From Branchiostoma floridae (taxonomy: Eukaryota; Chordata; Leptocardii; Amphioxiformes; Branchiostomatidae), in assembly GCF_000003815.2 (NCBI RefSeq), contig NC_049989.1, positions 564,752 through 628,751 of the forward strand: 64,000 nt of DNA, in the 5' to 3' direction. Made by a program: the position numbers and the translations under genes. Position 1 is the first letter of the stretch, and each line of letters starts with the position of its first letter. Below are positions 1 to 64,000 of this stretch, piece after piece. The notes beneath the pieces are model-generated. The model had not been told where the DNA came from and did not search any database. It saw only the letters and a program-made list of their open reading frames with translations.

Positions 1-2075
1 TTTTTCTAACTGCATTGGATACACAGTACGTTCTGTATTTTGGTACCCCTGTTTTGAATATGGTAATCTCATCTAAGCACAATAGTTTGCGTTATGTCTT
101 ACTTTAGAAACAAGAGTTCGGGGACCTCATATCCCCATGAGATATTCTGATCATGCAAATGATTCCCACAGCTACATAATCAATGCTTGGTCACATACAC
201 CTTTAGTACGAGAGTGAGTCAGAAAGTAATACAAGTGGTTTTATAATCGACTCGTTTTTTGATCGAATGAGTTGAAATTTGGCACAAAGGTAGAGGCATA
301 TGTCCTCTTTAGATTAACTATCTAAATTTGCTGTTCATTATTTTGTGAATGACTGAGCTGACTTCAAGATGACAATACCCTAGGAATTCCGTCAGAATAA
401 AAGTGTGGTCCAATTCGCGTACAATTAAGAATTTCCCTATATTTGCTATTATAGTAGGACACTGAGCCTGCACATGTAATAAGCTGCATTTCTCTATAAG
501 CCACATTCTTATTTTCATCTCTAAAATCCGATCAGTTTTTTCTTTTTTCGTTACTGGTGCAGAGTGACGTTAACGCGGTCGTCAGGGTTATGAGATTTGA
601 GGTGCCATTAAAAGTTTCTGTAGCCTACTTTCCCATTACTAAGAGAGATAAAACTTGGCTTTTAAACATTTAATTAATGTGTGAAGTTTCGTTTCTTTTT
701 GTTAGTGGAAAATTAGTCTTTTAACCATCAACTCACGAATTCGTGTAAAAATCCAAATTCCAAACAGTTTTAAAAACTGGCGCTTTGTTCTCGTCGTGAT
801 TCGTCGGCTCTGCATGGCAGGTCTGGAATGAGTTGGCTGGTGTTCGGCGCAGTTGGCTAGTGTTCGTCTGGTGTTCTGGAGTAAGTCAGCAGTCAAATCT
901 AAATCTTAACAACGCCATAAACACTGCTTGTTTCCAACTACCAATGATTCAACCTAAGACCGTAAAAAATCTCTGCCAGCTCAAGCAACTATTACCAGGA
1001 CGTCGGCAAACCATAAATACCGTATTGGAGCTATCTGTGATCAAAGTTTGATCTCTTCGTGATGATTACAAAATAGAAGAAATGATTACTTTGATTAAAA
1101 ATGAAAATGATGACTTTTTTAAATATCACTGATTTTGTCCATTTCAAGTCATGAGAGGGTCACCAGTCGGTTGGGAATTACTCAGAAGAGATTCGTCAGT
1201 CTTCAGCTAGACGTCGGGATGGTTGGGAATAGGTTAGGTAGAATTCGGGACACAGTCGGGAGTAAGTCATTTACTGGTCGGAAGATAGTTAGGACATGTT
1301 CGGGACATGTTTGGCGCTAAAAGATAGGCGAGGCCTAAACTGGTCAGACTGCTCCGGCCGATCCCAAACTACTGCCAACCTGAGTCGGCTAAGGGTCGGC
1401 TGGTGTTCGGGAGCTATATTCGGCTATGTGTAAGCTATGCTTTATGCCCCTCATACATACATACATACATACACATACATAACCTTTATTTTGACTGGAT
1501 GGTCCTGTCGGCCAAATTCGCTTTTCCCAGAGGTCCAGTGTGAGGGGGAGATAGTCATGGGAGCATAAATGAATACAAAAACAATACTTAACTAAATCAT
1601 CCAAAAATCATAAGCACAACCCTAGTCCAAATCAGTCAACTTGCAAAGACCAAAGCTGTCATATCTAATTGTCCTCAGACATGGAGCGCGTCTTGAAGCC
1701 TCAGACAAAAATGCCCTTGCTATATCAATGTGAACCCACATGGATGTTGTTTTAATTGCCCCGGTATTTTTGTTCCTCCATCGACTGAAAATCTCCTTTT
1801 TTCCTCACCATCAGACGCCAAAACTGCATAAATCTTACAGATAAGTATTTCCTTTCAAATTTAGTGAAGAAATTTACTTTGTTCCGAGAATTGTTTTCTT
1901 CTAAAAAGCACTTTTGCAATTTCTGGGGCAGGAAAAACTCCATCTTGGTCTTTGTGGCTTCGATAGCTCTTTTCGTCGGTTGTATATCATCCCTATTAGC
2001 TATACTGTAGCAACTTGTCTCCCAAAATGTAACGTTTTTGGTATCTATTAATCATATTTTATAACTGCATAGGTC
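1..2075. other. Region without a recognised gene
   Basis: No open reading frame here looks like a known protein. Bases about 100-200 share a phrase (gagttcgg.gacctcata) with 5005-5040, so the left edge belongs to a dispersed repeat that recurs beyond the retrotransposon. Bases 255-310 carry a phrase (gaatgagttgaaatttggca) that also occurs in the tandem array near 62.4-63.1 kb. A short CATA microsatellite lies at 1452-1481. The stretch 800-1430 is rich in variants of ttggctagtgttcg, which reads as a decayed low-complexity repeat. Confidence 0.6.
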
Positions 2076-4725
2076 ATGTTGTTACTGCAAGGACTTTCGA
2101 CTTGTGTGAGGGGCGCTGCCATTTTTGGCATCCCAAGGGCGGTTCTTGTTATTGTATTGCTCCTGGCTGTACTGCCGCGTCCGGTCATTATTCCGAAGTG
2201 GGAAAAGGCATCTAGCAAAGTGCTGAAAGTGCTGAAACCGGAGAGTGGTTACTATCGAACCTGAACATTAGAAAGATAAACTCCGGACTGACTGGACTAA
2301 ACTTGATTGCACCATCAAATTCCCGACATGGAAGGATCCAGCGTACTCTCAACATGCTGTCCTGTCTGGCCATACTGCTGTCTGGAGACATTTCAACCAA
2401 TCCAGGACCCAGGGCTCCGAGGTCTCCATGTGGGTTCTGCCTCAAGAGGGTAGGAAATGGTATTTGTTGTATGTCATGTGAAACCCTATTTCATACTGCA
2501 TGTGCAACTGATGTAAACAACCAACCTGATAACTGGCTATGTAACAAGTGTAATGTCACGGCTGATAACACTTTCACAAGCACTGATGCACCAATAAAGT
2601 CTCAGCACAAAGGTTTGTTATTTGCACACAGAACATTAGAAGCCTTGTAAAAAAGAAAGCTCAACTTGAAGCCTTCTTGGATTACAGTAACACTGAGATA
2701 TTTGCTGTAACAGGAACCATGTTAGACGACACAATTCCTGATGGACTTACAAGTGTCAATCGGCTGTTACAATCTACTTAGACATGACCGAGGTTCGAGG
2801 CACGGAGGCGGTGTGGCACTTTACATTTCTGAAAAGATCCCCTTTAAAGCTCGCCCTGACCTAGAAATGTCAGGCCTCGAGGCCGAGCTCATGCCACCTT
2901 CTCGTAAAAACATTCTTGTATGTAGTATCTACCGCCCCCTACCGATAACCACAACTTTTTCGATAAACTTGATGAATGTTTGGATAATGTCGGCAGCGAA
3001 GACAAACAGATAATGATGATGGGAGATTTAAACTGCGATTCACTTACCAGCGACAACTCAGGTCCCATTGGCAAGTTACGTTTTTCTTGTATGCTACATC
3101 AATTGGTAAACATAATCACCACACCAACACGTGTCACGCACACCTCCAGTACATCCTTAGATGTAATTCTAACAAATAAGAGAAGTCATTTGCATAACCA
3201 TGGCACCTATGAAGGGGGCTCCAGTGACCACGCCATGACCTTCACATACCACCATGTTAAAGGCACTAAAACACGGCCAAATGTGATAAATAGAAGAAAC
3301 TACAAAAAACTTCAGTGACGAAAAGTATCTCCACGACTTAGCTCAAGTACCATGGAACATAATAGAAAGTTTTTCGACCATCGACGAACAGCTGGAGGTA
3401 TGGGAAAACCTGATCACTGGAGTTGCAAATGTACATGCTCCTGTAAAGAGGTTTAAGGCCAGAGGTACGCCAGCCCCGTGGCTAACCGATGACCTGAGAC
3501 AGCTTAGAGCCCTCAGAGATAGTTTATACAAAGCGGCCAAACGATCGGGTAACCCTAACGAGATGGCAGAATACAAGGCTATAAAAAACAAGGTAAACTA
3601 TCTCTGTCGCAAAGCCAACAAAGATCATGTTGCACAGTCGATAGTACAGGGGTCTGAAGAGGGACAGGCTGGGATCTGGAAAGCTATCCGGAAGTTACTG
3701 CCAAGTAAGACACCAAACACCATCAATAGTATCCAGCATGATAATCAAAATGTCACTGACAAGATCGGCATAGCAGAATGCTTGAATATGTTTTTCCACA
3801 AAGTCATTGATGATTTGTATAAATCCATTTCAAGCACTGCTCCACATTTCAGCCCTTTGCAGTTTATCAACAATGTAAACAGCACCTTCTCTTTTACTCC
3901 AGTCACTGAGGAGTCTGTCATCAGTCTACTATCCAGTCTTAACGTCAAAAAGGCAACTGGACTTGATACTATTGACAACAGACTTTTGAAAGTAGGTGCG
4001 CATATCTTAGGTCCTGCCCTTACCAAACTCTTCAACTATTCACTCAGCACCGGTAAATTCCCGGGAAAATGGAAGCAGTCCAAAATCATGCCCATTCACA
4101 AAAAAGGGGACAAGACAAACCCAAACAATTACCGTCCAGTGTCCCTACTATCAGGTGTATCTAAGATTCTCGAGAGGCTTGTACACAATCAACTATATGA
4201 ATACCTTAGCAGCCACAGGCTTCTGACACCCTCTCAGTCAAACAACATTCATGTGAGACTGCTTTGCACTCTGTGGTAGAAGACTGGATACAATCCATCG
4301 ACAAAAAGGAGTTAACTGGTGTAGTCTTTTGTGATCTGTCAAGGGCGTTCGATACGCTTGACCACGACATACTGGTACTAAAACTGAAATGCTACGGCAT
4401 AGATGATCCAGCTTGTGAATGGTTTAACTGGCAGGCAGCAACGCACAGGGTTGGGCTCCGGCTTGTCTTCTGCAACTCAAGTCACGTGTGGTGTCCCACA
4501 AGGATCCATACTTGGTCCTCTTCTATTCATTCTTTACATTAATGATCTGCCAAATTGTGTCCGGTCGTGCAAAGTTTCCATGTACGCCGACGATACCATT
4601 TTATATTTCGCAGCTAAGAGTGTTCACTTACTTGAGAAAACAATACAAAGTGACGCAACTCGGATTTCCCAGTGGTTTGCCGCAAACAAACTTTCTCTGA
4701 ATTCTAGCAAGTGCAAAACGTAATC
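2076..4725 (+). pseudogene. Decayed non-LTR retrotransposon (CR1/L2-like), truncated in the reverse transcriptase
   Basis: A LINE copy broken by frameshifts and stops. In order it shows a short hydrophobic leader ending in a 2A-like NPGP signal (2387-2410), and a PHD-like zinc finger with paired Cys and CxxC spacing (about 2420-2570). Next come pieces of an apurinic-type endonuclease: MMGDLNCD near 3010 and SSDHAMTF near 3220. The reverse transcriptase follows (about 3560-4720), with the palm motif FCDLSRAFDTLDHD (about 4328), the VPQGSILGPLLF segment (about 4490) and the YADD catalytic box (about 4582). The frame changes near 2650, 3015, 3310, 4250 and 4430. The copy stops just after the SLNSSKCK region, so the C-terminal part and 3' UTR are missing. 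The order endonuclease then reverse transcriptase is that of the Jockey/CR1 superfamily; the exact clade is not settled. Confidence 0.88.
2387..2410 (+). other. 2A-like ribosome-skipping motif in the retrotransposon leader
   Basis: The codons read D-I-S-T-N-P-G-P and follow a hydrophobic stretch (CLAILLSG). This matches the 2A consensus D-x-E/S-x-N-P-G-P, at which the ribosome omits the last Gly-Pro peptide bond. Such signals are known in virus polyproteins and in some non-LTR retrotransposons of sea urchins and amphioxus. Here it would release a short leader of about 35 residues from the zinc-finger and endonuclease product. Activity is inferred from sequence only. Confidence 0.7.
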
Positions 4726-6115
4726 ATTATGTATAAGCTTTTGCGCCCAGATACCTTAGTATCGCCCCCGGGAAAGAACGCAGCTTGAGCCCGGTTGTCA
4801 CTCAGGCAGTTCTTTACCTGATGTGCTTCTTATTCTTTCGATGGTCGCCTATACGAACAACATGTACTAAAGTTGGCGACTGAATCGGGCTACTTAAATG
4901 TACACTGAGGTACCTTAAGTAACCACATGTTGGAGCTCTAGTACCACATAAAGCCATGATTACAGCATGCACCATTGTGGTGCTTGTAAACAACTTTTCA
5001 TTAAAGAAATACTAGAGTTCGGCGACCTCATACCTCCATAAAATATTTAGAGCTTTCGTAAATTTCATGCAATTGACTAACACATTAACATAATTTATGC
5101 ATGGTGTTGTTCATCATTGACTAACGTACACATGTCACAATAATAAAATTCCCATCATTAATCATGAAGAGATTTTGCAATTTTTACATAAATTATGCAA
5201 ATAAGTTCCTCATTACCATATTTGGTATCTGCTTATATTCCACCCATCATAATTAACATGTGTTGCATTTATTGAAGTCCAGTTAGTGAAAACAATGGAA
5301 TTATACAATTTCCTCATTAATTATTCAAAACAAGTCCTCATTTGCATAACATGTATATCACTATGAACATCTTTTCCTAATGTACCAGCATGCCTAATAT
5401 GATGCCAATCCGTCAATTCTTTCTGCAGTTATCCCCTTTGGAATGTCGTGACAGAAACGCCCCTGCAGTTCTGAAATTAGATGTTAGGGGGGCTGAAACT
5501 TGCCCCACTATGTCATGACTCATGACAGTAAAAGCATTTTCTCATGAATTATGCAAATTAGGTCTTTATTTTGCATAATATATATCTATCAATATTCTCT
5601 TACTCAGTTACAAAGGTCAAATGTTGCAATCGTCCTATAATTGAACTGAGCATGTTTACACAATTTCCCAATTAATTATGCAAATTAGCTTCCAATCTGC
5701 ATAATTGATACGTAATTATATGAAGCATCACGTAACCTATCCACATACCAAAAATCATAACAATCCGTCAACCCCTTCTTGAGTTATTCCCTTTCAAAGT
5801 CTGATACTAAACCTGTCCTGTAGTTCCAAAACAAGCCGCTAAGGAGCCCAAACCTATACCACTTATTCACGGCTTCAAGAGCTGTCTACCACTTAAAATT
5901 CATAGCCGCAACATGTCCAGAACTTGTAATATCAAACCAGGAAGTTCCGCTGCAGTACCGTAACAGGCCGCTAGGGGACCCAAAATCTAATCATTTCTAG
6001 GTCTCAACAAGACCTACCCACATACCGAATATCAATACAATCCATCCAGGCGTTCTTGAGTTATGGTGGTCTTCTATAAACACACACACACATGCACATA
6101 CAAACGCTACCCAAA
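4726..6115. repeat. AT-rich degenerate dispersed repeats
   Basis: This stretch has no gene. It contains repeated degenerate phrases, such as aattatgcaaat at about 5555 and 5675 and caatccgtcaa followed by a gttatccc/gttattcc segment at about 5408 and 5761. Another phrase (atccatccaggcgttcttgag with short CA runs) near 6042-6110 recurs at about 34310-34370. Related text also occurs at 18530-18850, 54100-54370 and 60140-60200. It looks like stacked old copies of one repeat family. Confidence 0.6.
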
Positions 6116-7936
6116 ATATAATGTTCTTGGCGAAGGTAACTATCACATCGCTATCTCACAACCCCACATGTTATATATCATTTAACCTCAAACAATGCTT
6201 GTTTCACACATCGGTTTGCATTTTTGAAACAAAGATATCAAGGGTGAAGACACAAACCACGAACCCGGAAGTGATTTCCACGACTCACGGGTCATTTTCC
6301 GAGGAACATATTTCAACAATCTTTTATTCCCTGTTTCAAATGTTTACATCTCCATGACCACCATACTACATACTACAATTCTTGCACGTCTGAAGTCCTA
6401 GGCTTTTCTCGATTTTGCACTGCGATCAGTAAAAAATCACCATGCGCGAATACGGAAAACACTGCTGTGCACACGTATATCCGTATGTGGGGTATGTGCC
6501 CTGCGACTGGAAAGCTTACCCGTGGAGGTAATGGTTCAGTCCGGCATGATGCAACAACGCACGCGCGGACTTTGGCATTCCTGTACAGTTTTTGGAATTT
6601 TTTGCAAACGGTCGCACAGGCATCGCCAAAAAATCATCCAGTACGGTTTAAACTTTGAAACAAAAAACTCTAAGCGGAAATCACAAGCTAAAGATTGTTA
6701 AAAAGAAAGACCACACTGCGGTGACACTTCACGCTCATTAAAAAAAACCCCACAAGATTTGATGGTGAACATTACGAGAAATAACCTCATAACCAAACTG
6801 CGGAATCATGTAGTGTGGTAGGCTTGATTGTACGTGCAGAGGCGACACAAGTGAGGTACATGTAGCCAAGACTTTAGTTGTAAAAGTGAAACTAGTTCTA
6901 AGCACCAATGTAGTGGCTATGACTGTAGTTGTTAACTTGATAAATAATAGTCTACTAATCTACCACACTAGTGTCACTTTGTGCACCTCTTGAACACAAA
7001 AAGAGACTTGCTGGCTGTGATACCATGTTTTGCCACTTCAATTCCTATAACAACGTTTATAGTGGTTTGTAAATCTAGATATCTTGTTTTTTACCCGCAT
7101 TTTTTTTACCCTTTCACATTTAAATTGGAATCTTTACAGAATGTCATCCATAAAAGCTACATAAAAGCTGTTATTGAATTGCTATGAAATATGTACAAGT
7201 CACCCCTATACCAGAGTTCAAGTCATTTGGTTGTACGAGTAAGTCAAGGTATAAAGGGTTTTTTGTCTAAAATAATTGCCCCCACCTCCCCCCCAAAAAA
7301 GCTCAATGAAATTATTTGTAAGGCGTTTGTCAAAAGATGAATACCAAGTCCAGGGTATTGGCCAACTATACCCTTGTGCCGAATAAGGTCGTTTGGCAAG
7401 TAAAATGACAAGGACGGGACGAATTGATTTCAAGATTAGACGGGAAAAAGACGCAACATCAATATATTTTCACCCTTACATACGGTTAGATAGAAGAAAA
7501 CAATTTCAAGGTTCACATGGATACAAAACTTTTAGTTTTGTTTTGATCTGTCTCTATGTGTGGCTCCAAAGTCAATTGGGCGGGACACTAGGAGCCCGAT
7601 TTAGTCAGGATAGTAATAATTATAGCATGTTAACATTTATTGAAAAGCGTGTTAGTAAAATGCATTCGTGTCATATTCTTAATTTAGCCCTTAGATGTAA
7701 ACGCCTCATTGCATGCAATACTATATTATTTTTCCCATTGCAACAGAGTACAGTAGAAACTGTTTAAATGCACTACCCATTTGCCAGCACATTTTGTGCA
7801 ATTATCCGGATAGTGCGACAATAAATAAAGTGAGTTATTTAGCTGGACCGCATCATTACGAACTTTGAGATTCCGTGCAATTAAAAGAAGTGTGTATTTA
7901 TCCGCTGTGCAATTAATTGGCTTCTACTGTATTCAA
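6116..7936. other. Intergenic stretch without a recognised feature
   Basis: Only short frames with no familiar motif occur here. The phrase ccatgttttgccacttcaatt near 7022 reappears in intron 8 of PRPF19 (about 33690), so part of it is dispersed repeat. The stretch lies just 3' of the minus-strand ATP-grasp gene and may include its 3' UTR. I see no obvious polyadenylation signal that I would defend. Confidence 0.4.
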
Positions 7937-10900
7937 TTACGGAAAGTTGAATTTCAACTGCTCTGGTTTCTTCACCAGTCGCTGTGTCACTTCCCTGCAC
8001 TTCTTCTTGGCGTCGTCAGGCGTCTTTCCGTACGTCCAAAGCTTCGCAAACTCCATCTTACCATGGAGAAACTCGTCATCGAAAGACATGAACCAAGTTA
8101 TCTTGACGTCAGAGTCTTCCTTTAAGATTTCTACCTCGGACAGGTTGACCATGTCTCGGACCTTCCCGGTGTAGTTGTCGTGGACTTGGAGAGGCAGGTT
8201 GAGAGCGGCCCGGCCCGTGGGTGCAGGCAGGGCGGGACGGACCCCGCAGCACAGCCCGAGGAGCGCCTGTAGCTGCACCCGTCCCGACAGGCAGGCCGCG
8301 TACATGCCGCTCAGATTCCCCGACATGCGGGCATTTACCTCGATCAGCTTGATCTGTGGGTATAAGTAAAGTACAATGTTAGAGTCGGAGTTTAAATCTG
8401 ACCGAAGGGTGGTGTAATAGGCCGGAAGTGCGCGGTTCAACGGTCTCCCTAATGTTTGCTCCCTATTGCTTGGTGACCGTTATAGCTGACCATAGATTTG
8501 TTGTATTTCCTGAAAAGCTCGTGGGTTGTATTATTTTTGTGCGAGGCGTATTTGGTCGGCCAGCGCAGCGAAATCATTTTGTATTAGTCCCGTGCTACAA
8601 CGGTGATGCGTTTTTCCCCTAATGACACAAATAGCCGTTTTTTCATGCACTTTCGATGAATTTGCGTCTTCACAGATTGCAAAAAAAGTTATCACATGGA
8701 TTTTTATTTTAATTTTTTACAAATATGAAGAATTTAGCTTCTCTGCCTCGATGAAGGTTAGACATCCAAGTAGTAAGATACGACAAAGCAGTTCAAGCAA
8801 CTGGATATGATTTTGGAAACGGTCAGACGTTTCAACTAGCGTCCACTAGTTTTCGTCAGTGGCCCTGGAGAGATCTTGTTGGAGAGGGGTTTTATATCTT
8901 AGCTGTGAATTGACCTGGGGGTGTCCGCCAACCTTCGAAATCGCGGGACCGCGTAGCACAGTGGTACTGTCTTCGCCTCGTGACCGAGAGGTTGCGGGTT
9001 CGAATCCAGCTGCTCTGTTACCGATCTTGTGCCCTTGGGAAAGGCACTTTACACGGCTTTCCTCACTATACTCAGGTGAAAATGAGTACCTAGCTTCGGC
9101 TGGGGCCGACCCTCGGATAGGACGTTAAATGGAGGTCCCGTGTATGGGGAGAGTCACACCCTATGCACGTGCGATGGTGCGGTGTGAGATGGAGCAAATC
9201 TTTCTGTCTGGAGTTGGTGATTCACTGCAAATCACCCGGTTGGAGGCCTGGCGAACCTACATACTGTATCAGCCAGCGAAAGGGTATATCACCCCGTAAA
9301 GGGCGGTATAATCCCGCCGCGTGTAGACATGTGCGAACATGTGCACATGTGTGTATGGCGGCTTGAAAAGGGTCCGTTAACACCTGTTGTCGCCATACCC
9401 TCCANNNNNNNNNNNNNNNNNNNNNNNNNNNNNNNNNNNNNNNNNNNNNNNNNNNNNNNNNNNNNNNNNNNNNNNNNNNNNNNNNNNNNNNNNNNNNNNN
9501 NNNNAAATAATAAAATAAATAAATAAATCCTAAATAGAAACTCCGGTCCGAGACCTTCAGGATCAGTAATGCCGCAAATTATGAACACGTGACTCACGTG
9601 ATCTTGTGTACACGTGACGTCAGCAATCAATCAAACGTGCCAGGAAGTTTATACCGCCCACCGTCTCGGTTTAGAGATGTTTAGAGTGCCGTTATTGATC
9701 TGAAGAAGACGACAGTGGTCGTTGAAAATTTGATCCGTTCGCGTGTAAACCTTGGTGTTGGAAGAAAGCTTTTCACTGCACTATGATTACTTCCGACACA
9801 TATGAAATGATATCTACTGTAAGTATTCATAGGAAAACGTGCAACGTGCAAACGTGCAAAGACTCCGTAAGCTTATAAGGATACCTGTCCGTCGGCCAAA
9901 ATGAAGTAATCCACGTGCACGAACTGGTTGTTGAAGCCGCGCTCCACCATCCTGCCCACTACCTTATCAAACCCGCCCCACAGTCGCCTCTGGATCACAT
10001 CTGTGGACGGCATCAAACAACAATCTATTCATCAGGGGAGATCATGTGTGTTAGAAGTAACCATAGAGCCATCATGCTAAAAATTGTTCTTATACGGACC
10101 AAATTTCTCGCTGTCGTTGGAAGTCTTCTTAACTAATCAGTCTAGCGACAGTCGGTCGTTGATTCGCGTGTACCTTTGTGTTTGGAGAAAGTTTAGCATT
10201 GTACTGTAGCAATCAATGTGCCAATGTCGATGTCCATTATCTGCCCAAATGAGATTGAAAATGGCGTCACTTTATTCATGGATAGTTCACGACGTGATCA
10301 CAAAGCTGTTCACCTTTCTTGATGCTTGTTCAAAATCCAATGCATTTCAACCTTTAGACAAATGTAATTACTCTCTAGGAGATAACTCTATTGTGTACAA
10401 ATTGGTAAATATGTTAAAGAATATTTAGACCTTAGAAATGATAGTGTAAATGATATGTCAAAGTCCACATGTTGATATTAATATACCTAATTGTTACTTG
10501 CCTGTATATATGTATAGTGTACTACACCTTACGAAAGTGTATATAAGAATAATACATTATATATGTATAATAAGACTCCAACCATCACTGAACAGAGACG
10601 GTGGGTGATTTGAACTTCTTGGCACATTTGATTAATTGCTGACGTCACGTATCCGCGAAATAAGGTGTCTGTGACTCTCATGAGTTTACTTTCGGATGTG
10701 ATTGGTGCTTTTTGTGGAAGCTAGGAGTGCCTGTGCACGTGCTCACCTGAGAGGGTAGAGGGCATGTAGTTTCCCTGGTAGGGGATGTCCTGTCCCGGCC
10801 AGTGGAGGCTGTCAGAGATGGCCCAGTGGAGGATCTCTTTGTTGTAGACACATCCCTCCACACACGCCTACATATGATTTATACACATTAGGGTTGGGTA

Positions 10901-13900
10901 CCGGTACAGAAAATTCAGGTCCAGGTCCGGTTCAGATCCAGAGGATCAGGCCCAGGTTTGGACCTGAACCTGTACCCGATTCAGTATGTGAGAACTTGTG
11001 AATGAACGATACTTAAAACAATAGTCCATTTCGCAACAAAAAATCTGTTTTGAGTAGTATTCAACTCCCACTGGCGTTTTAAAATCCTACAAGGCTAACT
11101 GCCTCTGTACTATTGGCTGTAGAACTTGGTAGAAATGACTATAGACTCTACTCTACTTCGCTCTTCTTATTTTCCTCAACCGGTAAGCCCCGAAACGTGT
11201 CAATTCCTGGTCATATAATCTGTTCATTTTCCAACAGGTCCATCATTTTTGCAGGTCCGTTTTTTCTGGATCGGTCCAATAAGAAAAACCGGTTTTGTAC
11301 CGGTACACCGTACCCACCCTTAATTATGCACATACATTATATTAGCTCATGGCTCGTTCCCCTCAGCCAATGAGAAGTCCCCGTTTGCCTGTGGTTATAA
11401 GCACGAAATGTGAGATTCATGCAATGACAGAAGTGTTGTGATATCAGAGAAAGAAAATGTGAATGATACACCCGCATGTGAACCATTCTGACTGACCCTC
11501 ACCTATCTTGCTCCCCCTTTGCTAGGACTAGACTTTCGCCATGTGATAACTGACCAATGCCCACTTGTATGTCCCACTCTTAGTTGTAATTATCATATAG
11601 CCAGGAACCAATCAGTAGGCTCCAATTTCTCCATAACCCAGGTCATGACCGGTCATTAATATCCCATCCGCTTTTCCGGGGATCCCATTGGTAAAAAAAA
11701 AAGGGCATAGGTCTCGTTCTCTGAGTATTGTCCATGATTTGTGAGTAGAAGATTTTACAACTCTGGGAACGAGAGCCGCAACATACCGCGGATGAACAAA
11801 ATGCATATATGGCGGCAGTTTGAAAACCTGTTTGCACGATGAGATAGATCGCAAACAGTGACGTTACGGCAGGTGTAGGGAGTGGTGATGAGATTCTGAC
11901 CACACAGGTATGGAGGTTAAGAAGACGTGGAGAGCAGCAATCCGACCCAACCAGCAAGATAAATGGCGGCCGGACGAACAAAACCTGGCTCTTGTCTATG
12001 GGCGACTATATTATGTAACAAGCGAATGCGTCCTCTGGAGTCGTCACGGCTAGGTATCGGATAATATCTATATGATAATAAATAATGACTCGCTTTCCTT
12101 CGGTGTAAAATAATTACGGTGCCATATTCCATGGTCTATTCCTACAACCACCTCATTAACGACCTCGTTCGCTACGCTGACTTGGTCGCTTCATTCGGTG
12201 GTTTATAGGAATAGACCATGAATTATGGCACCGTATACACATCGGGGCGGGTCATTAACCCTATATTGCCCAATGGAAAAGCCCTAGACCTGGTCTGGTG
12301 AGCCTGGTTCAGCCTTATCGTCTGGGCAGGTGTCATGACAAGCTGTGGGAAGATAAAGTACCTCTGAGCTGCCACTTACTTAAACTTCATTTCAAGCAAT
12401 AAGAAGGATTGTGGCATTTCAGGACAAAATTCACAAAACTAAGCTAAGCAGCTTTGGGGACGTATGGTATGGCCTAAATTACATGACCGATATGGCCTCG
12501 CCACAATTTCTGTATATTTCATGACACTAGTCCCGCTACCTTGGGGTTTCTATACCCCTTGGGTGGGTGGGGCTGGTGTTGTATAGGTCATATAGGTCAT
12601 CTATTAGTATTACTTATCAAAATTTACGATGAATGTTCCATTTAGATATTTTGAACTGAACCGTATATTAGCGCCAGTTTCAAATTTGCCTTACTTTACA
12701 GAAAAAAAAAATGCTTGTCATAGCGGTGTGATGTTCTTTGTTCTTCCCCCTTTTCAATTCTGCCATTGCTACTATTTTTACGGCTTAATGATTTAGTTAC
12801 CTTTGCTGGTGCATCGATGTACGGCTCCACTATAATGGTGTCCCTCAGAACCATGGGGCAGTGGTCCACATCCAGCACCTTCTGTAGGAAGTCACGCATG
12901 AACGCGGCGCTGCAGCTGTGTTGGTTCTGTGTGGCAGAGGGCAGTCATAAATGATAGTATCCTGCGTTAGCAAGCATTTAACAACAAGAAATCTTTCAAA
13001 TGACTGTGTTGATGAAGGTTAGACATCCAGGTAACAAGATACGCCAAATAGTGTCCAACATTAGCTCCTATTCTCAAACAACAACAGCTCGAGCCGATTG
13101 ACTCATTTGTATCAACCTTGACTTGACCTTGTTTTACTTTTGTTTTCTATTGGATTATCTAAAGCTTTGTGTTCTTTACATATTAATTCACACTTACGGT
13201 GTAAAACGTTATGTTCAACAAGATCTCCTCAGTGTCACTGGCGAAAGATAGTGAACACTATCTAAAACGTCTGGCCGTTTCTAAAATCACATCCAGTTGT
13301 TTGATTAACTGCGATTTGGTGTATCTTTCGAATGTCATCATTGACCATCATTATTTGACAGAAAGAAGGGTAAACTACATGAAAGTTGCAACAAGATCTA
13401 GAATTAAAAGGACAAACCATGCTATTACAAGCAACAGTTTTTTTTTCTCTATTATTTCTGCATTAAAGAGTGCACCAAGTGACATTGGTGTGGTAGACTG
13501 GTATCACTTACCAAGTTACAGTCATGGCTATCACATTGTTGCCACTTTTACTATGAAACTTGTTTTACTTCTACAACTGAGCCCATGGCTACATGTACAT
13601 GTAGCTCACTACTATCACTTCTACAGGTACAATCAGTGCTACCACATGACACATTTTCCCATTTTGGTACCTTCTCGTCATATATATGTTGACCATCTCC
13701 GGATTTTTTTGTCAACATCAGGAAACAATCATCCATAAATTTATCTCGCTGTGGCCTGGACAGTTATTCCTATTGAAGATTTTGTACCTACATGTTTTGT
13801 GTCTTGGTAACTGACCTGAGAGAAGTGCAACCCGTTTAACCGTCTCACCGCTCCCAGTACATCCGCCAGCTGGTCGCCACTGCTGATCTTCCATACCCCA

Positions 13901-16900
13901 ATCGAACTATGTCCACAAGGAACCTGAAACAACAACAAACTTTAAGACAGCAAGACAAAGGAATTACCAAATTACCTAAGTTTACGCTGATGAAGGTTTG
14001 ACATCCATGTTATACAATGCGCCAAAAAGCAGTTACTCCTTGACAAGTAACTGGGTTTGGTTTTGGAAACGGAAAATGAAAATGAAAAAAAAATCAATGT
14101 TAATGTTAAGCCTAAAACTCAAAGGAAATCATTATTTTAAGAGCGTCGTAATAATGATGAAATGTTAGGTGATATATATGATCGATAGCCAAGATTTGGG
14201 AGTTTATAGAAGATGAATACAGTTGGCTTCCGCGAAGTTATATTTGGGCAGAGATTTGTGTATTTTCAGGAAGTACTGAGAATTTTACTGTGTGTCCTAT
14301 GAGCCCTAAAAGTTTCCCCAGGAGTGACAAGTCATTGGTGTAGTTATGGCGGTGGAGTAAGTAATGTATGTGTATATGTAGTTGGAGAAGGCCATGGCGG
14401 AAGCAGAGCTTAAAAAAAGAGGTGACAGCACTGGACATACCTTGACAAAGGCAGGAAGCCCCACCCTCTTTAGCAGAGCATCAGCATCTTCAAGAAGGGT
14501 CTCTGAGTCCAAGTCCAAGACGCCGTGAGAAGAATGATCGGTGTCCGGGTCCAGGCACTGTCTGGTGTAGACCTTGTGATAGGCGAGAAACGACGACTCC
14601 ACACTCGGCCCTTCGAGTCGATTCGGGAACTCTCGTACCAGAGCCGACTGCACGAGCGTAGCAATGTCATAGATCGCCAGAACTACATCTACGTCATTTC
14701 CGGTAACAACCTAGGCGGACAACAATGACAATAATCATAACTGTAAGTCAGCTTTGTTCTAACACAAAATAAACACTCACAATGAATTTTCGGTCGATCT
14801 CGCCGACCTTCTTCAGATGTCTGATTTACTGCGCTCACGTTCCGGATGACGTCAGGAGTGAATCAAAGGTGGTAGAAATACAGAATCTACCATCGTCGTC
14901 ACGGTTCGGGGAGGGTTCATGGGCCCTAATGTACGTAGACAACTCATTCACACCCCTCACAAAGTAGTAGTTCTCCGCAAATGTGCACCGTGTATTCAAA
15001 TTACAATTATCATTTTCATCAATATTAAAATAAAAAGGAAAGCGACGGGATCACATTGCATCTCCTAAAACAGCACGTTTAGTTAATGTCACAGGAATGG
15101 ACCGATCCCGTAGCCCCGCCCCCTGTTCGATCATGTTCTATTTCGAACACCTCCGTCAAAAACACCGCTTGTCGGACAGAACTGGCCGCTGCCGCTGTTT
15201 AGCTGATAATGACGACTGACTTCGGTTTAGCTTTTTTGAGCCATGAAATCCTCTCAGACCTGGCCGAAAAAAATTGCGCTGCCTTTTTGTTATGGGGTAC
15301 ATCCACTGCGTACTGTCGTTTGAGAATTGGGTTGATACAGATGCGGTAAGGGCGTTATAATTTCAGACAAAGCGGAAGCGATAGGCGCTCCATAGCATTA
15401 CCTTGTTGGTGGGCCGAAGTGCCCGGTTTCTGACATGCGATCCATGCATGTGGAGACCAGGGTACATAAATCTGTAACAGGGTTTCTGCTGCATTTGTTG
15501 CATGCATAAGAGCTGCATGCATGCTCATGATAAAAACAAATTTGAGAAGACAGAAGCTCTGGCACTCGTGGAGAGGGAGCTTGTACTACACGCCAGCTAA
15601 TAGGACCCTTCTACAAAGACTGCTAGTGCAGAGTCCCGTGTCTTATACATACCCTGCTTTACACGTGCATTCAGCCAATCAACAATGTAATGCTATGCAG
15701 TGGCTCTGCCTCCCAAAACAACAATACTCGGTGGGTGTAACCTTCAATAAAGAATAGTATAGCATTTTTCTTTGGCCATTTCTGTCCCACTGGGGCTGTT
15801 TTTGACGGAGGTGTTCGAAATAGAACAAGGGGTTCTACCTGGTTCTATTTGTTCGATATGCGTTCGATCGGGATCGGTCCATTCCGAAGACACTGAAGTA
15901 CATACAAAAAGAGACACTCTTTGTATCATGCGGTTTTTATATGAACCCTTAAGCTAAAGGGCACAACCCGCCGTACGTGCAAAGTTCTGCGTGCTGTCGA
16001 CGCGGACGTAGCCTAAAAAAACGTACGGACAAAAACACGTACTGTGAGTACGTACCTTAGCTTAACGCTCGATGTAAAAGACGTGTCCCTACCTTAATGG
16101 CAACCTAAGCAATATTTGCAGCGTCAAAGTGGAAATATTCTGAATAAGGCAATCTGTATGATATTGACATCTACTGCACTATATCCTCACGAGGATATTC
16201 CTTATTATTGTACCCCCCAAAAATAAGGACTTGATCTGGAATCCTTGTGCAAACTCGTTCCCGCGCCGTTTTTAACGGCTCAATTTATGAAATAATGATG
16301 CAAATGTGCTAAAATAGTGCATTAGATGTCATTATCATATAGCCAGGGGACGTGGGCCAATCAGAAGGCCCCATTTCATGCTGGTTATGACGCCGTAACA
16401 GCCTTGCATTAAATTTTTGATTATCGCACGTGTGCATTAAAAACTTTTGAAAGTTGAAACCAATCAGAAGGACAGACAAACAGGACGCTGGCCAATCAGA
16501 ATGAGATATCCAGGAATCGTCCATCTGCCAAGATAGGGGAATAAGTACAGGCATGGCAGGGGGGATGGCTCCCTCTATTAACATCTGTAGTGCGTGTTTC
16601 TTTGTTCAAAGAAAACATTTGCCGTCTTAAAACAACATTGAATTACCTATAATATTTAAGACAATAAAATCTATTTCAAGTCATGTCCAATTTAAACTGC
16701 AAATGGAAAATAAAATTATTTGCACCTCATAAAACCACCTCGTTCGCTTCGCTCACTCGGTGGTTTTATTCGGTGGTTATAGCAAAGGACCAGGCGTTAT
16801 GACACCATATACACCTCGGGGTGGGTCATTAACCCTTAAATATTATACAGACTGCCTTATTCAGAATATTTCCACATATTTCTTAGGTTGCCTTTAAGCT

Positions 16901-17724
16901 TGAAAATGTACGCCCGGGGCGTGACGCAGCTATAATTATACATGATTAGTTTACCAGACTACTACAAGACCGATGCAGGCGTATCGAAAATGTACGCCCG
17001 GGGCGTGACGCAGCTATAAATATACATGAGTAGTTTACCAGACTACTACAAGACCGATGCAGGCGTATCGAAAATGTACGCCCGGGGCGTGACGCAGCTA
17101 TAAATATACATGATTAGTTTACCAGACTACTACAAGACCGATGCAGGCGTATCGAAAATGTACGCCCGGGGCGTGACGCAGCTATAAATATACATGAGTA
17201 GTTTACCAGACTACTACAAGACCGATGCAGGCGTATCAACAATTAGAAAGCAAACAGAACCTAACTTGTGTGCAGTGCTACATTGTCCTCGTCTGCCTTA
17301 AAAGCAATAAAAAAAAGTATCTTGAGATCAGTGCTATTAAAACTTCGTGGTTAGCACTGTACTTGACATTATGTTAACTCCATAACCAGCGCCCTAAAGT
17401 GTCACCGGTTCAACAGTCACATTAGTTACGCCCAAAGTAGAACTGTGACCTTTCAGGCCGACAACTTACGATTATAAGTTACATTGGAGTTTATTACTTA
17501 ATCTAAGCCTAAGGGTACTTATCACTTTATTACCCTCGGACCTAACTTACTTCTTTAAGTCGGTAGAAGTAGTCCAAGAGACTTTCACCCTCCTGTAGGT
17601 AGCTGAAGATGACTTTACGCACGGGGATCCCTTCACACGTGCGGAGCAGGTTTTCCGTAGTGCTGTAGTCTACAGCCCTCTGACAGAAAGGTACAAGGAT
17701 TGTGACGGGTTGTTGGGCAGCCAT
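7937..17724 (-). CDS. ATP-grasp ligase family protein (carnosine-synthase-like), 9 exons
   Basis: Proposed coding exons, 5' to 3' on the minus strand, are 17724-17551, 14972-14935, 14820-14781, 14710-14441, 13923-13816, 12926-12801, 10867-10747, 10000-9885 and 8353-7937. They total 1410 nt and join in one frame to 469 aa plus stop. The start is the ATG at 17722-17724, and a strong GTAAGT donor follows that exon. Family marks are a lysine-bearing ATP loop (GVWKISSG), an IVEPYIDAPAK strand, HVDYF, and the metal-binding EVNAR box followed by MSGN near the C terminus. ATP-grasp enzymes join a carboxylate to an amine or thiol through an acyl phosphate, and carnosine synthase is one animal member. 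The substrate here is unknown. The two tiny exons at 14.8-15.0 kb are the least certain: reading through between them meets two stops, and the intron I propose is 114 nt. The last seven exons are well supported. Confidence 0.78.
8940..9350 (+). mobile_element. tRNA-derived SINE
   Basis: An internal RNA polymerase III promoter is visible: box A TAGCACAGTGG at 8954-8964 and box B GGTTCGAATCC at 8997-9007, spaced as in a tRNA. The body continues past where a tRNA would end, with a segment gataggacgttaaatggagg near 9115. That segment recurs in altered form in the 5S-like element at 22.8 kb. It lies in the last intron of the ATP-grasp gene, in antisense to it, and the assembly gap follows at 9405. 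The 3' end is not resolved. Confidence 0.75.
9405..9504. other. Assembly gap (100 N)
   Basis: One hundred N bases, the conventional placeholder for a gap of unknown size. It falls in the last intron of the ATP-grasp gene next to SINE sequence, so repeats probably broke the assembly. Confidence 0.99.
10888..11331. mobile_element. MITE-like element, family 1 (TAGGG..CCCTA ends)
   Basis: The element opens with TAGGGTTGGGTACCGGTACA and closes with the near inverse (..CCGGTAC then ACCGTACCCACCCTTA). The ends are inverted repeats of about 20-30 bp carrying a CCGGTAC palindrome. The interior has stacked ggtccaggtccgg units at both ends. No coding sequence is seen, so it is non-autonomous. Other copies are at 24488-24920, 39984-40415 and 56866-57303. 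It sits in an intron of the ATP-grasp gene. Confidence 0.75.
11585..12265. mobile_element. MITE-like element, family 2 (ATTATCATATAGCC .. GTCATTAACCC ends)
   Basis: One end reads attatcatatagccagg with an accaatcagtaggc segment after it, and the other reads cggggcgggtcattaaccc. Near the right end, 12119-12232 forms a large imperfect hairpin with arms of about 35 bp (GGTGCCATATTCCATGG pairs with the GGCACC end). The same ends bound 16325-16835, and a short copy lies at 35295-35432. No coding sequence is visible. It lies in an intron of the ATP-grasp gene. Confidence 0.6.
15950..16068. mobile_element. MITE-like element, family 3, short copy
   Basis: It begins with ttaagctaaagggcacaacc and ends with ccttagcttaac, the inverse of that start. 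The interior holds self-complementary acgtacgg-type stretches. A longer member with the same ends lies at 36274-36567 in PRPF19. It is non-coding. Confidence 0.55.
16325..16835. mobile_element. MITE-like element, family 2, second copy
   Basis: It shares its left end (attatcatatagccagggg) and right end (cggggtgggtcattaaccc) with the 11.6-12.3 kb copy. Near the right end it has complementary accacctcgttcgc / gcactcggtggt stretches. Upstream of the hairpin it carries several ccaatcagaa phrases. No coding sequence is visible. Confidence 0.6.
16902..17237 (+). repeat. 84-bp tandem repeat, 4 copies
   Basis: Four head-to-tail units start at 16902, 16986, 17070 and 17154. Each contains gtacgcccggggcgtgacgc, a ctata tract and a ccagactactacaagaccg segment. 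Copies 1 and 3 read catgattag where copies 2 and 4 read catgagtag. The array therefore looks like a duplicated 168-bp dimer. It lies in intron 1 of the ATP-grasp gene and is non-coding. Confidence 0.95.
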
Positions 17725-17855
17725 AGTGGGAAACTTAGATTTGGATGTCTCAGCAAATCGCAGATGAGAGGACGGCAGCTTTGGGCACCGAACGTGTCTT
17801 ACCAAGGACTTTGTGTAGTGTCAGTGGTCTCACCTACCATTCCGGTTCTACCAGA

Positions 17856-18512
17856 GTATGAATATTGATAAACTGCAAAAGTTACAAAACAGGGTGGCCA
17901 GGGTAATTCTAGGCTGTGACAGGTACACCTCTACTTCAACCCTTCTAGACTCACTTGAATGGCTCCCAGTAGCTGAACTGCACAAAAAAGCCAAAGCTAC
18001 TCTTGTCTACAAGGCCCTGAACGGTTTGACCCCTCACTACATCACTGCAATGTTCACACAGCTATCTCATGTCCACACACACAATACCTGCCTCAGGGCA
18101 CAAGGCGGTCTTCAGTTGCCCAAGACTAAATTGGAACACATCAAAACAGCCAGAACGCTGGCGACTTTCAAGAACCTTTATGCACTTAACATTGATATGC
18201 AAATTCAATCCTGATTTTAAATTTGACTTCTTTTTGTTATGTTTCCTGTGTTATGTCACGTTAAGGCTAAACTTTTGGTTCACTCGTTTTGGCAGTATTA
18301 TTTTATGTTATCTAAGTTAAATCTGACTTTGTACAATCTTTATGTAATTTGGTTTCATAGAACGTTATGTATGATTATGTTATTGACGTTGCATTGGTTC
18401 TGTTGAACTTAATGTATGATTTATGTTCGGGGTTCTCCCCCCAGGGGGCTTTGAAAAACGCCATCAGGCGACATGCCTTACCCTGGTTAAATAAAGAATA
18501 AACAAACAAACA
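17856..18512 (+). mobile_element. 3' end of a CR1/L2-like LINE (5'-truncated)
   Basis: An open stretch from 17858 to 18214 encodes a typical C-terminal end of a LINE reverse transcriptase: an LQKLQNRVARVILG start, then LEWLPV and an ALNGLTPHYI segment. It is followed by a 3' UTR ending in aataaagaataaacaaac and a short AAAC tail. It starts abruptly, as expected for incomplete reverse transcription. The element at 2.1-4.7 kb lacks exactly this part, so the two are fragments of similar elements but not one copy. It lies about 130 bp 5' of the presumed first ATP-grasp exon. Confidence 0.85.
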
Positions 18513-18860
18513 ATTCCAATACTAGTCGCTAGGGGGGCCAAACTTATTTCTTCTTCTACACAAGAGCTACCTAACACTAAAAACTCTTGACCATAGCTTG
18601 TTGAGAACAGGAAGTTCCACTGCAGTGCCAGAGTAAGCCACTAGGGGGCCCTAAAACTGAACATTTCCAGTTTTTGTCACACCCCACCAACACCCCAAGC
18701 ATGAAACCAATCCATCCAGCGGTTATCTTGTTGATACACAAATGCTACTGAATACATAACCTCCATGAATATTTCATGGATAACTACAGGCTAGTCACAT
18801 GAGTGGAACCATTGAAACCAATGCACTGCTTGTTCGAAACACACATAGAAACAATGTAAA
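18513..18860. repeat. Dispersed repeat fragment between the LINE tail and SELENOM
   Basis: This holds the phrases gtcgctaggggggcc, aacaggaagttccactgcagt and caatccatccagcggttatc. They also occur in the repeats at 5.7-6.1 kb, 34.3 kb and 54.1-54.4 kb. No gene is seen. Confidence 0.55.
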
Positions 18861-18886
18861 ACAAGCTCTTAAGTCTGGAATGTGAC

Positions 18887-18892
18887 TTTATT
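18887..18892 (-). terminator. Polyadenylation signal AATAAA
   Basis: On the minus strand this reads AATAAA (TTTATT on the plus strand). It lies about 43 bases downstream of the SECIS element in the direction of transcription. It is a plausible mRNA end for selenoprotein M. Confidence 0.6.
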
Positions 18893-18934
18893 GAAGGTCA
18901 CTGCAGCCGACTTCTTGTATTGTAGGATGCCCTC

Positions 18935-19005
18935 GAGCTCCTGGCTAATTTTCTCCACCGCCAACCGGGAACTTTCAGTTGACAGTTTCATGTGCGCCTC
19001 AGCTC
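18935..19005 (-). ncRNA. SECIS element (type I)
   Basis: On the minus strand the conserved AUGA (18991-18988) is followed by an 11-bp helix (ACUGUCAACUG with CGGUUGGCGGU) and an apical loop opening with AAA. The 3' side returns to GGAG at 18956-18953. G and A of UGA face A and G of GGAG, giving the tandem G.A pairs of the SECIS quartet. There are 12 bases between UGA and the loop AA, the canonical spacing. A lower helix closes GAGCU (19005-19001) with AGCUC (18939-18935). With the in-frame UGA upstream, this would recruit SBP2 and direct selenocysteine insertion. Confidence 0.87.
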
Positions 19006-20717
19006 CAGGACAGCCACAGGTAAGGGTCAGCAGGTGACATCAGTTTCACTGGAACTGGAAAACATTAAAGAAAACGTCTGATTGGCAAAACTCACTTTGT
19101 AAAATACTCTGCAAAGGCATTCAAACTGCATTGTATGTGAAGTGATCTTGATGTTGTATTACCTCAGTTAACTTCTATGTAAATATTTAATATATGTACA
19201 AATATCAATAACTAAACAATATAATTCAGCAGACAAAGTGTAAATCACTTAATATCCTGAAATTGTATCATTTCTCCTCACCATTATAACATTAACTAAC
19301 ATTGCCATCAAATGGTTATCATACAATGCGCAACATGTAATTATAGTTAACACAGTCTTGGACCATATTCAAGTTTACATGTGCAGATGAGTTTATGGTA
19401 GATGGTGTCAAGGCATTCCTAACACTTGTCAACATATATAACAGGTGTCAATCCATTTCCAAGTCAAAGACCACCTGCTATCACTTGGTCACAAGAAGTT
19501 TTAACTGTCTTATTCAACATTGTGATTTGCTAGATTAAGTTTGTCATATACTTTTTACTAGATTGAGAACTGGTGGTCATTAGTATTACAAGTAATGACA
19601 TGAATATCTCTTTTAAGCAGGTATTTCCCATGGACTGTACCAAACTGAGCACATGTACAAATTGGCATCCATTTGTTAACAAAAACTACAATTTTTTTGA
19701 AAATTAAAACAAAAATGCAATTGGCAAAATGGCACAAATGGATACAAAATGACCTAAAGTATTCAACACTAAAGTCAATAAACATATATCATTACAGATA
19801 GATGTACATAAGAGTGTAAGCTGGTATATGGTTTGTGTCTGTTTGTTTTTGGTCGTTTCTGTCACTACATGTACAAATTTAAAGGGGAAAAAAGCTTCTG
19901 GTCACAAGAACGAATCAAGCAAAAACTCACAGATCTATCAAACAGTGCTTTGAACAGTGGGTGTTTCCTTAGTGAATGTGTAGTAGATATTGTACTTCTT
20001 TGTTTAGTTTATTAAATTACTTGTTCTTGAGCAATGTACATGTATATCATTCTGTATAATTATATGGTGTTGAAAATACCAGAGCCTGATGCTATTATGT
20101 TAATTTTGGCAACAGAATTTCTTACAATAATTCCACATCCAATGCTAAACGTTTCAAATATTTACCAAGTGTACAAACCACATTGTCCCTTCAAAATTCA
20201 AGGCTTTCTGGAATCAATGGGGTTGGCTAGGCTAGTGGGCTGGGCTGGGCTGGTACCCAAGTGCAACATAGATAGTTTGAACTTCCCACCGGTCCACCAA
20301 AAAAAAATCAGATTATGGTCGATAGACATGTAGCCTGGATACTGGACCCCAGCCTGATCTGAGAAACATATGCCAGGAAGTTTGAACTGTCCGCGATGTC
20401 GCTGTGTGACCCCAGTCCGGCCGAAGAGGAGCAGATCACACAATAGATATTTCTGAAATTGGGCTGGGTTCAATACTAGTAGGTGACTAGGTGTGCACGA
20501 GGTGACTAGCCCAGCGCACTAGCCTAGCCCACCCCATCGATTACGGAAACCCCAAAATTCAAACTTCACAGTTCTGAGTTCCAGGCATGCCGAATATTCA
20601 AATTTTCCACCCCTCTGAGGTAGCTTGGAATATTCCACACCCTGGAACTCAAAATTGAAATCTACCATTGAAGTAGGTTCTCAAGATAGTGAAAGGATGC
20701 TTCTCACATAAAAGAGT

Positions 20718-23700
20718 TTATAGTTCGCCTTTTCCAACATCCTCTGCGGCATCAGCATCTTCCTTCATGGTGAAGCCTTTCTCAAGAAGGAGATCTGTGA
20801 TTTCGACTGTTTTCATTGGTGCTAGGTCAATCACCTGGGCAAGGAAAATAACAATGAAAAACTTCAGGCATGATGGGTGTTGGCTATTGAAACAATTCTC
20901 CCATCTTACAACACCTCGCATTATTCAGCAAGATAAGAGGGGATAATGTGGCAATACAGTCATTAGGGCCTGGAGTATGACAAACAGCACTGTATATAGT
21001 TTATTCTAATTTTTCACCCCGGTCCTATGAAGTGAGGGAAGCCATGTAAAGATCCTTTCCCAGGGGCAAAATGTCATGGATGACAAGCAACCTCTTACTA
21101 GGGCCCCCTTTCCACTAGACGGCGATCGCGCCACGCTCTTACGGCGACCTAAGACGAATATGTGTAACCTTCCATTTCATACTGAGAATGTCATACAAAA
21201 TGTAAAAGTGTGACTGTAAAGACAACAAAAGTGTTAAAAGGTTTGTTTTCTTCTATACAATTCGTTGTCCGATCCATCAAATTCTAGGTTGCAGAGAGAG
21301 CACGACGAGAGAGCCATCCTAGTGGAAAGGGGGTATAATGGGCTTTATGCCACACAATTCCACACGTGACTGGCTCCCAAGTCCCAACCGTAGTCTGGAG
21401 ATGGTTGGAAGAGGTTGCAAAGGCATCAGTTAGCTATGGGCATCTCTCTCCTGACATTATAACATTTATCTTGCACATAAACAATCATCACACTCAAGTT
21501 TTGACATGAATGTAACATTAGCCTACGACTACCAAGCCCCTCCTGATAGTGGATAGAATTCTAATCCTAGTAACTTAATCATACTGTATATGGCTGTCTT
21601 AGATTGCTGTTAGTACATAGTAATGCTGTCTTGGATTGCCGTATACAATCCACCCCGACAGTGTACTGTACATGTACCTCCTTACCTCCAGCTGTTCTCC
21701 ATCCTGATCTAACAACAGTAGCTCAGGACTCTTCCCAGGAATGGCCTTGTACTCCACACGGTGACTGGTATAGTTTGTTAAAGACTTGCCACTTTTCACT
21801 ATGCAGTCCTTGATACAATCCCTCACACTGAGTCACAGCCATGACCTCACTCTAACTGCTTGGTTAGAGATTTCTGAGGATTTCTGTTTTAGTTATCATT
21901 TCAGTACTGATCCTCAACTGTTGTTGAAGGCTGTCCCATGTAAAAAGTGCCAGGGTGATATAGTGGTGTGAAATAATAAAAAAATCAATATCTAAGGCCA
22001 CACCAATTTAATTTCTTGGTTCACGGATTTTTTCATAAAAAATATGGAGCGAGAGGGCGAAATAAAAATAAAAATTATAAAATGGTTGGGGTAAAGGTTA
22101 GGGCTAATCCAAAACATAAAGACTAAAAAGTTTTCAGCTTGAAAAAAGTACAAAAACACTATTACTGTATGGTAACAACACCTGTACCCACACTTTAAGG
22201 AGCTTATAATATAAAGGCCCATTTGTTACACCAGAAAGTTGGTGAATGGTTTCATTAATGGTGAAAATTTACTGAGTGGTTTGTTTGTTTGTTTGTTTGT
22301 TTGTGTGGTAATTTTTATTTTTTATTTTTATTTTCCCAAAAAATAGAAGCGAGAAAATCCGTTAACCAAGAAATTAAATTGGTGTGGCCTAAGGGGTGTG
22401 GTTGCAATTTGATTATTACAGATTTCAAGGATACATACAATGTTCTCTGAAAAGTAAAATATGGTGACTCTCAGTCTCATGATTCTTTTTTCTCAATTAT
22501 TTATGTTGACGTCTGTCTAAGTCACTTAATGTCACTCACTAAGGAACTATTGTGAAAGGATACAATTGAGGTAGCACCTGTTTGATGAACTTCTTCACCT
22601 GTACGCACATGTACATGGAAATACAACAAACAAACATACATGTACAAACATAGTTTACAATATCATGCTGAGGATAGTGTAGTTGACCAAATTAAGAACA
22701 GCTGTGACAAGATAGTGAGAAATGAACGTGAACTCTGCATAACTTGGGTTTTCGGAAAAAACCTGTCCAGTTACTCGGAAGTTAAGCAATGTGCGGTCCG
22801 GACAGTACTTGGAAGACCGGATGCTGTAGACTGACCAAGCATTCAAAGAATTCGTCTTTCGGAAGGGACATTAAACGGGGGTCCCATGCTCGAGGAGGTG
22901 CCTTGACCACGTAAATCAGCCTTATTACTGAAATATTGGATATCTACTGGTTGGAAATACACCAAATATCATTATTATAATACAAATGTACTAGTTGATG
23001 CATATTCCTATAGAATTGGTGACCCTAAGGTGCAACTAAATAGGAGATCCATGCACATGAAGAATATTCTGTCAAATGTGAAGTACACAATCAACACCTA
23101 TCTGAATTACACCCATATATGATTGTCCATCAATTTCTGGTTGTTAAATAGTCACTAAGTGGCAATATATTACAATGACTGACTTTGAGCAGTTTTCTTT
23201 AAATGATTAGTTTGTAGCACATATTTTGAGAGCCGGTCTGTTTAAATCCTGGTTAATGTAGAAATTAAAATGACGATGAGAAAGTTTTTAACATCAACAC
23301 TACACAACTACCTACCTACCTCACTCACTACCTACCTATCTAGTCTTGCACTAGTACACAATGTTATAAGATTCTACATATTTTACAATACACTTTATAC
23401 AGTAATGTTGAGGCAGCATTTTTCAAACCCTAGTACAAGTTGTGAGCTATATTTTTTTAGAAACAATTTGTGTTTTACTTGCAAAATCATGCGCTAATTG
23501 CATCAGGCTAATTGCATTATACAGTCACAAAGACTGAAAGTAGGAGATAGTTTTTATATGATGCACAGAAGTAACAATGATGGATAATCTTTGTTAACTT
23601 TTGTATGCCATTGTGTCACACTATAAGTTGTTGTTTCTGTACACTAGATAAAAAAAATGTTGTTGCATAGCTTACAACTTAAACTCCTCTTTTTAGACAG

Positions 23701-25825
23701 GGGTTTAACCGCTGTCGGGACTGGATAGTTTTTTTCCCAAAAAACGAAATTTGAAGGGGGGGGGGGGGGGAGTGACCCTTAACCCCCCAAAAGAAACACT
23801 GTTTACTACAACTGGAAAATGGTGGAATTAAAGGATTTCTTCAATTTTTCTTCAACGAATTACTTTAAGCAATTTTTTTCAAAAGCATCTGTTCCGGAAA
23901 ACAGGAGGACTCCCCAAATTTCAGTTGTCCATTTGGGGATCTTTTTCTTACATGCAAATGCAATACTACTATTTTTACTAGTGGTCTATTTACAGTAAGT
24001 TACAGGCCACTCCCCATATGTGTGATGATGTGGCAGATCCTGTATGGACAATTGTGCCTATGTGCTCAGCAGTGGGCCTAGACTCTAGAGGAAACAATCA
24101 ATTCCAACAAGATACTCTGCTTGACCTGTCTGTAACATCACCAGCTTCATTATGTTCACACAACAATAAGGCAGGTAGCATATTAATATCATATAATATC
24201 ATAACATTGATATTAGCCAATATTGTATAGAAGCTTGTCAAATTTATGTTGAAATTCAGGTAAAAAGAGAAAGCTCTCCACACCTCTGGGAGCTTGTTCA
24301 AGCGTCATCCACTGCAACTCTGAAACAGAGCAAAAAAAGTTATACTCAGTCATAGTGTCATGAGGGACATTCTTTTATACCAGCTATGAAATCTTACAAG
24401 TCTGATTTACATGTAACATTAACTAGATAATTTGGTGGATGGTAGTGTTCGAAAGGAGTACATTGGCTGTTCTAAGGAAGCCAGGACTAGGGTTGGGTAC
24501 CAGTACAGAAAATTCAGGTCCAGGTCCGGTTCAGGTCCAAAGGATCAGGTCCAGGTCCGGACCTGAACCTGGACCTGATTCAGTATGACTCATACCAATG
24601 GTCCATTTCACTACAAAGAAATCTGTTTGGTGGAGTATTAGACTTACACTGGCGTTTTAAAATACTACAACGCTAACTGCACCTGTACGATTGACTGTAC
24701 ACCTTGGTAGAAATTACTATAAACTCTACTCTACTTCAGTCTTGTCATTTTCTTCCAACTGCAAGCGCCAAAACGTGTGAATGCCTGATAAAATGATATG
24801 TTAATTATCTAATCGGTCCAACATCCGGTCAACCTAATTTTTTCAGGTCCGGTTTTTCTGGACCGGTCCAATAAGAAAAACGGGTTTTGTACCGGTACGC
24901 TGTACCGATACCCAGCCCTAGCCAGGACAGAAATTCTTTGGTTTGGTTCATTGAGATCTCCATAAGTGATATGTCACTACTCTTCCTTAACTTCAGATCA
25001 AAAATATTACAAAAGATTTCAATGGCAAAAACGTTACATAACAAATTGAGATTTTGAAATAACAGAAAACAAACATAGAGTGAACTCACAATGACTGATA
25101 ACCATAACATAAGTAAAGGTAATATAAAACAAGATCCAATCATTACTCTAATTTATCCTCTACTGTCACGTACCAACTGTATGCTAAACTTCAGACTTTG
25201 GTCTTAGATTATGATGTGGGCTGTAATTTGAGCTGTTTTGATGATAATCTTCTGGCATGGTCTTTATAAAAATCACTAACATTCTAACGTTAATAATAGT
25301 GGTAATATTAATTCCAATACGCGCCACCATGATTGATACCTTTGATGTCCTGTTGGATTGAGAGGGAAACAAGAAAGGCAACATTTTCGAGAAAACGCTG
25401 CAATGTTTCACTCCAGTTATCGGCTACTCGCACACAAATTATACTGGCAGTACCATAATAGGCTCGCCACTGGCAAAAAAAAAGGTTCGTCCCTAGGCGT
25501 TGCCAAAAAAAAAAGACAGAAAAACTTATGTTCAAGAAGAAGGAAAGAACGTTTGCAACAGCGAAAAAATATGTTTCTCTAGGTTCAAACATGCTGCGTC
25601 AAACATAATGAAACTTTTGGTGGACGTGGCCACACCACAAGTTCTGCAGAACACCTGCTTCTCACCTATTCTCATGTGCGTGCGTTATGAATAAGTAACG
25701 TTATTTTTTGTTATCTGTGTATTAGACCTTACCTCTACCCTGGCGCTGTGGTATTCAGTAGCCGCATGCGTCTGCTGGGGCAGCACGGCTAGGCAGACCG
25801 CGAGAAGTATCATCCACGTCCGCAT
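20718..25825 (-). CDS. SELENOM: Selenoprotein M, thioredoxin-fold ER selenoprotein, 5 exons
   Basis: Coding exons on the minus strand are 25825-25733, 24319-24284, 22598-22578, about 21808-21686 and 20834-20718, all in phase 0. The product is about 121-129 aa, depending on the exon-4 acceptor (21808 or 21784). Exon 1 encodes a signal peptide (MRTWMILLAVCLAVLP then QQTHA) ending in ARVE. Exon 2 opens SCSG, then in-frame UGA, then RLNKLPE, matching the redox CxxU motif and its flank in selenoprotein M. Exon 3 gives VKKFIKQ, exon 4 includes IPGKSPELLLLD, and exon 5 ends GKGEL, resembling an ER-retention tail. Selenoprotein M is an ER-lumen oxidoreductase. The cysteine-rich N-terminal domain of the relative SELENOF is absent. 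A SECIS hairpin downstream confirms the recoding. Exon 4's start is the weak point, with purine-rich acceptors. Confidence 0.93.
21992..22394. mobile_element. MITE-like element, family 4
   Basis: The ends are long inverted repeats: ctaaggccacaccaatttaa with atttcttggttcacgg on the left, mirrored at the right by ccgttaaccaagaaatt and ttggtgtggcctaagg. The terminal match is about 40 bp. The interior is AT-rich with no coding sequence and holds a GTTT microsatellite at about 22280-22304. A lone end of the same family appears at 54725-54768. It sits in intron 3 of SELENOM. Confidence 0.75.
22770..22915 (+). mobile_element. 5S-rRNA-derived SINE-like element
   Basis: The stretch ggaagttaagcaatgtgcgg, then agtacttgg and ccggatgctgtagactg, follows the 3' half of 5S rRNA (internal promoter region through the terminal GGTGCTGTAGGC part) with substitutions. 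Downstream, cggaagggacattaaacggg and gggtccc resemble the body of the tRNA-derived SINE at 9.1 kb. This points to a SINE with a 5S-type head and a shared central domain. It is not a functional 5S gene. The ends are not resolved. Confidence 0.6.
24305..24307 (-). other. SELENOM: In-frame UGA selenocysteine codon
   Basis: The minus strand reads AGT TGC AGT GGA TGA CGC TTG AAC right after a tttcag acceptor, giving S-C-S-G-Sec-R-L-N. The UGA stands where the C-x-x-U redox site of selenoprotein M is expected. The frame stays open on both sides across well-formed introns. A standard gene caller would cut the protein here. Confidence 0.93.
24488..24920. mobile_element. MITE-like element, family 1, copy in SELENOM intron 1
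   Basis: It starts ctagggttgggtaccagtac and ends cggtacgctgtaccgatac then ccagcccta, the inverse. The interior again has ggtccaggtccgg stacks and the aaatctgtttggtggagta segment seen in the other copies. It is non-coding. Confidence 0.8.
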
Positions 25826-26388
25826 GATTGCACCTCACCTGTACAGACTTACCTGTACCTGTACCTGTACCACGGCAGCCCTCCAAACGGAAATGCCAGC
25901 TGTCAACCGGAAACGGAAACTACGGGTACGGAACGTTACAAATCTTTATAGGGGTCGGTGTTTCTTTTTAAAATTTATTAGATATCCATCAGATTCATTA
26001 AATGGCATTTTGCTCTTGAAAATTGATAAATATTAAAAAGACTTTAACTTTCGAGCAACATTTGATGCTCAGAAAATATAGGGTTAGCATTATAAATTAC
26101 ACAAAGCACAAGCACCACATTCACGACAGGTTAACGTTTAACTTAACTTTGCGAGGGTCAACCAGTGTACCTTTTTTTTTAATTTTACATTTTAGTTCGA
26201 TAAATTGATTCTAACTTGAAAAGAAAAATACTACTTAGCTAGATAGACTGTTTTCATACTATATATATTTTTAAATGACATTTTTATAAAAGAAAATTAT
26301 AACTAATTTTCTGTTTCCCCCCTACAATGTTGCAAATATGGAACAGCTCATCCTTCCCATCATGCAGTTGGATTAAGCATCAAGCATC
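25826..26388. promoter_or_regulatory. Bidirectional intergenic region between SELENOM and PRPF19
   Basis: Only 563 bp separate the start codons of two divergent genes, so both promoters and 5' leaders must lie here unless there are further upstream exons. It contains overlapping acctgtacctgtacc units next to the SELENOM start (about 25838-25870) and an AT-rich middle with a TATATATA run near 26263. No CpG-rich block or clear core-promoter motif can be defended. Confidence 0.45.
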
Positions 26389-29300
26389 ATGGCGCTCATC
26401 TGTTCAAGTAAGTCTCTCACTTTTGTCAACTTTCTTGCAATTTTTCTGCATGATACATCCATTATAAGTAGTAGAGCAAGCTGGCTAATTGTCTTTGATA
26501 TTTTATACTAATTGTCAGTACTATATTTACAAGGACATCGTAGTATTTGCTGATACCTGACGTGCTTGGTTTAGTCACGTTGTGATCACGTTTCCCAGTA
26601 ACATTTAGTTAGGTAGGGCTTTGTACCTAAATACCTGTGCCTGTAGTCCTGTACTATGCCTATAAGATTTTTTTTGGTACAGGTGTAACCTGTGCCTCTA
26701 CCTAAACAAACTATATCACTATTGAACACCACTTTTTGAGACTAAAGATATTAAGTAATTCCAAATCAAACATGACAATTGTGATCATTGTGCAGTTGAA
26801 AAGCACCTCCTTGTGAAAACTAAGAAAACTTTGTTTTGATGTTCGAATATGTAAATCCTCATAAATAGATGACAATTTCTCACTAGATAAGACAGTTGGC
26901 TACATTTATAACAGATAATTGATCAAACTTGTTTAGGTACAGGTAAAGGTCCGGACCTGTATGTATCTAAACCAGTGTACCTGTATTTAAAATTTCTTCT
27001 AAGGTACACAGCTCTAGTTGTCAGAGAATGGACCTCTCCCATTACAGTCAAAGTAAAACTGAAAATAAATTCATATAAAATACACAAAACAGTTACATGT
27101 ACTAGTATGGTATGAATACATAGTCATACCAATTGGGGTAATATTACAAAGGGCAATAGATTATGCATTCCTATGTAATTGATATTTGACCATAACTGTC
27201 ACGTTTCTGAAGTTAGTGTAACAGAATAAAGTAGATTCCATGGTATATGTTCATATGTGTTGCTCCTTTTTATTGCTGTCCCTTGAAGTTTCCAATGAAG
27301 TCCCGGAGCACCCAGTGGTCTCACCCATCTCCGGACATGTGTTTGAGCGGCGGCTGATTGAGAAGTTCGTGTCGGAGAATGGAACAGACCCAATGAATGG
27401 AGAGCCTCTCAGTTCTGACCAACTGGTAGAGATAAAAGGTGAGTTTTTATTGGTCAGCCACTTAGCAACAGAGTGAAGTAAGAGTATTTGGCTTGTCTGT
27501 TTGTGTGTGTTTCTGCTGTAACTGTTTAAGTTGCACCAAGCAAAAAGTGGTTGCAATGTGCAAGTGGGTATTTTACACGCTGCATTAGGCCATACCAACT
27601 TAAATTTATGGGTGACATCCCCAGGACACCCTAAAAACTAATGTGCATGGGCATTAGATTCTGCAAAAAATATGTTTCTAAACCTCAGGACTAAACATCC
27701 AGACCAGTCTTTCCCAGGAACACACATTCATGCAGTCGTTTGCTATTGGGGTAGGTACTCCTTAATAATACATGAATAAGGGTTAAACTTAAAGTCTTCA
27801 ATATAGGCGTGATTATTTGGCGAAGGTATGTGTTCCTGGCACTCTAGTTTCAATGTCATGTGGACTAACGGTACCGGTGTACTGATATGTCTTTATTCTC
27901 AGTGCAACCCACAGTGAAGCCGCGCCCACCGTCAGCCACCAGTATCCCAGCCATTCTGAAGGCCTTACAAGATGAGTGGGATGCCTGCATGCTGCACAGT
28001 TTCACACTCAGGCAGCAACTGCAGACTACTCGCCAAGGTAGGAGCCGTACTTCACATTCTTCACACACCACACAGTCTCACATTCTTCACACCACACACA
28101 GTCTCACATTCTTCACACCACACACAGTCTCACATTCTTCACAGCACACACAGTCTCACATTCTTCACAGCACACACAGTCTCACATTCTTCACACCACT
28201 CACAGTCTCACATTCTTCACACCACACACAGTCTCACATTCTTCACAGCACACACAGTCTCACATTCTTCACAATTTTTTTATGAGGACGGCCTCTGGTT
28301 GCGTTCAAGCCGTCCAAAACGAAATGAGACCGTCATTGGACGGGTGGACGCCCCTCTGGCGGAAACACTGGTCTCACATTCTCCACACCACACACAGTCT
28401 CACATTCTTCACACCACACACAGTCTCACATTCTTCACACCACTCACAGTCTCACATTCTTCACACCACACACAGTCTCACATTCTCCACACCACACACA
28501 GTCTCACATTCTTCACACCACACACAGTCTCACATTCTCCACACCACACACAGTCTCACATTCTTCACACCACACAGTCTCACATTCTCCACACCACACA
28601 CAGTCTCACATTCTTCACACCACACACAGTCTCACATTCTTCACACCACACACAGTCTCACATTCTCCACACCACACACAGTCTCACATTCTCCACACCA
28701 CACACAGTCTCATACCACTCTTTGTTTTACCAGCTGCATTGTAACCAGCTCCAATTTTGGTATGTTTTCTTGTTTGTAGAGTTGTCTCACGCCCTGTACC
28801 AGCATGATGCAGCATGTCGTGTGATCGCACGCCTGACTAAAGAGGTGACGGCAGCGCGTGAGGCCCTGGCAACCCTGAAGCCCCAGGCTGGGATCGCTGT
28901 CCCCGCCCCTTCAGTCCCCGCAGTGGCGCAGCCTGCAGCTGCAGCAGAACCCATGGAGATGGCTGCAGAACCCGGGGAGGAAGGCATGACTGAAGAGATC
29001 ATACAGAAGGTTGGATGTATTACTGTTTCCAGTAGGGAATACACTGATTTCGCTGGTGTGTTATTCTTACCTTTTCTGTCATTTTGGCAATGCCTCAGGG
29101 CAAACCTATTGTGTGCAAGTAGCTTGACAAAAGGCAAATTACTGGCAAACACTTAAATTTTTCTCAGGGCTACAAATAACTAAATTGAAAGCCTTAGAAA
29201 TTTGAGATAAATGGGAGTGTCACAATTGCATTCATTGTTTTACTTCAATCACTGGCATAAATGGCAGTGAAAATGACTTCTATAAGTTAGCATAACGGCC

Positions 29301-32300
29301 CTGGCTTCTACTTCAGTCTTGTGCTTTTTGCTAAATGCCCACTATTAGATTGGCTGCCTGCATGCATGGGACCCTTCTGGGTGGTGCAGAGAAGCAATGG
29401 ACCACTTGAGTGCCCTTTTTCCCCATCAAGTATTGCGCAATTCCAGCTATCTATGCCGAGAAGTTGTGATGTTTATTTCGACTGATGAAATACTTAGCAC
29501 AATACTGTGACTATTAGTTATCTTGTAGCAAAATAGAAGAAAGAAAAAACTCTGACGTTGCCTTAGCAGCACAGCTTACGTTTAGAAGGGGAGGGGGCTT
29601 ACTCTCCAAACAGATGTTGATAAGAAAAATCGTGACCTTTTCATTATGTGTCCAGTCATTCAATACCTTCTACCACCATTGTATTCTCACAATTATTTCA
29701 ACTGCGTTGCTAGCTTTTTAAAAAGCATTTGTTGTTTCTCCATAGCTGCAAGACAAGGCAGCAGTGCTGACTGCAGACAGGAAGAAGCGTGGTAAGAAGG
29801 TACCAGAAGAACTGATGCCAGCAGAAAACTTGTCCAACTTCAAGCAACAGGCATCACATCCGGTAAGCTGCCTTTTGGGGGAAGGTCTTGGGGCTCGTGT
29901 GATTGTGATTGTTCATTAAGTCTTGTCAGTCTGGATGGTTAAACATGACAGTAGTCGTGTGGACTGAAATTGTGAACATCTGGCATAAATGTTATTAAGA
30001 GCTTTCAATTCAGTCCTTATTTGAATGTGTCAGGTGAATATAAAATTTGTATGGTGCAAAGAACTTGACTTGAGCCCTGGCAAGTTGACGAAATTTCAAA
30101 CAAATTTGTGATCTAGTAAAATTCAATCTGAAATTTCATCATTGTGTAGCGATTGCAGGACAATTGTAACTTTTCTGTTTACAACATCATGATTTGTATC
30201 TAAATCTACTTGTGTTTTTTCCTTTGTGTTTAAGTACAATCAGGGCTCAAAATACCCTTTTTGGTCAACTTGTTACTTGCACCAGAAGAAAACTACTTGC
30301 ACAACTTAAGATAGTGGACTAAATATTTAGTATTAAACCTTTATCTCCTCTTCTGAAAATGTGCAAATGAACATGTCAGGCTGAGTGAAAGGGGATACAT
30401 GAAGACCACATATTTGGATATTTGTTTTTCCATGGTGCATTTTATTTTTGGTTTTGAATGGTACAAACAGTTTCATAAAGAGGTGAATTTAGGCTTGTTG
30501 AAAAACAAATTAATGTCTACAACTCGATAAGATTCATTCTTTTTATTAGATTTCTTCTGAACACTTCGAGTGACATCCATTACTGGAATAAAGTGTTATC
30601 ACAACCCAATACAAATACATGTAACTGGAAAAAACAGTTTAACATATCAAAGTCACTACTTGTATGCGAATGTGACTCACATGCAAATCAAGGTAAGACA
30701 ACACCATAGGAACTGTAAGCATTGTAGAGATGGAATTGTGTTTAGATATTGTTTACCTTGATGTCTAACCTCCATGAACAAATTTGGGCTTTTTTTTATT
30801 CAGGGTTATTTTACCTTTCATAGATTAGCCTTATTGAACTATAGTCATGTACCAGTAAATGCCATACTTTGTGCCTTGTACAATTATTGGTAATGTTACG
30901 ATGCCCCTGTTCAGGGTCTGCACAGTGCCAGTATCCCAGGGATCCTCTCTATGGACATCCACACTGCAGACACCTCCAAGATTCTCACAGGTAAGCACAA
31001 CTCCACAGTGTGGGATCCCCAGTACTGTCAGGGACATCACTGCTGTAGAGAAAGTCCAGTTTAGTGCCGCCAATTGGATTTGCCACAGTTTCATTCCTTT
31101 AAAAGGAGATTTTATTAAATTAAAAGCTTTTATAGCACAGAAACAGACCAGATATTCAGGGGACACCTTCTGTAACACGTTTGTTGTGGTGGATTTAGTA
31201 CTTGTCACGAAAGGGCCGATATTCTGTGGGAATCCCTGAGGCAAGTTCTCCAAAAAGACAACCTGACAAGTAGATTTTGTATGTTTTGTCAACCTCCATT
31301 TATGAGGCTTTCCATCAATGAGTTTTCTTGAAATTTAGGATTCATAAATGACAGACCGATCTGAACATATACGTAACAAGATGATGAAGATCTGTGCAGC
31401 ATGGACAACTCACCAGAGTGAGCTTTAATGCCGCTGCGCACTCCTGATGATACATGTTCCTTATCTTTAGACAAAAAGAACTGCTGTCTCATTTATCTTA
31501 GTCATGTTGTGTAGAAAATAAAGGGTATGTACTAATTTTGTGTGTATAAAACAGACCTGTTGGTAGCTGTGACCAGTAGAGTGTTGGTTCAGGAGCGGAT
31601 ACTATTTTCTACACAGGTGGTGCCGACAAAAATGCCGTCGTGTTTGACAAAGAGAGCGAACAGGTGGTCTGCATCCTCAAGGGTCACCGACAGAAGGTTA
31701 ACAATGTGCTGTACCATCCTTCAGAGGTAAGGTTAACAATGTGCTGTACCATCCTTCAGAGGTAAGGTTAACAATGTGCTGTACCATCCTTCAGAGGTAA
31801 GGTTAACAATGTGCTGTACCATCCTTCAGAGGTAAGGTTAACAATGTGCTGTACCATCCTTCAGAGGTAAGGTTAACAATGTGCTGTACCATCCTTCAGA
31901 GGTAAGGTTAACAATGTGCTGTACCATCCTTCAGAGGTAAGGTTAACAATGTGCTGTACCATCCTTCAGAGGTAAGGTTAACAATGTGCTGTACCATCCT
32001 TCAGAGGTAAGGTTAACAATGTGCTGTACCATCCTTCAGAGGTAAGGTTAACAATGTGCTGTACCATCCTTCAGAGGTAAGGTTAACAATGTGCTGTACC
32101 ATCCTTCAGAGGTAAGGTTAACAATGTGCTGTACCATCCTTCAGAGGTAAGGTTAACAATGTGCTGTACCATCCTTCAGAGGTAAGGTTAACAATGTGCT
32201 GTACCATCCTTCAGAGGTAAGGTTAACAATGTGCTGTACCATCCTTCAGAGGTAAGGTTAACAATGTGCTGTACCATCCTTCAGAGGTAAGGTTAACAAT

Positions 32301-35300
32301 GTGCTGTACCATCCTTCAGAGGTAAGGAATGGTGATTTATGAACAGAGCTATTTATGATACTAAAAGTATTCACACAGGTACCTATATAATGATGAAGTT
32401 TGCTATAATTTGAGATTCACCATGATTGATTAGTTGAGAATTAAGGAGTTCACCAATGCTTTTTCTGTAGAACCTGGTGTTCACAGCATCACCAGACTCA
32501 ACCATTCGAGTATGGGGGGTGCCTAGTGGACAGTGCAGTAACATCATCCAGGCACATGATGGCGCTGTTACCGGCATCTCACTTCATGCCACAGGAGACT
32601 TCCTTCTGTCAGCCTCAGAGGACCAGGTAAGATGATGTTTCTGTTACAAACAAACAGCATCAATGTTTGTATCCTCAATTTGTACTTTGCAACAGTAGGA
32701 TTAAATTCCACATGGAGGTGAAAATGTCTAAGTGACATCCTTGTGGTTAGAAATCTAGAGTAGAGAAGACATTTAGCAATTTCTCTATGCCAAGATCTGT
32801 TCTGCAAACTAAGTTCAGCGAGATAACCTCCCTCAGAAAACCTAGTTCAGATTAGTGTGGGCTGAACGCCAGCCAGAGTCCACAATGCCCAGGTCAGTAT
32901 GGCAAGGAAATGTAAGTTTTATCTGGCCTGGCGTTGATTCGCGATTTTCCACATGGGCTAAGGTTCTCTATGTAAGGGAAATGAGTTAGCCAGGAGAAGG
33001 AGTTACACTGCCACTAAAGCTTGCTTGATTTCCAAACCATGTCCTAGTGGTCACCTCTTCAAGCCAGTTACTTTTTCTCGGTTCTGAAAAGATATCTCAT
33101 AGATGGAAGTATTAAGCAACCTTCCCAAGATGACCACCCGTCCAATGAGGACACAGTCATGTTTTATGGTTACCGGACAGGGTCCCAATCCCTGCTAATG
33201 GCAGACACCAATTTTCCAAATTTGGGTGGGCACCATTACAGTGTACCGAAACAAAACCGATTTTTCTTGTTGAACCGGTCCAGAAAAAACAGACGTGAAC
33301 CAGTGGACCGGAAGATTCGAAATAAAAGACATTATACAGGCAAGTAGACGAGAGTTGATAGTCATTTTTACCAAGTTAGGCCACAGCAAGTAGATTTTGT
33401 GGATGATATCTGCACGCTCATTAATTTTGGCCTCATTTCAGAAAAAGTTTTTTCTTTAAGGTAGACCAAAATGGGTAGATAGGTTGTGTAGTAAACTAAT
33501 CATTGTATGTAGAATTGACACTAGATAGGTAGCCTTGGCCTTGACACTTGCAGGATAGTTGTAAGAAAGGCCCCAATATGAAAACCATAAGTGTAGTTGA
33601 CAACATGATTGGTGATGTACCAGTCTACAACACTTTCTTAAACTAGTTCGCTTCTTCAATACAGGAATGAATGCCTTGTTGGTTGTGATGCCACATTTTG
33701 CCACTTCAATTATATTCAATATTTATTGTGTCGACTTTTTTTTGCCAACTTGTTTTTTTACCCTTCTTGTTTTTATTGTTGCCCTATCTCATTATTTTGG
33801 CAGTTTGCAGAGGAAAGTAGAATAGTCCTGCTAGTCTTGCTGCCATTTTAGTGTTTTGTCGAGCACAGTTTTGAAATTCAGAAATGGCAGTCCAATCTTA
33901 ACTTATTCCCAAACAAAATGATCCAGATTTGTACAGCATGTCCAGAATGGGCTATATTGACAATAAACACTTCCAATGACATGCCACTGAATTTTTTTGT
34001 TCCCAGTTAGTCGTCTTGAGCAGGTTCGACTGAACTTAGAGATGAGATATTTCCAGTTGTTGACTACGTGTTTGTGTTTCAGTTCTGGGCGTTCTCAGAC
34101 GTGCGGACAGGTCGTGTGCTGACTAAGGTCACTGATGAGTCCAGTAAGACATGTAAGTGTCTGTCTTGTGGAGACTTAAACTAGAATTCCACGAACCCAT
34201 ACCTTGGCCAAATTATTTTACCTTTACAACTGGTGTATTAAATGTGTTTGTCATGTCTTTTCAAGGTCTTATGAAGATCTACCCACATACTAAATATCAA
34301 CATAATCCATCCAGGCGTTCTCCAGTTATGCTGGTCTTCTACAAACACACACACACATACAAACGCTACTGAAAATATAACCTTGGCGAAGAAATAACTA
34401 CTGGGTGTGCTACAAACTGTCTCATTGTGTGCTTAAGTAATGTTGGCAGCTACAGAGTAGCCTTGCTGGTCAAGCTTAAAGACAATGTCCGGAATAGATT
34501 GCTAATACTGATAAACTGATACATGTACATGTATGGTCTTATTGATATCAGTATGTACTCCTACTGCTCGTCTGTTGTTGTTCTGACAATGGAAGTTAAT
34601 ATTGACCTTGAAGCAGCACATTATCCTGTTGTGGAATTCAAAGTTGGTTAAAGTAAGCTTTAATTGATCACTGTCAATCCACACCTTCCCCACTCCCTCT
34701 CACTCACTTTCGGTTTTTGTCTGTTGTTCCTCCCCAGCGCTGACTTGTGCCCAGTTTCACCCTGATGGCCTGATCTTCGGCACGGGGACAGACGACAGTC
34801 AGGTCAAGATCTGGGACCTGAAGGAGAGAACTAACGTCGCCAACTTTCCAGGTAAAGACTTTCACTAAGTTGTCACATTTCCACTTGGACAGTACTTCAA
34901 GCAACTAGTCCTTGACCAAATCCTACCCCGCTGCTATTCCTAAAAGGTGTACACCGTACACTTCCATATAAAAGGAAAGATCGGCCTACAGGCTGCTTTT
35001 CATTGAGGTCATAAGGGAAGAGATCAGGGTCAGATGAAATATAACAGAGATACATGTTACGTCCTAATTGGCTTGTTCTTTCTTTATTTTCAGGACACTC
35101 TGGTCCCATCACTGCCATTGCCTTTTCTGAGAACGGCTACTACCTGGCTACTGCTGCAGATGACTCCATGGTTAAGCTCTGGGATCTGAGGAAACTGAAA
35201 AACTTCAAGACTATTTCACTGGATGAGCGTTATGAGGACAGATACGAGGTTTGTAGTCCAATCAAATAGCTCATGGAACCATTCTAACTTTGATGAAGGG

Positions 35301-36774
35301 CTAATGACCCGCCCCGAGGTGTATATGGTGTCATAACGCCTCACCAGGTCCTTTGCTATAACCACCGAATAAAACCACCGAGTGAGCGAACCAAGGAATA
35401 TGTTGGTCATTAACGTTATTATCATATAGCCCAACAAGCATTAAAGCACAATTTGTCAGTAGAAAACTGCTATCTGGAGAGCATTTTTAATGGGCCAGTA
35501 CATAGAAATGACAGATGTTCCCAGGAGGATGATACAATAAATACTTTATAAGTTGCATACAGAATAAAGACATGTAAGTTTCTAACAGGCTCTCTTTTCC
35601 ACCCTCAGATCAAGTCCCTGTGTTTTGACCAGAGTGGTACCTACTTGGCTGTGGCAGGCAGTGATATCAGGTTAGTCACTGCCTTGTTTTATGTATCACA
35701 CATCTTATGATGTCATCATCATGGGTTACCCCCATATAACCCCGCGAGGGGCAAAGTAGGGGGGGGAGCTGAGGTCCCGGGTTAGGGCGGGCAGCCCTCC
35801 TGCCTGGCGCGGAAGTTCTCAACTGAAATATATGTTAGATGGTACAGCATGTATCTCATCTTGTTACCTGCTTGAGAACACTCCTGGTCCCAAGGAGATT
35901 TCTGTACTTAGTACTTTTAACCAAAGATGGCCATGTGCACAAACAAAGTGTAGAATTTACTTTAGTATTACCCTATCTTTAATACAACAGGATAGTGCAC
36001 ATGTAACTCCAATAAAGTATGTTTGTCAAGTACACATGCAGCATTTGTAAAGTGAAACTAATTTTGTACCATTTAATAAAACCAAACAAACTATCCCCTA
36101 AAAGAATAAGATTTAAGGGTTTACTGTTTGTTCTTTGCATGGTTATTCAATAATTTTTACAACTGTCATGACACCCACGGGTTGATGTAGAATGTAGACA
36201 ACTTTTTTCTTCTTTGTCAATCTTTTTCGTATCAGTTTTTGTGCGTCCACAGGATGACAGACAGTAATGTCTAAAGCTAAGGGCACAACCCACTTAACGT
36301 GCAATTTGTCCGTACGTTTTTTGGAGGCCACGTATTTCTGAAAATGTTCAGGCTGTCCAGGGCAGGCACGTCGTCCGTACTGGCTCGTACGGGGGGCGAA
36401 TCCGCAGCCCGATGGCACACAAAGTTTTGCCTGCACGTAAAATTCTACAGTGTGTCTGCGTGCTCCAAAATCCGAGTTTTTACGGAGGCGGCACTTACCA
36501 CTTACGGATCCCAAAAGATTTCCCACGTTTCGGCACATAGACCTACAGCGGGTTGTGCCCTTAGCTTACTACTAACTACACCTGTGTAGTGTGAAGCCCA
36601 CTCACACCTCCCCTTTCTGGCCTGTCCTGTAGGGTGTATCTGTGTAAGCAGTGGCAGGAGCTGGTGGTGATGAAGGAACACACGGCACCGGTCACCTCCA
36701 TCAAGTTTGGGAACCACGCAGCCTTCCTGGCCTCCACCAGCATGGACCGCTCCCTCAAGATCTATGGGCTATAG
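26389..36774 (+). CDS. PRPF19: Pre-mRNA-processing factor 19, U-box E3 ubiquitin ligase, 13 exons
   Basis: Coding exons are 26389-26407, 27289-27438, 27903-28037, 28780-29009, 29746-29862, 30915-30990, 31617-31726, 32471-32626, 34083-34152, 34738-34851, 35094-35248, 35609-35670 and 36633-36774. They total 1536 nt and give 511 aa; vertebrate Prp19 has about 504. The start MALICS leads into the U-box (about residues 1-70: [28 protein letters not shown]). A CDC5L-binding coiled-coil region follows in exons 3-4 ([34 protein letters not shown]). WD40 repeats fill about residue 217 to the end (IKIWDLKE-like, [33 protein letters not shown]), finishing SLKIYGL. Prp19 is the core of the NineTeen complex, which ubiquitinates spliceosome proteins and stabilises U4/U6.U5, and also acts in DNA repair. 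The repeated donor of intron 7 is described separately. Confidence 0.98.
26600..27015. repeat. GTACAGGT-rich inverted repeat in PRPF19 intron 1
   Basis: The left part has gtacctaaatacctgtgcc and ggtacaggtgtaacctgtgc, and the right part has the inverse-type ttaggtacaggtaaaggtcc. A similar phrase (aggtacagtccaggtac with acctaaacccctgtacc) occurs at 59340-59392. It looks like another degraded terminal-inverted-repeat element; the boundaries are uncertain. Confidence 0.4.
28053..28714 (+). repeat. 26-bp minisatellite in PRPF19 intron 3, about 22 units in two blocks
   Basis: The unit is cacattcttc plus acaccacacacagtct. About 9 units occupy 28053-28275 and about 13 occupy 28372-28714, with cc/gc and tt/tc variants. 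A non-repetitive piece of about 96 bp splits the array (28276-28371). Because 26 is not a multiple of three and the unit has no stop, the array gives a long spurious open frame with a His/Ser/Thr-rich pattern. It lies wholly inside an intron with good splice sites. Confidence 0.95.
31696..32325 (+). repeat. 35-bp tandem array of the exon-7 3' end plus 5' splice site, 18 copies
   Basis: Units start every 35 bases from 31696 to 32291, and all 18 look identical. Each carries 31 bases of exon 7 (ggttaacaatgtgctg .. ccttcagag) followed by the donor bases GTAA, and the next unit supplies GG. The array therefore presents 18 perfect CAGAG|GTAAGG donors in a row; the last, after 32320, leads into unique intron. 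Only the first donor at 31726 keeps the frame. Read-through meets TAA at the end of the second unit. Confidence 0.98.
33165..33350. mobile_element. Partial family 1 MITE in PRPF19 intron 8
   Basis: The text gtgtaccgaaacaaaaccga, then ttcttgttgaaccggtccag and gtggaccgga, is the family 1 right-end interior in inverse orientation. The usual outer end is altered (tttgggtgggcaccattac). Only about 180 bp of the element remain. Confidence 0.5.
35295..35432. mobile_element. Short family 2 MITE copy in PRPF19 intron 11
   Basis: It begins ggctaatgacccgccccgag and ends attatcatatagcc, the family 2 ends in inverse orientation to the 16.3-16.8 kb copy. The middle has complementary ataaccaccgaataaaacc stretches. 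About 140 bp remain, so it is an internally deleted copy. Confidence 0.55.
36274..36567. mobile_element. MITE-like element, family 3, in PRPF19 intron 12
   Basis: It opens aaagctaagggcacaaccc and closes gggttgtgcccttagctt, a near-perfect inverted repeat of about 18 bp. The core has cgtacg-type palindromes and no coding sequence. The same ends bound the shorter copy at 15950-16068. Confidence 0.7.
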
Positions 36775-38640
36775 ATGGTCCAGAGAAAATAATTCAAGCT
36801 ACCACTGAATGTAGAAACTCGCTGAAAGACAGGTTGTAGATAGATGGGTTGTTTACACATGACATTAATCTCCAAGCAGATCCTACGGTGGCATAAGATA
36901 GTATCAAAAGCTGGCAGAGGAGTGAAACCGGCTTAGGAGTGAGTTTCGCTACCGGCAAATGGACACCTCTTGACTGACCAGTTTGGCCAGTTTGGTACTA
37001 TCTTATGCCATTGTAGGATCTGCTTGGAGATTAACATGACATCACAGCTGCCATCCATGTTGGGTGATCCTTAAGAGTCAGGCTTCAAAATGCGTTTGAT
37101 GTCAGAATTATCATTACATTAATTCAAGTTTACCTGGCAACATTCCGATGTAACATCCAATATGATGAATATCAACAATGACGCAAGTAAACAATTGATG
37201 GTGAACAACATCTGCACCATAGTTAGGTAAGGACAAACACATGGAATAGCTGATGTCCTTATTTCTGACTTTGACATTCTGAGTAAAACCCACTCCAGAG
37301 AAATGACTGTACTTGGTTAAGCAGAGGATCAGCTTCTATCTATGGCAACATTGCAGATGTGTACACCCCTCTCACACAAACACAAACCTGCAAACAGAAA
37401 AATTGTTTTTCCAAAGGTGTCACAACTTCAACAAGACAGATTCCAGACTTAACCCCTTCACATACCATATCCCCACACCTCACTAACATTGGGTGAAGTA
37501 AAAATGAAATTCATACAGGATATGTATAGACTGTTGCTACCAGTAACAACAACAGTACATATAACATGATTTCATACAGTCTTTTGTGGCCCATGATTAC
37601 AAGATTCCCTTTTGTATACATCCATCCATCAGTGCCATATCATCCATATAGGCAGTATACATGGACTTGTGTAGTATACAGCTTGGGGAACTTTGCAGCT
37701 GGTTGAAAAGATGATGATTGATAGCAAGAGTAACCTGAGAGTCACAACAATAATGCCTTCTCTTTCAGTCTAGATGGTATCAGGTGGACCAGATATATGA
37801 ACTGTAGAATCTGATATATGGCAGATGGGGTAGATTGTAGACCAGTAAAGCCTAAGGGGTTATACTTCGGAGAAGTACCAGGGAAACCACTGTGTATTTG
37901 TGTTTGTATTTACACTTTCTGTTTCACATTTTGGATGGATGGCATTTAAGTGTGTTACTTTGTAATAAGTTTTTCATTTTACAGTTTAGTACATATTTTC
38001 TATACCTTATGTAGAATAACCTATTTCCATTGGATAAATCAGTGATTTAGTGAAAATTGTTGATCTTCTACTGTACCATTGCCTCAACATAAAAATATGC
38101 TTTGTGGGTACTCCTGTAACAATTACGTTTTGAAGAGTGGAGAGTAGTAAATTTGTAGGATTCTACCACTAAAATGATGACCTTCCAAATCGACAGATTT
38201 TTGTAGTGACAGTACATTGTACTTCTTTGTAAGAATTGTCTGTTAAGAAGTCCAGAAGATTAGTGCTTTGCCCTTAGGCATGCCATTATTGGATAAGGTC
38301 TCAAAGTACTCATTACTTCTATTCCTTTTTCCGCATAGGTTTCTAATAAACATAGCAAGGAAAAGAGACTTACTTTTTAGTGTTTTATTGGGAAGATGTT
38401 ATATACAGTGTATGATATTGCCACTATATTCTCTACTAAATCTTATATCCTTTTATCTTTCTTGTAGCCATTTACGAACTGGAAAATATGTTTTTGAAAT
38501 GGACATAAGGTCCTGTCTGCATGTTACCGAAGGCTGCTTGGAAAATTATTTAGCCCCGTGGTATAAATGGTAACTCTGTATTTTTGTTTGATTCTCTATA
38601 GAATGAAATAATGTCATTCAATTAAAACTGTTAAAACATA
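36775..38640 (+). other. PRPF19: Probable PRPF19 3' untranslated region
   Basis: No gene-like frame lies between the PRPF19 stop and the end of this block. Two candidate polyadenylation signals are AATAAA at 38345-38350 and ATTAAA at 38621-38626. The UTR would be 1.6-1.9 kb and would contain the 168-bp inverted-repeat element at 36866-37033. The true end needs RNA data. Confidence 0.5.
36866..37033. mobile_element. 168-bp hairpin MITE with 9-bp target-site duplication in the PRPF19 3' UTR
   Basis: The ends are 40-bp inverted repeats starting TAATCTCCAAGCAGATCC with about three mismatches (for example CGGTGG against CAATGG). The element is flanked by ACATGACAT at 36857-36865 and again at 37034-37042, a 9-bp duplication. 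There is no coding sequence. A 9-bp duplication is typical of Mutator-like transposons, but I do not assign the superfamily on that alone. Transcribed, it would fold into a long hairpin. Confidence 0.85.
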
Positions 38641-38659
38641 ATTATCCGTGATATTTGGT

Positions 38660-39640
38660 TCCCACCAGAGGCGTCGTCAGTAAATTTCTTAGAGGGGAAC
38701 TATTGCTGACAAAATCTGTAGCACGTGGACTGCCGAAGACTCGAGGCATCACGCCACTCTAGGGGGTCCGGGGGTATGCTCCCCGGAAAAATTTTGAATT
38801 GATGACCCTCCGGCAAATTACACTAGTCTCTACCAGACTCCGGATCGCTGGAAAAATCGTAGAACTGGAACAGATAGAGGAGTAAGCCGGCCAGAGGAAT
38901 ATAGCTGGGTAGGGAACAGCACGCGATCCACGGACACATGGTCTTTAACTTACTGAAAGCGACACACACCCCACATATTTTCGCCATTTCGAACGTACAC
39001 CAAAGGCGCGAGCAGTTGCATGATAGGTCCGGGGGACATTTCGAAGTCTGGACCCTCTGAAACGCCATTTCCTGCGTTTTGAGGGACAGATTTTGCTGTC
39101 AGGCTGAAAAGCAAATGCCATTCTTTTAGAAACAAAGGTTTATATGAGTGACAACCTCGCCCCAAACATATTTTCGCCATGACGTGAGCGCGCCAAAGGC
39201 GCAAGCCGTCGCAAGGCACAAGGGAGGTCCAGAGAAATATTGGCCATCTAAAGGGTCATTTCCTGCTTTCGAGGAGCACATTTTGCCTAAAACTACGCTA
39301 CGTTTGACAATGGAATCTCTACGAATGAAAAGGTTTTTGAGGGCGACGCTTCCGCAACATATTCACCACCATGTCCAGTGCCGAAGGCCGGGAAGTTCGG
39401 AGAAATTTCAAAATCTGGACCCTTTGAAACTCCATTTCCTACATTTTTATGGCCCGATCTGGTTTTTATCTTGGCTATAACGGGTTACGAAGAATTTCGT
39501 GGTAACGCTTAGAAGTCCGGATAACAAAATAACGCTTCACGAATGATATACCGATAACGCTTAGAGCGGGTCGGTAACGATTAACGGTGAATTAAACGGA
39601 AAGGGCATCTCATGGCCTTCGGTCAATATTGACCATAGTA
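38660..39640. repeat. Degenerate repeat of about 200 bp, about 3 copies
   Basis: Phrases recur in order: acatattttcgcc, then gcgcc/gcgcg aaggcgc, then a ggtcc and aatttc..tctggaccctttgaa, then ccatttcctgc..ttt. Copies lie at about 38970-39090, 39165-39275 and 39355-39450. No coding sequence is convincing. The flank 39480-39640 has several taacgct/ataacgct phrases. Confidence 0.5.
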
Positions 39641-39983
39641 AAACCCTAATTGATATCAGCCCTACAGCGTCGACAGTGGCTATTAAAACAGTCCTTTACG
39701 AGAATGACAGTCTCTGCCACACAGGGCACATCTGTAAGCTGACTCAGGTTGCAGAGTTCTTTCCGCAGGATCCGCTTTAATTTTCTTCTGCTATGCGCAT
39801 CAGTTGCTGACAGGAACAGTACGTATATTCATAGCTATTGTGTATTCTTTCTTCTTCTGATGAAATGAACAAAATGAGAGCTGTTTTAGCCAAATCTATG
39901 AGGGGGGAGTATGGCACAATGAAGCTATATCCATGCTGAACGCGTTTCAAAGCCAATAACTATCTAAATACAATTGATAACAA

Positions 39984-40415
39984 TAGGGATGGGTACCGGT
40001 ACAGAAATCAGGTCCAGGTCGGGTTCATGTCCAGAGGATCAGGTCCAGGTCCGTAGTGAACCTGGACTTGATTCAGTATGTAAAAACATCTGAATAGACG
40101 ATACTCAAAACAATGGTCCATTTCGCTATAAAGAAATCTGTTTTGTGGAGTATTCGACTCCCACTGGCGTTTTAAAATCCTACAAAGCTAACTACCTCTG
40201 TACGATTGACTGTAAAACTTGGTAGAAATGACTACTTCTCTCTCGTTATTTTCTTTGATCGGTAACAGTTAAGCGCCCCAAAACGTGTGAATGCAAGATC
40301 ATATAAACTGTTCATTTTCCAATAGGTCCAACATCCGGTCCACCGGATTTTTCAGGTCCGGTTTTTCTAGGAAAACCGGTTTTGTACCGGTACACTGTAC
40401 CGGTACCCAGCCCTA
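39984..40415. mobile_element. MITE-like element, family 1, third full copy
   Basis: It starts tagggatgggtaccggtaca and ends tgtaccggtacccagcccta. The interior carries the shared ggtccaggtccgg, aagaaatctgttttgtggag and actggcgttttaaaatccta segments seen in the copies at 10.9 and 24.5 kb. Confidence 0.8.
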
Positions 40416-42023
40416 GATAACAACATTCGAATGTGCCGCCAATACCACTGGGCAAGTTGCGCGGAACAGCATGGTCCTGTTGGGGCAAAGATGACTTTAA
40501 AAACTACCCTAGATTAATAAATTTAAAAGAACAAGGACCGGTACGTTTAGCGTCGATACAAAGTGCACGGCATGGCGTCGATGTAAACAATTATCTATCG
40601 TGTTATTTCAGTGAACTACTTGGGAAACTTTTCATTGGAAATGATCGATTAGATGGCCTTTAGAAAAATAACCCCGGGAGAAAAACCAAGTAACCGTAAA
40701 CGGGTCACTCTGAAAGAATTTTTCGTCTGCAGACTTGTTTATTGAAGAAGCTCGCACTGCAATTAATCTAACAGAAGAAATATGATGCCATACAGAAGTT
40801 CAGGCGGACCGACTAAGATATCTTCCAAAAGGAGAGCTTTCAACTTCTACAAGCGCGTTTTCCGTAAATGACTGCGTTGTTTCGGTAAACTGGTAACGTT
40901 TCCTATGTGAAAATTCAAGCGTCCCTTGCGTTACCGAAAACCATTGCAAGAAGACAACAAGAGCAAAGTCAAGTAGAGTTTATAGTCAATTGCACCAAGT
41001 TTCTACAGTCAAACTCAAAGGTACAAAGACAGTTATAATCAGCCTTTATTACATGGAGATGGGATTTTAAAATGCAGTGGGAGTCAGCTAATCCACCAAA
41101 CAGATTCCTTTGTAGCAAAATTGACCAATTACCATTGTTTTGAGTATTGCCAGTTGTCAAGTTTCCACAATCAGGTCCAGGTTCATGTCCGGATCCGGAC
41201 TATGGAAATGATCCTCTGGACCTGAATTTTCTGTACTGGTACCTCCCCCTAACAACAATAGATTTTTTTCTTTCTTTCTTTCCTTTCACATCTTATTCTT
41301 TGACTTTAGATTCATTTTGGCATTCTATGGCATTACTTATCTGTTTTCTGATACTTTTTGTTCAATCTACGGAATATTTGTGCTCATTTTACAGCTGCTT
41401 TGCACAATTTATTGTGTGGTCGAAAACTTGGTGCTAGCGCGCCAATGTCATCCATATAATCAAGTCAACGTGATATTGGGTTGGGGTGGTCTACACTCAT
41501 CACAAAAGGACATGTCCAAGATAACATGTAAACTCAAGTACAATACTTCACTCACATTTATTAAACTTGATTGTCAAATAGAGAGAACATACACTGATCA
41601 TTAAAAACCATGTCTTTATAGATTTGTACATGAAGTATAACAATATTTGACAAACTGAGAGACATTAAACATTTTCTACCATTATGTTAGCCTTTTGATT
41701 TTAGTTTTATTCTTTCTACCTTCAGGCATATTGTATAAAATGGACAGTTCTATTAAGAGAAGGAAATTTATTACAATGCATGTCTTTCCTGACAAAGTAG
41801 TGGGTGTGCTGTTCAAGTTAGAGTTTGTATTGTAGGGATGTATATAAAAGATACTGAAAGCAACTAAAAACAGAATGACTAACTGTCAGAACGATATTTT
41901 TAGTGTACTTACCAATGTGAAGCCAATGTATTTATGCATGTTGATGATACATAGAACATGTGGACAGATTGTTGAGCTTCACACTGATAGGTGCACACAA
42001 AAAGGGGTAGCTACTGGGGTTAC
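40416..42023. other. Stretch without a recognised gene; includes a partial family 1 MITE
   Basis: Bases about 40955-41255 are a degraded family 1 element in inverse orientation (acaacaagagcaaagtcaag .. cctgaattttctgtactgg). A 76-codon frame at 40433-40663 has no motif I know. The stretch may also contain the missing 3' exons of the 42-48 kb gene, but I could not find one with good splice sites. Confidence 0.4.
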
Positions 42024-45000
42024 CTGGCAACCATAGTCTGGTTGTCAGTAACCATGGCAACCTCTGACACAACAGAAAACATGTCCTCCATCTTGTAATG
42101 CCAAGTCAGATCGATGATGTAGGACCTGTTCTCTGTCATGTGGGAGGTTACCGGTGTTGCTGCCCCTGCTGGCCTTTTCCCACACACTTACCAAACTTTT
42201 GTAACCCAAACACAAGGGTAAAAAGACTTGGTAAACCCATGAGAAGAAGCCAACAGGAACAGCAGATGTAGGGGAAACAAACTTTCTCAAAAACGACACC
42301 ACTGAACGGCTGCTTAATGTACATAGATGTCTGCTGCAGTCTTCTCTTTCGGGTTGTCTTGTGAACTTCTTTCCTCTGGTGCCCTGCACCAGCTGTGGTG
42401 TACACAAGCAAGGATGTTTCCTGAGAAATGACAAAGAGTGGTGGGTTAGGTATGCAGCTGGCATTGCATATATAGTGTGGCTAGTAACATCATGTATACA
42501 ATGCAAGAATCAAAAGCTATTTATTTTAGGTAAAAGTGGTCAAAAGTTGTCTGATTAGCCCTGAATCCACCCTATTCTAGGTCCAGTTCTCTCCTCTGAT
42601 CGCAACCAGCTGGACTAATTATAAAACTTTTTAACTTTTTCAAAAGTAACAGTCAACTATCATGGCACCCTCATGACCAACTCCCATAGATGAACTTCCT
42701 CATACCTCTGTCACATTTGGCGAAAATAGATCGGACGGCAATTCTGCGGCAATCATGCAAGCCTAAGCTTATAATAATAACTTTATTGCACAACAATTGT
42801 ACAAGGTACTAAGCATGGCTTATGTGTGACAGGGACAGTTTTCAGGTGAAAAATACGCGCAATCCTCTGTCGATCTTAAATATGGCCGATCTTGCATCAA
42901 TAGGCCAGAAGATCGTGGATAATGTGACGGGTATTAGGACTACTTAGTGACTTCCAACCTGGGAGAGGGCAACTATGTTTGACAGGCTTAAGATGTGTAA
43001 TAACTTTAAACTTACCAACAAACACCAATCCAAAACGATCCTTCCCTTGCTGTCACCACGACTACCAATCAGAGGACGACTTGGTGAGCGAGCGTTGTGA
43101 TCTGGCCCGTGATGTAGGTCGTACCTGGACAGTCTGGTAGCTTTCTTTGTGACTGGATGGTAGATATTCTCACTCTCATACAGCATGGGAACCTGCAGAA
43201 AGATAGTGTACCAGATAATCAGACATGTCCTTTTGCTATTCCATAGACTTTGTTCGCGAAGCCAAACCGAGAGAGAGATATTCATATATAAAGAAATGAC
43301 ATGGTTTGTTTGCTACAAACACGGCGTTCAAACACCCTGCCCGCCACCGTACAACATGGGTAGGACACATATCCGACCCCAAAGGAAAACCAAACACCAA
43401 AGCTACTATAGCCATCTTTAACCAAATCGACTATGTACTATGCAGATCAACAAGCAAACCACTGTTGAAAGACTCACGTACCTACGGAGGCACAGACCTC
43501 AACTCAGACCACAAACCAGTCGTCACCCGTATAAGAATGGAAAATATATGCCTGGTTCACAAAAAACACAAAAGACAGAAACGCCAGGTCAAATACAACC
43601 TGGAAAGGCTCAATGACCCTAGCACACAAACCCAATACAAGAAAAGCCTAGCAAACCAGCTGTCCAAAACAGAAGAAGACAGCGACCCGAACACAACCTT
43701 AACTGCCATCCTTAAATGCATGGAAACATCAGCTGCAGGCACGCTAGGGGTACTGAAAAACACAAACAACAGGCAGAGGCATCAAACAGAAGACCCAGTC
43801 ATCATGAAACTGTCAGAAAAGCAAAAGGCCCTGAGGTTGCGCATCTACCAAACTGGTCAAAGTGAGGACAGAAAACCCGCACGAAAAGAACGCAACAAAA
43901 TCCTCAAAGAAATTAGTAAACATCTGAAAAACCAAGCAATCGAGAAAGCAAATGCACTGGCAAACGAAATCACAGACGACAGCCGGAAAATGTTCAAGGC
44001 AGCCCGTGCCCTCAAAGTTTGTGGCCCTCCACCTTCCCTCTCAGTGCACAATACCCATGGACAATTCATCTCAACTGATAAGGGTAAAGCAGATGCCATC
44101 AGGGAATGGTTCAAGGAACAGTTTACAGACCCAGAAGGGGACCACTTAGAACCTTTCCAAGGAGAACCCAGACCCCTGAAAGACCCTATAAAAGAAGATG
44201 AAATTAAGAAAGCCATAAAGTCACTAAGCAACGGACGCTCACCCGGTCCCGATGGAGTTAGCAACGAACTCTTTAAGCATGGGAGCGATGCCATAGCACC
44301 ATATATTGCTGCTATCATCAACGTTGCCTTTGAGCGCCACCATCCTATTGAAGCATTGGGACAAGGAACCCTCATTGCTTTACCTAAACCCAAAAAGCCA
44401 CCAGGACCTCCTGCAAACTTACGTCCCATTGTCCTCCTGAACAGCATACGTAAGATACTGTCTACTGTCACACTACATCGCATCAGGGACAAAATAGATG
44501 CTTTCACAGGACCATACCAAAGTGGCTTTAAGAGAGGGCGCAGTTGCGCGGACATAGTCTGGGCCCAGCGCATGCTTACTTCAGTGGTTATGTCTAAACA
44601 CTGGGACTTCTACAAGATGGGGATAGATATGTCAAGGGCATTTGACACAATCAAAAGGTCAAAGATCCTAGATGTGCTGTACCAAGCAGGGTGCAATGAA
44701 GATGAACTGCGCCTTGTGAGAATACTTTTAGCAGGTACTAAACTGAATGTCCGTGTTGGATCAACCTACTCAGCGGACTTCGAAACAACAATAGGGTCTC
44801 CACAAGGGGACAGTCTCTCCCCAGTACTGTTCACCTGCTACCTGGCATCAGCATTAGCATCAATAAGATCGCACTCCACAAGGCCCAACCCTCCAGTATC
44901 ACGTCTGGGCATTCCATTGGAGATGGAATATGCAGATGACGTCGACTTCATCGACGAGGAGAAGGCCANNNNNNNNNNNNNNNNNNNNNNNNNNNNNNNN

Positions 45001-48000
45001 NNNNNNNNNNNNNNNNNNNNNNNNNNNNNNNNNNNNNNNNNNNNNNNNNNNNNNNNNNNNNNNNNNNNTGGCGGACACAATAGAAAAAGATGAGGATGAA
45101 AAGCCACTCCGAGGCCATGAGGAATGGAGAAAGAGCAAAACTCTTGGCTCCCTCCTCTGTAGCTCGGCTGACATAGCAGCCAGGTGTACAATGGGTAACA
45201 TCGCATTCAGGTCCCTCTGGAAAATCTGGATCCGCCGATCAAAAATTCCATTGGAGAAAAAACTGCTACTGTACAATGCCACCTGTGTGTCAATCATGCT
45301 CTACAACTGTAACAGCTGGGCAGCACCACAGACAGTGCTAGACAAGCTAGATGCCTGCCACCGAAAACATCTACGAACAATCACCGGGCACCGATGGCCA
45401 AACAGCTTGATTTCGAACAATGCGTTATACAAGCTGTGCAACACAGGCCCACTGTCAACAAAAGTGAAACAAGCCAGATGGACTATGTTCGGACACGTAC
45501 TGAGGATGCCAACCAACACACCTGCCCAGCAGGCCTTGGAATTTGCCTTAATTGGTTCCAACACCTACAAAGCCCGAAAAGGAAGGCACTGCAAGAACCT
45601 TCTGGGCTTACTGAGGGCAGACCTCAAAGAAAGAGGACTCGGACCATTACGGTCAGAAAGGAAACTTAGGGAGCTCAGGGAGCTCGCAATGAAAAGGACG
45701 AAGTGGAAAGAGTTGAAGAAAGACTGAATGCAGCTGCAGGGTGTCCAGACCACTGCAGCAGCAGGATACAGTGGACTACTAAAGAAATGACAGATGTACA
45801 GTTGAACTTGTACAAGTGACCACCTGGCCAATCTGACCAGTTTGTTGTAATCCAATACGGTATTTTCATACATTCACACAAACATTAAGATCATAGAATC
45901 CAGTCTCATGTCCACATAGACACTGCTGGTATTACAGAATATTGTCAATTTTTAGATTTATTACTATATATTTTCGTAGGTAATGCAAAGAACTAAAGCT
46001 ATTCCAGCTGTAGTGTATCTGTATCTGTATCTATATAGCCGGTATAACCGCCGTTCGGCGTAACACACCAGCTGTACAATTGTTAGTCTATCAATTCTTG
46101 TGAAAAATGCTGCTGAATTCTGCACATCTGCTATTATTAACCTTTGGGTGTGCAATGAATACATTGTACACGAAAAAGTCAGTCTCATTCTTAAAGCTAC
46201 GTAGACATTGACAAGGACATTAGAAGTAAAGAAACAGGACTGTCAGTTTACCTCATCGTGCCCCAGAAGCTGCAGTTGTTCGTCAAGATCACTCTAGCTC
46301 CGACATGTCATGTCATCTTCCCACAAGTTCTCACTCAATGAACTCTGAAGTAACAATGAATACAAAATGTTGTCACTTGTATCTTATAGCTATATTTATC
46401 CCCATTGTAATACTGTTCAAAACCCATAGATTCAGTGTTATTAATCAAATCAAACAAGAACAAAACATCATTTACAAAAACATTAGAAACAAACACAAGA
46501 AACAAGACCGCTAACCTACCTCAGTCTGTCCTAACAGCTGCAGTTGTTGGTCCTGATCACTCCCTGACATGTAGATAGTCATGCCGTCTTCCCACAAGTT
46601 CTGACTCAACGAACCCTAAGGACGAATACAAAATGTTGTCACTTGTATTTTATAGCTATGCTTATCCCCTCCATGATACCGTTTAGAACTCTTAGATTTA
46701 GTGTTTATAAACCAAACAAACAACATCAACACAAGAAACCAGACAGCCAGTTTACCTCAGCATGCCCTACAAACTGCAGTTGTTTGTCCAGATCACTCTC
46801 CGATGCGTAGATGGTCCAACCATCACTCTCCGACGTGTAGATGGTCCAACCATCACTCTCTGACGTGTAGTTGGTCATGCCGTCTTCACACAAGTTCTGA
46901 CTCAACGAACCCTAAAGTAATGATGAATACAATGCAGTCATTTGTATCTTTTAGCTATGCTTTTGATACCCCCCGTCCCATGATACTGTTTAAAACTCTA
47001 AGATAAAGTGTTTATAAACCAAACAAGATTTAAACACCATTGAAAAGACATTAGAAACAATCAAAAGAAACAGGACAGTCAGTTTACCTCATCGTGCCCC
47101 AGAAGCTGCAGTTGTTTGTCCAGATCACTCTCCGACATGTAGATGGACATGCCATCTTCCCACAAGTTCTGACTCAATGTACCCTAAAGGTATGATGAAT
47201 ACATTGTAGTCATTTGTATCTTATAGCTTAATGCTTATCCCCTCCATGATATTGTTTACAACTTTTAGATTTATAGTTTACAAACCAAGCAAACAAAAGA
47301 TTTAAGACCATTGACAAGAAAATTAGAAACAAGAAAAAGAAACAAGACAGCCAGTTTGCCTCATCATGCCCCAGAAACTGCAGTTGTTTGTCCAAATCAC
47401 TCTCCGACATTGACAAAAACATTGAAAAAGAAATAAACAAAAACAACACAGCCAGTTTACCTCTGCATGTCCCAGAAGCTGTTGATCCAGATCACTCTCC
47501 GACATGTAGATAGTCATGCCGTCTTCCCACATCCTCTGACTCTCCACATGTGGTTGGTTGTGGGGCTGATACTTCTTAAACTGCTTGGACACTTCTCCGT
47601 CATTCTGAGGCGTGTGGCTGGTTGCCTTGATGCTGTTAATGTTGTTTACCTCCTTTGGTTTCTGGAGATTTTCCATCTCATCCAGGAACTCTTCAACGCT
47701 CCAAGCACTAAACCATGGGAAATTCCACTTTCCCGCCTCCATGTCGTCGTGATCTTGGACGCACACTTTCTCCTCACATTCTTGAGCATCTTGCGCTATC
47801 TCCTCATAAACTTCGCATTCGAGATATTTCTTCAAGATGAAATCCGGCCCGTACCCATCGTCTATCGGCATGACGCGACCCCACTCGTCCTCTGTCAGGC
47901 ACAGGTCGACTGTCCCGCCCTCTACAAACCGTTCTGTACCGTTATCATCTGTGTAGTACACAGCATCCTGTCCACAGACGTGGTACTTGCCGTCCTGAAA

Positions 48001-48496
48001 TAAGGCACGGGTGTTTTAGCTATCATGTAACGTCAGAAATGAAGGAGAGGGGAGTCTAAAATATTTGTTGTTGTTTTGTTGGGGCGGGGCCCTTTATTGT
48101 CAGTTTCATTGTTAACGTTACACACTATGATTTTTGTATCTTCACACAAAAATTCTTTAACTCAAGAAACAGCTTACAGTTACAAGTAAAACCCTTTGTG
48201 TTCACGATTAACGGTACAGGGGACAATTCAGTGGGCTGGGTTATCCTTGTCAACAAGTCCGGATGGATATGATGATAAAGTGAATCTACTGTTGACAGAT
48301 AAAAACGTCTTTTAGGCCAATGGTTTGACAAAACGTCGACCCCTAAACCTTTTACACAACAACACTGAGCTTATCATTAACTTACCAAGGTCAAAAAGGA
48401 CACTTGAGGCATCTCTGACATCTGAAGAAAGCTTTCTGACGCTTGTTTCGTCTCTCCGTAAACTTCTGACATGTTTTTGCCTCGAGATCCAAGCAT
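42024..48496 (-). CDS. Unrecognised gene with tandemly repeated exons (3' end not found)
   Basis: I do not recognise this protein. Exons on the minus strand are 48496-48386 (start ATG, MLGSRGKNMSEVYGE), 47994-47461 (178 codons, acidic, with GKYHVCGQDAVYYTDD and KWNFPWFSAWSVEEFLDEM), 47183-47088, 46911-46756, 46615-46520, possibly 46344-46252, then 43192-43016 (VPMLYESENIYHPVTKK) and 42130-42024 (NRSYIIDLTWHYKMED). Every boundary is phase 0 except the last donor (phase 2). The repeated exons each encode about 32 residues of the type LSQNLWEDGMTIYMSESD then LDKQLQLLGHDE. No signal peptide or membrane segment is seen. The 46344-46252 copy has an in-frame TAG, so the protein either ends there at about 347 aa or skips that exon. 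A retrotransposon fills the intron after it. No terminal exon was found below 42024. Confidence 0.72.
43306..45727 (+). mobile_element. Non-LTR retrotransposon, 5'-truncated, with assembly gap
   Basis: The frame opens inside the C-terminal part of an apurinic-type endonuclease (NQIDYVLCR, GTDLNSDHKPVV) and runs into a reverse transcriptase: KSLSNGRSPGPDGVSNELFK, LRPIVLLNSIRKI, GIDMSRAFDTIKRSKIL, GSPQGDSLSPVLF and EYADDVDFI. The 100-N gap at 44969-45068 follows the catalytic box. After it the C-terminal part continues in another frame (ARWTMFGHVLRMP and a Lys/Arg-rich end), stopping at 45727. The frame change across the gap is expected if the true gap size is unknown. Apart from the gap the frame is intact, so the copy is young. 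It inserted in antisense into an intron of the 42-48 kb gene. It is unlike the CR1-like element at 2-5 kb; an RTE- or I-type clade is possible. Confidence 0.88.
44969..45068. other. Assembly gap (100 N) inside the retrotransposon
   Basis: A second placeholder of exactly 100 N bases. It interrupts the reverse transcriptase just after the catalytic YADD box, so a short piece of the element's coding sequence is missing. Confidence 0.99.
46252..47410 (-). repeat. Tandem exon duplication cluster, units about 300-350 bp
   Basis: Five downstream copies of one exon-plus-intron unit are at 47410-47360 (truncated, GC instead of GT donor), 47183-47088 (96 nt), 46911-46756 (156 nt, internally expanded), 46615-46520 (96 nt) and 46344-46252 (93 nt, with a TAG). 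A sixth version forms the 3' end of the large exon at 47461. Full copies begin after ctttag/ccctaaag-type acceptors with GGT or AGT and end GAG|gtaaac or GAG|gtaggt. The introns between them also resemble each other (ttgtatcttatagct, cattagaaacaa). Confidence 0.9.
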
Positions 48497-51400
48497 AGAA
48501 TGACCAGGGCAACTTGACCTTGTCAACAAAACAACAGAAGTTGTGCGTCTCCCGTCACTATGGAAACATTGTGGCAACCAATGAGAGACAAGGTAGATTG
48601 ACCGTACTGGCCAATCATAGGAACGCTCACATCACCGCTTGTTGTTGGCCAATCAGAGGCGTGGTGACATAACAATTGGACTATTCCACCCAGACGAGTG
48701 GAAGGGGGAACCATTGCAAAGTTCTAGAACCAAAGATATTAAAGCTTTCCGTTTGACACAGTTTTTGTTGTTGAATGCATCTGAAGCTTTACCAAAAGAT
48801 CTCAAGTTGTATTCACCCTTTTCTTTTTTGAACATCGACTTTGATGTTCGTTACACAAAACAAATGCCATCAGTGGTGAACAATGCAAAGTAACGTTAAC
48901 TAACGTTACTTGTCACATAATCATGCGTTATCGTTAGCTTGAGGGACATTTGACATTAAAGAAATAACGTTGAATGATGTACAAAATCTTATTTCACATG
49001 TAAGTACTAACGATTGAAGTTACCACCGCTTTCCCGTGGTTCAGATGTCTTGATACAGATGATAGATCTTTCCTTGGTGCTGAAAAGCCTTCTATTGTAT
49101 GCTCTGAATTCACAAACACCGAAATTCATTTGCTGTGCGTTGGCGTTTTCTGCTCATTCCTTCAGGCACTTATGAAATTAGTTACTGACCACTGACATGC
49201 CCCGTGTTGTGGTGTATTGACCATTGAGCGAGTGTGCTTTTACTTAAATGTATGTGGCTCAGCAAGAATATTTGTGTGAACATACAATCATAAGGGCTTG
49301 CAATAACGTTACACATGTCAACACACGTATCACGAGCGCCCCCTAGCGGATGTATGTACAGTTGGGAACTATGATCAATAACTATGTCGAAGATGGTTGT
49401 TGAACAATCAGTTTAGAAAAAGGGCCGAGCATATACAAGAGAAAATGTATTACTAACAAAAATTGTTTATCAAGGAATAGTTTGAAGAAAAAAATTGAGC
49501 ATCTATCTTTCTCTCGCCGGCGCCAATACAGACACGTAACATGACATACTGCACTGTTTCGTGCGCTGTCAAAGTACAGTGCGGAACGCTACCTTTAAAT
49601 GAAATGTATATCTGTACAGCTTCAATAACAGTTATATGGATGCATACAAGATCTTAACTTGTTTTTGATGAGTTCACTGTAAAATGTACATTGACAAAAG
49701 CCATGCGCATCCACTTAGAACGGGTGTCGAAGTATGGCCCCCTTCCGTTAATGTATCAGGTAAAGCTTCTGTCTCTGTCTTTTTCTTGGCCTTTAATATG
49801 CATAAGTACGCCGTGTTTGTTGCCACCGACTATGATGATTAGAATGGTAAATAAACCAAGACCAAACTAACAGCTGTTTTTATCCATTAAAAAGATACCT
49901 ACACATACCCCCCCCCCCTTTTTTTAAGACAGACTTTTCACAATAATGTTGGTAGTGCCGAATCACTGTGGTCACCTGTTACTAGGTATTGCTGGCTCGT
50001 GTCCCTAAATATACAACCTGTACCAAACAGCCACACAACTGTCATACACATAAGAAATAAGGCTTTACAAAACACTACAAATATTGGTCTTCATATGTTT
50101 GTTGAGTAGAAGACCGGCCATAGAAAAAAAACATAAGCATCACCGCCGTTGTTTTCCCCAGGGAGTGTGACCTCGAAGGTGGCAGACGAGCGAACGCCCA
50201 AAAGATTTGTCACTCTAACAAATGATTCGTACCGTCTATAAACATTAAACTTCGCAGAGTGACATGTCGAATATGTTTCCCAATACGTACACAGAGATTT
50301 TTTTGTGATTCTGGCGTTGTCGTTTTTCGTAATGATTTTGTTAGTCGGACCGCCGCATTTAGTGCATGCATTTCGACCATTTCCCATGAAAACACGACCT
50401 GGATTGTGATACATTCAGCCCTCCTAGCGGGAGACACACACAATCACAATTCTACTGTAAAAAAAAAGCTAATATATCATAGAATTAGAATTTTTATTTA
50501 TCTTTATCTACATTGGTCACCAGCTTACGAAGGGAGCAAATTACAAAAGCGTGTCAAGTTAGGGCGCACTGTCTAACGCAGCTCAAAATCGGAAGTTATA
50601 TTCACGATAACGTCCTCAGCGTTTGCCAGTTGTAACGCGGAGGGTGAAGGGTTCATGAACCGTATGAATGCATTCCTTATCCAAGTATGGTCTTTTGATG
50701 AATGTGTTAAAAATTCATTGATCAAAACTTGACCACTCAGTTTGGCACTTGAACTACTAGTATGTGATGGAGGGCCGTGAGTTCGAGCGTGTAAAAAAGC
50801 GTAGCATCTTAGGGCGGCCCCCGTTACCCCACATAACCTCCAGACTAAAAACAGTATGGCAACAATACAGCAGTTTTTTTTTAGATCATCCAATGAGTAA
50901 ACTGTGACAGCGCATTTCAAGTCTGTTTGTCTCCGCCCAGCGGAGGTCTTGAAACTGCAGCCGACGCACAATCAATATCCGACCGAACAAACACCGTGAT
51001 CCATAACTCATACAGGCTCAAAACTGATGTCAAACATTCACAATTGTTAACTTGTTGACATGCACAGAAGAATCTCTACGTCATTTCCAACACTATGACG
51101 TACTACTTTGCACCACTTTGATACTCTAGTTTGGAACAGGGGTCGCGGATGAATACTGTGTTCTGCGACCTTGTGAACGTGCTGGCACCGTACTGTCACC
51201 GTACTGACTGGGACCACAACAGTGCGGCCGCCAGGTTTCCGTCTCTGCAGCCAGCCCAAGTCGTCACTGGGTACAGCGAGCGCACACTTCCTTCGTGCCA
51301 CACCTCATCTGGAACTACAGCACACCTCCAGTGTACCAAAAACTTGTTCCTAGAGACCAAGGAGAGACAGTGTTTTCGGGATATGGTGCTGTCGTCCGCC

Positions 51401-52148
51401 CCCCTCCCACCCCAGCACCGGATGACAACAGAATCAAAGTTCGTATCAAATAATTTGATGTGATAGAAAATATATTATGGCGAGAATCTATTTTTGGCTA
51501 GTGTGAATTGATAAATGTAGACTCGGCAAGTGTAACGTTACGAAAGCACGTGTTTTAGTGCTGTGAAACGTTGGTTTCTAACAAAATTATAATCTAAGCC
51601 AGTAAGTTCTATATTTAAGCTTATCAGAAACTCAGAGCCAAACCAGTTTGATTACTATTTGTGAGCCGTGTTTATTCAATAAATGATATAACATCTATTG
51701 GCATAATACCGCCACGTTAACTGCGATTTCACGAGCGATACTAATTTGATAAATGATCAACGCATCATTTTCTCCAGTTACATGTTGCTGTTACAGCTTA
51801 CCTTTGCCACTTCCTTTGTGTATCTTTTTTGTCTCTCTTGTCCTGCCAAAAACGTTATATCGTAATTGTAACACACCGTGGAATTGCAAGGAGAACGGGT
51901 GCGTGGTTGGGAGGGGGATCCATAATACCGCCAGGAAGAAACAAGGCACAATTAACTGCCGCTATGTACCTTTATCAAGTTTATGCATCCTCTCTTGTTT
52001 CTTTCTTGTTACTAATTGCACAAAACAAAAAACTGCATGACCATGAGCATACAAAAAAAATAATGAGAAAACGTGTACTGTCAAAAAATTTTCATTCAAC
52101 TTTGGTCCGTCGCAACTGCAATGACTTCTTTTAACTGCTAGCGTAGAT
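48497..52148. other. Intergenic region without a recognised gene
   Basis: Short frames at 48639-48893 (+), 50091-50443 (-), 50573-50971 (-) and 51047-51463 (both strands) show no motif I can name. A poly-C run followed by poly-T lies near 49910-49926. The first few hundred bases are likely the promoter of the divergent minus-strand gene starting at 48496; gcaaccaatgag and ggccaatca (CCAAT-type) boxes occur at about 48574, 48611 and 48648. Confidence 0.4.
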
Positions 52149-52181
52149 AAAAATGGCGGAAAAATGGCGGCGTACGTTCAG
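52149..52181 (+). promoter_or_regulatory. Doubled YY1-type AAAATGGCGG motif at a probable first exon
   Basis: Two AAAATGGCGG copies stand in tandem (about 52150-52170). The YY1 site AANATGGCGGC often overlaps transcription start sites of housekeeping genes. The exon would end at TTCAG|GTTTGC (52181), a modest donor. If the first ATG here is used, the frame joins exactly to the ATG at 52905, adding about 12 residues (MAEKWRRTFRIA) to the protein below. Confidence 0.5.
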
Positions 52182-52904
52182 GTTTGCCTGTTCAACCGTA
52201 GTTCCGGGCTAGTATGCAACGGTTCCTCACACTTTTACACGAATTGTACGTCACCAAAAGAAATTTAATATTGCTGTTGAATCATGCTCGTCTTGTGCCA
52301 TGAGCAGGTTTGATTGTTATTTACAAATCTGGTGATAAACGTGACAGTGTGTTCATCCCACGACGAGCTCGCCTGCTCCGAAAATGGACTCAAAACCTTT
52401 TGCCTTCTTGTCTTCGAATGCATCATTATCGAAGGCTTTTCAAACCTGTGTTGAACGTGTGGATGTCTGAAGTGTGCATACCTCGAAAATTACTATTGCT
52501 GCACAAGTAGATCTCTTTAAATTTATTTGGCGGTATTATGATAATGGATGTTACTAGTATTCGAGTAACATATAATATAAGGTGCTTGCACTGTGCTCTT
52601 GCAATCATTACCAATCCCTGATACAGTACTATTGGAAGGTGATGGACTTTACAACATAATAAAACCATCTCTACTGTATCTGTATCAGTTGATGCTCTGC
52701 CAGTTATTGGTAGCTTGGAAACAACACTTTGCACAGAGCAATCAAAGAGCGATATACTGCAGACGTATTTAGCAGACCAGCAAATTATCTCTACCACAAG
52801 CCAAGAGACAGCTTTTTTTCAAAAGCACTTGTTTGGAAATGTCTGGGCAATTTACTTAGTTAGTTTGCACATATTTCTTGACTATTTCTTGTTGCAGGAT
52901 TGCT

Positions 52905-55900
52905 ATGGCAGACCCCCAGCCCCAACCTCCAGCAGAAAAAGCTGGGCCACCACAGATGCTGTTTGGACAGAACCAACAGGAAACAGGGATGAGGGGTGTT
53001 CAGGGTGACATGCAGTTTACACCACAGTACATTAGGAGAGCTCAGCCAGGCATGCAGTTCAGACTTCCACAGGCAGGTGGCATGCAGGGTAGTGTGCAAT
53101 ACAGACCTCAGCTTCAGTATCAGGACCACTTTTCTTGCCAACAATCTGCTCGGAATGCAATGATGGCTTCCGGTCCACGAGTGCCTTTGATGAGAATACC
53201 TGGAGATCCCAGCATGCAGCAGAACTCACATGGGGACGTTTCTCAATGTGGACAACAGGTCTGCTCAAGTCCACTGCAGTCTAGAGTTCCTCAGAATAGG
53301 AAAAGTGGCTGGAGCCAGGAGTGTAGGAGATTACCTCACACTGCAGTGTTTGGTGCAGCTGCCGCTAAAAATGGTCCCTGCACGGGAACATTCGGGACAT
53401 TTCCGGCACATCATCACAAACAGTACAAATGTGCTGCTGCGGAGAGCAGGTGGGTTCACTAGTCTGTACTCTGGTACCAGTGATAGTCAAACATGGCTTT
53501 TTTTCCCCATTTTGGTGCATTTTGCGCTGAAATGCTCTGAGAATGATGGCCTGCATGTTGTTCTGCTGTCTTGGTTGTTATTTCAACACATGTAGTAACA
53601 CTGCAGTCGTGCCATACATTATGTCTTTAGTGTGGCCAGTAATATAAAAGTTTGTGATCGAAGCAGGTCATATCTATGACATAGTGTCATACTATAGTGT
53701 CATTAACCCTCTGGTGGATACTATTACACCCTGCTTCAGGAATTTTACATAGAATATATTTACAGTCCAAAGTAACATCAGATATCTTTTTAAAAACTTT
53801 TACAGAACTGTCCCCATGTCTTACAATGTTACAGTTGTAAACACGAGGCTAAAACATGGCAAGATTGTGGCTTTCATCACTGTTGTATAATGAACACTCA
53901 GCTACAGTCGCTGGTAGCATCTTCATGGTAGCACGAGAATTCAGCTGCATAAGTCACCAAAAATCTCCTGATAACCTTGTAAAACATGTCCACCATGTAA
54001 ACATGAAAACAAGCTGTTTCCCAAGATATGCCAGGGATTGCCGATGAGTAGCAATTAATTGTTAGTTATTCTTGGACCAGTAAGCCCAAAAATGTATGGC
54101 CGCCTGTCCATATAATCAGTTATGTTTTCACTAGCGTTTGTTTTACAACAAAATCACTCAAGAACAGCTGGATGGATTGGTTTTATACTTGGTAGGCTGT
54201 GACAAAAACTGGAAATGATTAGTGGTTTCCCTTGGTACTGCAGCAAAGCTTCCAGTTTTGATATCTTGTGTTCTGAAGAAGCTATGGACATGATTTCTCT
54301 TGGAGAAAGTGTTAGGTAAGCCCTTGTGACATAAGTTTAGGCCCCCTAGTGGCTAGTTGGAATTGGAGTGGCATTTTTGTGAAAAATTTCAGAAGAGGAG
54401 AACTCAAAGGAAAAAATGGATGTTCATGATTTTGGGGTTGTTATGGCAGCATAGAAATGTACAAATGAAATGTAAATTATGGAAAATAGAGGACATTTGC
54501 ATAATTCTATCATACCAGTTTTTGTCAACGTATCTATTGTCCCAGAAATGATATGGTCTTGACATTTCGGTGTCAGATAGCTTTTCACATCAGGACAAGG
54601 TTGGGCAGGTTTGAGCCCCTAACATTCAATTTTGGAACTGCAAGGGCATTTTTGTCAAAACATTCTAAAGAGGATAACTAAGAAAGGAATGACAGATTTC
54701 CATCAGTTTAGGCAGGTGGGTAGCTTAAGCCACACCAATTTAAGTTCTGGGTTCACGGAATTGCCGCTCCTACTTTACTGCTATATTCAAGTATACAAAG
54801 TCATGACATGATACTAGTCTTATGATTATAAGATATGATGATAAGATAGCATTCTGACTTTCCATTGTTTTCTCATGATTAGTAGATATATAGAAGAGCT
54901 ATAGCTGTACTGTGTCCTGCTGATCAGATATTGAGAATGTTTGTACTATCCCATGACCTTGTCTGCTTGGTTCCTCAGAGGTGCCAGTGTCAGAAGTGGC
55001 ATGTCCTCCCAACATAGGAGAAGGAAGAGACCAAGTTCAGAGGATGAGGGGTGAGCTTCAATATTATTTTTGGCCTTGCCAAGAATGTGATGTTATTCAT
55101 TTGGTGCTGTTCATTGATATGTGTGTTTAATTGTTAAATGTTTAGTGCATTTGTCCGTACGCGTGTTATTCAGGTTCAAGATGTTGTGGATGGATTTCTA
55201 TGATCTTTGGTATGTGGGTGCACTGTAGGTCTTGGTATATATGGTATGATGAGTAAACTTTTGTCCATGGAAGTTTTAGGCAAGAAGATTGTTCTTTCTT
55301 GGTTGGTAAGGTATTCCTAGAAATATGAAAGAATAATAATTATTGAAGAATGATTTACTTCTGTCAGAATTGTGAACATTGACAGATAAAATGTAGTTCA
55401 TCTTCCAGTGCTTTCCCTGCACCACTACAATGTCACAAACTTGCTTTTTTAACGGTGCACACCCCAATTTATTTGGGGTCTCAATTGGAGGCTGCCCTCA
55501 TGTCGAGAGGCCGTCTCATCCAAGAAGTACATCAGAAAAGCCGTAAATGGGAATGAAGGATATCCCTCCAGCTTTGCAAACAACTGGGTTTTAGTTTCTG
55601 CACCCTCTCTACTCTTCGTAATTTTTGGGGGGAGAAAAATTTTTTCATGTAAAAAGATATGCAAAAAATTGGGAATTTTGACACAGAATTAAACCCATCA
55701 CCTATAGTTTATTTAAAATGACTGATATTGTTGGAAAGAGAATATAATAGGTATGATCAAGCAAAAAAATTAAGAAAATCCTAACACTGAGATTTTTTCA
55801 CCTGATGCGCGAGTCATAGCAACACGGCTCACAGAACGCATGGATGGTGAATATGGGGTGAAGCATTTCCAATGCGTAGGTACACACGGAAGTGAGGCTC

Positions 55901-58747
55901 TGGTCCAAAATCAATTTTCACCAAAAACACGTCACTTGTCACGCTTTCCAGCCATGTTAGTATGAAACACCATTTCACAGCAGCTGATGATGAGAAATTT
56001 GAACTCAAAGCTGGACCCTTGAAACCCTTTCGTCACTTTTGTGCACTACCACAGACCGCTGTTGCAGAAGAATTGGTGTGTGCAATGTTAAAGGGGTATA
56101 TTGAGCCCCAAAAGCCTTGTACTGGTACCCTGCCTTGCATCAACAGGTACCAGTGAATTATCAAGTTTCCTGATGTCGTGTTTCTCTCATATTAGACCTT
56201 CATCGAAGCTGTTCCTTAGTGAGGAGAAAATGGCTGCTCATCTAAAGAAGCTGTCCATCAGTAATGACCACACCTATGTTGGCATGGCGACACCTCCAGG
56301 CTCCTCCTCCCTGTCTCCTACACAGGATAAGAACCGTGTTGTCATCGAGGATCTGAGTGATGACAGCAGTGATGAGTGGGCCAGCTCATCAGATAGTGAC
56401 GGTAAGGAACATGCAAACATTAGCAGCAACGTTGGACAAGTTTTCTAACATTCACTAGTCCTATTAGGCAAACTTACCAAGAAACCAACTTTTCACTTGT
56501 CCAAATTTAAATGACATTTTCCTGTGTATTTTGTGTCTCTATTTTTTGTTGACCAATACTTGATGCCATGACTGTGAAAGATAACAAGTGAAAATCTCAC
56601 TGATGGAAAAATCTTACTTGCCCGATCGACCAAATGGGGTAAGACGTGTACTTGCTCAATCAGCACTTTCACTTGCCCTTGACAATCGGGTCAATTAACT
56701 TGTCCAACATTGATCAGTCTATACTGAAGTAACAGAATGAGAGAAACAGTACGTTATAAATTACTCCATGCGAGACCTACGTGTTCCAGTCAAGGTATTG
56801 CTTCATTTTCCAGCAGATTAGCACATTTTTCTAAATATGACAAATAAAACTGGAGAATTCATGACTAGGGCTGGGTGCCTGTACGATGTACCAGTACAAA
56901 ACCGTTTTTTCTCATTAGACCGGTCCAGGAAAACCGGACCTGAAAAAATTCAGTAGACCGAATGTTGGACCGATTGGAAAATGAACAGATTATATGATCA
57001 GGCATTCACACGTTTTCGGGGTTATCGGTCAAGGAAATAACAAGAGCGAAGCAGAGTAGAGTCTATAGTCATTTGTACCAACTTTCACAGTCAATTGTAC
57101 AGAGGTAGTTAGCCATGTAGGATTTTTAACACGCCAGCGGGAGTCGAATACAAAACAGATTTATTTGTAGCGAAATGGACCATTGTTTTAAGTATCGTCC
57201 ATTCACAAGTTTTCACATACTGAATCAGGTCCAGGTTCTGGTCCTGACCTGGACCTGATCCTCTGGATCTGACCTGGACCTGAATTTTCTGAACCCAGCC
57301 CTATTCATGACCCCTCCCTCTAAGGGTGATTTGTTGAAATGAACCAGACTTTCTACATTGCAGTGGACCTCACCATCCAGATCAGCCCGGAGCTGCAGAA
57401 GGGCCTGCAGCATGTGGCCGGGGAGAGGCTGCTGCCTGAAGGCCTGTTTGAACGGCTGTAAGTTGGACCATTGCTTTAAATTGTCTTTCAAAGGTGCAAG
57501 AGGAAGACAGCAGGTTTTTTGCAATGGAGACCAGTAACGCTAGTTCACCTTTATCCGCGGGGTAACCTATATCCGTTGGTTTTAAAGACGGGGTATTTAG
57601 GGATCAGGTCGACGGACGACTGTTTCAAACTGCATAATTTGAAAATATTACAATTTGAAATTACAGTCTGGCAACTTGACATGCCTAAAATTCCATGTTA
57701 AAAAACAAACAACGGATAAAGGGCACATGCGGATAAAGGTGAACTAGCGTTACCTTTTTTGTCCATAATATAGCATTGAGATTCTAAGTTATGCCGCTTC
57801 TTTTTGAAATTCCAACGTCCTCACAATATTATATTAATTAAGAGAAGAAAGCCTAGTGTAGAACTCAATTTATTTTCATGGTATAACAGAACAACAATAT
57901 ACGACAGGGGGTGCTTAAGTATTCATATGAATTTTAAAGAAAACTTCTGAATCTTACAGAAGTGATATGACATACTGCTAAGAAGGTGCAACAACATTTC
58001 CAATAGTAGAACACCAATGAAATTAAATGACTATATGCTGCTGATAAATGGAGTCTCCTTGCTGCAGACGTTGCTTTATATAAATAATTGTTTCATTGCA
58101 AATTCATGCCCATGTGGCTAATAGCAAGTGCACAAAATCAAACACACAGAGTGATTGAAAACGGGTAAGTAATCTAAATTCTAACATACAAAGATGAACT
58201 GATTGTATGTACATTATACAGAATATCGAGTACGATTCTAAGCCTACATTTACTATTGCGGGGTTTGACTTCTTTTTTGAAAACAGTTGAAAATGAAATG
58301 TCCTACATTTTCTATCATGGTAGATTGATTCGATGATCTTAGCAGAAGGTGTGTCTTTTGTGTGTTTTTAAAAAATGAAAAGTTTGGTATATATATCCAG
58401 AGTCAGCTACATGAATGAGTTTTCATGTAAAGATGCCCTGGACTGCTGTACCTGATGTGGTATTTATTTGCTTGCTCAGAAACCGGCCCTGCATGGATGT
58501 TGTGCTATGGAAGCCACCGGAGGATTTTGTACAGAGTGTACTGAACAGTTCCAGTTCACCAGATCAGCGCGTCATCCCAGCAGCTGTCCACTCCGAATCC
58601 CTACAACTCCCTCAGGACAACCCCTCCCCTTCTCCTGTCAGCTGTAGCCGTGGGGAGGGAGAGGGGATTGATACAGACGTGGTGAACCATGGAACACAGC
58701 GGGATGTCACCATGTTTGATTGTGTGGATGATGACATGGAGCTGTAG
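52905..58747 (+). CDS. HCFC1R1/CCDC117-like: HCFC1R1/CCDC117-like protein with HCF-1-binding motif, 5 coding exons
   Basis: Exons are 52898-53449 (ATG at 52905), 54979-55050, 56196-56401, 57364-57457 and 58480-58747. The joined frame is 1185 nt, giving 394 aa. The first 181 residues are Gln/Pro/Met-rich and probably disordered. Exon 3 supplies a basic patch (QHRRRKRPSSEDEG), a likely nuclear localisation signal. Exon 4 has LFLSEEKMAAHLKKLSISN directly followed by DHTY, a D/E-H-x-Y HCF-1-binding motif, then an acidic Ser-rich run. Exon 5 is a short amphipathic segment (ISPELQKGLQHV). Exon 6 opens NRPCMDVVLWKPPEDF and ends DDDMEL. The SEEKMA..DHxY block resembles HCFC1R1, a regulator of HCF-1 localisation. 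The VVLWKP and terminal MEL resemble CCDC117. It is probably a nuclear adaptor. Splice joins all keep frame (phases 2, 2, 1, 2). Confidence 0.82.
54100..54370. repeat. Dispersed repeat in an intron of the HCFC1R1/CCDC117-like gene
   Basis: It contains aagaacagctggatggattg, acttggtaggctgtgacaaa and a gccccctagtggctag phrase. The inverse of the same set is seen at 18.5-18.8 kb, and related text occurs at 5.7-6.1 and 60.1 kb. It is non-coding. Confidence 0.55.
56866..57303. mobile_element. MITE-like element, family 1, fourth full copy (inverse)
   Basis: It starts tagggctgggtgcctgtac and ends gaacccagccctat, with the family's interior in the opposite orientation to the copies at 10.9, 24.5 and 40 kb (atttatttgtagcgaaatgg, gacctggacctgat). 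It lies in intron 4 of the HCFC1R1/CCDC117-like gene. Confidence 0.78.
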
Positions 58748-59719
58748 TAGAGCTGTGTAGTGGTACAGGGTGCCAGTTCAATCAGTTAAAAATACAATGT
58801 ACCCGAACCCTGCTGTACCAGTATCAGGTCAATCCTGACTGGGATAACTAGGCAGGGGATATGGTTGATGAAGATTGGACATCCAGGTATTAAGATTTGC
58901 CCCAAAGCAGTTACTCAAGGAGCTGGATATGATTTTGGAAATGGTCAGACATTTCAGACAACATTCGTGTCTTTCATCATTGACACTAAGAAGATCTCAT
59001 TGGAGAGCATTTTTTTTTCAAATCCCAGCTATGAATTGATATGCTAAAGAGATCCAGCTGGAGAGCAGGCTTCTATGAACTAATATGCAAAAAGAGATCA
59101 GAGGAACACAATTTTTTAGTAGTCCAAAGGAAACAAAGGTAAGACAAGTGAAGATGATGTTGATGCTAATTAGCTCTTGTTGTTTGGCAGGAGATGTCCA
59201 GTTTGACAGATTTGGTGTCATTATAGAAGTCATGTATATAATACTGGCCTGTGTCTACATGCATCATTAAACAGTCTGTTATTACCAGGTCAAATAAGCC
59301 TTTGTCCTTATTGAAAATAGACCATTATTTGAACAAGTTCAGGTACAGTCCAGGTACTATACCTAAACCCCTGTACCTGAACCTAAAACTTGTTTAGTTA
59401 ACACAGCTCAGTGCTCAAAATACATGTACTTATTTTCAGCCAGGTTGCCCAAACAGCAACCAGAGTCAGAAGCTAGGTTGCCCTACTTCCAAGTTATTAC
59501 TTTCTTCTTATCACCTACTTATCTATTATCTTTTCCAGGTAACTACTTATGTTTTATCCTATCAAGAAATAGATTTAAAAGCTTTCAAACAGCACCTTTT
59601 ATTCAAAAACACGTCCTTCCCCGCTCAGATCTCTTCAGTCTCAGAGCTACCACTACTGCTGCACACGAGCTCAGACTCAAGCTCTGACTCCGCAGACTTG
59701 GCCCTCAGGCCATTATGGT

Positions 59720-59965
59720 CTAACCTGGGCCTTCCTGCTGTCTTCCCTTCAGACTGCCACCAGGCAATGGCATCTCTGGGCAAAAGTTGTCAACTGTCAC
59801 AGTAAAAGTGATATTGCCATAAGGCAGTGAGATGAGAGGGTCAGACCTAAGGCTGTTCCACCAGTCAGACTTGATCAATTTCAGAAGACTGAACCCTCTT
59901 TCACACCCTGCAGTTGACAGTGGGAAGAGCAAGACAGATGTCCTTGAATCTTTCTGATTAGACGT
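59720..59965 (-). pseudogene. hAT-type transposase C-terminal dimerisation fragment
   Basis: The minus strand encodes LLFPLSTAGCERGFSLLKLI followed by KSDWWNSLRSD and LISL. This is the pattern of the hAT dimerisation domain (FPLSTADCERGFS-type box followed by K..LR..L). No upstream catalytic part is visible in frame, and the frame ends after a Gly/Pro-rich tail at 59720. It is most likely a transposon remnant or a fragment of a domesticated hAT gene. Confidence 0.6.
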
Positions 59966-60139
59966 TTATATGTTACATATTAATGTAAAATATGATTGTT
60001 ACCATTGTTACATGCTTATAATTGTTACCATGTGACCTGTACTTAACCCTCATGGGCAAAAATGTGCAAGAAAGGTTATTACCTCCATGAAATGTCATGG
60101 AATGGAGGTTATATTTTCTGTTATGTGTCTCTGTCTGTG

Positions 60140-62290
60140 TAGATGTTTACTCAAGAACGGCTGGATGGATTGGTTTCATACTTGTTGTGTTGGTGCGGTG
60201 TGATGAAAGCTTGAAACTATGAGATTTTGGAAGCCGTATCTGTCGTTATAATCAATGTAATAATGTCAGAAATCACCCCTATATTTGAGATATATTGGTA
60301 CAGGCATCGTGCTTTATGTGTTTGTTAAGGTTCAAGGTCTCAGAACACAGTATTTATACGCGACCCCCGTCCCCAAAAGTAGTTCGGGTTAAAATAGTGC
60401 ACCGCTGTACTTGCAAAGGCCGTAGTTATTCTTCTGTGCACAACAGCGAGGTGGAAACTGTGGTGAATTGTAGAGGAATATATCGTTGTTGACACTGTAT
60501 AACTTGGATTACGTTGCTTCTTCGGCCGGCGGGAATTTGCGCATTGATACTGTTACCGGCACTTCCTGGTCGTCGCCTGCAGTTCCATGACCTCCGCTGG
60601 GGGTCAAATCAAAGTGTCTTTTATAGAAAAACGAGCAGGCAAATCTATGCTCATTTTCAGATATTTTGTAGGTTGTACCCTCGGCTTCAACATACTAAAT
60701 TCTTGTAAATTGTATCTGCACCCTACTATAGGTTTTGAGTCGTCGAACCACCTTACTTTGGGGTCCTTAACCATGTAAATCCCCATAGGCGAAAAACTGT
60801 GTTCTGAGGCCTTGAATGGGCTTAGCTGCAAGCAGATGGTGAGGTGATTTCTATGACAGCTGTATGGGGAACCCCCATTAGTTTTATTTATGTCTGCTTA
60901 GGACCGTTTCAAATATTTGTAACAGTTGCCCTGTTTGCCCAGCCCAACATTCTAGAACATCTGTTTTGGGCTGCGTAACCTGGAAGTTTCGTTAGTATGC
61001 TGGGCAACTGTTTCCCGATGCTGGGCAACTGTTTCCCGATGCTGGACAATTTGAATATGATAAATAACTTTGTATTTAGCCACTTGTGCCTTTGGGGACC
61101 TGGTGTGTTATACTTTGTTTGCGCTGTTAGATTTTGTGGTCCGTGTGGCTTATGCTGATGTTGTGTTGGTAAGTACTTGCATTATTATATATCGGGCATC
61201 AACATGTCCCCATATCCTACATGTAGGTATTGGTTGTCGGATATTTGGTATATGTCCTTTTGGTTGTGTTGATGATGTGTTTGTATCCTGTATTGTATTT
61301 CTTATATAGCAGTAGTGTTTTTGTCATATGTCATATTATGACAAATCATACAGTTGCGATTTATCCCAGTATGTAGAACATAATGCCTGTCTTGGAAAAT
61401 GAGCGGTTACTGTCTGTGGTTTTCGCACCTATATTTTGTTCCCGTTTGCGATATTGATATATGGTTTGGTGTGCCCGGTGTTCACAGTCGTCCTACGATG
61501 CACGTTGGTTCCTTGGTTTTCTCGTATGTGATATTATGACAAAGCATACAGTTGCGGTTTTACCTAATATGTATGACATATTGCCTGTCCTGGAAAATGA
61601 GTCGTTACTGTCTGTGATTATCGCAACTATAGTTGATGTCCCGTTTGCGATATTCACATACGGTTTGGTGTGCCTGCACACAGTCGTGAAACGATGCACG
61701 TGTCAGAAATCACCCCTATAATTGTAATATACTGGAACAGGCATCGTGCTTTAAGTGTTTGTTAATGGGCTTAGCTCCAAGCAGATAGTGAGGTCATTTC
61801 TATGACAGCTGTTTGGGGAATCCCGAGTTTTGGCTGTCTGTGTACAAGATTACTCAAAAACGGCTGGGTGGATTGATTTCATACTTGTTGTGTTGGTGCG
61901 GTGTGTGATGAAAGCTCGAATCGATGAGATTTTGGGAGCCGTATCCGTCGTTATAATTGATGTAATAATATCAGAAATCACCCCTATATTTGAGATATAT
62001 TGGAACAAGCATCGTGCTTTATGTGTTTGTTAATGGGCTTAGCTGCAAGCAGATAGTGAGGTGATTTCTATGACAGCTGTTTGGGGAACCCCCAGTAGTT
62101 TTATTTATGTCTGCTTAGGACTGTTTGAAATATTTGTAACAGTTGGCACATTAGACCCGCTGTTTGCCCAGCCCAACATTTTAGAACATCTGTTTTGGGA
62201 GGCGGACAATTTGGATTGTGATAATAAATTGCATGTATGTACTTGTGCGTTTGGGGACACAGTATGTTATTATATTTCAGCCATACCATA
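60140..62290 (+). repeat. Locally duplicated repeat block
   Basis: Several segments recur. The gctggatggattggtttcat .. gcatcgtgctttatgtgttt block is at about 60150-60327 and 61850-62032. The gggcttagctgcaagcagat .. tgacagctgt block is at about 60818-60870, 61765-61815 and 62033-62085. A unit of about 200 bp (atattatgacaaa .. tttggtgtgcc) is at about 61330-61475 and 61531-61675. Only short frames are present. The order suggests successive duplications of a dispersed repeat. Confidence 0.7.
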
Positions 62291-62499
62291 GGTATGGTGA
62301 AATATATTGTATTCGTAATGTTTCTTTCTTTCTTTCTCCTGTCAAATCTTCAGAACACGGTATCTCCGTTGTTCCTCAACCGAATGACTTGAAATTTGGC
62401 ACAAGGGTAGAGTGGGCCAATACCCTCGGGGTTTTTTTTCATTTTTTCCATATCTGTCTCTTAAATGATTTTATTAAGGTTTTTTGGTCATCTTAAGAC

Positions 62500-63080
62500 C
62501 AAAACTGTATATTTGGGCCCCCTGTACCCTGGTATTATAACCGAATGAGCTGAAATTTGGCACAGATGTGCCTTGATAAGTCCCCCATATAGATTCAATA
62601 TCAGTTTTGGTGTACAGTACAACAAAATGCTTATTTTTGCGATTTTTTGACCAATTTTTGACCAAAAAAGGACACTTTTGGCCCCTGTACCCTGGTATTA
62701 CAACCAAATGAGCTGAAATTTGACAGAGATGTGCCTTGATAATGCCCCCATATAAATTTAAGAACACTTTTGGTGTACAGTACAACAAAATGCTTATTTT
62801 TGCGATTTTTTGACCAATTTTTGACCAAAAAAGGACACTTTTGGCTCCTGTACCTTGGTATTGCAACCGAATGAGCTGAAATTTGACACAGATGTGCCTT
62901 GATAATCCCTTCATATAAATTCAATAACACTTTTGATGTACAGTGCAACAAAATGCTTATTTTTGCGATTTTTGGCCAATTTTTGACCAAAAAAGGACAC
63001 TTTTGGCTCCTGTACCCTGGTATTACAATTAAATGACCTGAAATTTGGTATAGATAGGCATTAGATACTTGGTAACAAGA
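62500..63080 (+). repeat. 163-bp tandem repeat, about 3.5 copies
   Basis: The phrase tgtaccctggtatta begins units at about 62523, 62686, 62849 and 63011, spaced 162-163 bp. Each unit has gaatgagctgaaatttg, a cagatgtgccttgataa stretch, caaaatgcttatttttgcg and ttgaccaaaaaaggacactt. Related single phrases occur at 62380, 63635 and near 260, so the unit is part of a dispersed family. Translations on the minus strand are repetitive but not protein-like. Confidence 0.88.
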
Positions 63081-63687
63081 TTCAAGTAAAATATTTGACA
63101 TAAACAACTTTAAAATGATTAATTTTGGCACTTTTCTGAGGGGAAATTTGTTTTCTTTTGGCCTCCTGACGTGACCTTCCGTGACCCCGCACAGAGCCAC
63201 ACCTGTGCGCGTCAGCCGGCGAGTTAATTGAATCAAAGACCTAGCCAATCAGCGAAGAGGAGGCCAAAGGCTAATTAATATTCATAAGCGGGGCCTCATG
63301 ATCCCGTATATAGCAGTGTTCCCGCCAGGGGGAGCAAAGCCCGCCTAAGGCTCTCGCATTTTAGACTATTCAGAAGGCTTTATATTGTATCAGTTCTTAG
63401 GGGCATATCTATGATAATCGCAGCAGTCACTTAACTTCTCTTCAGGAGTTTAGCGTAACACTGTTTCAGGTCAAACCGTCAAAGGCAACTAAAAACAAAC
63501 TTTAACGTTACTGAGTTCAACAGTACTTATAACTTGTTATCCGAAGTTGAAACGCTAGCGATGGTATTTTCGCTGCGCTGTTAGCTCCGTGCGACTGTTG
63601 TTGACGGTCTTATAACGGTATATTTTGCACCCCTGTACCCTGGTATGAGTAACATTTGGTATAGATAGGCATAATACTGTAAATGCA

Positions 63688-63775
63688 GAAATATTCGCGG
63701 TGGATTAATATTCGCGGTTTTCGCGGCGGCCGCTTCACCGCGAAATTAAATCCACCGCGAATATTTCGTCTGCTG
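63688..63775. repeat. CGCGGT-rich inverted repeat
   Basis: The left arm aatattcgcggtgg and ttcgcggttttcgcgg are mirrored by ccgcgaaattaa and ccaccgcgaatattt around a ggcggccgc centre. The arms are imperfect because of extra bases. Similar TTCGCGG palindromes are common at the ends of short non-autonomous elements in marine invertebrates. No gene is present from here to the window end. Confidence 0.7.
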
Positions 63776-64000
63776 GCGCCGCCTAAGGTGCCCCTTTTTC
63801 GCTCCATGTACATACTACTACTGTCTTTGTCACTGTATAATGAAATGTTTGACATACTTACTACGGTGAAGACACACATGTAATTTTTTCATACGACCAA
63901 CTGTATTACAGTACTGTACAGTATGTTCACCATGATACAAAGGTCGTACTACTGTATACTATTACGTATTGAGAGGGTAGATACGATTAGATTAGTAACA

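Follow-up and report, generated by a model that had tools for sequence, protein, structure and literature searches.

The end of exon 7 of the core splicing gene PRPF19 is repeated 18 times without a single difference in Branchiostoma floridae, and each copy brings its own 5' splice site. We read this array as a recently expanded "mirage" minisatellite, meaning tandem copies of a unit that includes an exon-intron boundary, with donor 1 in use and the array near neutral, and give this reading a probability of about 70 %. All positions refer to the window, the whole stretch of 64,000 nucleotides that was analysed, in which the repeat is laid out as follows:

31694..32327, + strand: perfect 35-bp tandem array of 18.1 copies across the exon 7/intron 7 boundary (Tandem Repeats Finder, self-comparison)
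31694..31697, + strand: AAGG, left copy of a 4-bp end homology
32324..32327, + strand: AAGG, the same homology at the right end

Tandem Repeats Finder gave a period of 35, 18.1 copies, 100 % matches and no indels for 31694-32327, and a self-comparison of the window shifted by 35 resulted in a single run without mismatch from 31694 to 32327. The two methods agree on the 18 perfect 35-bp copies at the end of exon 7 that a preliminary description of this DNA had claimed. On the + strand there are 18 head-to-tail occurrences of the 35-mer, and a 30-base core of it was not found on the - strand of the window. One unit consists of the final 31 bases of PRPF19 exon 7 followed by GTAA, and the last exon base of each copy lies at 31726 + 35k (k = 0-17). 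The exon-intron boundary is thus contained in the repeat, as placed by collinearity with PRPF19 in the PDB. A perfect period across 634 bp rules out a chance origin of the array.

The gene model around the array comprises these features:

27289..36774, + strand: PRPF19 gene, modelled coding exons 2-13 (tblastn, exon joining, PDB alignment)
31617..31726, + strand: PRPF19 exon 7, with a length of 110 nt when donor 1 is its end (gene model; ungapped PDB collinearity across the exon 7/8 joint)
31727..32470, + strand: intron 7, 744 nt in all and 149 nt when counted from donor 18, which leaves out the 17 extra units (gene model)
32471..32626, + strand: PRPF19 exon 8, with its acceptor outside the array (gene model)

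A tblastn search with an approximate human PRPF19 sequence placed exons along 27276-36771 of the + strand. Joining 12 exons at GT/AG sites produced a single 504-residue open frame ending in a stop (27289-36774). Its product matched PRPF19 in the PDB (5mqf_G, residues 8-504, E 7e-249), an entry that we take to be the human protein, the alignment being gapped in the exon 4 linker and by four residues where exon 11 ends. Exons 7 and 8 searched alone against PDB PRPF19 gave equal-length spans (88 on 88), and the exon 7/8 joint (PSE/NLVF) is ungapped when donor 1 is taken. Since this joint aligns without gaps, donor 1 would be the one that gives normal PRPF19, and we infer its use from protein collinearity; the gene looks intact if donor 1 is used. 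The earlier identification of the gene as PRPF19 stands on the PDB match of both the exons and the full model. The name "exon 7" assumes one short upstream coding exon for the first residues, and pattern searches of 20000-27280 and 15000-27280 found no such exon.

Without the 17 extra units, intron 7 (149 nt) would be the shortest in the model, whose ten other introns measure 242 to 1456 nt. Two further observations concern the model. Exon 11 as modelled ends (35237-35248) with four residues more than PDB PRPF19, followed by a donor GAG/GTTTGT with weak U1 pairing (-7.7 kcal/mol). Intron 3 holds a second, diverged minisatellite at 28052-28712 (26-bp unit, about 25 copies, 78 % matches), which starts 14 nt past the exon 3 donor, has a different stretch embedded within it and carries an acceptor-like CACACAG in its unit.

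The splice donors and the stop codon of the array are located as follows:

31727..31732, + strand: donor 1 (GTAAGG), the sole donor giving full-length PRPF19 (gene model)
31762..32327, + strand: donors 2-18, one per 35 bp with the G of donor k at 31727 + 35(k - 1), all 17 leading to premature stops
31763..31765, + strand: TAA inside the GTAA of unit 2, closing the read-through frame in the products of donors 3-18

As the preliminary description had proposed, only donor 1 keeps the protein, and donors 2-18 all give premature stops in the gene model. Its statement that read-through meets a TAA at the end of unit 2 is correct for donors 3-18, the products of which stop at codon 284 of the model (TAA 31763-31765), and has to be refined for donor 2, whose product is shifted in frame, avoids this TAA and stops at codon 348. 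Between the premature stops of donors 2-18 and the last exon junction downstream of them there are 364 to 1116 nt; by the usual rule, nonsense-mediated decay is expected for stops that far upstream of it. In the model, use of donor 18 instead of donor 1 would give an exon 7 of 705 nt rather than 110 nt and leave 149 nt of the 744-nt intron 7.

The donors are also equal, as had been stated, with the fairly strong signal GAG/GTAAGG present in 18 of 18 copies. Scoring of the + strand of 27000-36800 by a base-frequency table returned 22 sites with at least the score of the exon 7 donor, which are the 18 of the array, three true donors (exons 2, 6 and 8) and a site at 30693. The U1 pairing of the exon 7 donor (-10.1 kcal/mol) is the fourth strongest among 11 model donors.

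In local folds, the probability that the 9-base donor is unpaired was 0.006 for donor 1, 0.001 for donors 2-16, 0.016 for donor 17 and 0.004 for donor 18. In the global fold, donor 18 was the least paired (mean unpaired 0.34), compared to 0.29 for donor 1 and 0.24-0.26 for donors 2-17. Predicted folding would bury all 18 donors about equally, donors 17 and 18 being marginally more open, and since the donors are similarly buried, it would not explain a preference for donor 1. RNA structure was also rejected as a donor selector in view of the array having no special stability: of 200 arrays built from shuffled units, 146 folded at least as well as a 10-unit array. Exon definition favours the 110-nt exon. 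Among equal competing donors, the site nearest to the acceptor can win, and this rule would favour donor 18 and make the array allele harmful, which counts against the neutral reading.

The decay-type stops of donors 2-18 are also the starting point for a regulatory interpretation, in which donor competition would set the share of degraded PRPF19 transcripts and copy number or spliceosome activity would tune the level. The strength of the exon 7 donor (-10.1 kcal/mol, fourth of 11) is in line with such a switch, as is the use of poison exons for feedback by some splicing factors, described in the cited excerpts (e.g. PMC11357089, PMC6547761). However, the perfect copies would indicate a recent expansion rather than a conserved device, amphioxus mirages are reported in the cited sections without disturbance of splicing (PMC3087553, PMC3902484), and among the matches listed for literature on PRPF19 and decay, few mention PRPF19, each once or twice. 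We consider a switch of this kind very improbable. The self-tuning of PRPF19 through nonsense-mediated decay suggested in the preliminary description finds no support apart from the decay substrates that the later donors would give, and amphioxus arrays of the same anatomy are reported as splicing-neutral. Very improbable as well is a copy-number brake, in which U1 snRNP would be spread over 18 equal donors, the share of donor 1 would fall with the number of units and with spliceosome activity, and decay would close a PRPF19 feedback loop tunable by alleles.

The identity of all 18 copies leaves the copy count without an internal anchor, and an assembly error therefore retains some probability. 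The true locus might have one or a few copies, the 35 bp having been looped many times by assembly or gap-filling software. We regard this as unlikely, at roughly one chance in eight, a value that was judged and not computed. The assembly does contain two 100-N gaps (9405-9504 and 44969-45068), but the array has none. Moreover, 11 of the 12 other tandem-repeat rows are imperfect (73-98 % matches), the exception being a 26-bp GTTT run, so that the assembly does not generally flatten repeats. Published cases, as far as the cited portions go, fall on both sides: the BflGb6 mirage of one haplotype was apparently misassembled in the B. floridae draft (PMC3087553), and the unit counts of lancelet PGBD5 differ between two assemblies (2 vs 7, 3 vs 6), but re-sequencing data for PGBD5 are said to speak strongly against assembly error (PMC3902484). 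In fission yeast, the non-identity of units was the authors' argument against assembly error (PMC3629103, in the part cited), whereas the PRPF19 units are identical.

Besides the donor, the unit contains TTAAC and a pyrimidine-rich CCATCCTTCAG. With GTAAGG as a donor, TTAAC as a branch-like motif and TTCAG as an acceptor-like one in each unit, splices within the array could seed a new intron or a step-wise (recursive) removal; that each unit could in principle also act as an acceptor is a low-probability prediction. The pyrimidine share before the internal CAG (0.71) falls within the range of the 12 model acceptors (0.59-0.88). Intron gain from mirages has been proposed for amphioxus globins (PMC3087553), and both intron gain by duplication of AGGT segments (PMC4974935) and introns of tandem repeats in fission yeast (PMC3629103) are in print, in each case according to the sections cited. 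On the other hand, a splice to the internal CAG would leave two extra bases (AG) and shift the frame, an intron of a single unit would be very short at 33-35 nt, and the array does not include the true acceptor at 32470. We hold that such intron formation inside the array is very improbable.

For the preferred reading, a recently expanded minisatellite, we propose that slippage or unequal exchange duplicated a 35-bp segment bounded by AAGG, made up of 31 bases from exon 7 and 4 from intron 7, and that the array grew to 18 copies, which expansion or conversion kept identical. Copy 1 would remain the true exon end, with copies 2-18 sitting in an intron 7 lengthened from 149 to 744 nt. Because the acceptor of this intron (32470) is outside the array, the duplication did not create intron 7. 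Splicing would mostly join donor 1, and with it the 110-nt exon, to the acceptor at 32470 and remove the array, whereas occasional use of later donors would yield premature-stop transcripts that are degraded. Judging from the amphioxus cases, the array would be near neutral and its copy number probably differs between alleles.

AAGG on both sides of the single-copy segment, already reported in the preliminary description, was seen in the sequence, and slippage between these copies as the seed of the array is consistent with it. As a proof, however, the homology falls short: at the array's spacing, end homology of at least 4 bp occurred at 3.6 % of 200,000 random window positions (the array's own included), so that AAGG is suggestive only and fits slippage or microhomology-driven duplication without proving either. 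A hairpin of the unit DNA was rejected as the trigger of slippage: z was 0.09 on one strand and -0.03 on the other for a single unit, and 0.50 for two units together. With zero changes in 634 bp, the array would be no older than about 0.5 to 5 million generations; this loose bound assumes mutation rates of 1e-8 to 1e-9 and is weaker still if the copies were homogenised.

Searches beyond the locus gave no match for the array unit in a viral contig collection and none for a degenerate pattern of the unit peptide in a prokaryote contig collection. Pattern searches for PRPF19 relatives returned 19 matches in the prokaryote contigs and 4 in the viral contigs, none of them a relative; in collections of prokaryotes and viruses, such negatives carry little weight. 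Rfam had no match in the window at the gathering score. Elsewhere in the window, an 84-bp unit with a GC-rich core is repeated four times at 16902-17237 (98 % matches). This repeat was rejected as a second exon-boundary array, one 21-residue frame of it having no PDB match and no gene being placed there by eye. A 163-bp tandem array (3.3 copies, 91 % matches) lies at 62519-63047. The neighbouring frame at 7937-8479 (- strand) matched neither the PDB nor a Pfam family. A frame with a reverse transcriptase domain at 43300-44967 (Pfam RVT_1, E 6e-17), cut by the 100-N gap at 44969-45068, is presumably a non-LTR retrotransposon. The frames at 2216-4542 we take, by eye, to be retroelement-like; the first of them shows weak PHD-type finger matches below the Pfam cut-offs, and its GDISTNPGP resembles a 2A ribosome-skipping peptide. 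No Pfam family was found for the frame at 3290-4279.

With many equal, evenly spaced donors in a core splicing gene, of which the first alone yields the protein, the locus would be a natural experiment on donor choice. If the array is real and variable, its alleles could measure the contributions of exon length, acceptor distance and U1 occupancy to the choice among identical sites. A spliceosome gene thereby joins the list of mirage-like loci, and the model illustrates that an intron can grow fivefold from its donor end with the reading frame kept.

Repeats that carry splice signals are known from several systems. Intron gain by duplication of AGGT segments has been described (PMC4974935), as have gained introns of tandem repeats in fission yeast, for which the proto-splice site is given as AGGC (PMC3629103). 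Examples of tandem-duplication introns in the cited sections of these papers are the potato RdRp gene and SPOG_01682 and SOCG_00815 of Schizosaccharomyces with 24-nt units (PMC4974935, PMC3629103). The PRPF19 unit likewise contains splice signals. However, the new introns in those parts of the published accounts were born with the repeats, whereas in PRPF19 an existing intron was lengthened at its donor end. The two splice sites of intron 7 do not both come from repeats, its acceptor at 32470 lying outside the array.

A human counterpart is the IFI6 (6-16) minisatellite, reportedly a subject of work by Turri et al. in 1995. Splicing there also uses the donors of two repeat units further downstream, giving three mRNA species (PMC4526556, cited portion). 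Units carry donors in both genes. The IFI6 donor variants described there encode different isoforms, in contrast to PRPF19, in which every later donor breaks the frame.

The closest relatives are found in amphioxus itself. Mirages are in print for globin, Adh, troponin C and PGBD5 genes, those of PGBD5 and troponin C having been added by the second of the two papers, which also reports PGBD5 unit counts differing between two assemblies (PMC3087553, PMC3902484, as excerpted). According to the first, the Adh3 mirage occurs in two Branchiostoma species with units of 10-72 bp and somatic instability, BflGb6 has 6 units versus 3 on two haplotypes with units 81-100 % identical, many mirage units carry AG/GT signals as possible cryptic sites, and the Adh3 data together with RT-PCR on globins suggest that regular splicing is undisturbed by mirages (PMC3087553, cited sections). 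Like the repeats described there for Adh3, BflGb6, BflGb9, troponin C and PGBD5, the PRPF19 repeat spans an exon-intron boundary, and splice signals are copied, in many units of the known mirages and in all 18 of PRPF19. The gene is other than those with mirages in these excerpts. The array also differs in size, with 18 units compared to 2 to 7 in the globin and PGBD5 cases excerpted, and in perfection, its units being all identical, unlike the 81-100 % of BflGb6 and the imperfect units of PGBD5. The PRPF19 array is a striking case of a known type of repeat.
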